A stretch of 44,586 bases of DNA from positions 1 to 44,586 of the IMG/VR virus record IMGVR_UViG_3300028920_000121; one strand, 5' to 3'. Position 1 is the first letter of the stretch. The number at the start of each line of letters is the position of its first letter. The notes below the pieces were generated by a model. It was given only the letters and a program-made list of their open reading frames with translations, made no database searches and was not told where the DNA came from. This DNA comes from a virus. Positions 1 through 44,586 of this stretch are shown here, piece by piece. The position numbers and the translations under genes are program-made.

Positions 1-125
1 TTATCCACCATTGATACCGTTGTTGACGCTATAAAAGCTAAGACGGACAATCTTCCTGCAGATCCCGCATCTGAGACAAATGTTGATGCAAATGAAGCTA
101 AGTTGGATTCAGCGCTTGCGGCGTT
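1..125. repeat. Left copy of 125-bp terminal repeat (contig overlap)
   Basis: These bases match positions 44462-44586 at 124 of 125 sites; the one difference is C at 113 against T at 44574. The repeat lies inside the fibre coding frame, which is open through both copies. The simplest reading is an assembly overlap of a circular or circularly permuted genome. A true phage direct terminal repeat would be unlikely to split a structural gene. A recent duplication of one fibre repeat unit is the alternative. Confidence 0.9.
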
Positions 126-636
126 AACTACCATTGATTCCAATGTTGATGATACATTGACCACTGTCCTGGCAAATCAAAATGGTATCAATGACATTTT
201 AACTGATACTGACGATATGCAGACCAACGGGGTTAAAATTAATTCCAATGGTTTGACTTCCATCGATAACAAACTGTCCACTGAACACGGCTCAGGTGAT
301 TGGGATGCGGTTGCAGCTTTAACAACTGTTATTGATGCACTTACTACCATTGACACTCACGTGCTTGAACGTGCCACTCCTGCACAGGTAAACGCCCAGG
401 TGCTGGATGTTATGGCAACTGACACTCATGCCGAACCTGCTCAGGCGGCTCCGTCTAATACCCCGACCATTACCGACATGATCAATCAGGTTTATCGTAA
501 GATCGTGAAGGATAAGGTCACGGCAACCTCCAGCGAAGAGAAGACTTACATGAACGATGGTTCGACCGTCCGACATAAACGTTCTATCTCTGATAATGGA
601 ACCACGGTAACTAAGGGAGCGGCAGTCTCAGGTTAA
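1..636 (+). CDS. Tail fibre protein, C-terminal part (5' end at right edge of window)
   Basis: The frame is open from base 1 to the TAA at 634-636 (211 residues) and is the continuation of the frame starting at 42917. Joined across the 125-bp overlap, the protein would be about 726 residues. This part has Thr/Asp-rich repeats with motifs such as LTTIDT and a STEHGSGDWDAVAAL unit that recurs as ATEHGSGQWDATAAL near 44400, as in elongated trimeric fibres. The last 90 residues (after PAQVNAQVLDVM) differ in style and are probably a C-terminal tip or assembly domain. Function is inferred from composition and position; the receptor is unknown. Confidence 0.75.
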   Translation, partial: LSTIDTVVDAIKAKTDNLPADPASETNVDANEAKLDSALAALTTIDSNVDDTLTTVLANQNGINDILTDTDDMQTNGVKINSNGLTSIDNKLSTEHGSGDWDAVAALTTVIDALTTIDTHVLERATPAQVNAQVLDVMATDTHAEPAQAAPSNTPTITDMINQVYRKIVKDKVTATSSEEKTYMNDGSTVRHKRSISDNGTTVTKGAAVSG

Positions 637-637
637 T

Positions 638-829
638 ATGCCAGCAAACACTAAAAATGAGCGGCTGTCGCTGATTTCGTGGACCAGCCAAGATGCGGTC
701 CCCGAACCGGATAGCGAAATTAGCAGTGAAGATCAATTCATATTGGTTGGTCTGCCTGCTATTGAAGTAGTTGGTGGTGAATCAGACTGGCGGCGCGGAA
801 TGAGAAGAGAATCTTTATTATTTAGATAG
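638..829 (+). CDS. Small hypothetical protein (63 aa)
   Basis: ATG follows the fibre stop by one base, so translation is probably coupled to it. The 63-residue product is acidic in the middle and has an Arg-rich end (WRRGMRRESLLFR). I recognise no family. Its place between the fibre gene and two small beta-rich proteins suggests a virion accessory or assembly protein, but this is only positional. Confidence 0.6.
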   Translation: MPANTKNERLSLISWTSQDAVPEPDSEISSEDQFILVGLPAIEVVGGESDWRRGMRRESLLFR

Positions 830-837
830 GGGGAACC

Positions 838-1182
838 ATGGCTGATTTGACTAATGAACGGGTATCTGTAGGTGGAATTGCCCCAGGTGTTTTCGGTGCC
901 ACTCTGATATCGAATATCTCTGCAACCACAACAGCAGTTTCAGTTTCGGCTCTCGATGTGGCAAGGATAGTCGACATCTCGATTGCCACCAACGGTATAA
1001 CTGGAGGTTCTGTTGTCCGCGTTGAGGGCTGTGTGGATAATGGAAACAACTATCATACTGTTTTGGAAATTACCTCAGACGGTATTACCCAAATACAGAA
1101 AGCGCTTCGTAAAATTCGGGCCACCATTCCGATATACGGGGGTGGTACTATTCTTTCAACCCTGATTGCTAAAACTTACTAA
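838..1182 (+). CDS. Small beta-rich virion-associated protein, paralogue A (114 aa)
   Basis: ATG is preceded by an AGGGGGA ribosome site. The protein is rich in Thr, Ser, Val and Ile with few charged residues, as in beta-sandwich decoration or fibre-associated proteins. It shares the segment NISATT-AVSVSALDV with the next gene (1199-1579), so the two are tandem paralogues. It lies directly after the fibre gene and is probably co-transcribed with it. A role as head decoration or fibre accessory is inference; no named family was recognised. Confidence 0.7.
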   Translation: MADLTNERVSVGGIAPGVFGATLISNISATTTAVSVSALDVARIVDISIATNGITGGSVVRVEGCVDNGNNYHTVLEITSDGITQIQKALRKIRATIPIYGGGTILSTLIAKTY

Positions 1183-1198
1183 TTAAAAGGAGGCTGTA

Positions 1199-1579
1199 AT
1201 GGCTGACATTACCCCAATCACTATCCATGGAGATGACCGTGGAAACCAGCCAAGAGTTATCAAAGCTGTAATGATCGATAACATCTCGGCAACCACTCCG
1301 GCAGTATCGGTAAGCGCGTTGGACGTATCCAGGCTGGATGACATTTCCATCCAGATCATCGGTGCTACCACCGCTGCCTTTGGAGCCAGTATTCAGATGA
1401 TGGGTTCCCTGGATGGTACTAATTACGAGAATCTGGGTTCTGAAGTGGCCGCGGATTCCATCCTGAACATGGGTGGCGTTTCTGTCGTGCACAAAATCAA
1501 AGCCACGATTTCCAAGTTTACGCAGACCGGTGAAGGCATCACTGTGATTGCCCTGGGTCGGCGTAACCGTAACGTTTAA
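1199..1579 (+). CDS. Small beta-rich virion-associated protein, paralogue B (126 aa)
   Basis: ATG is preceded by AAAGGAGGC, a strong ribosome site. The segment NISATTPAVSVSALDV near residues 28-43 matches the preceding gene almost residue for residue, followed by the shared R-DDISI pattern. Downstream parts diverge but keep the order 'G.....VEG/MGSLD.G.NY', then a Lys-Ile-Ala/Arg-Ala-Thr-Ile strand. The pair probably arose by tandem duplication and may form hetero-oligomers. The biochemical role is not identifiable from sequence. Confidence 0.72.
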   Translation: MADITPITIHGDDRGNQPRVIKAVMIDNISATTPAVSVSALDVSRLDDISIQIIGATTAAFGASIQMMGSLDGTNYENLGSEVAADSILNMGGVSVVHKIKATISKFTQTGEGITVIALGRRNRNV

Positions 1580-1586
1580 CTTTACC

Positions 1587-1620
1587 ACAGAAGCCTGTCC
1601 GTTAAGGATGGGCTATCTGT
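1587..1620 (+). other. Intergenic hairpin before the Lys/Gly peptide gene
   Basis: ACAGA-AGCC (1587-1595) pairs with GGCT-A-TCTGT (1611-1620), with a further TCC/GGA pairing inside. There is no T-run after it, so it is not a classical terminator. It could be a processing site or a weak terminator between the fibre block and the replication block. Confidence 0.3.
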
Positions 1621-1638
1621 GTATATGGAGGTATAATT

Positions 1639-1701
1639 ATGCCTTGTAAAGGCGGAAAGAAGAAGGGAAGTAAAAAGGGTGGTAAGAAACGCTCTTATTA
1701 G
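1639..1701 (+). CDS. Tiny Lys/Gly-rich peptide (20 aa)
   Basis: ATG at 1639 is preceded by a good TGGAGG site six bases upstream. The product reads MPCKGGKKKGSKKGGKKRSY: ten of 20 residues are Lys or Arg, with one Cys at position 3. It is expected to bind nucleic acid or membranes through charge. Short Lys/Gly-rich peptides occur beside structural genes in other phages, but I cannot assign a family. The ribosome site and clean spacing to the next gene are the evidence that it is translated. Confidence 0.55.
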   Translation: MPCKGGKKKGSKKGGKKRSY

Positions 1702-1713
1702 CAGGGAGTTAGT

Positions 1714-1962
1714 ATGAGTAACGCAATTATAAGGGAGGCACCAGATATGCCAAAGTTTGAGAAAAGGGTGGAGATAAAACAGGCGGTTAACGGTTTTATC
1801 GTTGAAACCAAACACGAGGTTGAAAGGAAAAATTCCGAGGGTGGTAAATACATGGATACCGAGTATAAAACCGCCGTTGCTGAGAATTTTTCTGAGGTAA
1901 TTAACATTGTTGGGTCTTATTTCGTAGGAAGTAAACTCAAAAAATTTGGGATGGGGCAATAG
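1714..1962 (+). CDS. Hypothetical protein (82 aa)
   Basis: ATG is preceded by AGGGAG. The protein is charged with alternating acidic and basic residues (e.g. KRVEIKQAVNGFIVETKHE) and has a C-terminal VGSYFVGSKLKKFGMG. Its stop overlaps the GTG start of the Cas4-like nuclease by one base, so the two are probably translationally coupled and it may belong with the replication module. No recognised domain. Confidence 0.65.
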   Translation: MSNAIIREAPDMPKFEKRVEIKQAVNGFIVETKHEVERKNSEGGKYMDTEYKTAVAENFSEVINIVGSYFVGSKLKKFGMGQ

Positions 1963-2768
1963 TGGCACTCCGGATTCGTCCCCCCGACCTTGAACCAGTG
2001 AAGTTACCGTCTGGATTAGACCACCTTAGTGCGTCGTCAATAAGTACGTATTTGGTGTGTCCGATGCAATGGTACTTTAGGTATGTCAAAGGGGTAAAAT
2101 CTCCGCCAGCAATCGCTCTTGAATTTGGGAAAAGTGGACATGATGCTCTAAAAATGAATAACATGCACAAACTTGACCAAGGAAAAGATTTGCCATCCAA
2201 GATCGTATGTGATAAATTCAGCGATCAATTGGCGGTTAAAAAGAAAGACATAGAGGATTGGGGGGACGAAAATCCGGACAAAGCTTATGATAAACATCAG
2301 GAGTTGGGCAGGAAATTACTTAATGACTACATGAATGAAGCTGCTGAATTATTTACTCCTGATGAAGAACCGGAAGTGGAAGTAAGAGAGACTATTGCTG
2401 GAGTACCTCTTCTTATGTTTATTGACTTAATATCCGGTAATGAGATATGGGATTATAAGTTTGTAAGCACTAAGAAGAATGATTCCGACGTTAAAAATTC
2501 ATTGCAGATGTGGGTTTATTGTATAGCCAAAAATAAGAGTAAAGCTAATCTTTTATCTTTCTGCAAAAGGACTAAAAATATAGAATCAGCAAGCGCAGAT
2601 ATAACTGACACTGACAAAAACTGGTGCAAGTCCATCATTAGAAAAACAGCGGGGGCGATTAGTGCCGGAGTCTTTTTTCCGCGTAATCCGGATGGCCAGG
2701 AGAAGTGGCGGTGTAGCCAAAGGTTCTGCGGCTACTACCATCTGTGCAGGGGGAAGGGACGATGTTAG
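1962..2768 (+). CDS. Cas4/RecB-like PD-(D/E)XK nuclease with Fe-S cysteines
   Basis: GTG start overlaps the previous stop by one base. The 268-residue protein has the layout of RecB/Cas4-type exonucleases: first cysteine C33 in a helix after SASSISTYLV, His60 in GKSGHDAL, Asp155 in FIDLI, and D164-x-K166 in WDYKF, which form the metal-binding PD-(D/E)XK core. Four cysteines at the end (C251, C256, C262, C268) with C33 could bind a 4Fe-4S cluster. Such enzymes resect or process DNA ends. In a phage replication operon it may serve recombination, packaging intermediates or host DNA breakdown. No Cas genes are near, so a CRISPR role is not suggested. Confidence 0.8.
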   Translation: MALRIRPPDLEPVKLPSGLDHLSASSISTYLVCPMQWYFRYVKGVKSPPAIALEFGKSGHDALKMNNMHKLDQGKDLPSKIVCDKFSDQLAVKKKDIEDWGDENPDKAYDKHQELGRKLLNDYMNEAAELFTPDEEPEVEVRETIAGVPLLMFIDLISGNEIWDYKFVSTKKNDSDVKNSLQMWVYCIAKNKSKANLLSFCKRTKNIESASADITDTDKNWCKSIIRKTAGAISAGVFFPRNPDGQEKWRCSQRFCGYYHLCRGKGRC

Positions 2769-2953
2769 AGTGTAGTTTGGTTTATTGTAATTATAACAAA
2801 TCATACAAGTGTAAGGTATCTGACGCTATTAAAGTTATGATTGTAAAATTATTAATGGGTAGAGTGGTTTCCTGTGATTGTTATGACTGCTCCAAATCCC
2901 TTAAACGTGAGAAGGTATTAATTCACCAAGAGGATGATGGTGAACCAGAGTGA
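2762..2953 (+). CDS. Small Cys-rich protein, possible zinc binder (63 aa)
   Basis: ATG at 2762 overlaps the nuclease stop (2766-2768) and follows GGGGGAAGGGA, so I prefer it to the in-frame GTG at 2744. The product has six Cys, including C-x7-C early and SCDCYDC in the second half, consistent with a small zinc-binding fold. Its stop overlaps the next start region, so translation is coupled. Function unknown. Confidence 0.6.
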   Translation: MLECSLVYCNYNKSYKCKVSDAIKVMIVKLLMGRVVSCDCYDCSKSLKREKVLIHQEDDGEPE

Positions 2954-3413
2954 GATAGGGAGGTATTCCCGTAACAAGGGTGCTCGTTATGAAAGGAAAG
3001 TGGCTGAAATATTTAGAGATGCGCTTGGATGGGATCTCGTTCGAAATCTTGAACAATCTCGCCGCGACATCCATGGGGATCTGGTTGACCGTCAAACTCT
3101 TTATGCTCCGCATAACTTTATTATTGAGTGTAAAAATAGGAAATTTTCTTGGGACTCGGCCCTAACTTGGAATGAGAAAGCTGATGCACCACCTAAATGG
3201 CTTATTGAAGCACATAAAAAAGATCCCGAAGCTAATTGTCTTCTTGTATTCAAATCGCAAGCACTTATCAATTATGGAATGGCACTCTTCCAGTCAGATG
3301 AATTTGATATTAAATTTGATGGATTTATTTCTGGCGATCTGTGCTTCGATACTCTCGATAACATGCTTAATTATATTAAAAAATGCCTCTTGAACAAACA
3401 TCAAAAGACATAA
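2934..3413 (+). CDS. Holliday junction resolvase-like PD-(D/E)XK nuclease
   Basis: The 159-residue protein starts at one of several adjacent codons (ATG 2934, ATG 2937 or GTG 2940 after AAGAGG). The N-terminal motif KGARYERKVAEIF, then RRDIHGDLV and FIIECKNRK, follow the order Glu ... Asp ... (E)xK of the archaeal Hjc-type/restriction-endonuclease fold used by many phage resolvases. It would cut branched DNA made during replication and recombination, before packaging. It sits between the Fe-S nuclease and the polymerase. A related non-specific nuclease is possible. Confidence 0.65.
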   Translation: MMVNQSEIGRYSRNKGARYERKVAEIFRDALGWDLVRNLEQSRRDIHGDLVDRQTLYAPHNFIIECKNRKFSWDSALTWNEKADAPPKWLIEAHKKDPEANCLLVFKSQALINYGMALFQSDEFDIKFDGFISGDLCFDTLDNMLNYIKKCLLNKHQKT

Positions 3414-3955
3414 AGATACTAGTTAATGAAGTACAAAGAATAAGGCGGGATCTTGTCACATCTTTGCCGTATCCCATACAACAACAAATAGAACACGAAC
3501 TCGAAGACTTCGGGTACGATCTTATTATTCATCATGGTCTAAGGCGACATGAGGTTGGATATCTAACTACCTGCATGAATAATGCCAAGAAAAGGTTCAT
3601 AGGTAATTTAGGTAAGAGATTGCAGAGGTATAAGCATATAGCTGAAGAGTTTTATTATGATCCAGGTTCTGATAGTGACGATGGCAATACAACTCTTGAC
3701 AAGTTATATATGTCTACCGCAGGTCTTAGTCAGCACGATAAGGAATTCGCTTATGTGATGGTCGTTATGATAGTTAGAGGGTCCACGGCCCCGATTAAAG
3801 ACACCGCCGCTGAAATCGGCGTTTCCCGAATGACAGTAAATAAATTCTTAAGGAGATGGAAGGCAGCTTATGCCAAAGAAGTTAACAGACAGGTGCCAGA
3901 AGTGCGATCTCTCAACCACTTGCAAAAGCTCTTGCGTTGGAGGGCGGGGAAGTGA
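3383..3955 (+). CDS. HTH DNA-binding protein (190 aa), possible regulator
   Basis: ATG at 3383 overlaps the preceding gene by 31 bases and has only a weak ribosome site. Residues about 130-165 (IKDTAAEIGVSRMTVNKFLR) form a clear helix-turn-helix with a basic end. The N-terminal 120 residues are helical and charged, with an Asp-rich patch (DPGSDSDDGN). It could be a transcription or replication regulator. A sigma region-4-like origin is conceivable but the promoter-core-binding part is not evident. The 3' end overlaps the start of the polymerase gene by 86 bases. Confidence 0.6.
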   Translation: MPLEQTSKDIKILVNEVQRIRRDLVTSLPYPIQQQIEHELEDFGYDLIIHHGLRRHEVGYLTTCMNNAKKRFIGNLGKRLQRYKHIAEEFYYDPGSDSDDGNTTLDKLYMSTAGLSQHDKEFAYVMVVMIVRGSTAPIKDTAAEIGVSRMTVNKFLRRWKAAYAKEVNRQVPEVRSLNHLQKLLRWRAGK

Positions 3956-6161
3956 GCGACCAAAAGTCATCTTCATCGGGCAAGCTCCAGGTAAAGACGA
4001 GGATGAACGAAATACCTGCTTTGTCGGAGATGCAGGCAAACTTCTTATCGAGACACTTTCAAAAAATGGTATTGGAAACTATCGTCTCACAAATACAGTC
4101 AGATGCTTTCCGCCTAATGATAAAAAACCTCTTAAAAGACAGATACAAGCTTGCCTCCCTTATCTCGAAGCAGAGTTAGAAAGGTATCCCTGTGAAATCA
4201 TTGTTCCACTTGGCGGATTGGCATTGGACGTTTTCTTCCCTGGGGCAAAAGTTACCGAAATGGCTGGTCTTGCGCATAAAGTTGATGGCGGTGTCGTATT
4301 CCCTATTCTTCATCCAAATGCAGTATTACACAGACCACAAAACAGGAGAGACTTCGAGTTACAAGTCAAAGCTCTTGCATCTTATCTATCTGGCGATGTC
4401 AAAGCTCGCAGAATTAAACCCAATTACAAAGATTTAACGAATTCTGCGTTTTTTAGGGGTAATAGGGGTGCAAACATCTTGTGGGCGTACGATTTCGAAA
4501 CCACTGGATTAGATCCTAAAAAAGACGAATTGAGGTGTGTATCTTTTGCTGATAGGCCAAATACAGCACAATACACATCTAAGTGTCATGAAATAAACTG
4601 CCCTGAGTTTTGGACCAGGAACAGGTTTATAGCTCATAATTCTAAATTCGAATCCCGTTTCACAAGGAGCAAGTATGGTGTTACCCCTAATATTGTCGGT
4701 GATACATTTATCGCTCATCATCTTCTTTTTGAGGATGAGTCACACCACCTTGACATCCTTGAGAGAATCTTTACGTCACTTGGAGGATCCAAAGATGAAT
4801 CTAACGATTGGCTTCGACGCAACAATAATGCCTGGGATAAAATACCTGCTGATATACTCATGCGCCGCAACTGTTCTGATAGCGATGCCACTTTGCGTAT
4901 TCATAATATTCTCTATCCTGAAATTTGTAAGCAGGGGCTAAAATACCTATATGAGAGTATAAGTGTGCCAGCGGCAACCGTGGTTGGTAAAATGGAAGAC
5001 TGTGGTATGTACGTTAATCCCAATACACTAAAGAAAATCTATACTGAAGAGGAAGCAAAGGCCGCATCCATCAAGAAGCAAATATGTGAAAGGTGGGGGA
5101 TAGACGATATAAACTTCCGATCTCCTAAACAGATGATTAAATTAGTATACGAAACCATGATGGCAGTTGGTTTATCTGGTAAGGTTGGAATGACGAAATC
5201 CGGTCAGCCTAGTACGGACTCTGATGTATTTGAGATAATGATGTCTAAACCGGAAAATGAGCGAATAAAGGACGATTTGCAATTGATACTTGATTGCAGA
5301 TCTGCACTATATAATTGTACGAAGATAGACGAAATATTTAAATGGAGGAGGGACGATGGAACAGTCTCGGCAGACAACAATGTTGCTTATACTCCTACGG
5401 GTCGTCTTACCTCTTCTCGGCCTAACCTTCAAAATTTACCTGTCGATGGTAGAGTAAAATTAGCTTTTGAATCACGTTGGGAAGGGGGTAATATCTGTGA
5501 AGCAGACTATGGACAACTTGAACTCAGACTTATTGGTTCTGAATCTCGGTGTAGGGATCTTATTGAAGCATATAAAGATGGGCGAGATATTCACCAAGAA
5601 ACAGCTGACAAGTTTAACATGGAACGTGTCGATGCTAAACGAGTTAATTTCGCTTGTGCTTACGGAGTCGGGCCTTCGACCCTATCCAGGGAGCTTAAAG
5701 TCGAATTTGAAGACGCAAGATTCTTCCTTGGAGAAAAGAACAAACAATGGTGGCAAATCAGTACGTGGCGGGAAATACAGCATAATAGGGCACGGGAGCA
5801 AGGGTATGTCACAAATAGATTTGGAAGAAGAAAGAGATTACCGAACATACTTAGCAAGGTAGATAAGGAAAGGTTCGCCGCTGAACGGGTGGCAGGTAAT
5901 TTTCCCATCCAATCATTGGGTGCTGATACCCTGATGCTTGCTATGGTTATAATGGACAGATACATTACGGAAATGAAACTCAAATCATTAATAATAAACC
6001 AAGTACACGATTCTATTATTTTGGACGTGTATCCAGGGGAAGAGGAGGTTATAAAGGAACTGATACCAAATGTGATGGTTAAAGAGATTATGGGATTGCA
6101 TGATTGGTATAAGATACCTCTCGTCGTTGATTGTAAAATCGCTAAAACATGGGGAGGCTAA
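3870..6161 (+). CDS. Uracil-DNA glycosylase - family A DNA polymerase fusion
   Basis: 763 residues, ATG after GAAGG. Residues 1-175 match family 4 (Fe-S) uracil-DNA glycosylase: C9/C12, G37-QAPG, TNTVRC79FPP, C95, and H148-PNA. The usual acidic residue in GEAPG is Gln38. From about residue 203 comes a 3'-5' exonuclease domain (YDFETTGLD with D208/E210; AHNSKFE; later SDSDATLR). The polymerase domain has motif A EADYGQLELR (D546), motif B KRVNFACAYG and motif C QVHDS (H713/D714). It is the likely replicase, working with the SSB, helicase and primase. A PurZ-like enzyme lies downstream, so it may be the DpoZ-type polymerase that copies aminoadenine DNA; this is inference. Confidence 0.9.
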   Translation: MPKKLTDRCQKCDLSTTCKSSCVGGRGSERPKVIFIGQAPGKDEDERNTCFVGDAGKLLIETLSKNGIGNYRLTNTVRCFPPNDKKPLKRQIQACLPYLEAELERYPCEIIVPLGGLALDVFFPGAKVTEMAGLAHKVDGGVVFPILHPNAVLHRPQNRRDFELQVKALASYLSGDVKARRIKPNYKDLTNSAFFRGNRGANILWAYDFETTGLDPKKDELRCVSFADRPNTAQYTSKCHEINCPEFWTRNRFIAHNSKFESRFTRSKYGVTPNIVGDTFIAHHLLFEDESHHLDILERIFTSLGGSKDESNDWLRRNNNAWDKIPADILMRRNCSDSDATLRIHNILYPEICKQGLKYLYESISVPAATVVGKMEDCGMYVNPNTLKKIYTEEEAKAASIKKQICERWGIDDINFRSPKQMIKLVYETMMAVGLSGKVGMTKSGQPSTDSDVFEIMMSKPENERIKDDLQLILDCRSALYNCTKIDEIFKWRRDDGTVSADNNVAYTPTGRLTSSRPNLQNLPVDGRVKLAFESRWEGGNICEADYGQLELRLIGSESRCRDLIEAYKDGRDIHQETADKFNMERVDAKRVNFACAYGVGPSTLSRELKVEFEDARFFLGEKNKQWWQISTWREIQHNRAREQGYVTNRFGRRKRLPNILSKVDKERFAAERVAGNFPIQSLGADTLMLAMVIMDRYITEMKLKSLIINQVHDSIILDVYPGEEEVIKELIPNVMVKEIMGLHDWYKIPLVVDCKIAKTWGG

Positions 6162-6434
6162 ATGCCTAAAAAAGTCAGTGAGTCAATGAATATTGACCCT
6201 GCTAACATTCCGACCACGGTAACTATCGATGTCGAATCCTTTCATCTAAGCAAGGGATTGACCCTTTCGCTGGAAGCCTTGGGTGGCAACAAGTTCGAGA
6301 TGGCTAGGTTGGACGCTGGTATCACCATAAAGGGGAAACCTACTGTCCAGGCTGAGAAGGAAGCAAATGCTTTCATGGACGCATACTTGAATCAGCAGTT
6401 GGCTGATCTTCACTCACAATACAAGGGCGGATGA
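6162..6434 (+). CDS. Hypothetical protein in replication operon (90 aa)
   Basis: ATG directly follows the polymerase stop, so the two are almost certainly co-translated (ribosome site GGGGAGG in the end of the polymerase gene). The protein has a beta-like middle (TTVTIDVESFHL, TLSLEALGGNKFEMARLDA) and a helical end. No family recognised. Position between polymerase and SSB suggests a replication accessory role. Confidence 0.65.
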   Translation: MPKKVSESMNIDPANIPTTVTIDVESFHLSKGLTLSLEALGGNKFEMARLDAGITIKGKPTVQAEKEANAFMDAYLNQQLADLHSQYKGG

Positions 6435-6473
6435 AGGAGTCTTGATCCGATCCCGTTTTAACAAGGAGTAAAA

Positions 6474-7445
6474 ATGGCTTTAAATCTGGCACGGTACAAG
6501 GCGAAGCATAAGGAAGCTTCGGAAACAGGTACCGGAGGGAGATCTCTTCGTCTCAAAAACGGCAAGAACTACCTCCGGATTTTCAAATTCCAGCACAAGG
6601 TGGTGGATCGGGATTTCGCAATGAAACTCTATAACCGCGGTGCTGAGGGTGCTCCCGCCGTTGGTGACGTAGTTGAGGAGATTTCCCGTCCATACTTCGC
6701 ACATTTCATGAAGGGCACGGCTCCGCAGAATTGCTACCTCAAAACGGCAAACTGCGATCATTGCCAAGAGGCTAATGAGTTGAAACGTAGCGGCGATGAG
6801 ATGGATAAGCGTTCGGGTCGTCAGCTTGGACGTTCGGAGCGGAATGCAATGAACGTCGTTGACATGAACAACCTGGAAGCTGGCATTCAACGATTTGATG
6901 CCTCCCGCCAACCCTGGGCCGGTATCCTTGCCCAATATATCAGTAAAGCTGAGGATGGGGCGCAGGATGATGATATCTTCGGATGCAACGGGCGTGATTT
7001 TGTCATTGATTATGACAAGAACGCTGACGTTAGCAAGATTTACACCGTTACCATTAGGGATAAAGAGCGGTGTGAAAAGCTGGATCCCAAATTCGAGGAT
7101 AAAGTGGTTGACCTATTTCGCAACCACGAACTCGATCCCGTCGATGCTCCTCCGGTTGGTGAAGAGGCACCTACCCCTAAGCAGGAAACTGCACGCAAAC
7201 CCGCTGACCCGCCTCCGCCACCTAAGGAGGAAGAACCTTCAAAAGATGATCCTAAGTTGAAGGATCTCAAGGATGAGAAAGCCCCTGGCGATCTTACCGG
7301 AAAGCTGGTATCTTTCAAGAATGATGGCAAGGACGTACAGGCTATGTGTGAATCACAGTCTGGTACGGTTCTAAAGGTCCGTGCAGATAACGGTGAGCTT
7401 TGGGAAGTGGATGTCAATGAACTTACTGGCTATCAGCTGAAATAA
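6474..7445 (+). CDS. Single-stranded DNA-binding protein, gp32-like with zinc site
   Basis: ATG follows AAGGAG. The 323-residue protein begins with a basic stretch (LARYKAKHKE) like the cooperativity region of T4 gp32, then an OB-fold-like core. Residues about 77-97 hold H-x9-C-x6-C-x2-C, equivalent in layout to the His-Cys3 zinc site of gp32. From about 220 there is a Pro/Glu/Lys-rich linker (KPADPPPPPKEEEP) and a separate beta-rich C-terminal domain (about residues 275-323) rather than the usual acidic tail. It would coat single strands at the fork and recruit polymerase and helicase. Confidence 0.75.
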   Translation: MALNLARYKAKHKEASETGTGGRSLRLKNGKNYLRIFKFQHKVVDRDFAMKLYNRGAEGAPAVGDVVEEISRPYFAHFMKGTAPQNCYLKTANCDHCQEANELKRSGDEMDKRSGRQLGRSERNAMNVVDMNNLEAGIQRFDASRQPWAGILAQYISKAEDGAQDDDIFGCNGRDFVIDYDKNADVSKIYTVTIRDKERCEKLDPKFEDKVVDLFRNHELDPVDAPPVGEEAPTPKQETARKPADPPPPPKEEEPSKDDPKLKDLKDEKAPGDLTGKLVSFKNDGKDVQAMCESQSGTVLKVRADNGELWEVDVNELTGYQLK

Positions 7446-7454
7446 GGAGACTCC

Positions 7455-8561
7455 ATGGATTATATTAAGAAGGGGAAGATCAACCTGATCATTGATGGTC
7501 AGTGGGGATCTACTGGAAAGGGCAAGCTAGCGGGATATATCGCGAAACGGGCATCGATAGATGTGGCGGTGTGTGATTTCCAGACGAATGCGGGACACAC
7601 GTTCGTTTGCGACGATGGCAAAGAGATTATGGTACAGCAGGTGCCATCGGCACTAATTAATCCAGGTTGCCAGATTTGTATTGCCCCCGCCGCCACAATC
7701 AACGTCGATACCCTGATGAAGGAGATTGAGAAGCATGATCTCTCTAAAAGAATCCACATCCACCCGCATGCCGGTGTCATTGAAGATATCGATACTGCGA
7801 ATGAGGCAAAAGGAGCAATGGTCCAGATTTCTTCGACTCAGAAAGGATGCGGCTCATCTCTATCCAGGAAAATCCGGCGTGAAGCGTCTCTTGCTTGTAA
7901 TTGTGACAGGTTACGGCCTTTTATTGCGGATACTTGCAAGATCGTACAGGATACACTATTTGCTGGAGGAACTGTACTTGGCGAAACTGCCCAAGGATTC
8001 GACTTATCCTTAAATCATGGAATCAAGTACCCATATACAACCTCCAGAGATGTAACGGTTGGCTCCTCTCTTAACAACTTCGGTGTGCCACCAATGTTCC
8101 TTGGTGAAGTGTGGGCCAGTTTAAGGACGTATCCGATTCGGGTTGGTAATGTGTTTGATAAGGATGGTAAGCAGATCGGTTGGTCCGGTCCCAACCATGT
8201 TGATCAGAATGAGATGACTTGGGACGAGATAACCAATTCGTCGGGTTGCCCACACCGCTTAGAGGAAATTACTACCGTGACCAAAAAGGTACGGCGGGTG
8301 TTCAATTTTTCGCTGGCACAGTTGGATCGGTTTATCACCTATAACGCACCGACTAAGTTGTTCATCAACTTTGTCAACTACCTGAATTGGGATGATCACA
8401 ATAAGATGTTCGGTAGTGAATTGTCCTCCATCACTAAGACGTGGGTACATCACGTTGAGGAATGGATGAATGAGTTCTGCTCTGAACGTCGTTTACCTAT
8501 TCCCAAGATTGCCTTATTGGGTACTGGTTCAAAAGATTCGTCAATGGTTGAGTTGGGGTAA
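7455..8561 (+). CDS. purZ: PurZ-like succinoaminodeoxyadenylate synthase (PurA family)
   Basis: 368 residues, ATG after AAGGAG. PurA-family motifs are plain: GQWGSTGKGK (residues 15-24), TNAGHT (44-49, with His48), GETAQGFDLSLNHG, YPYTTSRD, SLRTYPIRVGN, and GTGSKDSS near the end. Cellular adenylosuccinate synthetases read GDEGKG at the first motif, where the Asp is the catalytic base. Here it is Ser19. Replacement of this Asp is a hallmark of phage PurZ, which joins aspartate to dGMP on the way to 2-aminoadenine (Z) nucleotides; host PurB would then release fumarate. The protein is shorter than E. coli PurA, as for PurZ. Neighbours (kinase-pyrophosphatase fusion, family A polymerase) fit a Z-DNA pathway. 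A divergent PurA acting on IMP is the alternative. Confidence 0.85.
   Translation: MDYIKKGKINLIIDGQWGSTGKGKLAGYIAKRASIDVAVCDFQTNAGHTFVCDDGKEIMVQQVPSALINPGCQICIAPAATINVDTLMKEIEKHDLSKRIHIHPHAGVIEDIDTANEAKGAMVQISSTQKGCGSSLSRKIRREASLACNCDRLRPFIADTCKIVQDTLFAGGTVLGETAQGFDLSLNHGIKYPYTTSRDVTVGSSLNNFGVPPMFLGEVWASLRTYPIRVGNVFDKDGKQIGWSGPNHVDQNEMTWDEITNSSGCPHRLEEITTVTKKVRRVFNFSLAQLDRFITYNAPTKLFINFVNYLNWDDHNKMFGSELSSITKTWVHHVEEWMNEFCSERRLPIPKIALLGTGSKDSSMVELG
8546..8559 (+). repeat. 14-nt direct repeat, copy 1 (end of purZ)
   Basis: GGTTGAGTTGGGGT at the end of purZ recurs exactly at 8718-8731. In purZ it encodes the last residues Val-Glu-Leu-Gly before the TAA. In the second copy the same frame would end with TGA. 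See the finding on the intervening segment. Confidence 0.85.
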
Positions 8562-8853
8562 GAAAGGCGGAAATAGCGTTACAAGTAGCGTATAGGTTGA
8601 TCACCAGAGTACGCGGCTTTCCGTGGGCCTTATCACTGTTGTTTTAGGGGATCCGGCCAATTCCCTTCGATAGTGTGACCGCCAGACTCTTGTAACGCAC
8701 CCCACATTTTTAAATTTGGTTGAGTTGGGGTGATGTTGGTTGGAAGGTGTGCAAGTACCGTAAGTCTGTAAAACGCAGGGAAACGCCTTAAATGGGGGAG
8801 GGATACCTGACGATCCTGGCCTTTCAACCGACTTCTAACACAGCGGAGGTAAA
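8562..8853 (+). other. 292-bp gap with a long-range inverted repeat; possible structured RNA
   Basis: No convincing gene is seen. GCGTTACAAG (8576-8585) is the exact reverse complement of CTTGTAACGC (8689-8698), enclosing about 100 bases that contain smaller pairings (AGGGGA with TTCCCT near 8646-8666). The right part has a possible 21-codon reading frame starting at an ATG near 8792 whose TGA overlaps the start of the kinase gene, but support is weak. The segment could be an untranslated structured RNA, a regulatory leader for the kinase gene, or a small inserted element. Confidence 0.45.
8718..8731 (+). repeat. 14-nt direct repeat, copy 2
   Basis: Exact second copy of GGTTGAGTTGGGGT, 172 bases after the first, followed by TGA in the same relative frame. 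The two copies bracket the inverted repeat 8576-8585/8689-8698. Confidence 0.85.
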
Positions 8854-9825
8854 ATGAAATCAGTTATGTTCGTTACAGGTCGGCAGGGGTGTGGTAAAAC
8901 AACCTTGTGCCGATCTAAGAAGTACCATGTCTTGCCTGGGCAGGTACTCCGTAAGAAATTCGGAGATAAGTTCTTTACTTCCTGCATAAATCCAGCCGCT
9001 CCGCGTGAAACGGAGAAAGAGGTAAGGGAGATTATCACTGACGCAATACAAAAGACCCCAGAAGGTGAAGTTTTGTGGGTTGATGGTTTCCCACGTAATA
9101 CCACTCAGTCTATGTGGATACATGGATTAATAGTTAATGGCATCCATCCGCATATCGTATTTTTAACCTGCTTCGATTCAGTAAGGCGTGAACGCGGTAG
9201 GGTAAGGGATCTGAGTAAACCCGATGCGCAGGAACTATTTGATAAACGGGAGCAAACAGAAACTCAGCGTCTTTACGACGTGGTGATGGAGGTTCATCAC
9301 TATGGACTTACATGGTCAATTCTGGATAATACACCGGAAAATAAAAACCTTGTTGAGCACCCTGATCCTTTTAGTGGGGTTCATCTTGGCACTGATCTTA
9401 GGACCATCTTTAATAACCACATTGACCTCCTTAAAATAGGTGGTACATATGAAGCTATGGCTGATGCAGTAACTGATCCAGGTATGGAAGCGATGGATGA
9501 AACGATACCTGGGTCACCTAAAGCCACTTTCATCCGTAATCTTATTAATCATATCAAAATGGAGTGTAATGAACTTCTTGCCAAATTACCGGATAAATGT
9601 TGGCCAATTCCGGATTTGGCTGTTAAAGATGGCCCATTACGGGTAGAGCTTGTAGACGCATTTCACTTTATGTTATCTGCGGCTATGGTTCTTGGTATGG
9701 ATGCTGATTTCTTCGCTAAGTTATATGAAGAGAAACGCAAGGTAAACGTTAAACGTCAGACAGAGGGTTACGTAAAAACCCGACAAGGAGAGGACGATAC
9801 CAAACTTGGATATCGGAACGTATAA
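8854..9825 (+). CDS. Fused nucleoside monophosphate kinase - all-alpha NTP pyrophosphatase (MazZ candidate)
   Basis: 323 residues, ATG after GCGGAGG. Residues 1-about 185 are an adenylate-kinase-like P-loop domain: Walker A G9RQGCGKT, VDGFPRN (D77-R81) in the NMP-binding region, and an Arg-rich lid-like segment (RRERGRVRD). Residues about 211-310 are an all-alpha NTP pyrophosphatase of the dimeric dUTPase/MazG kind: E237-xx-E240, E265-xx-D268 followed by FHF, then K-xx-VN-xx-RQ-xx-GY. The likely reactions are dNTP to dNMP plus PPi, and phosphorylation of a dNMP. Beside purZ the natural reading is dGTP to dGMP (MazZ-like) and dZMP to dZDP. dUTP hydrolysis plus another kinase substrate is the alternative. 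Confidence 0.8.
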   Translation: MKSVMFVTGRQGCGKTTLCRSKKYHVLPGQVLRKKFGDKFFTSCINPAAPRETEKEVREIITDAIQKTPEGEVLWVDGFPRNTTQSMWIHGLIVNGIHPHIVFLTCFDSVRRERGRVRDLSKPDAQELFDKREQTETQRLYDVVMEVHHYGLTWSILDNTPENKNLVEHPDPFSGVHLGTDLRTIFNNHIDLLKIGGTYEAMADAVTDPGMEAMDETIPGSPKATFIRNLINHIKMECNELLAKLPDKCWPIPDLAVKDGPLRVELVDAFHFMLSAAMVLGMDADFFAKLYEEKRKVNVKRQTEGYVKTRQGEDDTKLGYRNV

Positions 9826-11077
9826 GTTTGGGAGTGACTTTCAGACAGCGATACTTAATTGTATCATAAAAGACCGTAAATTTCTTGAGCAGTACCGCGA
9901 TTCAGTAAGTCCGGAGTATTTCGGGGACGAATGTTATCGCCACGTTTGCTCTGTAATTTTGAGGTTGTTTGATAAATTCAATGTCACTCCATCAAAAGAG
10001 ACAATTGTTGAGGAGATAAAATCTCAGGGGGGAGGAGAAGAAGTTGTTGATACAATTGATTACATTACATCTAAGCAGGTTCCTGACTCGAAGATTATTG
10101 AAAGTAAAGCAAGAACTTTCGCCAGAACTAAAGCGGTTAAGAACGCATTACTCGCTATTCAAAGCCAAATCAATGCGGACCAGACAGAGGATACCTTTAA
10201 GAACGTTGAGAGTCAATTTGCGAAGGCTATCAATGTCGGTACAGGGTACAGCACTGGCTATTCTTATACGGATAATGTGGTTGATAGGTTCCAAAACTAC
10301 GAGGAGAGAGATCCTGCAATACCAACCGGATTTAGGTCGATCGATAACAGGGTCGAAGGGGGACTACATTACAAAGAGTTAGGCATGATAATCGGAATGC
10401 CTGGGGGAGGTAAAACAACTGCCCTTATACACATGGGTAAGAACGCTCTAATGAACGGATTTAATGTCATACACTATAGCCTGGAGATGCGTGAACTTTT
10501 AGTTGCAAGGCGATATGATATGTCTATATCAGAAATGACAAAAGACGAATTGTTACAACTGAAACGTACAGCGGCAAAGCGGATATTTGATAAAGTGAAG
10601 GGTAAGTTACTTATACAAGAATACCCTGCTTGTTCAGCCACTACCGCTACCATAAGGAATCATATATCATTAAAAATACGGGAAGGATTTGTCCCCCATC
10701 TTATCATTGTAGATTACGACGATTTGGTACTGCCGACCCGACAACTTGATGAGTCCCGCACGAATGTGAAACGCCTATATCGTGAGTTGGATGGCATAAC
10801 TAAGGAATTCTCTGTTGCTTTATGGACTGCCAGCCAAACAAATAAGAAGATCTTTGAGATGAGGGATGGAGAAGTAATTGATATGCAACATGCAACTGAA
10901 TCCCTGGAAGCGAAAGGTGGTACGCCCCATTTAATATTATCCATGAATCAGACCTTTAAGGAATATAGGGATGGATTTCTGCGTATGCATATGGTTAAGA
11001 ATCGGGAAGGTGAGCAACAGTTAACAGTAAATTGTGATATACAGCGAAATAAAATGTTAATGAGGGAGATAATTTGA
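9806..11077 (+). CDS. DnaB-like replicative helicase
   Basis: TTG start at 9806 lies inside the end of the kinase gene, with AGGAGAGG about 12 bases upstream; no ATG fits better. The 423-residue protein has a helical N-terminal domain (about 1-150), then a RecA-like motor: Walker A GMPGGGKT (near residue 195), a Walker B-like strand LIIVDYDDLV, and WTASQTNKK as a sensor motif, matching the DnaB/SF4 family. It would unwind the fork and partner with the separate TOPRIM primase at 13256-14101, unlike the fused primase-helicase of T7. Confidence 0.85.
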   Translation: MDIGTYKFGSDFQTAILNCIIKDRKFLEQYRDSVSPEYFGDECYRHVCSVILRLFDKFNVTPSKETIVEEIKSQGGGEEVVDTIDYITSKQVPDSKIIESKARTFARTKAVKNALLAIQSQINADQTEDTFKNVESQFAKAINVGTGYSTGYSYTDNVVDRFQNYEERDPAIPTGFRSIDNRVEGGLHYKELGMIIGMPGGGKTTALIHMGKNALMNGFNVIHYSLEMRELLVARRYDMSISEMTKDELLQLKRTAAKRIFDKVKGKLLIQEYPACSATTATIRNHISLKIREGFVPHLIIVDYDDLVLPTRQLDESRTNVKRLYRELDGITKEFSVALWTASQTNKKIFEMRDGEVIDMQHATESLEAKGGTPHLILSMNQTFKEYRDGFLRMHMVKNREGEQQLTVNCDIQRNKMLMREII

Positions 11078-11099
11078 ATGCTATTTAAAAGGAGGACTA

Positions 11100-11327
11100 A
11101 TGCCAATAACTTATGGTGCTTTGCCGCCTGTTTCCTCAAGGATTAGTGAAGCGGCGGATTACGTTCGAAAACACATCCACGATTTCAAATCACGTGGCAT
11201 AAAGATCAACTACGGGACTCTTCTTGGTAACGTTGCTAACAGTTTTGAAATTTCAACACAAGATCTTAGGAAGGAGTTGGGATGGAACAAAAAACCTGCA
11301 AGGCAGATGCGCCTAAAACTACGATAA
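11100..11327 (+). CDS. Small hypothetical protein, possible DNA binder (75 aa)
   Basis: ATG has a near-perfect AAAGGAGG site. The product is helical and basic (AADYVRKHIHDFKSRG, then ISTQDLRKELGW and a basic C-terminal KKPARQMRLKLR). The middle could be a helix-turn-helix. It overlaps the next gene by 46 bases. No family recognised. Confidence 0.65.
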   Translation: MPITYGALPPVSSRISEAADYVRKHIHDFKSRGIKINYGTLLGNVANSFEISTQDLRKELGWNKKPARQMRLKLR

Positions 11328-11596
11328 GCAAAGAGTTTTGCATAGCCTGTGCACAATACTTCAACTATGAACTTGAAAATGAGATGTGCGAGGAATGTAA
11401 TATCCAGGTTCCTATAGTGCGCAAAAAAATCGATCGCTTACTCAGCAGTTATCATAAGGGGATAATCACGGAAAAGGAACTTGATCACGAATTAGTTACA
11501 ATTGGTGGGTTACATGCAAAGGGAAACAAAAAAGATACTGGCGAAGGCGGACAAACTGTTAAACGATTTGTATTACCGGTCCGATTGCGTGACTAA
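11282..11596 (+). CDS. Small zinc-finger protein (104 aa)
   Basis: ATG is preceded by GGAAGGAG. Residues about 20-40 hold C-x2-C and C-x2-C pairs (FCIAC ... MCEEC), a treble-clef or ribbon zinc site, followed by a helical segment (IVRKKIDRLLSSYHKG). The last 30 residues look poorly protein-like, and another frame is open over them (11502-11696), so the C-terminus is less certain. Function unknown; position suggests a regulatory or replication accessory protein. Confidence 0.6.
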   Translation: MEQKTCKADAPKTTISKEFCIACAQYFNYELENEMCEECNIQVPIVRKKIDRLLSSYHKGIITEKELDHELVTIGGLHAKGNKKDTGEGGQTVKRFVLPVRLRD

Positions 11597-11610
11597 GGGG
11601 GGATTTAGGG

Positions 11611-12105
11611 ATGGCAAGGAAAAAGAAAGAATTGGATATACAAGAAAGATACGTCGTAGGGTGGGCAAAAGGTTACCGCCCAACGATCTGCCTTGATTTT
11701 GACGGTGTAATCCATGACCACAAGTATGTAAAGGATTACAGTACATTTTACCAACTTAGAAACAAATCAATACCTTTCGCTAAAGCTGCAATTAAAAAGT
11801 TGCACAAAGTCGGTTTCCGTCTTGTCATCATGTCTGTTCGTGAAGCTGTCCCTATACGTAAGTGGCTTTGTAAAAACAACCTGAATAAATATATACATGA
11901 AGTGAACGGTGATAGGGAGGATACAACATATGACATATTCAACGATAAATTTTGGGATCATAATCCTGACAACACAAGCATAAAACCGATAGCTAATATA
12001 TATATCGACGATAAAGATAGCTTTTGGTGCGGGAGTAAATTCAATTGGGTGATAATGATGAAAAGAATCCAGGACATGTTTCCTATGATGAATTGGAAAG
12101 CTTAG
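11611..12105 (+). CDS. HAD-superfamily phosphatase
   Basis: ATG after GGGATTTAGGG. The 164-residue protein has HAD motif I (ICLDFDGVIHD, about residues 26-36) with the two Asp residues, a motif II region (FRLVIMSVREAVPI, Ser), and the C-terminal acidic pair IYIDDKD of motif IV. Such proteins are 5'-nucleotidases or polynucleotide 3'-phosphatases. The substrate cannot be read from sequence. A role in removing unwanted dNMPs such as dAMP would fit the Z-DNA model but is speculative. Confidence 0.75.
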   Translation: MARKKKELDIQERYVVGWAKGYRPTICLDFDGVIHDHKYVKDYSTFYQLRNKSIPFAKAAIKKLHKVGFRLVIMSVREAVPIRKWLCKNNLNKYIHEVNGDREDTTYDIFNDKFWDHNPDNTSIKPIANIYIDDKDSFWCGSKFNWVIMMKRIQDMFPMMNWKA

Positions 12106-12470
12106 CTAATTTACGCGCAAGCGAATTGTACAGGATGACTTTGTATATGAGAATAAAACATAGACATCTGGTTGACAAGGTTAATGCAACTGAACCTGAT
12201 AAGCGTAAGTTTCAGGAGGAGAACTTGAGAGCGAATTTAACGGAAATAGAGCATCTAAAGTTATTAGGTAAAATAAAAAAGTTGGAGGAAGACTTAAATA
12301 CATACAGATTTGTTATCTGCGGATTAATGATAAAGGAGGAAATACCCGCTTTTATACTAGGACCCGATACCGGTAGAAGATTAATTGAAGGTAATTGGGG
12401 TGTTAAGATAGAAATGCATGAAGGCATGGTAGCCGTGGAGAAAGTAAAAATTGAAAAATCTAACACATGA
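12045..12470 (+). CDS. Hypothetical helical protein (141 aa)
   Basis: The TTG at 12045 is chosen because CGGGAG lies about nine bases upstream and no in-frame ATG precedes the conserved-looking part. It overlaps the HAD gene by 61 bases. The first 90 residues are strongly helical and charged, with heptad-like Leu spacing (LRANLTEIEHLKLLGKIKKL), suggesting a coiled coil. The rest is beta-like. No family recognised. Confidence 0.55.
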   Translation: MGDNDEKNPGHVSYDELESLANLRASELYRMTLYMRIKHRHLVDKVNATEPDKRKFQEENLRANLTEIEHLKLLGKIKKLEEDLNTYRFVICGLMIKEEIPAFILGPDTGRRLIEGNWGVKIEMHEGMVAVEKVKIEKSNT

Positions 12471-12879
12471 ACAAATGGAGGTGGAGAAAGATCTGGTTAA
12501 GGCTTATATGGACAAAGATGTTGACACTCTTATATCTTATATACGGGGATATCAACAAGTCCTTAAAGAGACAGCAGATGAACTTCACGATTTAAAGTAC
12601 ACTTTTAACAGCGTAAATGAAGGAGTTGATGAAATGAGACTGAATAAAGAAGAAGGTAAAAAGGAAGAAAAGCTGGTTTTACCTGTATTTACTGTATCCA
12701 GCGATGAATCACCTTCCATTGCTATAAGATCGCAGGATGGGGCACTAAAAGCTGAGTGTCCGACACATGGCGTGACTAATCGTTTAATCTGCGTAAACCG
12801 AGCCATATTTTGTGCCGCTTGTGTGGAAACAGCATTGTGCAATCTTATTAAGCCCCTGGAACTTTACGAAAGTAAATAA
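12451..12879 (+). CDS. Hypothetical protein with C-terminal zinc ribbon (142 aa)
   Basis: TTG at 12451 follows GTGGAG; ATG at 12475 (eight codons later) is the alternative. The N-terminal half is a helical, charged segment (residues about 1-70). The C-terminal half has C-x2-HG (CPTHG), LICV and FCAAC, a likely Cys3-His or Cys4 zinc site. It overlaps the flanking genes, so it is part of the same operon. Function unknown. Confidence 0.58.
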   Translation: MKNLTHEQMEVEKDLVKAYMDKDVDTLISYIRGYQQVLKETADELHDLKYTFNSVNEGVDEMRLNKEEGKKEEKLVLPVFTVSSDESPSIAIRSQDGALKAECPTHGVTNRLICVNRAIFCAACVETALCNLIKPLELYESK

Positions 12880-13073
12880 TGAAAAAAATTCATAAAGTAT
12901 TAACCATAAAAAATCTTGAAATTATTTTCAGTTTTAGAAGTAAGAACAATTTTTGGGGTAGATTTGGTGGTGGTTGGAACTGGAAATTTGGTTTTCAATC
13001 CGGTGGTTCAAGCGTAATTTTCTCATTTTTAGTATTTGATTTATGGATAAGGAAAAAGCGGATTAATGGATGA
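12879..13073 (+). CDS. Small aromatic/basic hypothetical protein (64 aa)
   Basis: ATG overlaps the previous TAA by one base. The product is rich in Phe, Trp, Lys and Gly (FWGRFGGGWNWKFGF), with a hydrophobic stretch VIFSFLVFDLW near the end followed by a basic KKRING, which could contact membrane. It overlaps the next start by eight bases. No family recognised; coding status rests on the tight overlaps. Confidence 0.5.
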   Translation: MKKIHKVLTIKNLEIIFSFRSKNNFWGRFGGGWNWKFGFQSGGSSVIFSFLVFDLWIRKKRING

Positions 13074-13266
13074 ATTAAAACCATGTCCATTTTGCGGGTC
13101 TTCCCCGTGGCTGCACTCATACAAGGGTATTTTTGTCGGTGAGATACCGTACAGAGGTGATATTGGTTATCGGGTTGAATGTGAGGGGGAGTGCCACGCA
13201 ATGACCTGCTACTGGCACTCAAAAGATGAAGCTATTAAGGCATGGAACAAAAGGTATGACACTTAA
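13066..13266 (+). CDS. Lar-like restriction alleviation protein (zinc ribbon)
   Basis: 66 residues. The opening LKPCPFCGS, the later Cys pair around CEGECHAMTCYW, and the end EAIKAWNKR are the signature of the Lar family, small zinc proteins of phages and prophages. Rac prophage Lar eases host type I restriction. Here such a role is by family analogy only. Many family members have no tested function. Confidence 0.75.
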   Translation: MDELKPCPFCGSSPWLHSYKGIFVGEIPYRGDIGYRVECEGECHAMTCYWHSKDEAIKAWNKRYDT

Positions 13267-14101
13267 TATAGTGGATGTTCGCCCCAATGGGGAATTTCTT
13301 GCTCTTTGTGAGAAGTGCGGTGATTCAAAGGGTCACCTGTCTGTCAACCCCGTCAAAAAATGGTGTTACTGCTTTAAATGCGGATTCCATCGTCCGATGA
13401 CACGTGAGGAAGTCCGGACTATTGCCAATAGTGATATATCCATCAGCCCCCGCCCCTATTGTACGGACAGAGACGCTATAAAAGACAGTGCATTCCCGTT
13501 TATGCGTCCTATATGGCCACTACCAGATGCGATAATGGGAAGGAAGGTGGCAGAATACGCAGAGGGTAGAGGATTTGATATAAGGGAGGCACCAATTTAC
13601 TATTCACCTGACAAACCTTGGTACATGTTCTTTGTAATGAGGGGTGATGATGGTGAAATGGTGTATTGCCAGGGCAGAGCAATAAAAGAGGGTATGACAC
13701 CTAAATACTGGTGCCCCCCTGTCAGGACCAACGATTTTATTTGGACTCTGCAGGGGGGACCAGCTTACAACCAAATTGTGGTAACTGAAGGAATCATTGA
13801 CGCTTATTCTATTCAAGCAAAAAACAGACTAATCTTGTGCGTACTTGGATCTCACATTAAGTCAGGTCAGATGTTCGCAATAGCAAATAAAGTGCGAGAA
13901 TTTGAAGGCGAGCTAATCGTTATGCTGGACTCGGATATGCCTGAGGAAGCGTGGGAGATGGGAGTTCAGATTCGCCATCGGACATACGCTCCTGTGGTTC
14001 GGGTTGTTGATTGGGGCGAGACCGAGGGCGATCCAGATTCGATAGCTCCTGAATTGAGAGAACGCTTAATCGCTGAATCCATTCTCGTACCCGACCCTTA
14101 A
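13256..14101 (+). CDS. DNA primase (zinc finger plus TOPRIM domain)
   Basis: I give ATG 13256, which overlaps the previous gene by 11 bases; ATG 13226 in frame would add ten residues. Residues about 20-45 form a zinc-binding domain (CEKCGDSKG ... CYCFKCG) as in DnaG/T7-type primases. The TOPRIM motifs follow: VVTEGIIDAYSI (catalytic Glu) and IVMLDSDMPEEA (DxD). Between them is a beta-rich region (WYMFFVMRGDDGEMVYCQGRA) typical of these enzymes. It would make RNA primers for the fork together with the helicase. The last 182 bases are overlapped on the opposite strand by the sigma-like gene. Confidence 0.82.
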   Translation: MTLNIVDVRPNGEFLALCEKCGDSKGHLSVNPVKKWCYCFKCGFHRPMTREEVRTIANSDISISPRPYCTDRDAIKDSAFPFMRPIWPLPDAIMGRKVAEYAEGRGFDIREAPIYYSPDKPWYMFFVMRGDDGEMVYCQGRAIKEGMTPKYWCPPVRTNDFIWTLQGGPAYNQIVVTEGIIDAYSIQAKNRLILCVLGSHIKSGQMFAIANKVREFEGELIVMLDSDMPEEAWEMGVQIRHRTYAPVVRVVDWGETEGDPDSIAPELRERLIAESILVPDP

Positions 14102-14591
14102 TCCTGGAGATGGTAGCTTTTGATTCATTGGGTAGAACATGACGGTCGAGCGGGGACTGAGATCTTGGATCTAACCCGTCTAACTCCATCTCGTCAAGTG
14201 TCTGTTGTGACGGCTTTAACTTCTCTTGAACAAAAATACGCTCACGTGAGTCTAGTTTTGTTAGTAACACAGCAAGCAGCTCTCGACTTAAAGCAATTCC
14301 AAGAGGGGAGTCGAACTTAGATGTGGCGGGGAAATCATCGGGCATCCGCATTATTGTTCGGTCTTGTAATACTTCTCGCTTCTGTAATGTGTTTATACGA
14401 TTGGATATACAGCGACCGAGAATTTTTACTACCTGATCCTCTGGAAGATGACTGTATCGGTCGAAACGCATGGTTGCTTGAAGCAAACCCTCCTGCGCCC
14501 ACTCTTTGGCAACCTCAGGGTCACGTTCCTTCTTGCGTGCCAGGGCAAAAGCCCCATCGATTAGCTTAGCTATCACTTTACCTTTATCCAT
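13920..14591 (-). CDS. Sigma-factor-like protein, convergent overlap with primase
   Basis: ATG at 14591 has a strong GGAGGTAAGATAAA leader. Residues about 22-75 (KERDPEVAKEWAQEGLLQATMRF to LGRCISNRINTLQKRE) resemble sigma-70 region 2, and about 100-178 (LLAVLLTKLDSRERIFV ... SKATISRIKGRVREWIQRL) resemble region 4. The last 45 residues are Pro/Ser-rich and probably disordered. It is the last gene of the minus-strand operon and could redirect host RNA polymerase to phage promoters. The C-terminal 60 residues lie opposite the end of the primase gene. No close relative was identified; an unrelated helical protein is possible. Confidence 0.6.
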   Translation of the reverse strand: MDKGKVIAKLIDGAFALARKKERDPEVAKEWAQEGLLQATMRFDRYSHLPEDQVVKILGRCISNRINTLQKREVLQDRTIMRMPDDFPATSKFDSPLGIALSRELLAVLLTKLDSRERIFVQEKLKPSQQTLDEMELDGLDPRSQSPLDRHVLPNESKATISRIKGRVREWIQRLSVLSIQELSNLDRPRSRPNQQPEPQERMSDGESELPSPTLPQAYPSPA

Positions 14592-14592
14592 T

Positions 14593-14676
14593 TTATCTTA
14601 CCTCCAGTATCAGCACCAGCAAGGCACCGAGTATAAGTATTCCATTGACCAGGATCCTTGGTATCATATTTTTCAT
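14593..14676 (-). CDS. Tiny single-span membrane peptide (27 aa)
   Basis: ATG at 14676 overlaps the preceding gene's TGA (ATGA) and follows AAGGAAG. The product MKNMIPRILVNGILILGALL continues into VLILEVR, that is one transmembrane helix of about 17 residues with a short basic N-terminus. It sits between two regulatory-operon genes. Possible roles are membrane anchoring, antiholin or superinfection functions, none testable from sequence. Confidence 0.5.
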   Translation of the reverse strand: MKNMIPRILVNGILILGALLVLILEVR

Positions 14677-15161
14677 ATCTGCTTCCTTAGTAGGGCGTGA
14701 CGGAGCATGTTACCCGCTCTCATGCGAATTATGCCCCTGTTTACCTTTCCAGTCTCCACATCATAGACCAAGCGCTGGATTTGTTCCTCTTTACAACCTG
14801 AACTTATGAGGATCTCTTCAAGGTCTTCAATGGTGTTATAAGCGGATAAGAGTTTAGATACATCGTCTTTAACAGAGTGTTTGCTCACTTTCACCGTGTC
14901 TATGGTGTTGAGCATGTTCTCGATATTGACTAAAACGTGTGTATCGTCCTCTTTCTCCTTGACCATGCGATCAAGTTCACCAGTGGAGTTGAGGTGACAG
15001 GCTGTGTCCAGTGTAAGACATAAGCCTTTAGCCTGTTCCCTTATACCACGAATCTGAGATAAGTTTAGATCCCACTTCGCCATAAGATCAGCTTCGATCT
15101 TTGTCGGCGTGTTGGATGTATCAGGGGGTTCGGATTTCCCCCGGTAAGGTAATCTGACCAT
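14673..15161 (-). CDS. Hypothetical helical protein (162 aa)
   Basis: ATG at 15161 is preceded by GAGGAG. After a short variable N-terminus, the protein is almost wholly helical and charged, with a coiled-coil-like middle (GELDRMVKEKEDDTHVLVNIENML) and a basic C-terminus (RMRAGNMLRHALLRKQ). No domain recognised. It overlaps the flanking genes, so it is within the minus-strand operon. Confidence 0.62.
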   Translation of the reverse strand: MVRLPYRGKSEPPDTSNTPTKIEADLMAKWDLNLSQIRGIREQAKGLCLTLDTACHLNSTGELDRMVKEKEDDTHVLVNIENMLNTIDTVKVSKHSVKDDVSKLLSAYNTIEDLEEILISSGCKEEQIQRLVYDVETGKVNRGIIRMRAGNMLRHALLRKQI

Positions 15162-15327
15162 TGCTTAGCGGCTCCTCTATTTGAATTCGGATCTCCACCA
15201 TCTTACCTGTGGAGTCCTCTTTGGCAAGTCCCACGAATGGGGTTCTGATTTCGAATAAGCGGTATGCCTCCATCTGGTTAAGGATGATGGCAACTTCTTT
15301 AGTTCCTTTATGATGTGCAAGTCTCAT
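15121..15327 (-). CDS. Small hypothetical protein (68 aa)
   Basis: ATG at 15327 is chosen because the longer frame upstream runs into the stem of a terminator-like hairpin and reads as low-complexity Arg-rich sequence. No clear ribosome site is visible. The product is soluble and mixed alpha/beta (EVAIILNQMEAYRLFEI, then MVEIRIQIEE). It ends 41 bases inside the next gene. Function unknown. Confidence 0.5.
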   Translation of the reverse strand: MRLAHHKGTKEVAIILNQMEAYRLFEIRTPFVGLAKEDSTGKMVEIRIQIEEPLSNGQITLPGEIRTP

Positions 15328-15378
15328 AATATAAAAAGTGGGGGACCGGATTTCGGGGGTTGGTGTACCATCCGGTCC
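15328..15378 (-). terminator. Terminator or attenuator inside the minus-strand operon
   Basis: Reading the minus strand, GGACCGGAT (15378-15370) pairs exactly with ATCCGGTCC (15351-15343) across an 18-base loop and is followed by CCCAC then five Ts and an AT-rich stretch. It lies between the zinc-ribbon gene and a weakly led small gene, so it may partly stop transcription and lower expression of the sigma-like end of the operon. Confidence 0.6.
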
Positions 15379-15394
15379 GGCCCCCCGTTGGCCG

Positions 15395-15814
15395 CTAAGC
15401 CGATTTTGCTTCCGCCGCAGGAGCTTCAGCCGGTTGCGTCTTGGCCGCTTCAGCCGCTTCCTTCTTGGCGGCATTCGCGTCACGCTTGGCCTGACGTTTC
15501 TTCTTGGAGCAGTTCAGGCAGGTTTTGACCTGGAACAGATCGGAAGTGTAGACCTCGCGATCTTCGTTGTCACACTCGATACATTTGATCTTGGCCTTCT
15601 GCTTGTTGGCCGAGGGATCGAACACCAGGGAACCGGGGATAAAGTGAGGATATTTGTCCTTGTAGTACTCCTCGGTTTTCTTGGCCCGTTTGGGCGGACC
15701 CTTTTTCTCCTTGGGTTCGGCGGGAGCTTCGGCGGCTTTGGCCTCCGCGCGTTTCTCGACTTCGGCATTCGCCCGTTCGTCGAAGTTAACTTTCTTTTTG
15801 ATATTGACGGCCAT
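15395..15814 (-). CDS. Zinc-ribbon protein with Ala/Lys-rich tails, copy 1 (139 aa)
   Basis: ATG at 15814 has AAAGGAGGG upstream, better than the earlier in-frame ATG at 15880. The first 55 residues are Ala/Glu/Lys/Pro-rich and disordered. Residues about 75-105 hold C-x2-C ... C-x2-C (IKCIECDNED, then KTCLNCSKKK). The end is an Ala/Lys/Glu helix resembling histone-like tails. It shares the ribbon and the KR-A-KK-AAE tail with the gene at 18471-18827. Probably nucleic-acid or polymerase binding; target unknown. Confidence 0.7.
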   Translation of the reverse strand: MAVNIKKKVNFDERANAEVEKRAEAKAAEAPAEPKEKKGPPKRAKKTEEYYKDKYPHFIPGSLVFDPSANKQKAKIKCIECDNEDREVYTSDLFQVKTCLNCSKKKRQAKRDANAAKKEAAEAAKTQPAEAPAAEAKSA

Positions 15815-15926
15815 TTGGCCCTCCTTTGGTAAGGGTGGAATGGCGTTACTTCGCCACTTGATCATTGGTTTTTCCATCATCGTCTACTCATAATAACCCG
15901 CAATTGCCGTGCCAGTTTCATCAGAA

Positions 15927-16091
15927 TTAAGAATCTGCATCAATCCTTCTGGCGGCATCATCCAAGTGCATAGCTACTTTAAGCCATCTGTCGCTATTAC
16001 CAAGAATGCTCTTGGCGTAGCAAAGTCTTATTACCTCTTCAAGTACGGAGGTAACGCCTTCATCGTCGATCATTTCTTCAATTCTGGACAT
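15927..16091 (-). CDS. Small phage protein (54 aa), paralogue of 16689-16904
   Basis: ATG at 16091 follows GGGAGAGG and overlaps the previous gene. The product begins MSRIEEMIDDEGVTSVLEEV, then RLCYAKS and a Trp-containing helix. The 'MIDD-G...L...I..-C..K' pattern recurs in the gene at 16689-16904 (KMIDDRGLSKLL), so the two are paralogues. Small helical proteins of this kind are common in phage early operons; function unknown. The 112 bases beyond its stop contain no convincing gene. Confidence 0.6.
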   Translation of the reverse strand: MSRIEEMIDDEGVTSVLEEVIRLCYAKSILGNSDRWLKVAMHLDDAARRIDADS

Positions 16092-16321
16092 AACCTCTCC
16101 CTTAAAATGTTCAACGCTTTTGCGTGGTGGTAGTTAAACTTTCGACACGCATCCATGTGTTTGCCACTTGAATTCATGCTAATCTTCCAATGCAACATCT
16201 CACCTATTTCATAGCCCATATAACCTTCGAAATAGTAAAGCCATATGACGACCTTCTCAAGATCTGGAAGGCCGTTTAAAGCTTCACGTAATTTTACCCT
16301 TGTGTGGGCACCAATCTGCAT
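16070..16321 (-). CDS. Sigma region 4-like HTH protein (83 aa)
   Basis: ATG at 16321, without a clear ribosome site, overlaps the preceding gene by 38 bases. Residues about 10-75 follow the pattern of sigma-70 region 4: 'REALNGLPDLEKVVIWLYYFEG' type helix, then YEIGEMLHW as the first HTH helix and HHAKALNILRERL as the recognition and closing helices. Region 2 is missing, so alone it would not be a complete sigma. It may bind promoter DNA or core polymerase as an appropriator, or partner with the protein at 13920-14591. Confidence 0.6.
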   Translation of the reverse strand: MQIGAHTRVKLREALNGLPDLEKVVIWLYYFEGYMGYEIGEMLHWKISMNSSGKHMDACRKFNYHHAKALNILRERLCPELKK

Positions 16322-16481
16322 GTTCTATTGGGTAAGACACTGGCACAAAGCCATCTCCGCGACGGTCAACGGAAGTACGGCAAACTCTGCACCTGTGCCA
16401 CTTGTACCGATAAGTTCCATGATATTTTCTCCTCAAAGTGGCTGTTTCCAGCCAAGGGCGAGGGATGGTTCGTTCAGACAA
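16284..16481 (-). CDS. Small basic zinc-binding protein (65 aa)
   Basis: TTG at 16481 is supported by AGGAGG with an eight-base spacer. The product is basic (about a quarter Arg/Lys/His) and has C-x2-C (CRVC) and later H-x3-C-x-H (EHADWCPH), a likely zinc site. Function unknown; probably DNA, RNA or protein binding. Confidence 0.6.
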   Translation of the reverse strand: MSERTIPRPWLETATLRRKYHGTYRYKWHRCRVCRTSVDRRGDGFVPVSYPIEHADWCPHKGKIT

Positions 16482-16493
16482 GTCTTGTACCTC

Positions 16494-16679
16494 CTATTCT
16501 TCATAACTATCGCAGTAAGGACAGCTTTCACAATCGGCAAGCACGATGTATTCGTGCGTTCGGCCTGCGGAGTCTCTTCCTCGTATGCATGTCGTCTTCA
16601 TGTCCAACCATGCGGCACAGGCTGGGTTTGGGCAGTCGTCTGTCTCTTTTCCACACATGTTCACTAATGGTCTGGTCAT
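16494..16679 (-). CDS. Small Cys-rich protein (61 aa)
   Basis: ATG has AAGGAGGAAG upstream. Seven Cys in 61 residues include C-x4-C (CPNPAC), a lone Cys after MKTT, and CESCPYC at the end, consistent with one or two zinc sites. The GRTHEYIVLADCESC segment resembles a beta strand running into a zinc knuckle. No family recognised. Confidence 0.6.
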   Translation of the reverse strand: MTRPLVNMCGKETDDCPNPACAAWLDMKTTCIRGRDSAGRTHEYIVLADCESCPYCDSYEE

Positions 16680-16688
16680 TCTTCCTCC

Positions 16689-16904
16689 TTAAGAAGGTTC
16701 ACTGACGGATTCGGAGCATTCTTGAATTTTAGTTCCGTTTTCCCCCCAAAGTTCAGCAAGGTCATAATCTTGCCAGTTAACGGCTATGTGATCTGACTTT
16801 TCACAGCAGATTTGAGCGATGTCACCGAGCAGTTTTGATAGACCTCGATCATCGATCATCTTCTCCAAGTCTTGAGCGTACTTGGTTTCCTTTTCACTAT
16901 CCAT
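16689..16904 (-). CDS. Small phage protein (71 aa), paralogue of 15927-16091
   Basis: ATG has AAGGAGGAAG upstream. The segment KMIDDRGLSKLLGDIAQICC followed by 'EKSDHI...NWQD...A..W' matches a type of small protein often seen in phage early operons, and the shorter gene at 15927-16091 shares its first half. Helical and acidic; no enzymatic motif. Function unknown. Confidence 0.62.
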   Translation of the reverse strand: MDSEKETKYAQDLEKMIDDRGLSKLLGDIAQICCEKSDHIAVNWQDYDLAELWGENGTKIQECSESVSEPS

Positions 16905-17166
16905 TAGCTTCCTCCTTTGGGGTTATGATTGATAAAGAGGTTTTATTCATCTCGTCATTGGCCTTGAGAGTTTCCTCAAAATCCCGGTAAGCCTTGTCAC
17001 TATCGTTGGCGTACTTTGCTGCAGCAACACCTTCCCAACCGCACCACAAAAGTTCACGTGCTGTGCGTTTTCCTTCCTCCAGAAAGTCGACGTTCATGCA
17101 GAGTACTCCGTCGTCTGTCCAGGGTTCACCGAATATCCGAATGTCGGTCTTGGTTCGTTCGATCAC
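16897..17166 (-). CDS. Hypothetical protein (89 aa)
   Basis: GTG at 17166 follows AAAGGAGGTCCAA, a near-ideal ribosome site. The first half is beta-like (TDIRIFGEPWTDDGVLCMNV), the second a charged helix. It overlaps both neighbours by a few bases. No recognised domain. Confidence 0.6.
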   Translation of the reverse strand: MIERTKTDIRIFGEPWTDDGVLCMNVDFLEEGKRTARELLWCGWEGVAAAKYANDSDKAYRDFEETLKANDEMNKTSLSIITPKEEANG

Positions 17167-17324
17167 TTGGACCTCCTTTCCTCCATCAATTTGTTCAATT
17201 CTTCAGTAGACATCTGGCTGTATTTTTTGTCGCACTCGCAAGGATCTTGTTCAGATTTCACCTCTGCTTCGTGCTCTGTGCGACCCTTCCACATTTTCCC
17301 GCATTCTTTACACATTAAAATCAT
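17163..17324 (-). CDS. Small zinc-ribbon protein (53 aa)
   Basis: ATG at 17324 has a perfect AAGGAGGTGAT site, so I reject the longer in-frame start at 17402. The protein has C-x2-C (MCKECGKMW) and C-x-C (PCECDKKY), the four ligands of a zinc ribbon, and a helical charged tail (STEELNKLMEERRS). Function unknown. Confidence 0.65.
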   Translation of the reverse strand: MILMCKECGKMWKGRTEHEAEVKSEQDPCECDKKYSQMSTEELNKLMEERRSK

Positions 17325-17357
17325 CTTTATCACCTCCTTCCAGTGGGCGGTCCCCAC

Positions 17358-17392
17358 AAAAAGAACAGCAAATCCCGTGCCAATCGGCTGTT
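17358..17392 (-). terminator. Possible terminator between small genes
   Basis: On the minus strand AACAGC (17392-17387) pairs with GCTGTT (17369-17364), with CCG/CGG pairing inside, followed by C and five Ts. It lies in the 74-base gap before the zinc-ribbon gene at 17163-17324. The stem is short, so termination is probably partial. Confidence 0.4.
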
Positions 17393-17398
17393 GTTCAG

Positions 17399-17737
17399 TC
17401 ACTCCTCCATTTCTTCTTGTTCAGCTTTCCAATCGTCGATAGTCCTGAAAGTCTCTTCACCGATTGCCAGCATCAAGATTGCACATCGCCACTCGTTGTG
17501 GTCGCCAAGCTCTGAAATGACGTACCGATCTTCGTGGAAGGCTGTCGCTTCCTCGTTGGTGGCGAAAACAATGTCGATCTCACGCCCTTCTCCGTTTTGC
17601 CACATTTTCAGGCCTTTGTCTGTCCGTTCGTCGACCCGCTTGATTGCTTCCTCAACTTTGGGAAGTTTGTCCTCGGTCAGGTCAAACTCAAGCCTGATCC
17701 CTTCGGCGGCTTTTCGCCGTTCTTCGTCTGTTCTCAC
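17399..17737 (-). CDS. Hypothetical acidic protein (112 aa)
   Basis: GTG at 17737 is chosen for its AAAGGAGG site, giving a start at VRTDEERRKAAE. The protein is acidic and helical, with a beta-like centre (REIDIVFATNEEATAFHE) and an acidic end (WKAEQEEMEE). No family recognised. It belongs to the G+C-rich part of the operon. Confidence 0.6.
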   Translation of the reverse strand: MRTDEERRKAAEGIRLEFDLTEDKLPKVEEAIKRVDERTDKGLKMWQNGEGREIDIVFATNEEATAFHEDRYVISELGDHNEWRCAILMLAIGEETFRTIDDWKAEQEEMEE

Positions 17738-17747
17738 TTTTCCTCCT

Positions 17748-17963
17748 TTACTCAAGGTCATTAACGTCAATCTGTATCACTTCGCCTTCGTCGTGCCAGC
17801 AGTCCCAACCTTCGTCAAGCTCGTACCCTTCGTTCTCCAGTTCTTTGTCAAGGTCTGCTTTCTTCTGCTGTGCCAGTTTCAGTTCGCCCACAAAGACAAC
17901 CTCAACACTGAAGCCTCTGTCCTCGCAGGTTTGTGTGGTCTTCGTCACAACGTACGTGTTCAC
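17748..17963 (-). CDS. Small acidic hypothetical protein (71 aa)
   Basis: GTG at 17963 follows AAGGAG. It begins with a strand (NTYVVTKTTQTCEDRGFSVE), then a charged helix and EGWDCWHDEGEVIQIDV. The order strand-helix-'EGW'-strand is also seen in the next gene upstream (17993-18235), which suggests distant paralogy. Function unknown. Confidence 0.58.
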   Translation of the reverse strand: MNTYVVTKTTQTCEDRGFSVEVVFVGELKLAQQKKADLDKELENEGYELDEGWDCWHDEGEVIQIDVNDLE

Positions 17964-17992
17964 TTTGGTTCTCCTTGGTTTGTGTGTTTGTC

Positions 17993-18235
17993 TCAGCCTT
18001 CTTCGCTTTTCACAACCTCGACCTTGGCTCCGTAGCCGCTGTTGAAATCAAACCACCACCCGTCTTCCGTGCAAGCCCAGCCTTCCTCGTTGGCGTACAG
18101 AGCCGAAACCACGCGGTCGGCCTTGTCGTCCGCTTCCTGTTCGCTTTTTGTCGCCAGCAGGACGCTGGTTTTGACGTTCCCTTCTTCGTTGGTCGTGTGC
18201 AAGACCACAAAGGTCGGTTTTTGTTCCTGTTCCAC
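17993..18235 (-). CDS. Small acidic hypothetical protein (80 aa)
   Basis: GTG at 18235 follows AAAGGAGGAAGC. It has the plan TFVVLHTTNEEGNVKTSVLL, then a helix with EQEADDKADRVVSALY, then NEEGWACTEDGWWFDF and a final strand AKVEVVKS. The plan resembles the 17748-17963 product. Function unknown. Confidence 0.58.
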   Translation of the reverse strand: MEQEQKPTFVVLHTTNEEGNVKTSVLLATKSEQEADDKADRVVSALYANEEGWACTEDGWWFDFNSGYGAKVEVVKSEEG

Positions 18236-18343
18236 GCTTCCTCCTTTTGGTTTGTCTGTGTTTCGAGCCTTGTTCGGGTGGGTCGTTTGCGCCTTCCTTG
18301 GCGCTTTCTCGCTTCCTTGCGGCTGGTGACCCGTTTTTTGTTT

Positions 18344-18394
18344 TTAGCGGCCTCTTCTTGGGCGTCTTTCGTACCGGCTTGACGGAAAGCTCAC
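18344..18394 (-). CDS. Possible tiny basic peptide (16 aa)
   Basis: GTG at 18394 overlaps the previous TGA and follows AAGGAGG. The product would be VSFPSSRYERRPRRGR, strongly basic. The strong ribosome site is the only support. The 108 bases between this stop and the next gene hold nothing I can support. Confidence 0.3.
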   Translation of the reverse strand: MSFPSSRYERRPRRGR

Positions 18395-18474
18395 GGCTCC
18401 TCCTTGGTTGGGGTGTTGTCGCTGTGCCCTTCCTTGGGCGTTTCTTCCTTCCTTGGTGTGGTGTTCTGGCTCAT
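18391..18474 (-). CDS. Possible small hydrophilic peptide (27 aa)
   Basis: ATG overlaps the preceding TGA (ATGA). The product is Pro/Thr/Glu/Lys-rich (PRKEETPKEGHSDNTPTKEE) and would be unstructured. Coding status rests on the overlap alone. Confidence 0.35.
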   Translation of the reverse strand: MSQNTTPRKEETPKEGHSDNTPTKEEP

Positions 18475-18827
18475 GCGGCCTTGGCTTGCTCGGCGGCTTC
18501 CTTCTCGGCCTTGCGCTGGGCGGCTTTCTCCTGCCGTTTGGCCTTCCTCCGTTCCTTGCGCTGTGCTTCGCAGCAGGCTTGGCAAAGGGCGGCTTGGTGG
18601 GCGTCGCTTGTGAAGCGTCGGTGCTCGACACCACAGGCAGGACAGACGACGGCAACGCTGACCTTGGTTGCGCTCTCTTCCCACCGCGCTGTGCCTTTGA
18701 CGACCCAAGCGTGCCGTTCGGCGTTCTGTTGGGCTTTCGCGACGGTCCGCTCGCGCTTTTCGGCTTTCTTCTGCTCGTCGGTCTTGGCGCTGGTCGCGCT
18801 CTCTGTCTGGTTGTTTGTCTGTGCCAC
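18471..18827 (-). CDS. Zinc-ribbon protein with Ala/Lys-rich tails, copy 2 (118 aa)
   Basis: GTG at 18827 follows AAAGGAG and starts AQTNNQTESATSAKT; the longer frame upstream is G+C-driven. A charged N-terminal helix (residues about 15-45) is followed by C-x2-C (VCPACGVEH) and C-x2-C (ALCQACCEAQ), then an Ala/Lys/Glu/Arg tail. The same plan is found in 15395-15814. As the first gene after the control region, it is probably the earliest expressed and may act on host transcription or nucleoid; that is inference. Confidence 0.65.
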   Translation of the reverse strand: MAQTNNQTESATSAKTDEQKKAEKRERTVAKAQQNAERHAWVVKGTARWEESATKVSVAVVCPACGVEHRRFTSDAHQAALCQACCEAQRKERRKAKRQEKAAQRKAEKEAAEQAKAA

Positions 18828-18943
18828 GGTTGGCTCCTTTCGTTTGGGCTGTTCGCCCGGTTCTGGTTGCGCCCCCGCTCCGCGCTCCCTGCGCGGCGTC
18901 TCGCGCCCCCACCCAGAAGAGAGCAAGAAGCGTGCCAACCGCG

Positions 18944-19051
18944 CCCCGTGCGCTCCCCGTGCTTCCGCTTCTCTCCCCGTGCTCCGGTGCTCCCTGGTTG
19001 CTCGCCGTGCTCCCGTGCCCGTCCCCGTGCGTCCCGCGCCCCGCTCCGTGC
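18944..19051. repeat. Cluster of short GTGC-type repeats (CCCCGTGC)
   Basis: CCCCGTGC occurs at 18944, 18955, 18975 and 19023, with shortened forms CCCGTGC (19012), GCCGTGC (19004) and TCCGTGC (19045) between. Spacing is irregular, roughly 8-30 bases. On the transcribed minus strand the unit reads GCACGGGG. They could be protein-binding sites or an effect of composition. Confidence 0.5.
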
Positions 19052-19305
19052 GTCCTGTCGTTCGGTGGGGGGTCCGTTTCCCTGCCTCCCTTCCTCGCCT
19101 CCGCGCTTCGGGTGTCGGGTCCGGTTTGCCCCCGCTTGGGTCCCTTCGCCCCTTAGAGGAACCTCCCCCTTTATATGGGTCCCCCTCCCCCTCCCCCTCC
19201 GCCTCCCTTTATTTTTATATTATTATCACTACCTCCCCGCCTCTATTTATTTTTCATACGTACTATACTTATATATATATAATATATCTTACCAGGGTGT
19301 AGTAA

Positions 19306-19450
19306 GTCTATTCCATAGACATCCAAAATGAGTATTGATTATGGTTTTCGTCCGGTACTGTGACGAGACTTATCTCATAGAATAGGGACACGGATTCCGC
19401 ATAACGGAAAACGTTCACCGTCCACAAATTACCATATATGGCAATATTGC
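19306..19450. repeat. Cluster of short palindromes in the AT-rich block
   Basis: Perfect short inverted repeats are GTCTAT-TCC-ATAGAC (19306-19320), GAGA-CTTA-TCTC (19365-19376), TTCCG-CATAA-CGGAA (19395-19409), and two adjoining 10-mers CCATATATGG (19432-19441) and GCAATATTGC (19441-19450) sharing one G. Dyads of this size are typical of dimeric regulator sites. Four dyad positions within 145 bases in a divergent region suggest operators or an origin. Confidence 0.65.
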
Positions 19451-19501
19451 GGAAAAAATTAAATATAATCACTCCCGCTGAAAGCTCCGTGATATTTTAA
19501 T

Positions 19502-19768
19502 TTGCCGTTATTGGTTCCCGCGAACAACAATTATCAGATAGACGAGACAAATAGGGGGGTTCACATATATACTATACCTAAAAATGTTGGCAGGGATATA
19601 TGGTTGAAATGCCGTATATATTCCGAACTTTGTATTAGGGGAATCGACAGGGTTGTTGATAGATTAGTAGCAGATTCCATAAAGGTAAAAAATAGTTCAT
19701 TTGGGTTAACTCAGGATAAATTAAATAAAATACATGAAAAAGCTGGTTCCGGTTTCAGATTAAAATAA
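19502..19768 (+). CDS. Hypothetical protein at head of structural operon (88 aa)
   Basis: TTG at 19502 is the longest option but has no visible ribosome site. No in-frame ATG exists in the first half, and AGGGGGG near 19553 would suit a later non-ATG start. The clearest part is IYTIPKNVGRDIWLKCRIY and RGIDRVVDRLVADSIKVKN, alpha/beta and basic. Position just before the putative small terminase is the only functional hint. Confidence 0.5.
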   Translation: MPLLVPANNNYQIDETNRGVHIYTIPKNVGRDIWLKCRIYSELCIRGIDRVVDRLVADSIKVKNSSFGLTQDKLNKIHEKAGSGFRLK

Positions 19769-19781
19769 GGAGAGTGAAGAT

Positions 19782-20129
19782 ATGGGCGGTAATTTAGATG
19801 AGAATGCTCCAGATATGGCCTGTAAGTATTTTAACATAATGAAACAACATCTGAGGAACGAGGACATTGATGGGGCGTTAAAATGTATAAGGGCATTGCA
19901 ACAGGAAGCGGAATCAAGAAAAGGTCTAAACCGTCCTATGATCCAGCTGCAGGCAGCAAAAGCTATGCTGGAATTTCATAAGGAAATGGCCAAGATGGAA
20001 ATTGAGAAGGGTAAAAAAGGCGATAAAAATATCGTTAATATATATAATACTCAACAGGAAGATTCAGATGATCCTATCTCGATTTCACGAAGACTCGTTG
20101 GCGGACTATCCCATTCTACTAAAGGATAA
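19782..20129 (+). CDS. Putative terminase small subunit (115 aa)
   Basis: ATG after AAGGAGAG. The protein is helical (CKYFNIMKQHLRNEDIDGAL, AKAMLEFHKEMAKMEIEKG) with a polar C-terminus, in the size range and position of small terminase subunits, directly before and overlapping (62 bases) the large subunit. No helix-turn-helix is obvious at the N-terminus. The assignment is mainly from context; it would select packaging sites on concatemeric DNA. Confidence 0.55.
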   Translation: MGGNLDENAPDMACKYFNIMKQHLRNEDIDGALKCIRALQQEAESRKGLNRPMIQLQAAKAMLEFHKEMAKMEIEKGKKGDKNIVNIYNTQQEDSDDPISISRRLVGGLSHSTKG

Positions 20130-21876
20130 TCTAAAATTTAGGGAAAAAGTCCTAGAACAGTGTCAGCAAGATAAAGAATTATTAAAAGATGTCTGCATTT
20201 TATTCAAGTCCGATCCGATTTGGGCAATCAACACATTCTTCTGGACATTCGATCCAAGAAATAATACCGGTAATCGTAAAGACGTTCCTAAAGACATGCC
20301 TTTTATACTTTATGATTATCAAATTGAATCTGTTTCTGAAATATTCGACAAAATTCTCATTGATCCTGGAGATATTCTCATAGATAAATCACGAGATATG
20401 GGGGCTACATGGTTAGTTCTTGCCTGTATCTTGTGGTGTTGGCTCTGTGTTCCGTCTTTCCAAGCCCTTGCTGGTTCTCGTAAAGAATCGTCCGTAGATA
20501 ACTTCATGATCGATTCTCACTTCGGTAAACTACGATACATGATCCAGCGACTCCCTTCCTTTTTAAGACCACCTGATTTCCGACATAAAGTACATGATAT
20601 AAAATTGAATCTGTTCAACTCCTCCAATGGATCTGCCATACAAGGTGAAGCTACTGGTCCGGACTTTTCTCGTCAGGGTAGATATAACATAGTAATGTTG
20701 GATGAATTCGCTGCATGGGAAACTGATCAAGAAGCTTGGACAGCTACTGGTGATTCAACTACCTGCCGTATAGTAGTATCAACCCCTCAGGGATTGGTCA
20801 ATAAGTTTGCTGAGATTCGCTTTTCTAATACTACTAAAATTATTTCCATGCACTGGACTCGGCACCCCGATAAATCTGAGGGATTATATTACGATGAAAA
20901 TGATAAACCACATTCAATCTGGTACGATAATGAATGTAAACGTCGTAACTATAACGAACTTGAAATAGCACAAGAATTGGATATTGACTACGGTGCTTCG
21001 GGCAGACCAATATTTAACTTGGATATAGTACGTAAGCAAGTTAAAAAACTACGGCAAGATCCACCAGTTATGGAACATGGCGATCTGATATGGATTGTGC
21101 CACCGTTTTTCAACGAAAGAGGATACTGTGTCAACAGAAAAGAACTCAAAGTCGAATTTGTTAAAAATCCAAAAGGATCCCTTCATATTATTGAACGCCC
21201 TGAAGGAATCGGAAATATCAAAGGAAGATATGTTATCTCTGCGGATGTCGCTGAAGGACTTGAGCAAGGTGATTATAGCGTGGGAAAAGTTGGACGACGT
21301 GTATCCAGTAATGTTATTAATGTCGTTGCAAAAATACGTGGACACTGGTCACCCCACATTTTTGCAGAAGAACTTGCAAAACTTGGTGTCTACTTTGGAT
21401 ACGCTGTTGTATGGCCTGAAAAAAACAATCACGGTCATGCAGTCCTTGAAGTCCTCCACCGAATCTATAGCAACATCGGACACGAAAAGCACCAAAATGT
21501 TGGAGCGCTTACTGAATTCAGTGATAAACTTGGATGGGTAACATCCAACATCTCAAAGCCAATAATGATTGACACCCTGGACAAAGCAATCCGAAATAAG
21601 GAATTAGTTGATCCCTTTATCGGATTTTGGGAGGAGTGTATTACCTTTGTTCGCGATCCCTATGGTAAAATGTCTGCTCAGAATAAAGGTAAAGGTGGTA
21701 AATTTTTTGATGATGAGGTAATGGCAAATGCTATATTACTCCAGGCTCATATTTACTCAGCTTTACCAACAAAAATTGATAAGCCTTCTAAAGATGAAAA
21801 GTTACAAGAAGAGCGTGATCAAATGTTAAAACGATTCGCAAGCCAATTTATCCCACAGACTGAGGAAGTCTACTAA
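20068..21876 (+). CDS. Terminase large subunit
   Basis: I choose ATG 20068 (AGGAAG upstream; 602 residues) over the in-frame ATG 20002, which adds a hydrophobic non-terminase leader. The ATPase domain has a Walker A-like DKSRDMGATW (residues 106-115) and Walker B IVMLDEFAAW (D212/E213), then a coupling motif region VVSTPQG. The RNase-H-like nuclease has ISADVAEG (near residue 390) and FFDDEVMANA near the C-terminus. It translocates DNA into the prohead and cuts it. The Walker A form R-x2-G-A-T-W is seen in many phage terminases. Confidence 0.92.
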   Translation: MILSRFHEDSLADYPILLKDNLKFREKVLEQCQQDKELLKDVCILFKSDPIWAINTFFWTFDPRNNTGNRKDVPKDMPFILYDYQIESVSEIFDKILIDPGDILIDKSRDMGATWLVLACILWCWLCVPSFQALAGSRKESSVDNFMIDSHFGKLRYMIQRLPSFLRPPDFRHKVHDIKLNLFNSSNGSAIQGEATGPDFSRQGRYNIVMLDEFAAWETDQEAWTATGDSTTCRIVVSTPQGLVNKFAEIRFSNTTKIISMHWTRHPDKSEGLYYDENDKPHSIWYDNECKRRNYNELEIAQELDIDYGASGRPIFNLDIVRKQVKKLRQDPPVMEHGDLIWIVPPFFNERGYCVNRKELKVEFVKNPKGSLHIIERPEGIGNIKGRYVISADVAEGLEQGDYSVGKVGRRVSSNVINVVAKIRGHWSPHIFAEELAKLGVYFGYAVVWPEKNNHGHAVLEVLHRIYSNIGHEKHQNVGALTEFSDKLGWVTSNISKPIMIDTLDKAIRNKELVDPFIGFWEECITFVRDPYGKMSAQNKGKGGKFFDDEVMANAILLQAHIYSALPTKIDKPSKDEKLQEERDQMLKRFASQFIPQTEEVY

Positions 21877-23744
21877 TGAATCTCAATAAAAAAGAAGAGC
21901 AGATAATCCTCCAAGAACTACTTGAAAAGTTTGAATATGGCAAATCTTACAAAAAGTACCAGAACCTTTGTGATGGTTCCGAGATTTGGCGTAGGGGTTA
22001 TCTTAGAAGGTATATTGATTCAAATCCTTCCTTTCAGAGAGATAAGGAGAGGAAATTCTTCCTTGGGTTAATTTTCCGGTCTATTGAACAATTTGCAGCG
22101 GATTTCAAGGACGCTTTATTTTCCAATAATCCATTCTTTGTCGTTCGGCCCAGGGGCGCTGATATTATGTCTACGTCTAAGGCAGAATTGGCTCAAAGTG
22201 TTCTCGATTTTAACACCACGATACCGATGGATTATGCTATAAGATTTATGTCTGCTATACGTCACGTGTTAACATTTGGGGTGGCATATACTCTTCCGTA
22301 TTATGACTACAAGGAAATGAAAATTACCAATTATTCGCATCAAATGAATCCGCAAACTGGTGAGCGCGAGGTCTTTATTGAAGATCAGATGAAGGCCGTT
22401 GCAGACAATCCTGACTTTGATGTACCTTATCCAACTCGCGTGGTGGTTGATCCCAATACTCAGGCAGGGCGGGTAAATTCAACCTGTGGGTGGTATTTTA
22501 TTGAGCGACAACGTCCCCATGTTTGGTATATGGATCGGAAGGAGCTTTATGGGTACAGCGATAAAAAACTTCGAGAAATCAAAAATATGCATGGTGACAC
22601 CTCCATGGATACGGTTGGCCCCAACAATCTTGAAGATAATTGGGACATCCAAAGTTCCAAAGTTCTTAATGAACTTGAGTATGTCGGAAGAATCCATTCG
22701 CTACCAGGACGTTTTGACTCTAAGCGCACCTATCGCATTACCATTTTAAACCAGATGATGATTATCCGTTCGGACATTAATATTGCTCCGGATGGACTTG
22801 GACTAAATATACTGAATGTAATCCCTGACATTGATGGTTCACATATAGGCATAGGTGTTGCTGACCCCGCAACCGATTACCAAAAAGCTACCAACGAATG
22901 GTATAATCTGCGTATGCGGGGATTAGCACTTACTGTTAATCCTATGTATGCTGTCAATGCGAATGCCCTGCCGAATTGGAAAGAGCTTCACAGTGCTCCC
23001 CCAGGTCATGTGTTCCCGATGGAAGGTGATTATGACGCGAAAAAAATCCTACAATCCCTCAGTCCGAATGATCTCGCAGGTAATTCATGGGAACAGATGG
23101 TTGGTTTCACTCAACGCGATCACGATCTTACAGTGGGAACCTCAGCTTCAAGATTGGGTTCCATTGAAAGCGAACAACGAACGGCTACTGAATTGTCTCA
23201 GGTCAAAGAAGGGGCCGACAGACGAGCTAATTCAATGATTTTCACCGCAATTCGCACAGGTCATTTACCGACTATTCGTTCTATGCTGAAATATACTCTG
23301 GCATTCTGGTCAACTCCACGTACTTTAAAGATTATTAATAACGCAACTCAACAGGCTGTTAGCGTTTTAGTGCGTCCGGAGGATATAAGGAACGCGGATG
23401 TTGATTTAGAAGTTATTGATGCAACGGGGGGATCGATTGATCAGCAGATGGCTTTCTACTCGAATTTGTATAATCTTTCTCTGCAAGATCCGACGATCAA
23501 CCGTACCGCTACTTTGATAGCGATGCTGAAAAATTCGAAAATTGTTAAGAATCCTTATGATCTTATAAATGTTCAACAAGGAATGATGAATCCGGGGCTC
23601 ATGGCTGAGGCTATGGGTCCGGAAGCTATGAATTTTGCGAGAGGTGGATTACGTGATACGTCGACTTCTAATGCTCCTAGGGATCGTCAAGCGCAAGCAA
23701 ATATGCGCAGAAGTCCATCTCGATTTGTCGGTGGACCTCGATGA
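21876..23744 (+). CDS. Portal protein
   Basis: ATG overlaps the terminase TAA by one base. The 622-residue protein has the size, position and style of portals: N-terminal helical region, FAADFKDALFSNNPFF, a beta-rich wing (VPYPTRVVVDPNTQ; GWYFIERQRPHVWYM) and a later long helix with SEQRTATELSQVKEGADRR, a motif typical of podovirus portals. The C-terminus is Arg/Ala/Gln-rich. It forms the dodecameric vertex through which DNA enters and leaves. Confidence 0.85.
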   Translation: MNLNKKEEQIILQELLEKFEYGKSYKKYQNLCDGSEIWRRGYLRRYIDSNPSFQRDKERKFFLGLIFRSIEQFAADFKDALFSNNPFFVVRPRGADIMSTSKAELAQSVLDFNTTIPMDYAIRFMSAIRHVLTFGVAYTLPYYDYKEMKITNYSHQMNPQTGEREVFIEDQMKAVADNPDFDVPYPTRVVVDPNTQAGRVNSTCGWYFIERQRPHVWYMDRKELYGYSDKKLREIKNMHGDTSMDTVGPNNLEDNWDIQSSKVLNELEYVGRIHSLPGRFDSKRTYRITILNQMMIIRSDINIAPDGLGLNILNVIPDIDGSHIGIGVADPATDYQKATNEWYNLRMRGLALTVNPMYAVNANALPNWKELHSAPPGHVFPMEGDYDAKKILQSLSPNDLAGNSWEQMVGFTQRDHDLTVGTSASRLGSIESEQRTATELSQVKEGADRRANSMIFTAIRTGHLPTIRSMLKYTLAFWSTPRTLKIINNATQQAVSVLVRPEDIRNADVDLEVIDATGGSIDQQMAFYSNLYNLSLQDPTINRTATLIAMLKNSKIVKNPYDLINVQQGMMNPGLMAEAMGPEAMNFARGGLRDTSTSNAPRDRQAQANMRRSPSRFVGGPR

Positions 23745-23985
23745 TAAGATTTACATTCAGAGGATATTCCAACTTTATCAAGATGAGGTTCTTAAGACAC
23801 TGTTAAATTCGTGTCTCAAAAAATGGTTTTCGATGCTTGTGGTGACAGACCCAGGCAAAGATTTGAAGACTTACGAGGATTTAAGAAGTAAAATTAATGC
23901 GGTTGCAGAATTTCGTTTACTAATGAACACAATTTTGGACAATGCCAATTTTTCTTTAACACAAGGGGAGGAAGATGCCTTCTGA
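23671..23985 (+). CDS. Small head gene between portal and scaffold (104 aa)
   Basis: ATG 23671 lies inside the end of the portal gene; a GTG at 23731 is an alternative start and no good ribosome site helps decide. The product is helical (KIYIQRIFQLYQDEVLKTLL, DLRSKINAVAEFRLLMNTIL) and its stop overlaps the scaffold start by 11 bases. Possibly a head assembly accessory; no family recognised. Confidence 0.55.
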   Translation: MLLGIVKRKQICAEVHLDLSVDLDDKIYIQRIFQLYQDEVLKTLLNSCLKKWFSMLVVTDPGKDLKTYEDLRSKINAVAEFRLLMNTILDNANFSLTQGEEDAF

Positions 23986-24868
23986 TAATGATCAAGACCT
24001 AAATGTGGACGGGAAAGAACAAGGTTCCGACAATTCCGGTTCCGCAGATGCTGAAATCATGGATCGCATGATTAAGCACGGTCTAATTAATGGCGAAGGC
24101 CTAGGTGAAAATGATCCTGGCGAGGGTGACGGAGGTGGTGAAGGAGACCCTGGTAAAATTGAGATTGGGGATAAGGAATTTACCACTGAAGAAATTAAAT
24201 CCCTTGTTGAGGAGCACGGTTCTCTCAAAGAAACCGTCAGGCAGTTAAGCGAGGGGGATGCTAAAGTTGGTCGGGAATTAACCGAAAAACTTACCGCATT
24301 CCTTGAGCAAGCAAGTAAACCATCGGAAGATACGGCTCCGTCCAGTGAGGACGTGAATGCCCTTAAGCAGCAGTATGATGAGCAAGCTGCTGAGGATTAT
24401 ACCGGAACTACCCTGGAACTTGCCGCCGCCGTAGCGGAACGTAAGATGAAACCTTTGTTGGATAAGATTGAAAAGCTTGAGAAAAAAATTTCATCTTATG
24501 ATGAGGAACGGGAGAATCTAAACAAGGCCAGCGCTCAGCAGAAAAAGGCTATGGGCAATATCAACGAGGCTTTTAAATCCGCCAATATGAAAGTTGACGT
24601 GCAGACTTGGGATAAGATGTCCAAGTGGGCAGGTGATTTTTTCGGCATCGATTTGAACTCAGTTGCTTACAATAGTCCCGAATCCCTTAAAAAGATCACT
24701 TCCACCTATTCCAAACTAGTCAGTAAGGGCGGGAATGGGGATGGTGGCGGAGGAAAACCAAGACTTGGTGGACTTCCTGCAGGGGGCGGCGGTGAGGGCG
24801 GTCAATCCGAACTTACCGACGAAGAGAAAACCCAAAAGCGGTTAGAGAAATTTGGCTTAATTAAGTAA
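23975..24868 (+). CDS. Scaffolding protein
   Basis: ATG after GGGGAGGAAG. The 297-residue protein is acidic at the N-terminus (Asp/Glu/Gly-rich to residue 60), has a coiled-coil centre (AERKMKPLLDKIEKLEKKIS...) and a Gly-rich then basic C-terminal helix (EEKTQKRLEKFGLIK) that would contact the capsid protein. This layout and the place just before the major capsid gene are typical of scaffolds that leave the prohead before packaging. No protease motif is seen. Confidence 0.82.
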   Translation: MPSDNDQDLNVDGKEQGSDNSGSADAEIMDRMIKHGLINGEGLGENDPGEGDGGGEGDPGKIEIGDKEFTTEEIKSLVEEHGSLKETVRQLSEGDAKVGRELTEKLTAFLEQASKPSEDTAPSSEDVNALKQQYDEQAAEDYTGTTLELAAAVAERKMKPLLDKIEKLEKKISSYDEERENLNKASAQQKKAMGNINEAFKSANMKVDVQTWDKMSKWAGDFFGIDLNSVAYNSPESLKKITSTYSKLVSKGGNGDGGGGKPRLGGLPAGGGGEGGQSELTDEEKTQKRLEKFGLIK

Positions 24869-24886
24869 CTTCAACGGAGATTTCTA

Positions 24887-26170
24887 ATGGCTTCTTACAA
24901 CGTTTATAAGGATCTGGCCCAGGAGATTGCTTCTACTCTAATAGTAGAAGACATCAATGAGATGGTCCAGTTTCTTGCTGATAAGGCCGGTTTGGCTATG
25001 CTTCGTCTGATGGGTGGCACGATCCCTTCGGGCAAGCCGGGTGTGGGCTTTAAAACCCAGGAACCGATGATTAAAAAGCGTGCGATTTCCAGCTACCAGC
25101 CCAAATGGATCACTCAGGCTGTTGCGGATAAGGACTGTGTGGTTAATGGCGCAATTAGTGATGCGGTTACTACCACTATCGCTGTTACTGCTGGTACTTA
25201 TGCGAATGGTGCTGAGAATGGCATCTATCAGGTTGAGCATCCGACTACCGGAGCGTTACTTGAGACGATTTATCTCAAGGAACTGGCTGGTACTCCGAAT
25301 TTCACCGTAGTGCGAAATATCGGTAGCACTTCTAACGCTTCTATCCCTGATGCTTCGATTCTGCGTCGGCGCAGTCACTCGGTGTCTGATTATTCTTCGA
25401 CTCAGAAGATTCACGACATTGATCCGACTGTGGTTTCCAACCTTTCGGAAAGCATTCGGGTGGATTGGGAGATCACACTCAAAGCGGCCGCGATGCGTGA
25501 ATACGGCGATCTTAATGATCCGACCGTTATCAAACGTCGTAAGCTTTATGAGTTTTCCAAGTACCTGAACCATGCTCTTCTGTTTGGCAAGGGCGGAACC
25601 ACCACCGATAAGGATGGAAAACGTGTTCAGTTCATGAAGGGTCTTACTTCCCTTATGACCACTCATATTTACGGTGCGAATTCCGCTACCGGATTTACCG
25701 AGGGTCATGGCGGCGATTTGACTTTTAATGAATACCGGAATACTTTCCTGCGAACCATTACTCGTTATCTTCCTGACGACACCACGGATGTCATTGTTCT
25801 TCATGGCTCCATGCTGGAACAGGCTATCGATTACTGGTTTGAGCAGAAGATTTCCAACGTTTCCCAGGATGAATCGGTTCTCGGTTGGACCGTTACCAAG
25901 ATAAAGGTTAATGGTAAAACTTTCCATCACCTTTATGATGCTACTGTTGATGAGCAGGACGCGGGTATGGCCATCGTCTTCCCGAAAGACTCGGTTACTT
26001 ACCTGTACACCAGCCACAATGGCATCAATCTCGACATGAAACATTACGAAACCAAACCCATGAATCAGGGCGGCACCAAGGTTGGTGGGTTTTACCTCGT
26101 TGATTGCTCTGTCGAGCTTGGATGGGAACAGGGAACCGGTTACATGTCTGGTGTAACCAGCTACTCTTAA
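24887..26170 (+). CDS. Major capsid protein
   Basis: 427 residues, ATG after ACGGAG. It follows the scaffold and precedes a strong terminator, as expected for the most abundant product. Features fit the HK97-type capsid fold: N-terminal helical arm, long helix around SNLSESIRVDWEITLKAAAMREY, a domain with FNEYRNTFLRTITRYL and VIVLHGSMLEQAIDYWF, and a C-terminal beta strand set (GGFYLVDCSVELGW). Within residues 100-160 a Thr/Ala/Gly-rich insertion (VTTTIAVTAGTYANG) is probably a surface-exposed inserted domain. Codon use looks more G+C-biased than neighbours, as in highly expressed genes. Confidence 0.85.
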   Translation: MASYNVYKDLAQEIASTLIVEDINEMVQFLADKAGLAMLRLMGGTIPSGKPGVGFKTQEPMIKKRAISSYQPKWITQAVADKDCVVNGAISDAVTTTIAVTAGTYANGAENGIYQVEHPTTGALLETIYLKELAGTPNFTVVRNIGSTSNASIPDASILRRRSHSVSDYSSTQKIHDIDPTVVSNLSESIRVDWEITLKAAAMREYGDLNDPTVIKRRKLYEFSKYLNHALLFGKGGTTTDKDGKRVQFMKGLTSLMTTHIYGANSATGFTEGHGGDLTFNEYRNTFLRTITRYLPDDTTDVIVLHGSMLEQAIDYWFEQKISNVSQDESVLGWTVTKIKVNGKTFHHLYDATVDEQDAGMAIVFPKDSVTYLYTSHNGINLDMKHYETKPMNQGGTKVGGFYLVDCSVELGWEQGTGYMSGVTSYS

Positions 26171-26192
26171 TTTTTCCTTTCATTTTAGTGAA

Positions 26193-26222
26193 CCTCGCCC
26201 CCTTCGGGGGGCGGGGATTTTT
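26193..26222 (+). terminator. Rho-independent terminator after major capsid gene
   Basis: CCTCGCCCCC (26193-26202), loop TTCG, then GGGGGCGGGG (26207-26216) form a ten-pair stem with one T-G wobble and a stable tetraloop, followed by A and five Ts. It would cap the capsid transcript and let a fraction of polymerase continue into the tail genes. Confidence 0.92.
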
Positions 26223-26233
26223 AAGGAGGATCA

Positions 26234-26530
26234 ATGTCGGAGACAGTTAAAAAGACTGAGTACTTTTTGATTACAAATCGGAAAGCTCTCAACAATAATT
26301 ACATCAAAGTGCCGCCTATACCGATTGTAGTTAAAAATAAGATGGAAAATCTCGGTGCTATTAAGATCGACATTGATAATTGTGTGGTGGAAGTGGAAAA
26401 TGATGGTTCCGCGGCAAAGCAGGCAACTATTAAATCCCTAAACCGGATGGATGGCGTACTTCAAATTACCAGGGAGGTGGTTGAAAGAATCGTCCAGGTT
26501 GGTTTTAATATGGGGGTTTTAGAGGAGTAG
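26234..26530 (+). CDS. Hypothetical small structural-operon protein (98 aa)
   Basis: ATG after AAGGAGGATCA, starting a new block just past the capsid terminator. The product is mixed alpha/beta (YFLITNRKALNNNYIKVPPI, GAIKIDIDNCVVEVEND) and ends VVERIVQVGFNMGVLEE. A head decoration or head-closure role would suit the position, but no family is recognised. Confidence 0.6.
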   Translation: MSETVKKTEYFLITNRKALNNNYIKVPPIPIVVKNKMENLGAIKIDIDNCVVEVENDGSAAKQATIKSLNRMDGVLQITREVVERIVQVGFNMGVLEE

Positions 26531-26537
26531 TTCCCAT

Positions 26538-27161
26538 ATGTCTAAGCTTCTTAAGTTTAACGAAATTATTGACGGAGTTCAAGATCTGGTAAAGGGTTTT
26601 ACTCCAGACAAGATGGCTGATTCTTTGAATGATGCCCAAGAAGAGTTTGCATCTACATTCTATCTCGATTTCTTAAAGCGCAAATATTACGTTAACACAA
26701 CTGTGTATGGGGGTCCGTTTCTTGTATACGAAGATTCCGCTTACGCAACCGAAGCTGATTGGCTTGAGCCTGTTGAGAAAGGGTTGGTTGATAATAATAG
26801 TAACGGAGTAAAGTTTCGTCTTGAAGGAGACAGTATTTATATACCTGATAGTGAGATTGCATTTACCACTCCTCTGCGCTTTTGGTGCATCAAAAACCCA
26901 TCACGTTTCTCTAATTCTGTTTCAACTAATACTCTTGATTCTTTTTCCGATTGGCCCCGATATGCTAAGAAAGCATTGTGCCATTTAACGGCCCATTATT
27001 TGGCTGAGCGTAAAAAGGATTATGAGAGGGCCAAATACTTTCTGGATATGTTTATCCGGTTTTATGGTCCCAAGGTAAAGCGCAGGGCATCCGGTAATTG
27101 GGGTATTGATAATTACGGACAGTCCTTGGATGATCGCGGCAACAGTCAAAGATGGATATAG
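26538..27161 (+). CDS. Head-tail adaptor / tail tubular A-like protein
   Basis: 207 residues. The helical N-terminus (FNEIIDGVQDLVKGFTPDKM), a beta-rich centre (YGGPFLVYEDSAYATEADWL; DSIYIPDSEIAFTTPLRFW) and a C-terminal helical pair (YAKKALCHLTAHYLAERKKD...) match the plan of short-tail adaptor proteins like T7 gp11 or P22 gp4 in size and position (directly before the large tail tube protein). Assignment is from context and fold-like pattern. Confidence 0.6.
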   Translation: MSKLLKFNEIIDGVQDLVKGFTPDKMADSLNDAQEEFASTFYLDFLKRKYYVNTTVYGGPFLVYEDSAYATEADWLEPVEKGLVDNNSNGVKFRLEGDSIYIPDSEIAFTTPLRFWCIKNPSRFSNSVSTNTLDSFSDWPRYAKKALCHLTAHYLAERKKDYERAKYFLDMFIRFYGPKVKRRASGNWGIDNYGQSLDDRGNSQRWI

Positions 27162-27164
27162 ATA

Positions 27165-29213
27165 ATGCCAGATTTTATTATTGGGAAGTGGACCTCCGGT
27201 GTTTTACGCCGTAGAAGCCCTTCATCTATCAATTATCCAGACGACGCTTGGCAAGATGCCAGGAATGTGATCCCTGTTGGCGATGAGATACGTCGACGTA
27301 ATGGATCTTCTCCTTTTTGCCGTTCAGCAGTAGGCTTAACTACTCTTCACAGTGAATGTACCTATGATTCCAAAGATGGGGATTATATACTCCAGCATTG
27401 GGATGATAAGCTATACGCGCTTGAATACGATGAGACACCCAGATTGCTAGGTACAGTGGTTGATGCCAATTCTCAAATGTTTCAAATCGGTAAACACATT
27501 TTATTGGGTATAGATTCTGAGGATGGCAACGGGCACCCCTATAATTATATAATCTCTTGGAGTTCTGTCACTAGAAATTTTACTCTTCGTAGATGCGGAC
27601 TTCCGTCTTTCGATGGTGGTACTTATCTCGATGATATTACTCTTACTGAAATTAATATTGGTGCTGGAAACATGGAGGCCGGTACCTATAAGTATATGTT
27701 TACATTTGCCGTTTATGACGGTTCAACAATGATATCCGAAGGTGGTGGATTCAATGAAATCCAGTATGTCAAGGAGATTACCCTGACTGATACTTCGGAT
27801 GTCAGAATTACCTTCGACACTTCTCTTCTCTCCGGTGTTTTACCCGATTGGATTACGCATATTAATGTATTTAGATCACTTAGGGTTGATGGAGATTGGA
27901 ATAGTGATGAGGTGTACAATGATGATTATAAAGCTACTCCGATATATCCATGGTTCAGATTTGTTGATAAGGTTGCTCCATCAGCTTCTCAATATACGCA
28001 TGATGATACAAACAGTGATGATGACCTTAAAAAGGTACTTGATACGTACGATTCGAGAGGTTGGGTTCCTCTTCCGAGGATGAAGTTTGGACTTTGTGCT
28101 CCTAATGGGCGTATATTTGTAATGAATAGTACATTCCCAGGCAGAGTGCATTTTACAGAGAACGCTTTGTCTCCAAACAGGGATGTAACTAAATATTACG
28201 AGCATTACGCTGAGGGATTTAATTACTTCATCGATGTCGGCCTGGACGCAGAGCAAGAAGATACTGGTCTTATTTTATCTCCTATAGGTGATCTCTTAAT
28301 TGGCCAGGATTCGAGAATCTTTCGTATACATCAAGCTGATCCTCTAAGATCCACGTATCTCGGTGAGTTAAAAGGATTCCCTGCTGAGGTTGTTAATAAT
28401 AGGCATGGTATTTTAAATGTGAAAGCTTGCACTATAGGAAAGGATAACAAACTTTATGTTTTTGGTAATGGCGGTTATCGTTCTTTTAACGGTGTTAATT
28501 TTGATGACCGTGATTTTATGGAAACCATAAATTTGCCGCATCTCGAAGATTCTACTAATTATCTCAAGATGAGGGCGATATATTATCCAGGTTCCCTGCA
28601 TACGGGTCCGGATGGTAAGAATGGCATCGATCAAATTATTTTGTCATATCCGTCTGTGGATGGCGGTGAAATAGATGAGTGCCTTGTTGTTGCGTTTACT
28701 AATGAGGGTATAACTACTACCCTATATGATGGGTTTGGTATGATAGGTGCCTCAATTACTCCCACTACTAAGAAGCTCGTGATTACCGACAATACGGATG
28801 GTGGCTCTTATCACCAGGACGATTCCTCATCCAATGTAGACCGTCTTGGGGCTACTGATGAGGCAAGAATTGGGTGGTATTTCACTACGAAAGATTTCTC
28901 CATGAAGGAGAATCAAGAGTATGCTATGAATCTAGATTCGATCATCATAAGTGGAAACAACCTGGATAAGGAAGTGGAGATTCAGACAGCATTTGACAGT
29001 TTACCGCGCCTAAATAGAAGAATTATTACTCCAAACATTGATAACATATCCATTCTATCATATAAGCCCAGGGTCGTTAAGAGGTATGAGAAAGAATTTG
29101 ACGACGAGGCTTTTGGTAATACCTTCAATCTGACACTTGTTGGTAGGGGTCTAGAAGCTCCGACCATTGAATCTATAAAACCGGTTTATAATCAAGGAGA
29201 GAGGTTAATATAA
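27165..29213 (+). CDS. Tail tube/nozzle protein, beta-propeller-like (tubular B-like)
   Basis: 682 residues starting MPDFIIGKWTSGVLRRRSPS. Repeated beta-strand blades with Asp/Gly turns (ECTYDSKDGDYILQHWDDKL, IGKHILLGIDSEDGNGH, VCAPNGRIFVMN-type, IGKDNKLYVFGNGGYRSFNG) point to a large beta-propeller as in the nozzle proteins of short-tailed phages (T7 gp12, P22 gp10). It follows the adaptor gene directly. It would form the distal tail tube. Family assignment is by pattern, not alignment. Confidence 0.7.
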   Translation: MPDFIIGKWTSGVLRRRSPSSINYPDDAWQDARNVIPVGDEIRRRNGSSPFCRSAVGLTTLHSECTYDSKDGDYILQHWDDKLYALEYDETPRLLGTVVDANSQMFQIGKHILLGIDSEDGNGHPYNYIISWSSVTRNFTLRRCGLPSFDGGTYLDDITLTEINIGAGNMEAGTYKYMFTFAVYDGSTMISEGGGFNEIQYVKEITLTDTSDVRITFDTSLLSGVLPDWITHINVFRSLRVDGDWNSDEVYNDDYKATPIYPWFRFVDKVAPSASQYTHDDTNSDDDLKKVLDTYDSRGWVPLPRMKFGLCAPNGRIFVMNSTFPGRVHFTENALSPNRDVTKYYEHYAEGFNYFIDVGLDAEQEDTGLILSPIGDLLIGQDSRIFRIHQADPLRSTYLGELKGFPAEVVNNRHGILNVKACTIGKDNKLYVFGNGGYRSFNGVNFDDRDFMETINLPHLEDSTNYLKMRAIYYPGSLHTGPDGKNGIDQIILSYPSVDGGEIDECLVVAFTNEGITTTLYDGFGMIGASITPTTKKLVITDNTDGGSYHQDDSSSNVDRLGATDEARIGWYFTTKDFSMKENQEYAMNLDSIIISGNNLDKEVEIQTAFDSLPRLNRRIITPNIDNISILSYKPRVVKRYEKEFDDEAFGNTFNLTLVGRGLEAPTIESIKPVYNQGERLI

Positions 29214-29725
29214 TGGCAAACGAAGCTGATCTTAGAATTCCACTTGTTTATGGCAAGGAACAGAAGATTTATTTCTCCCTGTGGATTGGCGGCAATCTTG
29301 CCCTATGTTTAGGTTCTGATACTGGAGACATTCTTATATCTAAGGATGGCGGAGCTTTCGTAAGTGCAGTAAACAATTTTGTGGACGTTGGAGGAAAGGG
29401 CATATACGAGTTAACTTTAGGGTCCGGTGAGTGTGAGTGCAAAAATTTAGTTATCTATCTTGAGGACGTGGCGGGTGGTCCCAATTGGGATCCCAAGGTA
29501 ATCATTTGTACTACATCTGATACTGAAGCTAATCTTTGGAATACCAATCTCGTTAAAGTTGTAAAGGTCGGCAATTCTTATCAGTTACGTCTTTATGACG
29601 ATGATGGTATAGTTGTTTTACGTCAGAGAACTCTAAAAACATTTGATAATTCAGACATTGGCAATCTTGTTGGATCTCCTCATCCGTCCCAAATTTACGG
29701 TTCTTTTGACGGTGAATTAGACTAA
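29213..29725 (+). CDS. Tail protein with fibre N-terminal-like domain (170 aa)
   Basis: ATG overlaps the previous stop. Residues about 15-85 (ISKDGGAFVSAVNNFVDVGGKGIYELTL...LVIYLED) resemble the start of the fibre protein at 42917 (LSKNGGVFAQKNNADAAVHS...GSYLCAL...LRVEVHE), so both carry the same attachment-type domain. The C-terminal part contains LYDDDGIVVLRQRTLKTFDN, a strand pair often seen in phage fibre accessory proteins. Likely part of the tail tip or fibre base. Confidence 0.65.
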   Translation: MANEADLRIPLVYGKEQKIYFSLWIGGNLALCLGSDTGDILISKDGGAFVSAVNNFVDVGGKGIYELTLGSGECECKNLVIYLEDVAGGPNWDPKVIICTTSDTEANLWNTNLVKVVKVGNSYQLRLYDDDGIVVLRQRTLKTFDNSDIGNLVGSPHPSQIYGSFDGELD

Positions 29726-29898
29726 TGTCAATATATTCAACAATAGTTTTGGGGGGAGTTGAATCTCCTGCCTTAGTGTCACGAGGGTTAGGTATACCTG
29801 CATCCGTTGAGGAGGATTCGGATTATCAATTCAGTGATCACAAAGTCTATCTTGAAGTTCCAGAGTACAATTTAACCATAAATATAAGGGCAGCGTAA
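29725..29898 (+). CDS. Small hypothetical tail-operon protein (57 aa)
   Basis: ATG overlaps the TAA of the preceding gene (TAATG) and the TAA ends on the next ATG (TAATG), so the gene is locked between its neighbours by one-base overlaps. The product has MSIYSTIVLGGVESPALVSR, then an acidic stretch and a final strand YNLTINIRAA. No family recognised. Confidence 0.68.
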   Translation: MSIYSTIVLGGVESPALVSRGLGIPASVEEDSDYQFSDHKVYLEVPEYNLTINIRAA

Positions 29899-30293
29899 TG
29901 GAAATATCCAACCCGATCCATATTTACTCAGACAGGCGGTATTTCATTGATTTTGCCGCTAGAGATAAAGATGGAGCAGATTTAGATTGGTCGTCTTACA
30001 CTAATAAGTCTATCCACTTTGTTGTTAAGAGAAATCCGGACGATGATGATTCAGATGCAAAAATCCATAAATCTACTACTCTTGGTATAACTGATGTTTC
30101 CTATAACCCTGTTACTGGAACTATTGAGTTAACCACAGCAAATACCGCCCAAACGAATTTACCTAATGGTAAGTATCATTGGGAGCTTGTATTTCAGTGT
30201 GATGAAATTGGACCGACTTTGGTGGATTATGGGGTTATGCAGGTAACTGAATCACCCACTAAGGATATAAGTTCACTTCCCGCCGCATCATGA
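29898..30293 (+). CDS. Baseplate upper-protein-like beta-sandwich (131 aa)
   Basis: The protein is beta-rich: YFIDFAARDKDGADLDWSSY, SIHFVVKRNPDDDDSDAKIH, GTIELTTANTAQTNLPNGKY, HWELVFQC. This resembles the N-terminal beta-sandwich of phage baseplate/fibre-bearing proteins (BppU-type) in order of motifs. It probably forms part of the tail appendage. Overlaps the glycosyltransferase-like gene by four bases. Confidence 0.6.
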   Translation: MEISNPIHIYSDRRYFIDFAARDKDGADLDWSSYTNKSIHFVVKRNPDDDDSDAKIHKSTTLGITDVSYNPVTGTIELTTANTAQTNLPNGKYHWELVFQCDEIGPTLVDYGVMQVTESPTKDISSLPAAS

Positions 30294-30787
30294 TTACTTA
30301 TATGCCCATGAGAGCTGGTCAAGTTCTACACCATGAGGTATGTCTTGGGCTGATTTTGAATAATTGTTTACCTGCTCCGTGTGCCGCTTATTACAAAATA
30401 GGTAATCGAAATGAGGTCAGGGAAAATATACAAACTAACTGGAACGCTGCATTTATGGCCTTTATAGATTCTAGTTCTGAAGTTTTTATGGGTATGGATT
30501 CGGATATAGTCCTTGAGGATGGTGTCCTTGATAGGATGTATCAGAACCTTGGTGAAAACGATATTGTTACTTATCCCGTTGTTCAAAATAAAAAGTGTCA
30601 GCACGGTATTTTTCTTGCGAAGCGCATGGTTATAGGATTAAATCACAGGATGTATAGTCCAATAACAAAATGCCCTGTATGTGAATGGATGAATAAATTT
30701 TCCACTATGAGCGTGAAAATATTTCATATGAATGATGTTCCCATGAGGGAGATTGAGAGATTTGATTTTGAACGTAGTCATACATAG
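30290..30787 (+). CDS. Glycosyltransferase-like protein (GT-A type, DxD motif)
   Basis: 165 residues. A Rossmann-like first half (residues about 12-55: EVCLGLILNNCLPAPCAAYY) leads to FMGMDSDIVLEDGVLDRMY, where DSD is the metal-binding DxD of GT-A glycosyltransferases. A Cys pair (KCPVCEW) lies near the end. It is shorter than most GT2 enzymes, so it is either a minimal enzyme or a truncated one. It sits inside the tail operon with overlaps on both sides, and could glycosylate a tail protein, DNA or a host surface glycan. Confidence 0.6.
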   Translation: MITYMPMRAGQVLHHEVCLGLILNNCLPAPCAAYYKIGNRNEVRENIQTNWNAAFMAFIDSSSEVFMGMDSDIVLEDGVLDRMYQNLGENDIVTYPVVQNKKCQHGIFLAKRMVIGLNHRMYSPITKCPVCEWMNKFSTMSVKIFHMNDVPMREIERFDFERSHT

Positions 30788-31235
30788 AGCATACAATGGC
30801 GAGACACTGAATTTATTATTAAATATTCAGTATTGGATCAACGGTGTATCCAGTTTAAGAACTGGTGTGACGGGTGAATCTCCAGTTGTAAGTATACAAC
30901 GATTATCTGACAGTAAATATTGGAATGGGTCTTCTTGGCAGGTTGTGGCAATAACAGTTTCAATGTCTGAATATGATTCTACAAATTTCCCTGGGATGTA
31001 CAGATATATCCTTACTGCTGGAAATGATACGTATTTTATTCGATATAAAAACACAGGTACTTACGCACTGGATATGTATGAACTTTATATTAGTGGAGAC
31101 TACAGTCCGGTAGTAGTAAGTAATCTTAAAATAGAATTCTCAGATGTCAGGAAAAAATTTAAAAACATCGATAACTTGCTTAACCAAATATTGGGCAGGC
31201 TTGTTGACGTTGAGAAACAAGTATATCGGAGGTAG
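30753..31235 (+). CDS. Tail accessory protein, beta-sandwich plus helical tail (160 aa)
   Basis: TTG at 30753 (GAGGGAG upstream) overlaps the previous gene; a second TTG at 30768 starting NVVIHRAYN is an alternative. Residues about 35-115 are beta-rich (SPVVSIQRLSDSKYWNGSSW, then MSEYDSTNFPGMYRYILTAG) like domains at fibre attachment sites. The C-terminal 40 residues are a helix (IDNLLNQILGRLVDVEKQVY), perhaps a trimer coil. Probably a tail appendage part. Confidence 0.58.
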   Translation: MRDLILNVVIHRAYNGETLNLLLNIQYWINGVSSLRTGVTGESPVVSIQRLSDSKYWNGSSWQVVAITVSMSEYDSTNFPGMYRYILTAGNDTYFIRYKNTGTYALDMYELYISGDYSPVVVSNLKIEFSDVRKKFKNIDNLLNQILGRLVDVEKQVYRR

Positions 31236-31237
31236 CA

Positions 31238-32854
31238 ATGCCTAGTGACTTTAGCATGTTTTCTAATCCATACGGTCAACCCCAACAAACTCCGATTATG
31301 CCATGGCAGGGAACTCCTGGTGGTTTAAACTTCCCTACTCCAGGCGGTAAAGACCCAAAAGAAAATTCGATTGGTCAACCCCCACAAACACCAACTATGC
31401 CATGGAAGGGAACTCCGGGTATTTTACCATCCGATAGGGTAATGACATTTCAGGATTACGTAGCCGCTCAAGGCAGAAATTCTTTTTTAAATAATCCTAT
31501 TCAACAACCTGCATTTACTCCTCATGCTGTTGATGCCCCTAGTAATCCAAGACCCCCGGTATTTCAGGATACTATGGCTGGACCACCTGTTGTTCAACCA
31601 CAACAACAACCACCTATGTCTGTTGATGCTTCTGTTTCTAGACCTCCAGTATTTCAGGATACTATGGCTGGTCCTGCTGAAAGTTATGTATCGCCTTTTG
31701 ATCCGTTGGGTGAGCAAGAACGTTTAGCAAAACAACTATTGTATGGTACCAGCCCCGAAGAGGAAGCGATTGCGTCACGACTTGATCTTCAAAGAGCAGG
31801 ATTGCAATCGCATTTTGCCGATATGGGCGCAACCGGAGCGGGTGCCTTGCGTAACGTTATGCTTGCTCAGGCGGGACAGGCTGGTGAAGCTATAGCCGCG
31901 GTGAGGGCAGGTAATCGTCAGAAGGTGTTTGACATGTTATCCCGTCTGCGGCAGGAAGGTCGTGCTGATGAAGCGGCTGAACTCCAGCAGAGAGTGTTTG
32001 AGGAAGTTACACTACCACAGGCTGAATTGACGCGTGAACAGATCCAGTTTAACATGGGTAGGTTAAAGGAAAGTGATCAGTGGAACCGTTTTATGGATGC
32101 TCTGACAAACCCGAACTTGACACCTGAGGAAGCTGGCCGCATTACCGGTGGAATGGGTGACATGATGGGCATTGATTTCAAATCCCTGCCAAGGGAGACA
32201 GCGCGTGAGTCTATGAGTACGTCGATCCTTGAAACACTTGGATGGAAAGAAGACGATCTTAAGGATCCCGAAAAAAAGAAAAAATTTGACGCTATACTAG
32301 ATAATTGGGCGAAATCTGAACTTGGTCTAGATAAGGATTTCGAGCCAGTTGTACAAGTTACTAAAGATTATACTAAAGATCCTTGGGGTGATGATGCCAC
32401 GCAAGCGTTATTAACTGGATCTGATGAAGACAAGAGGGCGGTTACGGTAGCTCAAGCTGAAGATATAATTGCAACTGGCAATGAAACTCGCTTGCAGGGT
32501 AAATATGCTGGCGATCCCTTATATGATGAAGTTCTTAAGGGATCAAGTGGTTGGACTAATAGTGGGTCGTGGACCACAGTAGATGAGAATCGCCATAAAT
32601 TCGATACTCCTCCGCCTGAAATAGGTGAGTTTATCAATTATAATGGCAGGATTGTTAAGGTCACCAGCGGTGTTCAGTTTGAAGATGATACTGGTTCTAA
32701 AGGTGATGATTATGAGTATTTTACCGCTGTTGATCCTTCTACTGGAACCACTTACTACATTAAACCTGCAAGTTCCCGTAGAACTGGTCTAAGTGGTATA
32801 ACTTATAACTTTGTTGAGGGTGACCTTGACACTGATTTAGGGAAACAATCGTAA
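31238..32854 (+). CDS. Internal virion / ejection protein with N-terminal Pro-Gln repeats
   Basis: 538 residues, ATG after TCGGAGGT. The first 145 residues are Pro/Gln-rich and repetitive: GQPQQTPIMPWQGTPG is repeated as GQPPQTPTMPWKGTPG, and RPPVFQDTMAGP occurs twice. Residues about 165-290 are Ala/Gln/Leu-rich helices (LDLQRAGLQSHFADMGATGA...), as in DNA-ejection proteins. The last 100 residues are beta-rich (FINYNGRIVKVTSGVQFED). The gene opens a block of internal proteins. A direct enzymatic motif is not seen. Confidence 0.6.
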   Translation: MPSDFSMFSNPYGQPQQTPIMPWQGTPGGLNFPTPGGKDPKENSIGQPPQTPTMPWKGTPGILPSDRVMTFQDYVAAQGRNSFLNNPIQQPAFTPHAVDAPSNPRPPVFQDTMAGPPVVQPQQQPPMSVDASVSRPPVFQDTMAGPAESYVSPFDPLGEQERLAKQLLYGTSPEEEAIASRLDLQRAGLQSHFADMGATGAGALRNVMLAQAGQAGEAIAAVRAGNRQKVFDMLSRLRQEGRADEAAELQQRVFEEVTLPQAELTREQIQFNMGRLKESDQWNRFMDALTNPNLTPEEAGRITGGMGDMMGIDFKSLPRETARESMSTSILETLGWKEDDLKDPEKKKKFDAILDNWAKSELGLDKDFEPVVQVTKDYTKDPWGDDATQALLTGSDEDKRAVTVAQAEDIIATGNETRLQGKYAGDPLYDEVLKGSSGWTNSGSWTTVDENRHKFDTPPPEIGEFINYNGRIVKVTSGVQFEDDTGSKGDDYEYFTAVDPSTGTTYYIKPASSRRTGLSGITYNFVEGDLDTDLGKQS

Positions 32855-33153
32855 TGGATCCAGTAACTATAGCCATGTTAGCTGGTCAGGGTATTGACTT
32901 TGGAACTGATACTATATCTCAGATTCTTATGATGAATGCTCGTAATAAGGATCGTACTTTACTTGCTAATAAGATGCTTCGCGCCCACGAAATCCAGAAT
33001 GAAAGTTTGAACCGTAAAATAAATTTAGCAAAGAAATTTTCCCGCCTTCAAGACAAGGACGCATTAAATGAACTTGTTGATATTGCATCCGCAGTATCTG
33101 GTGGTCAAAGAACCATGGCTGATACTATGGCGGCTCAGAGGTTTAGGGGGTAG
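32854..33153 (+). CDS. Small internal virion protein (99 aa)
   Basis: ATG shares one base with the previous TAA. It starts with a short hydrophobic helix (ITIAMLAGQGIDFGT-like; MDPVTIAMLAG) then a basic helical region (NRKINLAKKFSRLQDKDAL) and a Gly/Ala-rich end. This plan, a membrane-active N-terminus and a helical body, fits small ejection proteins of podoviruses. Function inferred from context. Confidence 0.58.
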   Translation: MDPVTIAMLAGQGIDFGTDTISQILMMNARNKDRTLLANKMLRAHEIQNESLNRKINLAKKFSRLQDKDALNELVDIASAVSGGQRTMADTMAAQRFRG

Positions 33154-33155
33154 TA

Positions 33156-33659
33156 ATGCCTGTTTATGACTATAATCCCGGAGGTCTTTCACTACAGTCT
33201 CCCTCGATTAACCCTGGTTTATTAGACCGGGGATCCTCTTTATCTCCGCAGACATTTGTATATGGAATAAATGATATTCTTCGCAAACCCAATCTTGGTA
33301 CTCCACTTGGTGGCGCTGTTAATTCAAATGCTGGAGGTATTCCCGACGCTGCAAATCAAGGGATGAGCATGGCAGATAAGTTTTCACTTGCTGGAAAAGG
33401 CTTGAAAGGTCTTAATAAGATGGTGTCAACTGTTCTGATGCTTAGGGAAATGGATAAGGATCGTAGGCAAAGGGCTGACCAGATTGACAAGGAGATGTCT
33501 CTTGCTAAAAAGTCCATGATTATTGATTATCTTTTGGGCAACAGGCAGTACCGGGATGCTCTGAAAGCGTTGAATATTAAATTATCAACCTCTGGAACAC
33601 AAAGGGCCAGGGGTCAGTCTGGTATAGCCGCTCAAAGGCGTGCTCGTACGGTGAGGTAA
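33156..33659 (+). CDS. Internal virion protein candidate (167 aa)
   Basis: The N-terminal 80 residues are Ser/Gly/Asn/Pro-rich (YDYNPGGLSLQSPSINPGLL...). The rest is a basic helix (LREMDKDRRQRADQIDKEMS) and ends with an Arg-rich tail (RARGQSGIAAQRRARTVR). Such tails suit DNA contact inside the capsid. Start follows GGGGGTA. No family recognised. Confidence 0.55.
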   Translation: MPVYDYNPGGLSLQSPSINPGLLDRGSSLSPQTFVYGINDILRKPNLGTPLGGAVNSNAGGIPDAANQGMSMADKFSLAGKGLKGLNKMVSTVLMLREMDKDRRQRADQIDKEMSLAKKSMIIDYLLGNRQYRDALKALNIKLSTSGTQRARGQSGIAAQRRARTVR

Positions 33660-33660
33660 T

Positions 33661-34671
33661 ATGCCTGATTATCAAATAGATTTAGGTATTGGTGATGTCG
33701 GTGAGGGACTTGAGGATATATCTGCCAGATTACGTAAGAAAACCATGCAAGATGAGAAAGGTAGACTCATTGAGCGTGAGGCAGGTGGTCTTACTTCTTC
33801 CGATCCGGTAATCACTCAAATGCTTCGGGCCGCTAATCAGCAGAAAGATCCTGAAGTGGCTCGTAAGCTCCTTGACGCTGTGTATAAACGTGCTGGTGAA
33901 CTTGTTGACGTAAGTGCTGAGCGTAGGTACAGTGAGCCGGAACGTAATATCCGGATTCAGAAAGGTCAACTTGATATCGATAAGATTATAAAAGATAAGG
34001 AACGTAGACAGAGCGAGAAAGCATTTTTAGCTGATAATCTTATTGACCACACCCAGCTTAAAGGTGATAGGCTTCGTGAACATTTACTAAATACTGCGTA
34101 CGGCGTTAGCGAAGCCAGGGACGACGCTGATCCTTACTTGAAGGCGTTGACATCTAATGCCAGGGGTGAGGATATGAGAGCGAGAGCGGCACGTGCAAGC
34201 ACCGATAAGCAGTTTACACAGGAATTTACGTCTCTACGAGCTGAGGCAAGATCCTATAATGTTGCTAACAACAGACTTATATCCGAAATCAGTAAACTTA
34301 AGAAAGGGTATGATTTTAAATTACCCGAAGAAAAATTAATAGTTGATGCCGAGGTTGAAAAGATTAAAGACGAAATCCGTGCAAATACCTCAAAATTAGA
34401 TGGGGTTTTGGAAAGGGAACTTGAGTTGTACGCTCGTTTTCGTCCTAAATCTAATTGGCATAGGCAAAGAGAGAAGATAATACAAAACATAATAAAAGCT
34501 AGTAAGATGCCTAATGGTGAGGAAATAATAAGACGGGCAAGTGAGAACCTTAGAAGGCGTGGCAAATCGTTTGAATCCTACAGAGTTCCTTATACGATTT
34601 TGCCGAAAAAGAAGCCTGGGGAAAAACCTCCTATGCCTGCGGATTTTTCCTCCGCCGGTATTCGGCGTTAA
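33661..34671 (+). CDS. Coiled-coil internal virion protein (336 aa)
   Basis: ATG follows the previous TAA by one base. After a short Gly/Asp-rich start (DLGIGDVGEGLEDI) the protein is charged and helical to the end, with long stretches such as IRIQKGQLDIDKIIKDKERR and LIVDAEVEKIKDEIRANTSK. This is a rod-like protein typical of the internal core or ejection set. The C-terminus is Pro/Lys-rich (PKKKPGEKPPMPAD). No enzymatic motif recognised. Confidence 0.55.
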   Translation: MPDYQIDLGIGDVGEGLEDISARLRKKTMQDEKGRLIEREAGGLTSSDPVITQMLRAANQQKDPEVARKLLDAVYKRAGELVDVSAERRYSEPERNIRIQKGQLDIDKIIKDKERRQSEKAFLADNLIDHTQLKGDRLREHLLNTAYGVSEARDDADPYLKALTSNARGEDMRARAARASTDKQFTQEFTSLRAEARSYNVANNRLISEISKLKKGYDFKLPEEKLIVDAEVEKIKDEIRANTSKLDGVLERELELYARFRPKSNWHRQREKIIQNIIKASKMPNGEEIIRRASENLRRRGKSFESYRVPYTILPKKKPGEKPPMPADFSSAGIRR

Positions 34672-34686
34672 GCTAACGGGAGTCTA

Positions 34687-37600
34687 ATGTCCGATTTTAT
34701 CGATCAGGCGTTCGAAGACGCATTTTCCGGAACATCCGTGGCCGAAGAGGAGCCGCGGGCACCCCAAAAGAAATCCCCCGCACCGCCTACAACGGCGATA
34801 AAAGATGATATAGATAAGGCGTTTGTGGAAGCGGAGTATGTTGGCCCAGTTGAAACTACTCCCGAAGACGTTAACGCTGAGAAGTTACCGGATTTAAGTC
34901 CTAAAAAACCTTTTATCAAATTACCAGCAAATCAGCAAGAACTAAGAGCGGTTAGTGAAAAAAGGGCTATATACGCAAATGAAGCATACCAAAACGCGAG
35001 AGCCGATTTACTAAGACAAGCTCAATTACAGGGTATGAATCCGTCCGAAGCAGAACAGTGGGCTATAGAAAAAGCCACTGAATTTGCTTTATTAGAAGCG
35101 GATGATAAGGTTTTAAACGAACTGACTGAGAAGTCCGGCGGATTAGATTTTTTAGCCTCCCAGTTAAAGAAGGTTATAGCTGGAGCAACTTTAGGGGCAT
35201 CTAAGAGAATTCCTGGTCTTGGTAAAACAATTAGCCCAGCCGAAGCTTACCTATACACTATGCCCCCCGAAATAAGGGATAGGGTACTTAAAAACAAACC
35301 GTGGTTCAACAGGTTGGTTACTGCTTCTGGTATAAGTGGTGAATTAACTCTCGGATTACCAGTATTTGGACTTGCAATGAAAGCGGCGAAAGTTGGTAAG
35401 GGTGCTTTAAAAGCACGCGCTCTTAAGTCTGGAGGAGTTTTTGCTGGTATGAGTGTTGCAAGGTCAATAACTGATCCAGAAGTTAAACTAGATTTGTTGC
35501 ATGTTGGTAGGGATTTTGTTCTGGGGATGATTCTTCCCGGTTTAAATAAAATTCCTGGTATTGGTAATGTAGAGAAAGCTGCTAAGCGATACGTACGAAC
35601 AGGTAAGTTGATTGGGCAATCGGTTTCTACGGGAACCATAGCTTATGTTTCTGATGTTATTGTTCAAAAGCTCCACGGTCGAAAGTGGAGTGATCTTTCC
35701 ACCCAAGAAAAAAATGATATATTCATAAATTCAGCTCTGTTTGCAGGATTGCATCTATGGGGTGGCAAGGAATTATTACTTAATAGGGGTAAAATTGAAC
35801 CTACACGTAAGCCTGGGGAGATGCCGAGACCGGAAGATGTTGGTATCATAAAGCCCAAATTGGAACCAAAGCCAGAGCCTAAACCTGAACCTAAGCCAGA
35901 AACGGCGGAAGATAAACTTGAGAGGATTAGGACTGAAGATCCATTAACTAATCTTAAGAATGAGGAATGGGCTAAGGAAAAAGGTATTATTGATAAAGAA
36001 GGTAAGGTTAAAGAGGGTAGTGTTGAGTTTGAAATTGGTAAATTTAAAGAAGCTAGTGAAAAATACGGTAAAAAGGCAGGTGATAAACTCCTTGTTAAAT
36101 CTTCTGAGATCTTACAAAAGAATCTTGAGGAAGCGGGCGTTGGGGACGTGGTTAGAAAGGGCGGGAATGAGTTTATAGTGAGTGCCAAGGAAGGTGTCAC
36201 TAAAGAAGCTTTAAATGACGCTCTTAATAAGGCCTCCACAGAGCTTAGTGAGACAGCTATAAAGGTTAAAAATAAGGAAGGTCAGTGGAGGACCGTAAAA
36301 GGCCTAAATATCGTCGGTGAGAAAGGAGTTGAATATGTCAGAGATACTGCTGAGAAGCCGAGAATACGGGGACGAATTGAGGAAAGAATTGAGAGAGGAC
36401 CAAAAGAATCAGACTTTGAGTACGTCGATCGACTTGCGAAAGAAGGTCGGAGACTTGAGAAAGAGATTGACGAACTTGAGATTATCGAGAACCCGACAGA
36501 AGCACAGTTAAAACGTGAGGCGGAGATAGCTAAAGAACTTGATTCGATTGATAAAGCTCATGATGCTGTATTCCCTAAGGTTGAAGAAGCTCGTAGAGAG
36601 GCTGAATTACGTAAGATTGAGGAGATGGAGTTTGAGCATCAACTTCGACCTGGGATTATTACTGATAGACAATTAAATGTTAAAAACGCTCTTACTAAGA
36701 GGGGCTATACCGAATATATTCCTAAGACCGATAAGGAATTCAAGCAACTTAACTATGATAAGCAACGGGATGTCGCCATGAAAAAGGGCGATAAGATGAT
36801 CCTTATTAATCAACTTGGCGAACAGCGTTTACCTTCCGGCGAAGTTATTGCCGAAGCCCCTGGCCCTGTTCCCAAGGAACCACCTAAACTAGTTAAGTTA
36901 GAACAGCGTGAATGGGTTACTATATCACCAAAGACGGGCGGTGAAGGAGGAATAGCTAACGTAACTAAATGGGAGATTTCAGAAATAATTGAGAGGGCTA
37001 AGAGAAATGACATAGATCTTATAATTAAAAAAGCTACCAAGGAAGATATAAAGGATGCTGATCCTGACTTGAAATGGGATTCCTCTAAAGAGGCCGAAAG
37101 GGAAGAGTTAATGAGGTGGGCAGGACCGGATGAACCACCTAAACCCGCTGAAACTCCTAAAGTTGAAAAATTAAAGGAAAAGACACCCGTTAAGTTTGGT
37201 GAAGAAAAAATTGAACCTGAAAGTGAAACAAAATTACTACCTGAGGAATCCAGAAACGAGGTATCTTTTCACTATACTGATAAAGAGTTAGTCCCAGAGA
37301 TACTCAAAGAAGGATTAAAACAGGTAATATCTGAGAAAAAATGGCATGGCGTAAAACCTGGAGAGGGTGTATATTTATTTGCTGGCGATACTAAATTTAG
37401 GTCAGACACTTTTGTTGATGATGTGAAGGCTATTAAAAATCCAATAAGGATAAAACTTAAAACTAAAGTTGATAAGGATCTTATGATGGATGAGGATACT
37501 ATGTCTTCCTTTGGAAGTAAAGATCTTTATGATAACTTTGTTAGCAAATATCCTAAAATCGCTAAAGAATTTAACGATATGGTAAAATCTCTTAAAGGGA

Positions 37601-40600
37601 GAGAGGCTTTTACTAAATCTACTGAAAAGGTTGACGATGCGGCTATTGAAAAAATTAAATTAGAGTTAATTGAAAAATATGATCTGAAAGTTGACCCAGA
37701 ACTTGGCTATTATGGTCAAGGAGGATTAGGGTTAACCGGAAGAAAGAAAGGTGGTATACCTGTTGATGATATTATTGAAATAAGGGAACACAATCCTAAA
37801 ACAGGTAAATATGATAAAGTAATATATCGAGTTGGTGAGAAACCACCTGTTGAAGCAGTTTCCACTAAATCATCTAAAGAACCAATAGAGCCTAAATTCC
37901 TTTCCGTAGCCGAAGAAACTGTTAAAGCAACTGTTCAGGATAAAGCAACCGGCGATCAATGGTTGGGTATACTTAAAAAGGTTCCTAAGGCTGAAACTGA
38001 TTTAATGGACCTCCCTAAATTTCTTAAAGGTAAAAAATCTGTTACAAAAGCTGAACTCCTCAAATACATCGATGAAAACAAGATTGATGTTAAAATACAA
38101 GGTAAGGAAGCTGAACGTATCGCTAAAAAGAAGCCTAAAACCTTTGGCCAGAAACGGAAGCAAAAGGAAGCTAAATCCAGGGTTGACAAGGCTGTGGACA
38201 AAGCTATAAAAGCGAAGGTTAAAGAACCTCCGACTGCTCCCCCTATGAAACCACCTGAAAAAGCATCTAAGGAAGCACCAAGGGAACCGAGTGGTAAAGC
38301 TCCTATTGAACCAGAATTTAAAACCTGGGATCAAGTCCGTTCTTGGTACTATGATCGTTATACTTGGCTTAAAGATCACCCTGAGGTTTATAAACAGGCG
38401 AGATTATTGCATGGTAAGATTGCTGGCAGGGTTGAAACAATGGTTAAGGATATGTATGATAATGTTCTTGGTAAGGATGTTTCAGCTAGTGATCTTGAAG
38501 TTTTGAACCAGATTTATAAGCTAAATGCTCATATGCATTGGGATCGTGTAGGTAAAACTACCTCTGGTATTACTGAACCTATGGCGGTGGAGGCCTTAAA
38601 GAAAATTAAAGATGGTATTGGGGATAAAGAATATGATCGTTTGTCTGGTAAGGTAGATGTAATCGCTAAGATCCATGACCAATTACTTGATGAACTTGTT
38701 ACACTTGAGGTTCTTCGTCCCAAGCAAGTTGAAAATTTTAAAAAAGCTTATCCAATTTATATGCGTACGGAAATTCTTGGTGAGGCTATTAAACGCCTGA
38801 CTAACATACCTTCCTCCAACAGCGATGCCATAATGGTATTTGACAAAACATGGTTGAAGAGAAAAGAAGGTGTTGACCAAGACATCAGTGACAATCTTGT
38901 TGATTTGACTGTTAAATCCATTATCCAAAAGGTTACTGCCGGTGAGAAACAACATTTAATCAATAATATTCTTGAGCAGTATGGTCGACGTGCTGGAATA
39001 AAAATTGAAACGGCTGAGAAAGTGTACAGAGAGGAATTAAAGCAGCATGGCCGTACTCCACTTGGGCATGAAAAGGTTAGTGCTAATACTCGTATCCCTA
39101 AAACTGAAGATATTAAGTGGATACGGGAAAATTTCAAAAAGCGTGTGGAAGGCAAGGATGATCAATGGATCAAAGATCATGTTACTGTTACTCATTCTGT
39201 ACCGTCGGAATTAAACACCATGATGCGGGGAATGAACAACGAAGCTGTCGATATAATAACCCGCGCCATGGGATCCTATAATTCATTTTTTAGGATGGCG
39301 GCGACTACGTGGCGTTTACCATTCGTTATTAACAATTTATCCCGCGATGTTTGGAATGCTATGTTCCTTGATAGGATAGAAGGGGCAAAAATAAGCAGAA
39401 TAGGTGGATTAAGTAGGGGTCTTGTTTATGCTACCCTTGAATCCATGGGAATACGTCCTGAATTTGTTAAAAGATTCAGAGAATCAGGTACTGGGTTTGG
39501 TGGTGTTATGACTGCCCATACAGCTTTAATGCCGAGTGAATTACGTCTTCCAACAAGATTGTTAAAGGGTAAAAATAAGATAGTTCGAATTGGTAAAGAT
39601 GGCATCGTAGCCCCTTTAACTGTTATTGAAAAATTAGCAAGAATTGGGGAAGATGCTGTTCGTATGGGAAACACCATACGTGCTGAATCTGCTGGTATGT
39701 CTGCCAAGGATGCAGCATTCTTATCCCGCGATTTAACCGTCGATTTTCAAAAATACGGCACCCAAATGAAAGTATTTAACACCTGGGTTCCTTTCTTAAA
39801 TGCCAGTTTACAGGGTAATATAAATTATATAAGGTTTATGAGGGATAAACCTGGGACCGCCACATCCCGCTTACTTTATATGTTCGTGGCTCCGTACGTT
39901 GCTTTAAATGTTTGGAATCGTTCCTTTGATGACTATGATGAAACTCCTGATTATATTAAGAAGGGGTATTGGCATCTTCGTTACCCAGATTTTGAAGCTC
40001 TTAAAATGGGTGAACTTAAGGGAAAATCCATAACTACCGAGGATGGCGAGAGTCTACCACTTTACATAACAGTACGAAAAGCCGAGTTTCCTGCCGCAAT
40101 AAGTCAATTATTAAATCCTATTGTAGATTTTGCCATGGATAAGGATCCCAATAAAAAGGAAGAATTTAAGAAAGAAGCCCTTTCATCCTCAATGATAGCG
40201 GCGGCTTCCGCACGCGCTAAGGGATTCCTTTCCACTGTTACCCCACCTCTTTTTGCCTTACCGTATGAACTTTCTGGCAATATTATGCTTTGGGCTGATT
40301 CACCTATTTACCCTGAATATATGGGTGAGATAGAGCCTAAATATCGTGCTCGTACGTCTACCACAAATTTGCCTCGTAGGATAGGTGAGACGATGAATAT
40401 ATCCCCAGCAAAAATTGAATACGCTATGACATCCCTTGCTCCGATGGCTCAACAGGGTTTGCAACTTGTGTCTCCTTTATTTGAATCTGATGAACCTGGA
40501 GCGCAGAATTACGCTATTAAGTCTTCTAATCTTGAGAAGATATCTAAATTTATACCGTTGGTTAAAGTTTCTCCGTTTAAGAAGACTGCTGAAGAAGTTT

Positions 40601-40905
40601 ATGAGTTTAAAAAATCGGATACCCAAACTAAAAAAACAGCTTCCTTTTTACTTCGTCAGGCTGATATGCAACGTCGTAGAGCTAAAACTCCGGAGGAAAA
40701 GAAGAAAGCTCTTAATAAATATAGATGGGTACTTGAAAAATATAGAGGCTTTATTACCGATTCCATGCGTGAAAATGCTGCTGAGAGTAACGCTAAGATC
40801 CTACGTGAGAAGAGAGGTCAAGTAAGCAGAAGTAGGAGGATATTTCAGGATATGAGTGATCAACAAAAGCGCAGATTTATAGCTGAACACGGTATACCCA
40901 AATGA
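34687..40905 (+). CDS. Giant polyvalent internal virion protein (2072 aa)
   Basis: One uninterrupted frame. Residues 1-60 are an acidic, Pro-rich leader; about 145-355 are Ala/Gly-rich helices that may be membrane active. About 395-412 is a Pro-Glu-Pro-Lys linker. Residues 415-550 resemble GGDEF domains (DPLTNLKNEEW at 418, FKEASEKYGKKAGDKLL, RKGGNEF with G492-F496) but lack the usual Asp residues. Residues 855-1055 resemble ADP-ribosyltransferases (VSFHYTDKELVPEILKEGL, EGVYLFAG). Then QWLGILKK and VTKAELLKYIDENKIDV, a motif of polyvalent proteins. About 1210-2000 is a helical domain like the large C-terminal region of such proteins (FVINNLSRDVWNAMF; FNTWVPFLNASLQGN). It is likely packaged and injected with DNA, delivering effectors. 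Enzyme activity is not proven. Confidence 0.75.
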   Translation: MSDFIDQAFEDAFSGTSVAEEEPRAPQKKSPAPPTTAIKDDIDKAFVEAEYVGPVETTPEDVNAEKLPDLSPKKPFIKLPANQQELRAVSEKRAIYANEAYQNARADLLRQAQLQGMNPSEAEQWAIEKATEFALLEADDKVLNELTEKSGGLDFLASQLKKVIAGATLGASKRIPGLGKTISPAEAYLYTMPPEIRDRVLKNKPWFNRLVTASGISGELTLGLPVFGLAMKAAKVGKGALKARALKSGGVFAGMSVARSITDPEVKLDLLHVGRDFVLGMILPGLNKIPGIGNVEKAAKRYVRTGKLIGQSVSTGTIAYVSDVIVQKLHGRKWSDLSTQEKNDIFINSALFAGLHLWGGKELLLNRGKIEPTRKPGEMPRPEDVGIIKPKLEPKPEPKPEPKPETAEDKLERIRTEDPLTNLKNEEWAKEKGIIDKEGKVKEGSVEFEIGKFKEASEKYGKKAGDKLLVKSSEILQKNLEEAGVGDVVRKGGNEFIVSAKEGVTKEALNDALNKASTELSETAIKVKNKEGQWRTVKGLNIVGEKGVEYVRDTAEKPRIRGRIEERIERGPKESDFEYVDRLAKEGRRLEKEIDELEIIENPTEAQLKREAEIAKELDSIDKAHDAVFPKVEEARREAELRKIEEMEFEHQLRPGIITDRQLNVKNALTKRGYTEYIPKTDKEFKQLNYDKQRDVAMKKGDKMILINQLGEQRLPSGEVIAEAPGPVPKEPPKLVKLEQREWVTISPKTGGEGGIANVTKWEISEIIERAKRNDIDLIIKKATKEDIKDADPDLKWDSSKEAEREELMRWAGPDEPPKPAETPKVEKLKEKTPVKFGEEKIEPESETKLLPEESRNEVSFHYTDKELVPEILKEGLKQVISEKKWHGVKPGEGVYLFAGDTKFRSDTFVDDVKAIKNPIRIKLKTKVDKDLMMDEDTMSSFGSKDLYDNFVSKYPKIAKEFNDMVKSLKGREAFTKSTEKVDDAAIEKIKLELIEKYDLKVDPELGYYGQGGLGLTGRKKGGIPVDDIIEIREHNPKTGKYDKVIYRVGEKPPVEAVSTKSSKEPIEPKFLSVAEETVKATVQDKATGDQWLGILKKVPKAETDLMDLPKFLKGKKSVTKAELLKYIDENKIDVKIQGKEAERIAKKKPKTFGQKRKQKEAKSRVDKAVDKAIKAKVKEPPTAPPMKPPEKASKEAPREPSGKAPIEPEFKTWDQVRSWYYDRYTWLKDHPEVYKQARLLHGKIAGRVETMVKDMYDNVLGKDVSASDLEVLNQIYKLNAHMHWDRVGKTTSGITEPMAVEALKKIKDGIGDKEYDRLSGKVDVIAKIHDQLLDELVTLEVLRPKQVENFKKAYPIYMRTEILGEAIKRLTNIPSSNSDAIMVFDKTWLKRKEGVDQDISDNLVDLTVKSIIQKVTAGEKQHLINNILEQYGRRAGIKIETAEKVYREELKQHGRTPLGHEKVSANTRIPKTEDIKWIRENFKKRVEGKDDQWIKDHVTVTHSVPSELNTMMRGMNNEAVDIITRAMGSYNSFFRMAATTWRLPFVINNLSRDVWNAMFLDRIEGAKISRIGGLSRGLVYATLESMGIRPEFVKRFRESGTGFGGVMTAHTALMPSELRLPTRLLKGKNKIVRIGKDGIVAPLTVIEKLARIGEDAVRMGNTIRAESAGMSAKDAAFLSRDLTVDFQKYGTQMKVFNTWVPFLNASLQGNINYIRFMRDKPGTATSRLLYMFVAPYVALNVWNRSFDDYDETPDYIKKGYWHLRYPDFEALKMGELKGKSITTEDGESLPLYITVRKAEFPAAISQLLNPIVDFAMDKDPNKKEEFKKEALSSSMIAAASARAKGFLSTVTPPLFALPYELSGNIMLWADSPIYPEYMGEIEPKYRARTSTTNLPRRIGETMNISPAKIEYAMTSLAPMAQQGLQLVSPLFESDEPGAQNYAIKSSNLEKISKFIPLVKVSPFKKTAEEVYEFKKSDTQTKKTASFLLRQADMQRRRAKTPEEKKKALNKYRWVLEKYRGFITDSMRENAAESNAKILREKRGQVSRSRRIFQDMSDQQKRRFIAEHGIPK

Positions 40906-41156
40906 GTGATCTTGAACAATTACATTCCAAGGTAGATGACATAGGCACTAATCTAGTAAAGTTAACCGATGTCATGGTTGGAACAATAGAAAAACCTGGA
41001 TTGGTACATAAATTTAACGATTTGAATTGTTATTGTGCTGATAGAAGGATAAAACGCAAGGAGAGAGGTAAGTGGCTATTTCGTTCTTTCGTAGGTTGTT
41101 TGATAGCTATTTTAACCGCTACAGTAATAGCGGTGGTTACATCCGGCCTTCAATAA
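40902..41156 (+). CDS. Holin-like membrane protein (84 aa)
   Basis: ATG overlaps the TGA of the giant gene (ATGA). A helical, coiled-coil-like N-terminus (LEQLHSKVDDIGTNLVKLTD) and basic segment (RRIKRKERGKW) precede a single transmembrane helix (VGCLIAILTATVIAVV) at the C-terminus. This resembles small XhlA-like holins. It overlaps the endolysin start by 85 bases, the usual holin-endolysin arrangement. Confidence 0.68.
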   Translation: MSDLEQLHSKVDDIGTNLVKLTDVMVGTIEKPGLVHKFNDLNCYCADRRIKRKERGKWLFRSFVGCLIAILTATVIAVVTSGLQ

Positions 41157-41578
41157 ACATTCCAAGGTGGATGGATATTGCGATAGGGGAGTTGGGTCAG
41201 GCAGAAATATCCGGTCCAGGCTCTAATGAAAATATCAATAGATACCTCGGAACAGTCGGCTTAGACCCCAATGATGATATCCCATGGTGCTCAGCTTTTA
41301 CTAATTGGGTTTTTGAAAAATGCAAAATAAGCGGAACCGCAAATTGCAAAGCTCGATCCTGGATGGATTGGGGGAAAGCAATTCAGGCATACAAATTTGG
41401 AGCAGTAGTGGTAATGCATAGAGGTGATCCAAATTCGTGGAAAGGGCATGTTGGATTTGCCTTAGACGCTCATTTTGGGTGGATGTACGTTTTAGGCGGA
41501 AATCAAAATAATCGTGTTGGCGTTAACGCGTATAAGAGTAGCAAATTATTGGGTTATCGTTGGCCTGTGGAGGAGTAA
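41072..41578 (+). CDS. Endolysin, NlpC/P60- or CHAP-like cysteine peptidase
   Basis: GTG at 41072 follows AAGGAGAGAGG. The 168-residue protein has the pattern of small phage peptidoglycan peptidases: MDIAIGELGQ, NRYLGTVGL, IPWCSAFTNW with the nucleophile Cys73, ARSWMDWG, GAVVVMHRG, WKGHVGFAL with His126, then LGGNQNNRV with a polar Asn. It would cut cell-wall peptides for lysis. The start inside the holin-like gene supports the lysis pair. A virion-associated hydrolase is a less likely alternative. Confidence 0.8.
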   Translation: MAISFFRRLFDSYFNRYSNSGGYIRPSINIPRWMDIAIGELGQAEISGPGSNENINRYLGTVGLDPNDDIPWCSAFTNWVFEKCKISGTANCKARSWMDWGKAIQAYKFGAVVVMHRGDPNSWKGHVGFALDAHFGWMYVLGGNQNNRVGVNAYKSSKLLGYRWPVEE

Positions 41579-41943
41579 TGGCTTTAATTATAATCAGGGC
41601 TGAAACAAAAGCAGACTTTGACTCTAAACATCCTAAATTAAAGCTTTTATCCAAAAAGTACGACATCATTGACGTACTTGATGATGGTCAAGATGCTGGT
41701 AAAAAGGTTTGTTTACCGCGCTACATGATTTTAAAGGTCCCAGGTAAAACAAAGAAAGAGCTTGAGTACTTAAAGGAACCCAATGGTACTATGGAAGGTG
41801 ATGAATTTGTAAAAACTGAAAAACGTAAATATATTTTTAACTTTGATTCTAAATTATCCCCAACCGATTTAACCGCCATTCAGGAGAGTAAGGAAATCCT
41901 TATTAAGGATGTAAATCTTTCCGATGTAGGAGAGAAACTTTAA
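41578..41943 (+). CDS. Hypothetical protein between lysis and spike genes (121 aa)
   Basis: ATG at 41578 overlaps the endolysin TAA (TAATG) and follows GGAGGAG, so I reject the longer GTG at 41560. The product is basic and alpha/beta (ALIIIRAETKADFDSKHPKL, YDIIDVLDDGQDAGKKV, LPRYMILKVPGKTKKELEYL). No family recognised. It also ends one base into the next gene. Confidence 0.62.
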   Translation: MALIIIRAETKADFDSKHPKLKLLSKKYDIIDVLDDGQDAGKKVCLPRYMILKVPGKTKKELEYLKEPNGTMEGDEFVKTEKRKYIFNFDSKLSPTDLTAIQESKEILIKDVNLSDVGEKL

Positions 41944-42920
41944 TGGCCACTAATGTAAGCTCTATTGGAACCACTGGTCGAGATTACGCAACTATCACCT
42001 TATGGGAAGATGATGTTGATGGTGATCTCGTATCTGCTGGTAACATAGAGAAGGGTGAATGTTACGCTGACTCAGATTTTAATGAGACAGTTGATATTGA
42101 TGGTAGTGTAACAGACTCAAGTAATTACATGTGGCTCACGGTAGCAGAAGGTGAGCGGCACAATGGTACGGCGCATGGCGGAGGCGTAGTAATAGACCGT
42201 AATGCCAGTAATGGTCAGGTTTTAAGGATGTCGGATGATTATACGGTGGTTGAATGGCTTAGAATTTATAATGCGATCTGTTCTGGGTCGGCAAGGACGT
42301 TTGTCGGGTTATACAACACTGGATGCATGGTGCGAAATTTGATATTGCATGAACTTGTTAAATCAACTGACAATTTTTATCCGATAAGCGCGGCTGCTAA
42401 TACGCGAGTTTTTAATTGTATTATATATGATGTATGGTGCGCGCAAGCAGGCGAAGTGCACCGCGGCATAAGCAGTTATAGTTCTACAAAGGTTTACAAT
42501 AATACGGTTTATAATATTAAAAACCAATCGGGTAATATGCCCGGTATCTGGGGCGGCATACAAAAGAACAATATCGCGGCGGATTGCGACATAGATTTTG
42601 CGGCGTCCCAATCCGGTTCAAATTATAATTTATCCAGCGACAGCACCGCCCCCGGCGCCAACTCCATTACCGGAAAAACAGCATCCGATCAATTTCAATC
42701 AATAACTGGTGGTAGTGAAGATTTCCATTTAAAAGCTGGGGCAGATGCTTTAGATGCTGGTATTGGTCCAAGTTCTGATTCAAATGTTCCATCAACTGAC
42801 ATAGACGGTGATTCGCGTTCTGGTGCAACTTGTGACATTGGTTGCGATGAATATCAGGAATCTGGGGTTACTGTTCCCGTTTTAGCGTACAGACATTATC
42901 GAAACCGGAGGGTATCATGA
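41943..42920 (+). CDS. Tail spike, right-handed beta-helix (parallel beta) protein
   Basis: 325 residues. Repeating Asn/Thr/Val/Tyr short strands (VVEWLRIYNAICSG, MVRNLILHELV, TRVFNCIIYDVWC, TKVYNNTVYNIKN) form a ladder like pectate-lyase-type beta helices. The end has FHLKAGADALDAGIGP and DIDGDSRSGATCDIGCDEYQ, a motif found at the end of many surface beta-helix proteins. It probably binds or cuts host surface glycan. Start overlaps the previous stop by one base. Confidence 0.78.
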   Translation: MATNVSSIGTTGRDYATITLWEDDVDGDLVSAGNIEKGECYADSDFNETVDIDGSVTDSSNYMWLTVAEGERHNGTAHGGGVVIDRNASNGQVLRMSDDYTVVEWLRIYNAICSGSARTFVGLYNTGCMVRNLILHELVKSTDNFYPISAAANTRVFNCIIYDVWCAQAGEVHRGISSYSSTKVYNNTVYNIKNQSGNMPGIWGGIQKNNIAADCDIDFAASQSGSNYNLSSDSTAPGANSITGKTASDQFQSITGGSEDFHLKAGADALDAGIGPSSDSNVPSTDIDGDSRSGATCDIGCDEYQESGVTVPVLAYRHYRNRRVS

Positions 42921-44586
42921 ACTTTTTGAAACAGTCAGCTTTGGCAACTATAAATTTAGGTCCATTTGTTGACGACACGGACGGAAAAACTGCTGAAACT
43001 GGTTTAACTATTTCCCAGGCTGATGTACGTTTGTCCAAGAATGGTGGTGTTTTTGCACAGAAAAACAATGCTGATGCGGCTGTTCATAGTGAAAACGGTA
43101 GCTATTTATGTGCATTGAGTACAATCGATACCAATACCCTCGGTCGGTTGCGCGTTGAAGTTCATGAGTCCGGTGCTCTCCCCGTTTGGGAAAATTATGA
43201 AATTCTACCTGAAAATGTTTTCGATTCTCTAATCTCTGGTTCTGATAAATTGGATGTCAATGTTGCTGAAATCTCTGAGGATTCGGCGGCGGCTGACAGC
43301 CTTGAGGCCATTCTTGATGGTACCGGTGCTGCTTTAACTCTTATCAGTTCTCAATCCGCTGGTCAGGCTTTATTGATTAAAAATACCGGAAGTAACGGTA
43401 ATGCCCTGAGAATTGAAAACACTGATGTTGCTGGACGTGCCGCTTATGTAACAAGTAGTGGAACAAGCGAAGGAACAGTTTTAGTTAATAACACCGGATC
43501 CAAATCTGCTATCATCCTTACTGGTAAGGGTACTGGACAGGCAGCTCTTAAACTTACTAACACGGATACCGGTGGTTATGGTATTGATATCAACTCCCAC
43601 TCCAGAGGTATTAATGTAAATACAACAGCGGGTACAGGCCTTTACGTTGTTGGGTCCAATACTGGTGTGTATCTTGAAGGTACTTCTGGTCAGGATATTA
43701 ACGCTGGTGAGATTAACACTATTGACACTGTTGTTGATGCAATTAAAGCCAAAACCGATAATCTTCCCGCCGATCCCGCGTCTGAGACGAATGTTAATGC
43801 TAATGAAACTAAGATTGATTCGCTTCTTACCCGCGTCCCCTCTGGTGCTCTTACTACAATTGACACCGTTGTGGATGCGATCAAGGCGAAGACAGATTCA
43901 TTGACTTTTACGGTTGCAAATCAGGTTGATTCCAATGTAAAATCTATCTCTGATGATGGGCCAGCCGCCGATAGCCTTGAGGCAATCCTTGATGGAACGG
44001 GAGCAAAGCTAACCATTAAAGGAACAGGAGACGCGCTAACTATTCAAAGCACCAATAACGGAAGTGCAATTAATCTGGCAAGTAACGGGACCAACTATAC
44101 GACGGTTCAAATTAATTCGTCTGCCGGTAAGGGGATAGCTTTTGCTACTCAGCGTGAATCTATTTATGTAAATTCCAACAGCACGTATGACGCTATCAAG
44201 ATCATACAAAATGGTGCTGGAGGCGGTAAGGCTATATCCGTAACTGCGCAACAAAATGATGCTGTTGATGTTGTTTCCAATACAGGTGTTGGCCTTAAAC
44301 TTACTGGTGCTACTAAAGACATCGACGCAAATGAGATTGATAATGTTAATGTTGGTAGTATAGTGGCCGACGCTCTTTCCTCAATCGATTCTAAACTTGC
44401 TACTGAACATGGATCCGGCCAGTGGGATGCAACCGCCGCTCTTAGCACCGTTGAAGCTGCTTTATCCACCATTGATACCGTTGTTGACGCTATAAAAGCT
44501 AAGACGGACAATCTTCCTGCAGATCCCGCATCTGAGACAAATGTTGATGCAAATGAAGCTAAGTTGGATTCAGTGCTTGCGGCGTT
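42917..44586 (+). CDS. Tail fibre protein, N-terminal part (runs off right end)
   Basis: ATG overlaps the spike stop and follows GGAGGG. The first 100 residues form an attachment-type domain shared with the protein at 29213-29725. Then come fibre repeats: EDSAAADSLEAILDGTGA recurs as DGPAADSLEAILDGTGA, and TIDTVVDAIKAKTDNLPADP occurs twice. Long runs of Asn/Gly/Thr/Val strands lie between. The frame is open to the end and continues at base 1, giving about 726 residues after removing the 125-bp overlap. Likely the receptor-binding fibre. Confidence 0.8.
   Translation, partial: MNFLKQSALATINLGPFVDDTDGKTAETGLTISQADVRLSKNGGVFAQKNNADAAVHSENGSYLCALSTIDTNTLGRLRVEVHESGALPVWENYEILPENVFDSLISGSDKLDVNVAEISEDSAAADSLEAILDGTGAALTLISSQSAGQALLIKNTGSNGNALRIENTDVAGRAAYVTSSGTSEGTVLVNNTGSKSAIILTGKGTGQAALKLTNTDTGGYGIDINSHSRGINVNTTAGTGLYVVGSNTGVYLEGTSGQDINAGEINTIDTVVDAIKAKTDNLPADPASETNVNANETKIDSLLTRVPSGALTTIDTVVDAIKAKTDSLTFTVANQVDSNVKSISDDGPAADSLEAILDGTGAKLTIKGTGDALTIQSTNNGSAINLASNGTNYTTVQINSSAGKGIAFATQRESIYVNSNSTYDAIKIIQNGAGGGKAISVTAQQNDAVDVVSNTGVGLKLTGATKDIDANEIDNVNVGSIVADALSSIDSKLATEHGSGQWDATAALSTVEAALSTIDTVVDAIKAKTDNLPADPASETNVDANEAKLDSVLAA
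44462..44586. repeat. Right copy of 125-bp terminal repeat (contig overlap)
   Basis: Matches bases 1-125 with one mismatch (T at 44574 against C at 113). The internal fibre repeats of the same motif (for example near 43730) are clearly more diverged, so this near-identity is better explained by circular closure than by an old internal repeat. Confidence 0.9.

What the first reader, a model, noticed from the sequence alone, without database searches (positions are those of the whole stretch)
3870..6161. Uracil-DNA glycosylase fused to a family A DNA polymerase in a purZ phage
The N-terminus has all four Fe-S cysteines of family 4 glycosylases (C9, C12, C79, C95) and the HPNA motif, joined to a complete exonuclease-polymerase. 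Gln38 replaces the usual Glu of GEAPG, so the activity or base preference may have changed. A glycosylase in the replicase could survey the template for uracil or another unwanted base, or act as a base sensor for Z-DNA.
Basis: partly seen in the sequence, partly recalled or inferred. Interest (0 to 1): 0.75.

Follow-up and report, generated by a model that had tools for sequence, protein, structure and literature searches.

The report
Glycosylase-fused polymerase of purZ phage lineage
This phage copies its DNA with a polymerase that carries a uracil-removing enzyme domain at its front; such fusions are known from other phages, but this one belongs to a group found beside the gene that makes the unusual base Z, apart from the two described families of Z polymerases, and its front domain is probably weak or inactive as an enzyme.

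Summary
One frame, 3870-6161 (763 aa), joins a family-4-like uracil-DNA glycosylase (UDG) domain to a Klenow-like exonuclease-polymerase, 1.3 kb upstream of a PurZ homologue. Such fusions are known (SPO1 gp31 and others). The PurZ link appears new: thirteen other distinct UDG-PolA polymerases lie upstream of purZ on 16 IMG/VR contigs. In trees they fall outside DpoZ-1 and DpoZ-2, a candidate further lineage of Z-phage PolA. Support depends on sampling; AU tests are borderline or fail, and one relative inside the group (L274) has no purZ on its contig. The glycosylase keeps four cysteines, Asn75 and His148, but Gln38 replaces a Glu whose E-to-Q change cost Thermus UDG 888-fold in k2/Km. Several sisters have lost more, some the cysteines, while Pfam still recognises the fold. 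I favour a retained DNA-binding module with weak or no excision; nothing supports a Z sensor. The proofreading site is altered too (ExoII Asp to Glu in all 16 polymerases of the group examined; ExoIII Tyr to Arg in the window). Z in the DNA and dZTP preference are untested.

The parts
3870..6161 (+). UDG-PolA fusion polymerase, 763 aa
   Evidence: single ORF; Pfam; AlphaFold2 model mean pLDDT 91.3, pTM 0.88
3894..4388 (+). family-4-like uracil-DNA glycosylase domain (residues 9-173): C9, C12, C79, C95, Q38, E44, F51, N75, H148
   Evidence: NCBIfam UDG_fam4 residues 9-173, 100.9 bits, cut-off 125.3; PDB family-4 UDG hits, best E 1.8e-23
3981..3983 (+). Gln38 codon, position of the motif-1 Glu (Thermus E41)
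4479..4925 (+). 3'-5' exonuclease region (about residues 204-352); D208, E210, E261 (Asp elsewhere), R333 (Tyr elsewhere), D337
   Evidence: PF01612 weak and below its cut-off, E 0.0065; Klenow-like fold Z about 40 over residues 181-763; site table
5025..6155 (+). family A polymerase domain; helix O R586-K590-R591-F594-Y598; H713-D714
1962..2768 (+). PD-(D/E)XK exonuclease, conserved upstream neighbour
   Evidence: PF12705 E 3.5e-18; homologues in L036, L037, L038, L040
6474..7445 (+). SSB-like protein (weak call), conserved neighbour
   Evidence: phrog_1192 E 0.0049; homologues in L036, L037, L038, L040
7455..8561 (+). PurZ homologue with Ser in place of the catalytic Asp (GSTGKG)
   Evidence: phrog_1211 E 4e-60; NF038379 213.7 bits, cut-off 300; alignment
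8854..9825 (+). nucleotide kinase fused to an all-alpha NTP pyrophosphatase (dUTPase_2-like)
   Evidence: AAA_18 and dUTPase_2; homologues
9806..11077 (+). DnaB-like replicative helicase
   Evidence: phrog_19 E 1.7e-66; conserved order

Best explanation
It is the replicative family A polymerase of a phage with a PurZ homologue, drawn from the SPO1-type UDG-PolA family and not from the two described DpoZ groups; with at least 13 other PurZ-linked polymerases it forms a candidate further lineage of Z-phage PolA. Shown: the fusion, the PurZ neighbour, the shared gene order, the tree position within its limits, and the residue changes. Inferred: it is the replicase; the N-terminal UDG fold is kept mainly as a DNA-gripping or docking module at the primer-template, while base excision is weak (window) or gone (several sisters), much as poxvirus D4, a UDG, serves as processivity factor for its polymerase; with PurZ present it copies the genome with dZTP. 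The altered proofreading site (E261, R333) may change the balance of extension and excision.
For: PurZ-first scans: UDG-PolA upstream of purZ on 16 contigs, 13 distinct polymerases besides the window's; same gene order in L036, L037, L038, L040 (in L037 only the kinase half of the kinase/pyrophosphatase was matched). Trees: 19 PurZ-linked polymerases on one side, SH-aLRT 98; 13 of them 99/97 and joined to other UDG-PolA at 96/97, DpoZ-2 and DpoZ-1 apart. The helix-O R-x3-K spacing is uninterrupted, unlike phiVC8-type DpoZ (insertion described in PMC8599892, passages). UDG: E-to-Q at motif 1; 9 of 14 PurZ-linked domains lack at least one of four Cys, E, N, H, yet Pfam UDG is above cut-off in eroded L036, L038, L198, L204, L209. 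On a tree of 83 fusions the catalytic signature needs 17 changes, the four cysteines 5. D4 precedent: PMC10253040 (passages).
Against: Five of 14 PurZ-linked and 58 of 116 non-PurZ fusions keep all signature residues, so excision may well be useful in many lineages, and the window has lost only the motif-1 Glu (plus N89 to D84). The E41Q data come from another enzyme. The cysteines are not so firmly kept in the second non-PurZ set (36 of 47). Tree limits: in a 54-row tree of the polymerase domain the group has support 76 and joining it with DpoZ-2 is not rejected (p 0.28); on exonuclease plus polymerase, joining with DpoZ-2 p 0.049, with DpoZ-1 0.0498, with both 0.103. With 30 of 47 further non-PurZ fusions added the PurZ-linked rows are no longer one side of a branch: L274, without a PurZ match on its 42-kb contig, falls inside, and the group with L274 has support 38. 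Two other PurZ contigs (L051, L108) have a PolA that sits near E. coli Pol I, so PolA outside the DpoZ groups is not unique to this set. The link to PurZ came from PurZ-first scans. The UDG part of the L038 model is only moderately confident (10-residue blocks mostly 43-90; whole protein 87.8). No data on DNA binding by the domain or on Z content.
Confidence: 0.5

Rival explanations
1. The domain is a working uracil-DNA glycosylase that clears uracil from template or new strand at the fork.
For: Four cysteines, N75, E44, F51, H148 kept; intact signature in sisters L207, L208, L214 and, with GEQPG, L211 and L216; 58 of 116 non-PurZ fusions intact.
Against: Gln38 without the compensating Asp next to it: E41Q alone cost 888-fold, E41Q-G42D only 5-fold, and the window has Q38-A39. 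At least one signature residue lost in 9 of 14 PurZ-linked domains. Excision on single-stranded template would leave an abasic block (general knowledge of base excision repair).
Confidence: 0.25
2. The domain is a decaying passenger: inherited from an active UDG-PolA ancestor and no longer selected in this group.
For: Erosion of motif 1 and of the Fe-S cysteines in several sisters; L230 has no detectable UDG and L223 only a trace below cut-off.
Against: Length before the exonuclease is 204-318 residues in 15 of 16 (stop-to-stop frames); Pfam still recognises the fold after loss of the active site in L036, L038, L198, L204 and L209; the window keeps all four cysteines.
Confidence: 0.17
3. The pocket has changed base preference and senses or removes an unwanted base such as adenine or hypoxanthine in Z-DNA.
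For: Only the position of the change in the base pocket and the presence of PurZ.
Against: The uracil-pocket residues F51 and N75 are kept; the same E-to-Q occurs in 6 of 116 fusions without PurZ in the flank; no shared pocket change runs through the PurZ-linked set.
Confidence: 0.04

Closest known systems
SPO1-type UDG-PolA phage polymerases (SPO1 gp31, Lysinibacillus LysYB1, Serratia Serbin, Pseudomonas PMBT14, Yersinia P744, ctfzr933)
   Same: Same domain order, UDG at the N-terminus of an exonuclease-polymerase; 23-29% identity for the five aligned, 26% for SPO1 by tblastn
   Different: The five whose neighbours I saw (all but SPO1) lie beside thymidylate-synthase or hydroxymethylase-like genes, with no PurZ annotated in the stretch shown; ExoII Asp kept in 68 of 69 non-PurZ fusions of the first set
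DpoZ of the phiVC8 type (DpoZ-2 in PMC12884076; NCBIfam calls it DpoZ_1)
   Same: PolA in a phage with a PurZ of the same GSTGKG kind
   Different: No UDG, helix-O insertion, DatZ in the same genome in 4 of 4 looked at, separate in trees
DpoZ of the Wayne type (DpoZ-1 in PMC12884076)
   Same: PolA in a Z phage; Arg after the helix-O Lys
   Different: No UDG, PurZ0 partner, separate in trees
Family 4 uracil-DNA glycosylases (Thermus UDG, 1ui0)
   Same: Four cysteines and the equivalents of N80, E47, F54 and H155
   Different: Motif-1 Glu is Gln, N89 is Asp, fused to a polymerase
Poxvirus D4 with A20 (UDG as processivity factor)
   Same: Works alike in my reading: a UDG fold tied to the replicative polymerase (PMC10253040, passages)
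   Different: D4 is a family 1 UNG (recalled), a separate subunit, partner of a family B polymerase (recalled); no homology claim

Membership tests
UDG-PolA fusion polymerases | UDG domain and PolA in one frame | tested here: met
UDG-PolA fusion polymerases | polymerase groups with other UDG-PolA | tested here: met
   96/97 in the 40-row tree; less firm with more rows
Family 4 UDG | four Fe-S cysteines | tested here: met
Family 4 UDG | motif 1 GE(A/G)PG | tested here: not met
   GQAPG
Family 4 UDG | motif 2 HPx and uracil-reading Asn | tested here: met
   H148, N75
Family 4 UDG | NCBIfam UDG_fam4 cut-off 125.3 bits | tested here: not met
   100.9 bits; the intact sister L207 also falls below (108.0), non-PurZ L117 passes with 137
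Family 4 UDG | bound 4Fe-4S cluster and uracil excision | not testable with these tools
   needs protein
UdgX | GEQPG motif and KRRIH loop | tested here: not met
   GQAPG and no such loop in the window; features from the abstract of PMC10359453 as listed
DpoZ (phiVC8 type) | curated DpoZ model (NCBIfam DpoZ_1) | tested here: not met
   87.6 of 500 bits; controls phiVC8 909 and JeffCo 915
DpoZ (phiVC8 type) | insertion in helix O | tested here: not met
   uninterrupted RVDAKRVNF
DpoZ (Wayne type) | curated model (NCBIfam DpoZ_2, which I take to be this type; no Wayne control run) and clade | tested here: not met
   24.6 of 350 bits; separate
DpoZ (either) | preference for dZTP over dATP | not testable with these tools
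   needs enzyme assay
PurZ (neighbour gene) | Ser or Gly for the catalytic Asp | tested here: met
   S19 in GSTGKG; criterion from PMC12884076
PurZ (neighbour gene) | NCBIfam PurZ cut-off 300 bits | tested here: not met
   213.7 bits, still the best model; phiVC8, JeffCo and Bm1 PurZ score 397, 421 and 320, L036 227.9; for L207 a PurA-type model is marginally better, 225.9 against 225.2. I therefore write PurZ homologue.

The most novel reading that the evidence does not exclude
A further, separately evolved Z-selecting replicase: a UDG-PolA whose glycosylase fold has become a built-in DNA grip, whose proofreading site was rebuilt (ExoII Asp to Glu), and which keeps adenine out of the genome without the dATP hydrolase DatZ.
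Probability: 0.25. Interest if true: 0.75.

Novelty: new variant of a known kind. Interest (0 to 1): 0.52.

Why it matters
PMC12884076 (2026; one section and passages seen) describes two groups of DpoZ, taken as two acquisitions of Z preference. A further PurZ-linked polymerase group, from a different PolA family and with a different set of nucleotide-pool genes, would let one ask what is really needed to choose Z over A. The natural series within the group (intact UDG, single substitution, loss of motif 1, loss of cysteines) also makes testable what a glycosylase fold does inside a polymerase. My searches of PMC full text (several lists capped) listed no paper on a UDG-PolA in a PurZ phage; the library lacks most subscription papers.

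Tried and rejected
Z-specific signature in helix O: the residue after K590 is Arg or Thr in all 14 PurZ-linked fusions and in none of the 69 aligned non-PurZ fusions of the first set, but Arg and Thr appear in a second, polymerase-first set without PurZ, and 23 of 64 PurZ-linked polymerases without UDG have Ala. Dropped as a marker. ExoII Glu: 16 of 16 in the PurZ-linked group (L210, L212 and L233, cut by contig ends, not examined), 0 of 69 in the first non-PurZ set, but 5 of 47 non-PurZ fusions of the second set (L271, L274, L285, L302, L340) also have it, so it does not mark PurZ itself.

PurZ tree: does not resolve the UDG-PolA-linked PurZ as one group. Fisher test on cysteine loss (9 of 14 against 66 of 69 with all four, p 0.003) ignores kinship, and the second set has only 36 of 47 with all four; I do not lean on it. 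The rows shown by the fold searches were all polymerase matches (top 50 each), so the UDG fold rests on sequence and on the models' confidence, not on a structural match. PurZ in whole contigs of 25 polymerase-first relatives: 0 of 25, a search without a positive control in the same call. DatZ: 0 of 16 contigs of this group (completeness given for none), 4 of 4 DpoZ-2 references, 0 of 2 PurZ0 references. The human-faecal 'phage' record L006 looks bacterial from its genes and was dropped. Rows dropped before the counts: identical or re-fetched loci, the fragment L195, and SPO1 itself (L022, split by an intron). The tree took 30 of the 47 further non-PurZ fusions.

Full report
What is there. The window is a 44.6-kb virus record. 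One frame at 3870-6161 encodes 763 residues: a UDG domain (PF03167, E 1.9e-24), a 3'-5' exonuclease region and a family A polymerase (PF00476, E 1.1e-70). AlphaFold2 with 40 aligned sequences gives mean pLDDT 91.3, and residues 181-763 match Klenow-type structures at Z about 40, rmsd 2.5-3.0 A over about 550 residues. Downstream lie an SSB-like gene, a PurZ homologue with Ser for the catalytic Asp, a kinase fused to an all-alpha NTP pyrophosphatase, and DnaB.

The fusion alone is known. tblastn finds the UDG part in 69 of 50,697 phage records, among the listed ones SPO1 and its kin, Serbin, PMBT14, P744 and ctfzr933, where it is the front of a DNA polymerase; a few listed records have a free-standing UDG or no annotation. 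A solved chain, 9qhs, named a DNA polymerase I, matches the UDG domain near its N-terminus (residues 14-153 of 1142). The phages whose neighbours I saw with thymidylate-synthase or hydroxymethylase-like genes beside the fusion are ctfzr933, Serbin, LysYB1, PMBT14 and P744. In IMG/VR, 17 of 30 non-PurZ fusion contigs that I chose and 0 of 16 PurZ-linked ones have a PF00303 match.

The PurZ link is the new part. None of 10 reference PurZ records has a UDG. Of the five PurZ relatives in IMG/VR closest to the window's, four have UDG-PolA upstream and the fifth, L039, is a 4-kb fragment. A second scan gave 16 of 55 loci with UDG-PolA upstream of purZ, 13 distinct polymerases besides the window's. 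The order exonuclease, UDG-PolA, SSB-like, PurZ, kinase/pyrophosphatase, DnaB is shared by window, L036, L037 (kinase half only matched), L038 and L040. DatZ, present in 4 of 4 DpoZ-2 references, was found in 0 of 16 contigs of this group, whose completeness is not known.

Kinship. In a 68-row tree the 19 PurZ-linked polymerases of this kind (14 with detected UDG, three cut by contig ends, L223 with a trace and L230 with none) are one side of a branch (98), apart from DpoZ-2 (99) and DpoZ-1 (100); two more PurZ contigs, L051 and L108, have a PolA near E. coli Pol I. With exonuclease and polymerase columns and a full search, 13 of them have 99/97 and join the other UDG-PolA at 96/97. AU tests are weak: joining with DpoZ-2 p 0.28 on the polymerase domain, where the group alone has support 76; on the longer alignment 0.049 with DpoZ-2, 0.0498 with DpoZ-1, 0.103 with both. 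Curated DpoZ models score far below cut-off, with phiVC8 and JeffCo controls well above. A polymerase-first scan then showed limits: 6 of the 78 new loci have PurZ within 8 kb (5 distinct, all re-fetched contigs of this group), 0 of 25 others have a PurZ match on the whole contig, and with 30 of 47 such non-PurZ fusions added the group is no longer one side of a branch. L274, whose exonuclease, UDG-PolA and DnaB match but which shows no SSB, PurZ or kinase match between polymerase and helicase, falls inside. So either L274 lost the purZ cassette or the cassette was gained more than once.

The glycosylase site. Against Thermus UDG the window keeps the residues for E47, F54, N80 and H155, with E41 changed to Q38 and N89 to D84. 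In Thermus UDG E41Q lowers k2/Km 888-fold, E41Q-G42D only 5.3-fold, N89A almost 6-fold in k2, H155S over three orders of magnitude in k2 (PMC5387724, passages and tables). The window has Q38-A39, the unfavourable case. In the 14 PurZ-linked domains, 5 keep all four cysteines, E38, N75 and H148, 9 do not; L036, L198, L201 and L038 have lost motif 1 and one or more cysteines, L040 two cysteines, L204 and L209 the His. Of nine N-terminal regions given to Pfam, UDG is above cut-off in L036, L038, L040, L198, L204, L209 and L211; L223 is below, L230 has none. Outside PurZ phages 39 of 69 and 19 of 47 fusions are intact. On a tree of 83 fusions the catalytic signature (E, N, H) needs 17 changes, the four cysteines 5. 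Q38 itself is not tied to Z: 3 of 14 against 1 of 69 and 5 of 47.

The proofreading site. At the ExoII Asp (E. coli Pol I D424, number recalled) the 16 PurZ-linked polymerases of this group that were aligned have Glu; 68 of 69 non-PurZ fusions of the first set, all 10 DpoZ-2 and both aligned DpoZ-1 have Asp. Five of 47 fusions of the second set without PurZ also have Glu. The window alone of the 16 has Arg for the ExoIII Tyr. Since Z preference of phiVC8 DpoZ was explained by backtracking towards the exonuclease (PMC8599892, abstract and passages), this site is worth testing, though there the A-to-Z ratio did not change in an exonuclease-dead mutant.

How it most likely works. Repeated loss of catalytic residues with the fold kept suggests that the fold is what is selected: a DNA-gripping or docking element, as D4 is for poxviruses (PMC10253040, passages). 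In the window the enzyme is probably weak, not dead. An active surveillance enzyme remains possible (0.25), a passenger domain too (0.17); a Z sensor has nothing in its favour beyond the neighbour gene. That the phage has Z-DNA is inferred from the PurZ homologue; that this polymerase prefers dZTP is inferred and untested.

Noticed in passing
8854-9825: A nucleotide kinase fused to an all-alpha NTP pyrophosphatase (dUTPase_2-like) right after purZ; fused also in L036 and L038, two genes in L040, only the kinase matched in L037. It could pair a MazZ-like dGTP pyrophosphatase with a dNMP kinase.
   Followed up: partly
L117-L194 contigs: 17 of 30 UDG-PolA contigs without PurZ carry a thymidylate-synthase-family match (14 over cut-off), none of 16 PurZ-linked ones: the fusion may favour phages with modified pyrimidines. 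No base rate for phages without the fusion was measured.
   Followed up: partly
L274:7971-11909: Close relative with UDG-PolA directly followed by DnaB; no SSB, purZ or kinase match lies between them, as if the Z cassette were a unit that comes and goes.
   Followed up: partly
L211:2214-4652 and L216:3944-6430: PurZ-linked UDG-PolA with GEQPG in motif 1, the motif of UdgX; no KRRIH in the aligned part.
   Followed up: no
L051 and L108: PurZ contigs whose PolA groups near E. coli Pol I and with neither DpoZ group nor the UDG-PolA: perhaps yet another polymerase in PurZ phages.
   Followed up: no
L010 (Brevundimonas phage StAshley): UDG-PolA beside 7-deazaguanine synthesis genes, another kind of base modification next to this fusion.
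   Followed up: no
11611-12105: HAD-type phosphatase-like gene near the Z module, without a match in the sister loci compared.
   Followed up: no

What the first reader, a model, noticed from the sequence alone, without database searches (positions are those of the whole stretch)
7455..8561. PurZ-type active site: likely 2-aminoadenine (Z) DNA phage
The PurA-family enzyme has GSTGKG where cellular enzymes have GDEGKG, so the catalytic Asp is Ser19, as known for phage PurZ. Together with a nucleotide pyrophosphatase domain and a family A polymerase in the same operon, this predicts that adenine is replaced by 2-aminoadenine in the virion DNA, which would block many restriction enzymes and CRISPR nucleases.
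Basis: partly seen in the sequence, partly recalled or inferred. Interest (0 to 1): 0.92.

Follow-up and report, generated by a model that had tools for sequence, protein, structure and literature searches.

The report
Phage Z-DNA cassette with kinase fusion
This virus carries a genuine PurZ gene, the enzyme phages use to replace adenine in their DNA with 2-aminoadenine, and it belongs to a group of uncultured phages that keep their own kinase gene beside purZ, which could supply a step that published work assigns to the host.

Summary
The 368-aa protein at 7455-8561 is a PurZ: Ser19 replaces PurA's catalytic Asp, the other two PurZ-only substrate contacts (Thr273, Asn308) are present, and it lies inside the PurZ clade. 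A 2-aminoadenine (Z) DNA phage is likely, though not measured.

The family A polymerase lacks the Tyr-to-Phe change shared by both known Z-selective DpoZ clades. No DatZ or MazZ was found. The "pyrophosphatase" is a dimeric-dUTPase-type domain fused to an adenylate-kinase-type kinase.

The new part is context. In the window's PurZ clade (21 rows, bootstrap 95), 20 rows have this kinase immediately downstream of purZ and none has DatZ. The sister clade (phiVC8, S-2L, SH-Ab 15497) has DatZ and no such kinase. The kinase is fused to two unrelated hydrolases in different phages, and is absent from 67 purZ-less loci with related polymerases. Published work says phage enzymes for dSMP to dZMP to dZTP had not been found. 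I propose a phage dZMP kinase in a third type of Z-DNA cassette: a new variant of a known kind. All substrates remain inferred.

The parts
7455..8561 (+). purZ: 2-amino-adenylosuccinate (dSMP) synthetase, Ser19 at the PurA catalytic Asp position
   Evidence: families, PurZ-only residues S19/T273/N308, tree position inside PurZ
8854..9348 (+). N-terminal half of the fusion gene 8854-9825: adenylate-kinase-type P-loop NMP kinase (proposed dZMP kinase)
   Evidence: P-loop GRQGCGKT and DGFPRNTTQ; profile and fold match short AMP/UMP-CMP kinases
9394..9825 (+). C-terminal half of the same gene: dimeric-dUTPase-type (all-alpha) dNTP hydrolase, base specificity unknown
   Evidence: PF08761 in 6 of 6 fused homologues; PDB dimeric dUTPases 2cje, 2yay, 1w2y; ExxE, ExxD, His-Phe and K-N-R motifs kept
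3870..6161 (+). DNA polymerase: UDG-type domain (about 3945-4355), 3'-5' exonuclease, family A polymerase domain (about 5025-6155); helix O RVDAKRVNFACAYG with canonical Phe and Tyr
6474..7445 (+). Conserved 323-aa gene directly upstream of purZ in close relatives; no family match; possibly ssDNA-binding, judged by position only
   Evidence: Homologues between polymerase and purZ in L022, L023, L024, L125, L126, L128; no Pfam or PHROG match
9806..11077 (+). DnaB-like replicative helicase, next gene after the fusion and conserved in the clade
   Evidence: PHROG 19 1.7e-66; homologues downstream of purZ across the clade

Best explanation
The window is a tailed phage that makes 2-aminoadenine (Z) DNA with a third type of Z cassette. 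PurZ (7455-8561) condenses dGMP with aspartate, probably using ATP or dATP, to dSMP. A host PurB-type lyase releases dZMP. The kinase half of the 8854-9825 fusion phosphorylates dZMP to dZDP, and a host NDP kinase gives dZTP for the phage family A polymerase. The dimeric-dUTPase-like half turns a dNTP into its dNMP, most usefully dGTP to dGMP to feed PurZ and/or dATP to dAMP to remove competition. Shown: PurZ residues, clade and fold; kinase and hydrolase families; the conserved purZ-kinase linkage. Inferred: every substrate, and Z in virion DNA. My odds for each step: PurZ activity 0.93; some Z in virion DNA 0.85; near-complete replacement 0.65; kinase acts on dZMP 0.6; hydrolase acts on purine dNTPs 0.45.
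For: All three PurZ-only substrate contacts named for S-2L PurZ (PMC8342488) are present: S19, T273, N308, with the PurA guanine motif replaced by N-F-x-N. Tree: PurA outside at 100/100; window in a 21-row clade (95/93) sister to the phiVC8/S-2L/SH-Ab clade. The kinase is the next gene after purZ in 20 of 21 rows of that clade. It is absent from 67 purZ-less loci with related polymerases (976 kb) and present in 8 of 9 purZ-positive ones. A kinase-seeded search returned 10 loci, 8 beside purZ. The kinase is fused to a dimeric-dUTPase domain in the window and relatives and to an unrelated trimeric-dUTPase domain in L033. All 17 kinases examined have Gln after DGFPR, as adenylate kinases do, where UMP/CMP kinase has Asn. 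The literature states that phage enzymes for dSMP to dZMP to dZTP were not found (PMC8342488).
Against: No substrate was tested and there is no virion DNA. The polymerase lacks the DpoZ mark, and no DatZ or MazZ was found, so exclusion of adenine is unexplained unless the fused hydrolase does it. The His-Phe pair kept in the hydrolase has been tied to uracil specificity (PMC5608427), which favours a plain dUTPase. The kinase could be a general dNMP kinase; two kinase relatives lie in fetched regions without purZ (L213, L214). The kinase/DatZ split follows clades, so its statistical value is limited.
Confidence: 0.6

Rival explanations
1. PurZ is functional but the phage makes mixed A/Z DNA, because it has neither DatZ nor a Z-selective polymerase; partial substitution is enough to blunt restriction.
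For: No DatZ found and canonical helix O in the polymerase. Expressing the S-2L datZ-mazZ-purZ cluster in E. coli gave only partial replacement, and less when the cluster was incomplete (PMC8342488).
Against: The fused hydrolase may clear dATP, and S-2L PurZ itself consumes dATP (PMC8342488). The DpoZ paper concludes that no single residue decides Z selectivity (PMC8599892).
Confidence: 0.22
2. PurZ makes dZMP, but the kinase-hydrolase fusion is an ordinary pyrimidine-pool enzyme: a dUTPase joined to a dNMP kinase that keeps uracil out of DNA, working with the UDG domain on the polymerase.
For: The hydrolase family is dimeric dUTPase with the His-Phe pair kept; trimeric dUTPases fill the same slot in relatives; a UDG domain is fused to the polymerase.
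Against: The kinase keeps the adenylate-kinase Gln, not the UMP/CMP-kinase Asn. It tracks purZ and not the related UDG-polymerase phages. dUTPase homologues in PurZ0 phages hydrolyse dATP and dGTP (PMC12884076). In L025 the slot holds DUF5664, a dATP/dGTP hydrolase family, plus a dUTPase.
Confidence: 0.3
3. The gene is an ordinary PurA making AMP for the host or phage, and the Ser is a neutral or inactivating change.
For: PurA fold; fold ranking alone does not separate PurZ from short archaeal PurA.
Against: Ser19 and the other PurZ-only residues are invariant across the clade; 100/100 separation from PurA; the purZ gene is kept intact beside a conserved replication module.
Confidence: 0.03

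Closest known systems
PurZ of phiVC8, S-2L and SH-Ab 15497 with the datZ-mazZ-purZ Z-cluster
   Same: PurZ residues, size, fold and clade; purZ lies in the replication module near a family A polymerase (phiVC8, SH-Ab)
   Different: No DatZ or MazZ found; polymerase lacks the DpoZ Phe; purZ is followed by a kinase-hydrolase fusion
PurZ0 phages (Wayne, Ghobes) with DutZ, DmtZ and DUF5664
   Same: A dUTPase-class enzyme accompanies the synthetase; two-domain fusions occur
   Different: Different PurZ subclade; the window hydrolase is the all-alpha dimeric type, not trimeric DutZ; the partner domain is a kinase, not DmtZ (PMC12884076)
Bacillus phage vB_BpsS-140
   Same: Nearest GenBank PurZ (37%), also Ser-type; carries an adenylate kinase gene next to a dUTPase gene
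   Different: The kinase and dUTPase are separate genes about 9 kb from purZ, the dUTPase is trimeric, and it falls outside the window's clade
Dimeric all-alpha dUTPases and short adenylate/UMP-CMP kinases
   Same: Domain families and catalytic motifs
   Different: I found no published fusion of the two domains
UDG-family A polymerases of SPO1-like and other phages
   Same: Same UDG-exonuclease-polymerase layout and canonical helix O
   Different: Those loci lack purZ and the kinase

Membership tests
PurZ (2-aminoadenylosuccinate synthetase) | Ser in place of the PurA catalytic Asp in GDEGKG | tested here: met
   Ser19, GSTGKG; invariant in the 23 viral rows
PurZ (2-aminoadenylosuccinate synthetase) | Other PurZ-only substrate contacts (S-2L T273 and Q308, N297 in phiVC8) | tested here: met
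   T273 and N308 (residue list from PMC8342488)
PurZ (2-aminoadenylosuccinate synthetase) | Groups with PurZ and not PurA in a tree | tested here: met
   100/100 against PurA; 99/95 PurZ group; 95/93 window clade
PurZ (2-aminoadenylosuccinate synthetase) | Makes dSMP from dGMP and Asp | not testable with these tools
   Needs purified enzyme
PurZ0 subgroup | Falls with Wayne/Gordonia PurZ0 | tested here: not met
   PurZ0 rows form a separate 100/100 clade
Z-cluster of S-2L type | DatZ (HD dATP triphosphohydrolase) and MazZ/DUF550 near purZ | tested here: not met
   No phmmer hit to DatZ, MazZ, MazZ-2 or DUF5664-DUF550 in the window; record may be incomplete
DpoZ Z-selective polymerase | Phe at the steric gate in helix O, the one mark shared by both DpoZ clades | tested here: not met
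   Tyr at position 766 (E. coli numbering) (PMC8599892)
DpoZ Z-selective polymerase | Groups with DpoZ-1 or DpoZ-2 | tested here: not met
   Lies with purZ-less phage polymerases, 100/99
Adenylate-kinase-type NMP kinase | P-loop, DGFPR signature, short kinase fold | tested here: met
Adenylate-kinase-type NMP kinase | Phosphorylates dZMP | not testable with these tools
   Needs enzyme assay
Dimeric dUTPase (dUTPase_2) | ExxE and ExxD metal motifs, His-Phe pair, K-N-R motif | tested here: met
   Invariant in the six fused homologues
Dimeric dUTPase (dUTPase_2) | Base-reading motif I of dUTP/dCTP enzymes | tested here: inconclusive
   N-terminal helix too diverged to match with confidence
Dimeric dUTPase (dUTPase_2) | Specific for dUTP | not testable with these tools
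   Needs enzyme assay

The most novel reading that the evidence does not exclude
The fusion is a bifunctional enzyme acting at both ends of the PurZ pathway: it turns dGTP (and/or dATP) into the monophosphate and phosphorylates the resulting dZMP. It would contain the first phage-encoded dZMP kinase, in a third independently assembled Z-DNA cassette that works without DatZ and without a DpoZ-signature polymerase.
Probability: 0.35. Interest if true: 0.8.

Novelty: new variant of a known kind. Interest (0 to 1): 0.62.

Why it matters
Z-DNA phages replace adenine throughout their genomes. Two enzyme sets are described: DatZ/MazZ with DpoZ-2, and DutZ/DmtZ with DpoZ-1. Published work assigns the steps from dSMP to dZTP to host enzymes. 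A clade of uncultured phages with a kinase tied to purZ, fused to two unrelated hydrolases and without DatZ, offers a candidate phage gene for one of those steps. It also makes testable whether a Z-selective polymerase is needed at all, and supplies new enzymes for making Z-containing DNA in the laboratory.

Tried and rejected
(1) PurZ as an ordinary PurA: rejected by residues and tree. (2) Polymerase as DpoZ: helix O and tree do not support it. (3) A clade-wide exonuclease motif II Asp-to-Glu change as a new Z-polymerase mark: fixed in the purZ-linked polymerases of the clade but also present in 14 purZ-less loci, so not specific (the search pattern itself favoured Glu). (4) Single-protein searches for relatives found none; alignment-based ones did. 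(5) A phage PurB: no hit to E. coli adenylosuccinate lyase in the ORF sets searched. (6) DNA-level relatives in GenBank phages: none. (7) tRNA and Rfam scans of the window: empty. (8) Deciding the hydrolase's base from motif I: left open. (9) Fold ranking of PurZ against PurA does not separate them, so I rely on sequence. (10) The AlphaFold model of the fusion is good only in its kinase half. (11) No exact terminal repeat, so completeness is unknown.

Full report
OBSERVATION. The ORF at 7455-8561 (+, 368 aa) is intact, with AAGGAG five bases upstream of the ATG. It matches Pfam adenylosuccinate synthetase (1.5e-33) and PHROG 1211 (4e-60). Its best solved-structure matches are phage PurZ (6fm1 7e-45; 7odx 1.5e-40), ahead of every PurA. 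Residues 18-23 are GSTGKG, against GDEGKG in E. coli PurA.

IS IT PurZ? The S-2L PurZ paper lists the substrate contacts and names S23, T273 and Q308 (N297 in phiVC8) among the PurZ-only residues that touch substrates (PMC8342488). Through the alignment they map to Ser19, Thr273 and Asn308 in the window. The rest of the dGMP base pocket (G18, N45, A46, T128, Q180, V230) and R142 and R229 are kept. PurA's T-K-x-D guanine motif is N-F-x-N, as in the ATP-using PurZ enzymes. The protein models well (pLDDT 91), but fold ranking alone does not separate PurZ from short archaeal PurA. In a maximum-likelihood tree of 62 rows (bootstrap/SH-aLRT), PurA is outside at 100/100, PurZ0 lies outside a 99/95 PurZ group, and the window is in a 21-row clade (95/93) sister to the clade with phiVC8, S-2L and SH-Ab 15497 (that clade 92/88). 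An 83-row version agrees. Long-branch rows were left out of the 62-row tree.

THE WINDOW AND ITS RELATIVES. The window is an entire IMG/VR virus record of 44,586 bases, classed linear. No GenBank phage is similar at DNA level over 3800-11100, and the nearest PurZ is that of Bacillus phage vB_BpsS-140 at 37%. An alignment-based scan of viral contigs found 254 purZ-bearing stretches, the best 50% identical. I called ORFs in the best 80 loci, in named phages and in further loci, and searched them with proteins of the window, S-2L, phiVC8, SH-Ab 15497, Wayne and BpsS-140.

TWO CASSETTES. One set of loci has DpoZ-2, DatZ and usually MazZ/DUF550 around purZ, as published. The window's set has a different polymerase, often with a UDG domain, then purZ, then a P-loop NMP kinase as the next gene, usually a dNTP hydrolase, then a DnaB-like helicase. 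The kinase is the next gene downstream in 20 of 21 rows of the window's clade, often overlapping the purZ stop. Among 58 dereplicated loci with at least 2.5 kb downstream, kinase and DatZ never occur together (0 both, 17 kinase only, 33 DatZ only, 8 neither). The Fisher value (5e-9) overstates this, because the two states sort by clade. A control speaks more directly: among 76 loci fetched through the polymerase, none of 67 without purZ carries this kinase (976 kb), while 8 of 9 with purZ do. A search seeded by the kinase returned ten loci, eight beside purZ.

THE FUSION. In the window (8854-9825) and in L022, L023, L024, L125/L126 and L128 the kinase is fused to an all-alpha hydrolase domain of the dimeric dUTPase family (PF08761 in 6 of 6 scanned; PDB 2cje, 2yay, 1w2y). 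In L033 a related kinase is fused to an unrelated trimeric dUTPase domain, and in many other clade members a trimeric dUTPase is the next gene. L025, in the window's own six-row subclade, lacks the kinase and has DUF5664 plus a trimeric dUTPase. One kinase fused to two unrelated hydrolases suggests that kinase and hydrolase act in one pathway. BpsS-140, outside the clade, also has an adenylate kinase gene next to a dUTPase gene. Because BpsS-140, L027 and L033 branch below both large clades, the kinase may be older than the DatZ set; this was not tested.

WHAT THE PARTS PROBABLY DO. The kinase matches the short adenylate/UMP-CMP kinases by profile and fold. All 17 members examined keep Gln after DGFPR, where UMP/CMP kinase has Asn. 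In adenylate kinases that Gln contacts the adenine of AMP (my own knowledge, not tested here), so a 6-aminopurine substrate, dZMP or (d)AMP, is most likely; making dADP would work against a Z phage. The hydrolase keeps ExxE, ExxD, the His-Phe pair and the K-N-R motif. A review assigns metal binding to motifs II and IV, deoxyribose selection to motif IV and base coordination to motif I (PMC12524310). A structural paper ties the motif IV His to uracil specificity (PMC5608427). Its base preference is therefore open. The precedent for a changed base is DutZ of PurZ0 phages, a dUTPase homologue shown to hydrolyse dATP and dGTP (PMC12884076).

THE POLYMERASE. Both known DpoZ clades share one mark, Phe in place of the steric-gate Tyr (PMC8599892). 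The window reads RVDAKRVNFACAYG, with canonical Phe762 and Tyr766 (E. coli numbering). Tyr is found in 13 of the 14 aligned window-type polymerases that accompany purZ; L025 has Asn, and a further locus, L144, appears to have Phe. The window enzyme groups with purZ-less phage polymerases (100/99). So it is not a DpoZ by the tests available. It may still prefer dZTP, or adenine may be kept out through the nucleotide pool, as reported for S-2L, whose PrimPol does not discriminate (PMC8342488).

COMPARISON WITH WHAT IS KNOWN. The system works like the published Z systems, and its PurZ is a member of that family. The cassette is not the DatZ/MazZ Z-cluster (tested, not met) and its PurZ is not PurZ0. 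The 2021 paper states that enzymes for dSMP to dZMP to dZTP had not been found on phage genomes (PMC8342488), and the 2026 survey does not contain the word kinase (PMC12884076). Searches of the open-access library found no report of a phage dZMP kinase; subscription papers and preprints could not be searched.

VERDICT. The finding is real and its headline is probably right. Its best novelty is not PurZ itself, a known family, but a third Z-DNA cassette with a candidate phage dZMP kinase. No substrate was tested and no virion DNA was available, so the mechanism rests on family, residue and neighbourhood evidence.

Noticed in passing
L113-L121, L123 (for example L114:9455-11053 +): Bacterial contigs (Rhizobiaceae, Pleomorphomonas, Acidobacteria, Gemmatimonadota, an actinobacterium) encode a roughly 532-aa protein: an N-terminal P-loop kinase domain fused to a Ser-type PurA/PurZ-like synthetase (GGQWGSEGKG). 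In most loci it is followed directly by a DUF7002 gene, and in the Rhizobiales loci there is a divergent HD (YfbR-like) gene. The kinase part weakly matches an anti-phage dCTP deaminase model (1e-5). It looks like a nucleotide-modifying operon, possibly defensive.
   Followed up: partly
L107, L110, L111, L112: Contigs of gut-type Firmicutes and Prevotella carry short Ser-type PurZ-like genes; L107, L110 and L111 form a separate branch near PurZ0 (94/80).
   Followed up: no
L124:9947-11113: A halobacterial contig carries a Ser-type PurZ-like gene (VGGQAGSEGKG); four archaeal Ser/Gly types are mentioned in PMC12884076.
   Followed up: no
window 13066-13266: Small gene matching the restriction alleviation protein Lar (PF14354, 1.8e-12), odd in a phage whose DNA may already resist restriction.
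   Followed up: no
window 3945-4355: UDG-type domain on the polymerase: the window copy keeps four Cys that could hold an Fe-S cluster, but the motif usually written GEAPG is GQAPG; the domain is degenerate in L023, L024 and L126.
   Followed up: no
polymerases of the window's clade: Exonuclease motif II has Glu instead of the usual Asp in the purZ-linked polymerases of the clade; the same change occurs in a number of purZ-less UDG-polymerases.
   Followed up: yes
L028, L029, L030, L035, L045, L054, L067: A distant part of the clade has Leu at the E. coli Phe762 position of helix O, like L455 of phiVC8 DpoZ, while keeping the Tyr gate.
   Followed up: no
L039, L040, L055, L097: purZ plus DatZ loci without a detected MazZ; L061 has both DatZ and a trimeric dUTPase.
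   Followed up: no

Follow-up and report, generated by a model that had tools for sequence, protein, structure and literature searches.

In the available parts of the published accounts, three properties of Z phages are relevant here. The classical Z cluster comprises datZ and mazZ beside purZ, and frequent N-terminal fusions have been reported for MazZ-1 (PMC8342488). In PurZ0 phages DutZ, a relative of the trimeric dUTPases, hydrolyses dATP, dGTP and dUTP (PMC12884076). Host enzymes are credited with converting dZMP to dZDP and on to dZTP (PMC12884076). The available portions of the MazZ and DUF550 accounts mention no kinase fusion (PMC8342488, PMC12884076), and the word "kinase" is absent from the main texts of PMC12884076, PMC8065100 and PMC8515928. 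A search of the open-licence literature, a body from which the main subscription-journal PurZ papers are excluded, yielded no paper on a PurZ-linked kinase.

Here we describe a viral locus in which an NMP-kinase domain and an all-alpha pyrophosphohydrolase domain are joined in one chain beside purZ. The window, i.e., the whole stretch of DNA that was analysed, is an entire IMG/VR virus record of 44,586 bases. The following features of the window are considered below:

3870–6161, + strand: family A DNA polymerase with an N-terminal uracil-DNA-glycosylase (UDG) domain, a candidate DpoZ-like polymerase
6474–7445, + strand: SSB-like protein encoded immediately 5' of purZ (phrog_1192, a weak match with E 0.0049)
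7455–8561, + strand: purZ, 2-aminoadenylosuccinate synthetase (PF00709, 1.5e-33)
8854–9825, + strand: kinase-PPase fusion ORF, ATG start, 323 aa
8854–9366, + strand: NMP-kinase domain of the fusion, residues 1–171 (PF13238/PF13207, above cut-off)
9379–9825, + strand: dUTPase_2-type all-alpha NTP pyrophosphohydrolase (PPase) domain of the fusion, residues 176–323 (PF08761)
9806–11077, + strand: DnaB-type replicative helicase, directly 3' of the fusion

The PurZ motif QWGSTGKGK places Ser19 at the position of the catalytic Asp13 of PurA. This Ser is invariant in the purZ alignment; 85 of 91 PurZ ORFs fit the motif pattern, all 85 with Ser, and the other six lie outside the pattern. The best NCBIfam match is the PurZ model NF038379, whose 213.7 bits fall below a cut-off of 300 that is a naming threshold and not a biological trait. 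The genes of the window suggest that A is replaced by Z in the DNA of this phage. Profile searches of the record for MazG, HD and lyase families gave no match and, with neither an HD nor a MazG match in the record, the locus is not a classical Z cluster.

Shortly 3' of dnaB, at 11611–12105, a HAD-family protein (phrog_1238) is encoded that may act as a nucleotidase in the same pathway. Further downstream, over about 14000–20000, AT skew is negative and GC skew partly so; none of the ORFs tested there ahead of the terminase ORF (at 20002) matched a PHROG, and this region is possibly a block of minus-strand genes.

The fusion ORF sits inside an open frame of 328 residues, with GGAGG 4 nt 5' of its ATG. 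It starts 292 nt beyond the end of purZ, likewise on the + strand, and overlaps the start of the dnaB-type ORF at its 3' end. Pfam places a P-loop kinase (PF13238/PF13207) in the N-terminal half and dUTPase_2 (PF08761) in the C-terminal half, which bears out the earlier note on this DNA, where a kinase and an NTP pyrophosphatase had been read in one chain beside purZ. Among named phages, tblastn with the whole fusion gave matches to the dUTPase half only, among the matches listed, and none covered more than 80% of the query; the kinase half alone matched seven records, none with a meaningful E-value.

The 292-nt gap gave no Rfam match and a predicted RNA fold no better than that of shuffled sequences, and an RNA element at this place was rejected on these grounds. 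A promoter scan returned no more candidates than shuffled sequence. An exact 15-nt direct repeat (8545–8559 and 8717–8731) flanks a 172-nt segment at the purZ stop, and a perfect 10-nt inverted repeat (8576–8585 / 8689–8698), without Rfam match, lies inside it; the bracketed segment may be what is left of a small insertion.

The kinase half contains a P-loop (G9..T16), G29, R33, DGFPR (77–81) and Q85, and its matches to PF13238 (7.5e-7) and PF13207 (4.8e-6) are both above cut-off. The AF2 model of the full fusion has a pLDDT of 80.7, with residues 1–160 forming a block at pLDDT 79–97. This half gave a best VIA Z of 15.8 to adenylate kinase (5ycc/2c95) and 15.4 to UMP/CMP kinase (1uke), i.e., a tie, and the matches listed by Foldseek for the whole fusion model are all of kinase type. 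The P-loop, DG[FY]PR, the phosphate-binding Arg and the fold thus assign the domain to NMP kinases of the ADK/UMP-CMP type. It is neither an adenylate kinase proper, with both PF00406 ADK (E 0.005, 17.4 vs 26.8 bits) and the adk model TIGR01351 (18.2 vs a cut-off of 168) below cut-off, nor a thymidylate kinase, having DGFPR in place of the DR motif. Among NCBIfam models UMP-CMP kinase ranks above ADK (3.7e-6 vs 0.0015).

The motif DG[FY]PRxxxQ is nearly constant among the purZ-linked kinases, and all 43 kinase ORFs have its Gln (Gln85 in the window). It aligns with the Gln of ADK, which we take to have a role in adenine recognition; human UMP-CMP kinase has Asn there and yeast UMP kinase 1uky has Gln. 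Gln85 gives only a hint that the pocket may suit a 6-aminopurine such as Z and, since the yeast UMP kinase shares it, is no proof of a purine substrate. The adenylate kinase fold and motifs, together with the match of the invariant Gln to that of ADK, would equally be expected of a general adenylate-type kinase. Such an enzyme would act on AMP/dAMP or dGMP and balance purine mono- and diphosphates, e.g., by clearing AMP or by recycling dAMP made by the PPase. In a Z phage, however, rephosphorylation of dAMP would presumably undo the removal of dATP.

The C-terminal half belongs to the dUTPase_2 superfamily: its PF08761 score is above cut-off (2.3e-7, 31.7 vs 22.9 bits) and all superfamily residues are present (E237/E240, E265/D268, H271-F272 and K294/N298/R301). 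It matches phrog_18650 dUTPase in PHROGs (1.3e-9), and its profile matches solved dimeric dUTPases (best 1.4e-12). The AF2 model is all-alpha (pLDDT 75.8), with a Z of 8.8 to both DCTPP1 7mu5 and AF1178 4qgp. In Foldseek the PPase on its own yielded weak E-values (0.39 at best), the top enzymes being all-alpha NTP-PPases. Structure prediction thus agrees with the two halves proposed in the earlier note, the N-terminal one being ADK/UMP-CMP-like and the C-terminal one all-alpha. Its label "MazZ/dUTPase-like" survives for the dUTPase part and fails for the MazZ part: a PF03819 MazG-family search of the whole record gave no match (control positive in 12 of 14 genomes), the Pfam matches listed for the ORF include none to that family, and MazZ identity was rejected for this PF08761 domain. 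Nor is the domain a DutZ, which has the trimeric beta fold of PF00692, since the models are all-alpha and the match is to PF08761.

We aligned nine purZ-linked PPase domains, leaving out the divergent one of locus L052, with nine dUTPase_2 domains from records without a purZ match. The ExxE and ExxD metal ligands, already noticed from the letters alone, are kept in all 18 domains, as are the His-Phe pair and the K/N/R of motif V. The Gln of motif I is present in nine of nine domains from purZ-free records and in none of the nine purZ-linked ones, where His, Asn or Ile is found instead; in the window it is replaced by H189, so that the domain lacks the uracil-binding Gln expected of a strict dimeric dUTPase. 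In the available parts of the dUTPase literature, Q17 of motif I is named, with D21, as uracil-binding in a staphylococcal phage dUTPase (PMC6770826), and the His of motif IV is a proposed determinant of uracil specificity (PMC5608427). The latter is kept in the window. With the catalytic residues kept and the motif I Gln lost, the chemistry and deoxyribose selection look intact and base recognition appears partly altered.

The matches to PF08761 and to dimeric dUTPase profiles and the kept motif IV His raise the possibility that the fusion serves uracil avoidance and dTTP supply. It would then be a plain dUTPase joined to a dTMP/dUMP (or dCMP) kinase, without a role in Z synthesis and merely one nucleotide gene near purZ. 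In line with this, no PDB sequence matches the kinase better than yeast UMP kinase 1uky (E 0.0028), and in four of the inspected non-Z actinophages a dUTPase_2 gene adjoins one annotated as thymidylate kinase. However, the three actinophage kinases inspected have a DRS/DRH motif and no DGFPR, and therefore represent a different family from the purZ-linked kinase. Judged from the residues, a strict dUTPase with a dTMP/dUMP kinase is less likely because the motif I Gln is lost (in nine of nine purZ-linked domains) and the kinase is of the ADK/UMP-CMP type and not a thymidylate kinase.

The polymerases also bear on this question. Among loci with a PolA of more than 500 aa, the UDG-polymerase fusion seen in the window phage occurs in 13 of 18 that have the kinase cassette and in one of 29 that lack the kinase. 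UDG-bearing polymerases thus accompany the kinase cassette, and uracil control may therefore be part of the picture. By eye, the UDG domain of the window keeps a family-4-like stretch and that of L014 looks degenerate.

The structural neighbours point to one more set of targets. Foldseek also lists polynucleotide kinases, ranked below the ADK/UMP-CMP kinases, and the neighbours of the PPase include the house-cleaning enzymes DCTPP1 and DR2231. The kinase could accordingly act on nucleosides, oligonucleotide ends or dSMP, and the PPase could be a house-cleaning enzyme for odd dNTPs. We consider this very unlikely, as DG[FY]PR, the Gln that follows it and the conserved set of Arg residues are typical of NMP kinases, and the dUTPase_2 residues checked in motifs IV and V are complete.

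Scans of IMG/VR with the fusion or with purZ as single sequences found no relatives, while a scan with a purZ alignment succeeded, and the best 80 of 512 loci were used. Iterated HMMs from the two halves of the window protein were used to search every ORF in these loci. A kinase domain starting −30 to 150 nt from the purZ stop, on the same strand, was found in 38 of these best 80 of 512 loci. When purZ genes were joined at 90% identity, 16 of the 80 loci proved to be near-duplicates, and the kinase directly follows purZ in 29 of the remaining 64. These purZ-kinase loci span a GC content of 0.33–0.64 and a purZ identity to the window of 37–51%; in three more of the best 80 (L023, L089 and L090) the kinase lies elsewhere. 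The kinase is thus genetically linked to purZ. The suggestion of a new pathway arrangement made in the earlier note is upheld by this recurrence and by the absence of the arrangement from the published accounts considered here.

An all-alpha PPase was detected in ten of the best 80 of 512 purZ loci. It is fused to the kinase as in the window in eight of them (L011, L012, L013, L014, L015, L017, L022 and L052; seven after 90% purZ dereplication) and encoded separately from it in two (L021 and L025). The two-domain fusion beside purZ is confirmed as genuine: since it recurs in eight of 80 loci on other contigs, it does not stem from a frameshift or from misassembly. In L032 and L033, which form one 90% cluster, a trimeric dUTPase (PF00692, 1.1e-24) takes the place of the PPase as fusion partner of the kinase; dNTPases of two unrelated folds have therefore become attached to this kinase. 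The ORF that follows this fusion in L032 (12138–14321) resembles a ribonucleotide reductase by eye.

In L022 (11134–12684) the protein has 517 aa and, besides the kinase and the all-alpha PPase, a third domain in which the motifs YLAGP and SAGAHAE occur. This domain had no meaningful Pfam match; a profile alignment to DmtZ-like domains (E 5.5e-4, probability 30) provides only a lead that it may be a DmtZ-like NDT domain.

In the reverse direction, IMG/VR was searched with the kinase alignment. Of 91 pattern matches, 18 were confirmed and 73 were not relatives. All 18 confirmed relatives come from records containing purZ, which speaks against the uracil-avoidance reading; 15 of them are purZ loci already found. 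The other three are new large records (L114, L117 and L118) in which PurZ has the Ser and lies about 10–16 kb off. In L114 the kinase is directly followed by a DmtZ-like gene and a trimeric dUTPase; the same three genes are less tightly set in L118, and in L021 kinase, all-alpha PPase and DmtZ-like gene stand in a row.

A scan of bacterial and archaeal genome contigs (L128–L206) gave mostly chromosomal PurZ-like genes without the kinase cassette, with Ser at the Asp13 place in 76 of 80 loci by pattern. The chromosomal cluster recurs (e.g., L134 6007–8804, L149 5989–8003 and many of L128–L206), often with a long ORF just 5' of the PurZ-like gene, whose copy in L135 resembles, by eye, an exonuclease of the RNase-H type. 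Some clusters have a weak dUTPase/DCD-fold ORF after the PurZ-like gene, and that of L134 also has an adenylate-kinase-like gene (E 4e-11).

Gene combinations were counted in 65 dereplicated loci (the 64 and the window), over a span reaching from 2.5 kb upstream to 3 kb downstream of the purZ end:

kinase and all-alpha PPase: 10/65
kinase and trimeric dUTPase: 11/65, one also with a MazG-type match
kinase alone, no dNTPase found within 3 kb: 9/65
kinase, MazG-type and datZ: 1/65
MazG-type and datZ, without kinase: 13/65
datZ and trimeric dUTPase: 2/65
datZ alone: 2/65
trimeric dUTPase and MazG/DUF5664-type: 1/65
none of the genes sought: 16/65

The dNTPase slot after the kinase is thus filled by either the all-alpha or the trimeric type. 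The nine loci with the kinase and no dNTPase within 3 kb indicate that the kinase is independent of its fusion partner, and a kinase following purZ even where no dUTPase was detected within that distance again argues against uracil avoidance. Taking the evidence together, we consider the latter explanation unlikely, and weaker than that of a Z cassette.

Kinase and datZ/mazZ tend to replace each other. Among 74 representatives including named phages, 30 have only the kinase near purZ, 22 only datZ, one both and 21 neither (Fisher 6e-6 for the exclusion, with relatives counted as independent). L089 and L090 have the kinase and the classical cassette together. A whole-record search detected no kinase in 16 of 16 further records, of which 14 have a classical cassette or are PurZ0, one (L041) has datZ without a MazG-type match and one (L063) datZ with a trimeric dUTPase. 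In another set of 16 records, the same kinase query matched three: the positive control L038, the L023 record and, weakly and in part, the L072 record. The absence from these 16 datZ-type and PurZ0 records and the tight adjacency to purZ point to a step special to kinase-cassette phages, and a general adenylate-type kinase is in our opinion distinctly unlikely.

In a purZ tree built by a quick method, most kinase loci fall into one branch of 35 rows with modest support, and kinase presence requires at least six changes. The dnaB gene adjoins the kinase cassette in many related loci. The kinase loci are an alternative Z cassette, mostly without datZ and mazZ, and the reverse holds for datZ/mazZ loci.

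We propose, with a probability of about 0.52, that the fusion is a bifunctional enzyme of an alternative Z-DNA cassette replacing purZ-mazZ-datZ, predicted to convert dGTP to dGMP and dZMP to dZDP. The order of such a cassette would be purZ, NMP kinase, dNTP diphosphohydrolase and dnaB. The PPase, with its altered base pocket, would cleave dNTP to dNMP and pyrophosphate, most likely dGTP to dGMP to feed PurZ, and may also remove dATP and dUTP. A role in dGMP supply, and possibly in dATP removal, is assumed because DutZ-type dUTPases take dATP and dGTP and because the cassette loci mostly lack mazZ and datZ. PurZ would then use dGMP, Asp and ATP (or dATP) to form dSMP, which PurB of the host would turn into dZMP, the record having no lyase. 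The adenylate-kinase-type domain would convert dZMP to dZDP, and host NDK would complete dZTP. Both substrates, and any hand-over around PurZ, are what we infer from this arrangement.

More tentatively, the locus may represent a third kind of Z cassette, with a phage dZMP-specific kinase and both PurZ-flanking steps in one chain, in which kinase, dNTPases of two folds and a DmtZ-type transferase would form an interchangeable module. As the kinase comes after purZ in roughly half of the closest purZ loci from uncultivated phages, many phages may carry the dZMP kinase step themselves. The fusion kinase is a candidate for the dZMP kinase that is sought as a component for producing Z-DNA in other cells. 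The all-alpha enzyme joins the unrelated enzymes filling the dNTP-hydrolysis slot, a clear functional replacement.

Comparison with known systems revealed several degrees of likeness. With the ADK/UMP-CMP kinase family the window kinase shares the fold, the P-loop, DGFPR and the Gln at the ADK Gln position, but it is remote in sequence, with PF00406 below cut-off, and the [ST]GD of ADK is mostly replaced in purZ-linked kinases (PGQ, xGK and others). With the dimeric all-alpha dUTPases of T. cruzi, C. jejuni, Leishmania and staphylococcal phages the PPase shares PF08761, ExxE/ExxD, His-Phe and the K..N..R of motif V, whereas the purZ-linked domains have His, Asn or Ile for the motif I Gln, and that of the window is fused to a kinase and adjoins purZ. 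Bacillus phage vB_BpsS-140, which has the closest purZ among the named phages listed, has a gene for an adk-annotated kinase next to a dut gene; in that phage, however, the kinase and the trimeric dUTPase are encoded separately, some 9 kb away from purZ.

Going by the available parts of the corresponding accounts, S-2L MazZ and the DUF5664-DUF550 protein of Acinetobacter phages are likewise purZ neighbours of the all-alpha NTP-PPase superfamily expected to supply dGMP; they belong to the MazG/DUF550 Pfam family, whereas the window PPase is a dUTPase_2, and their clusters also have datZ (PMC8342488, PMC12884076). On the same footing, the DmtZ-DutZ fusion of Arthrobacter phage Wayne resembles the window protein in being a nucleotide enzyme of two domains encoded close to purZ of a Z phage, with a dNTP diphosphohydrolase of a dUTPase family as one half; that of Wayne also takes dATP and dGTP. 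The DutZ half of Wayne has a trimeric beta fold and an NDT enzyme as partner, whereas the window combines an all-alpha dUTPase_2 with an NMP kinase (PMC12884076).
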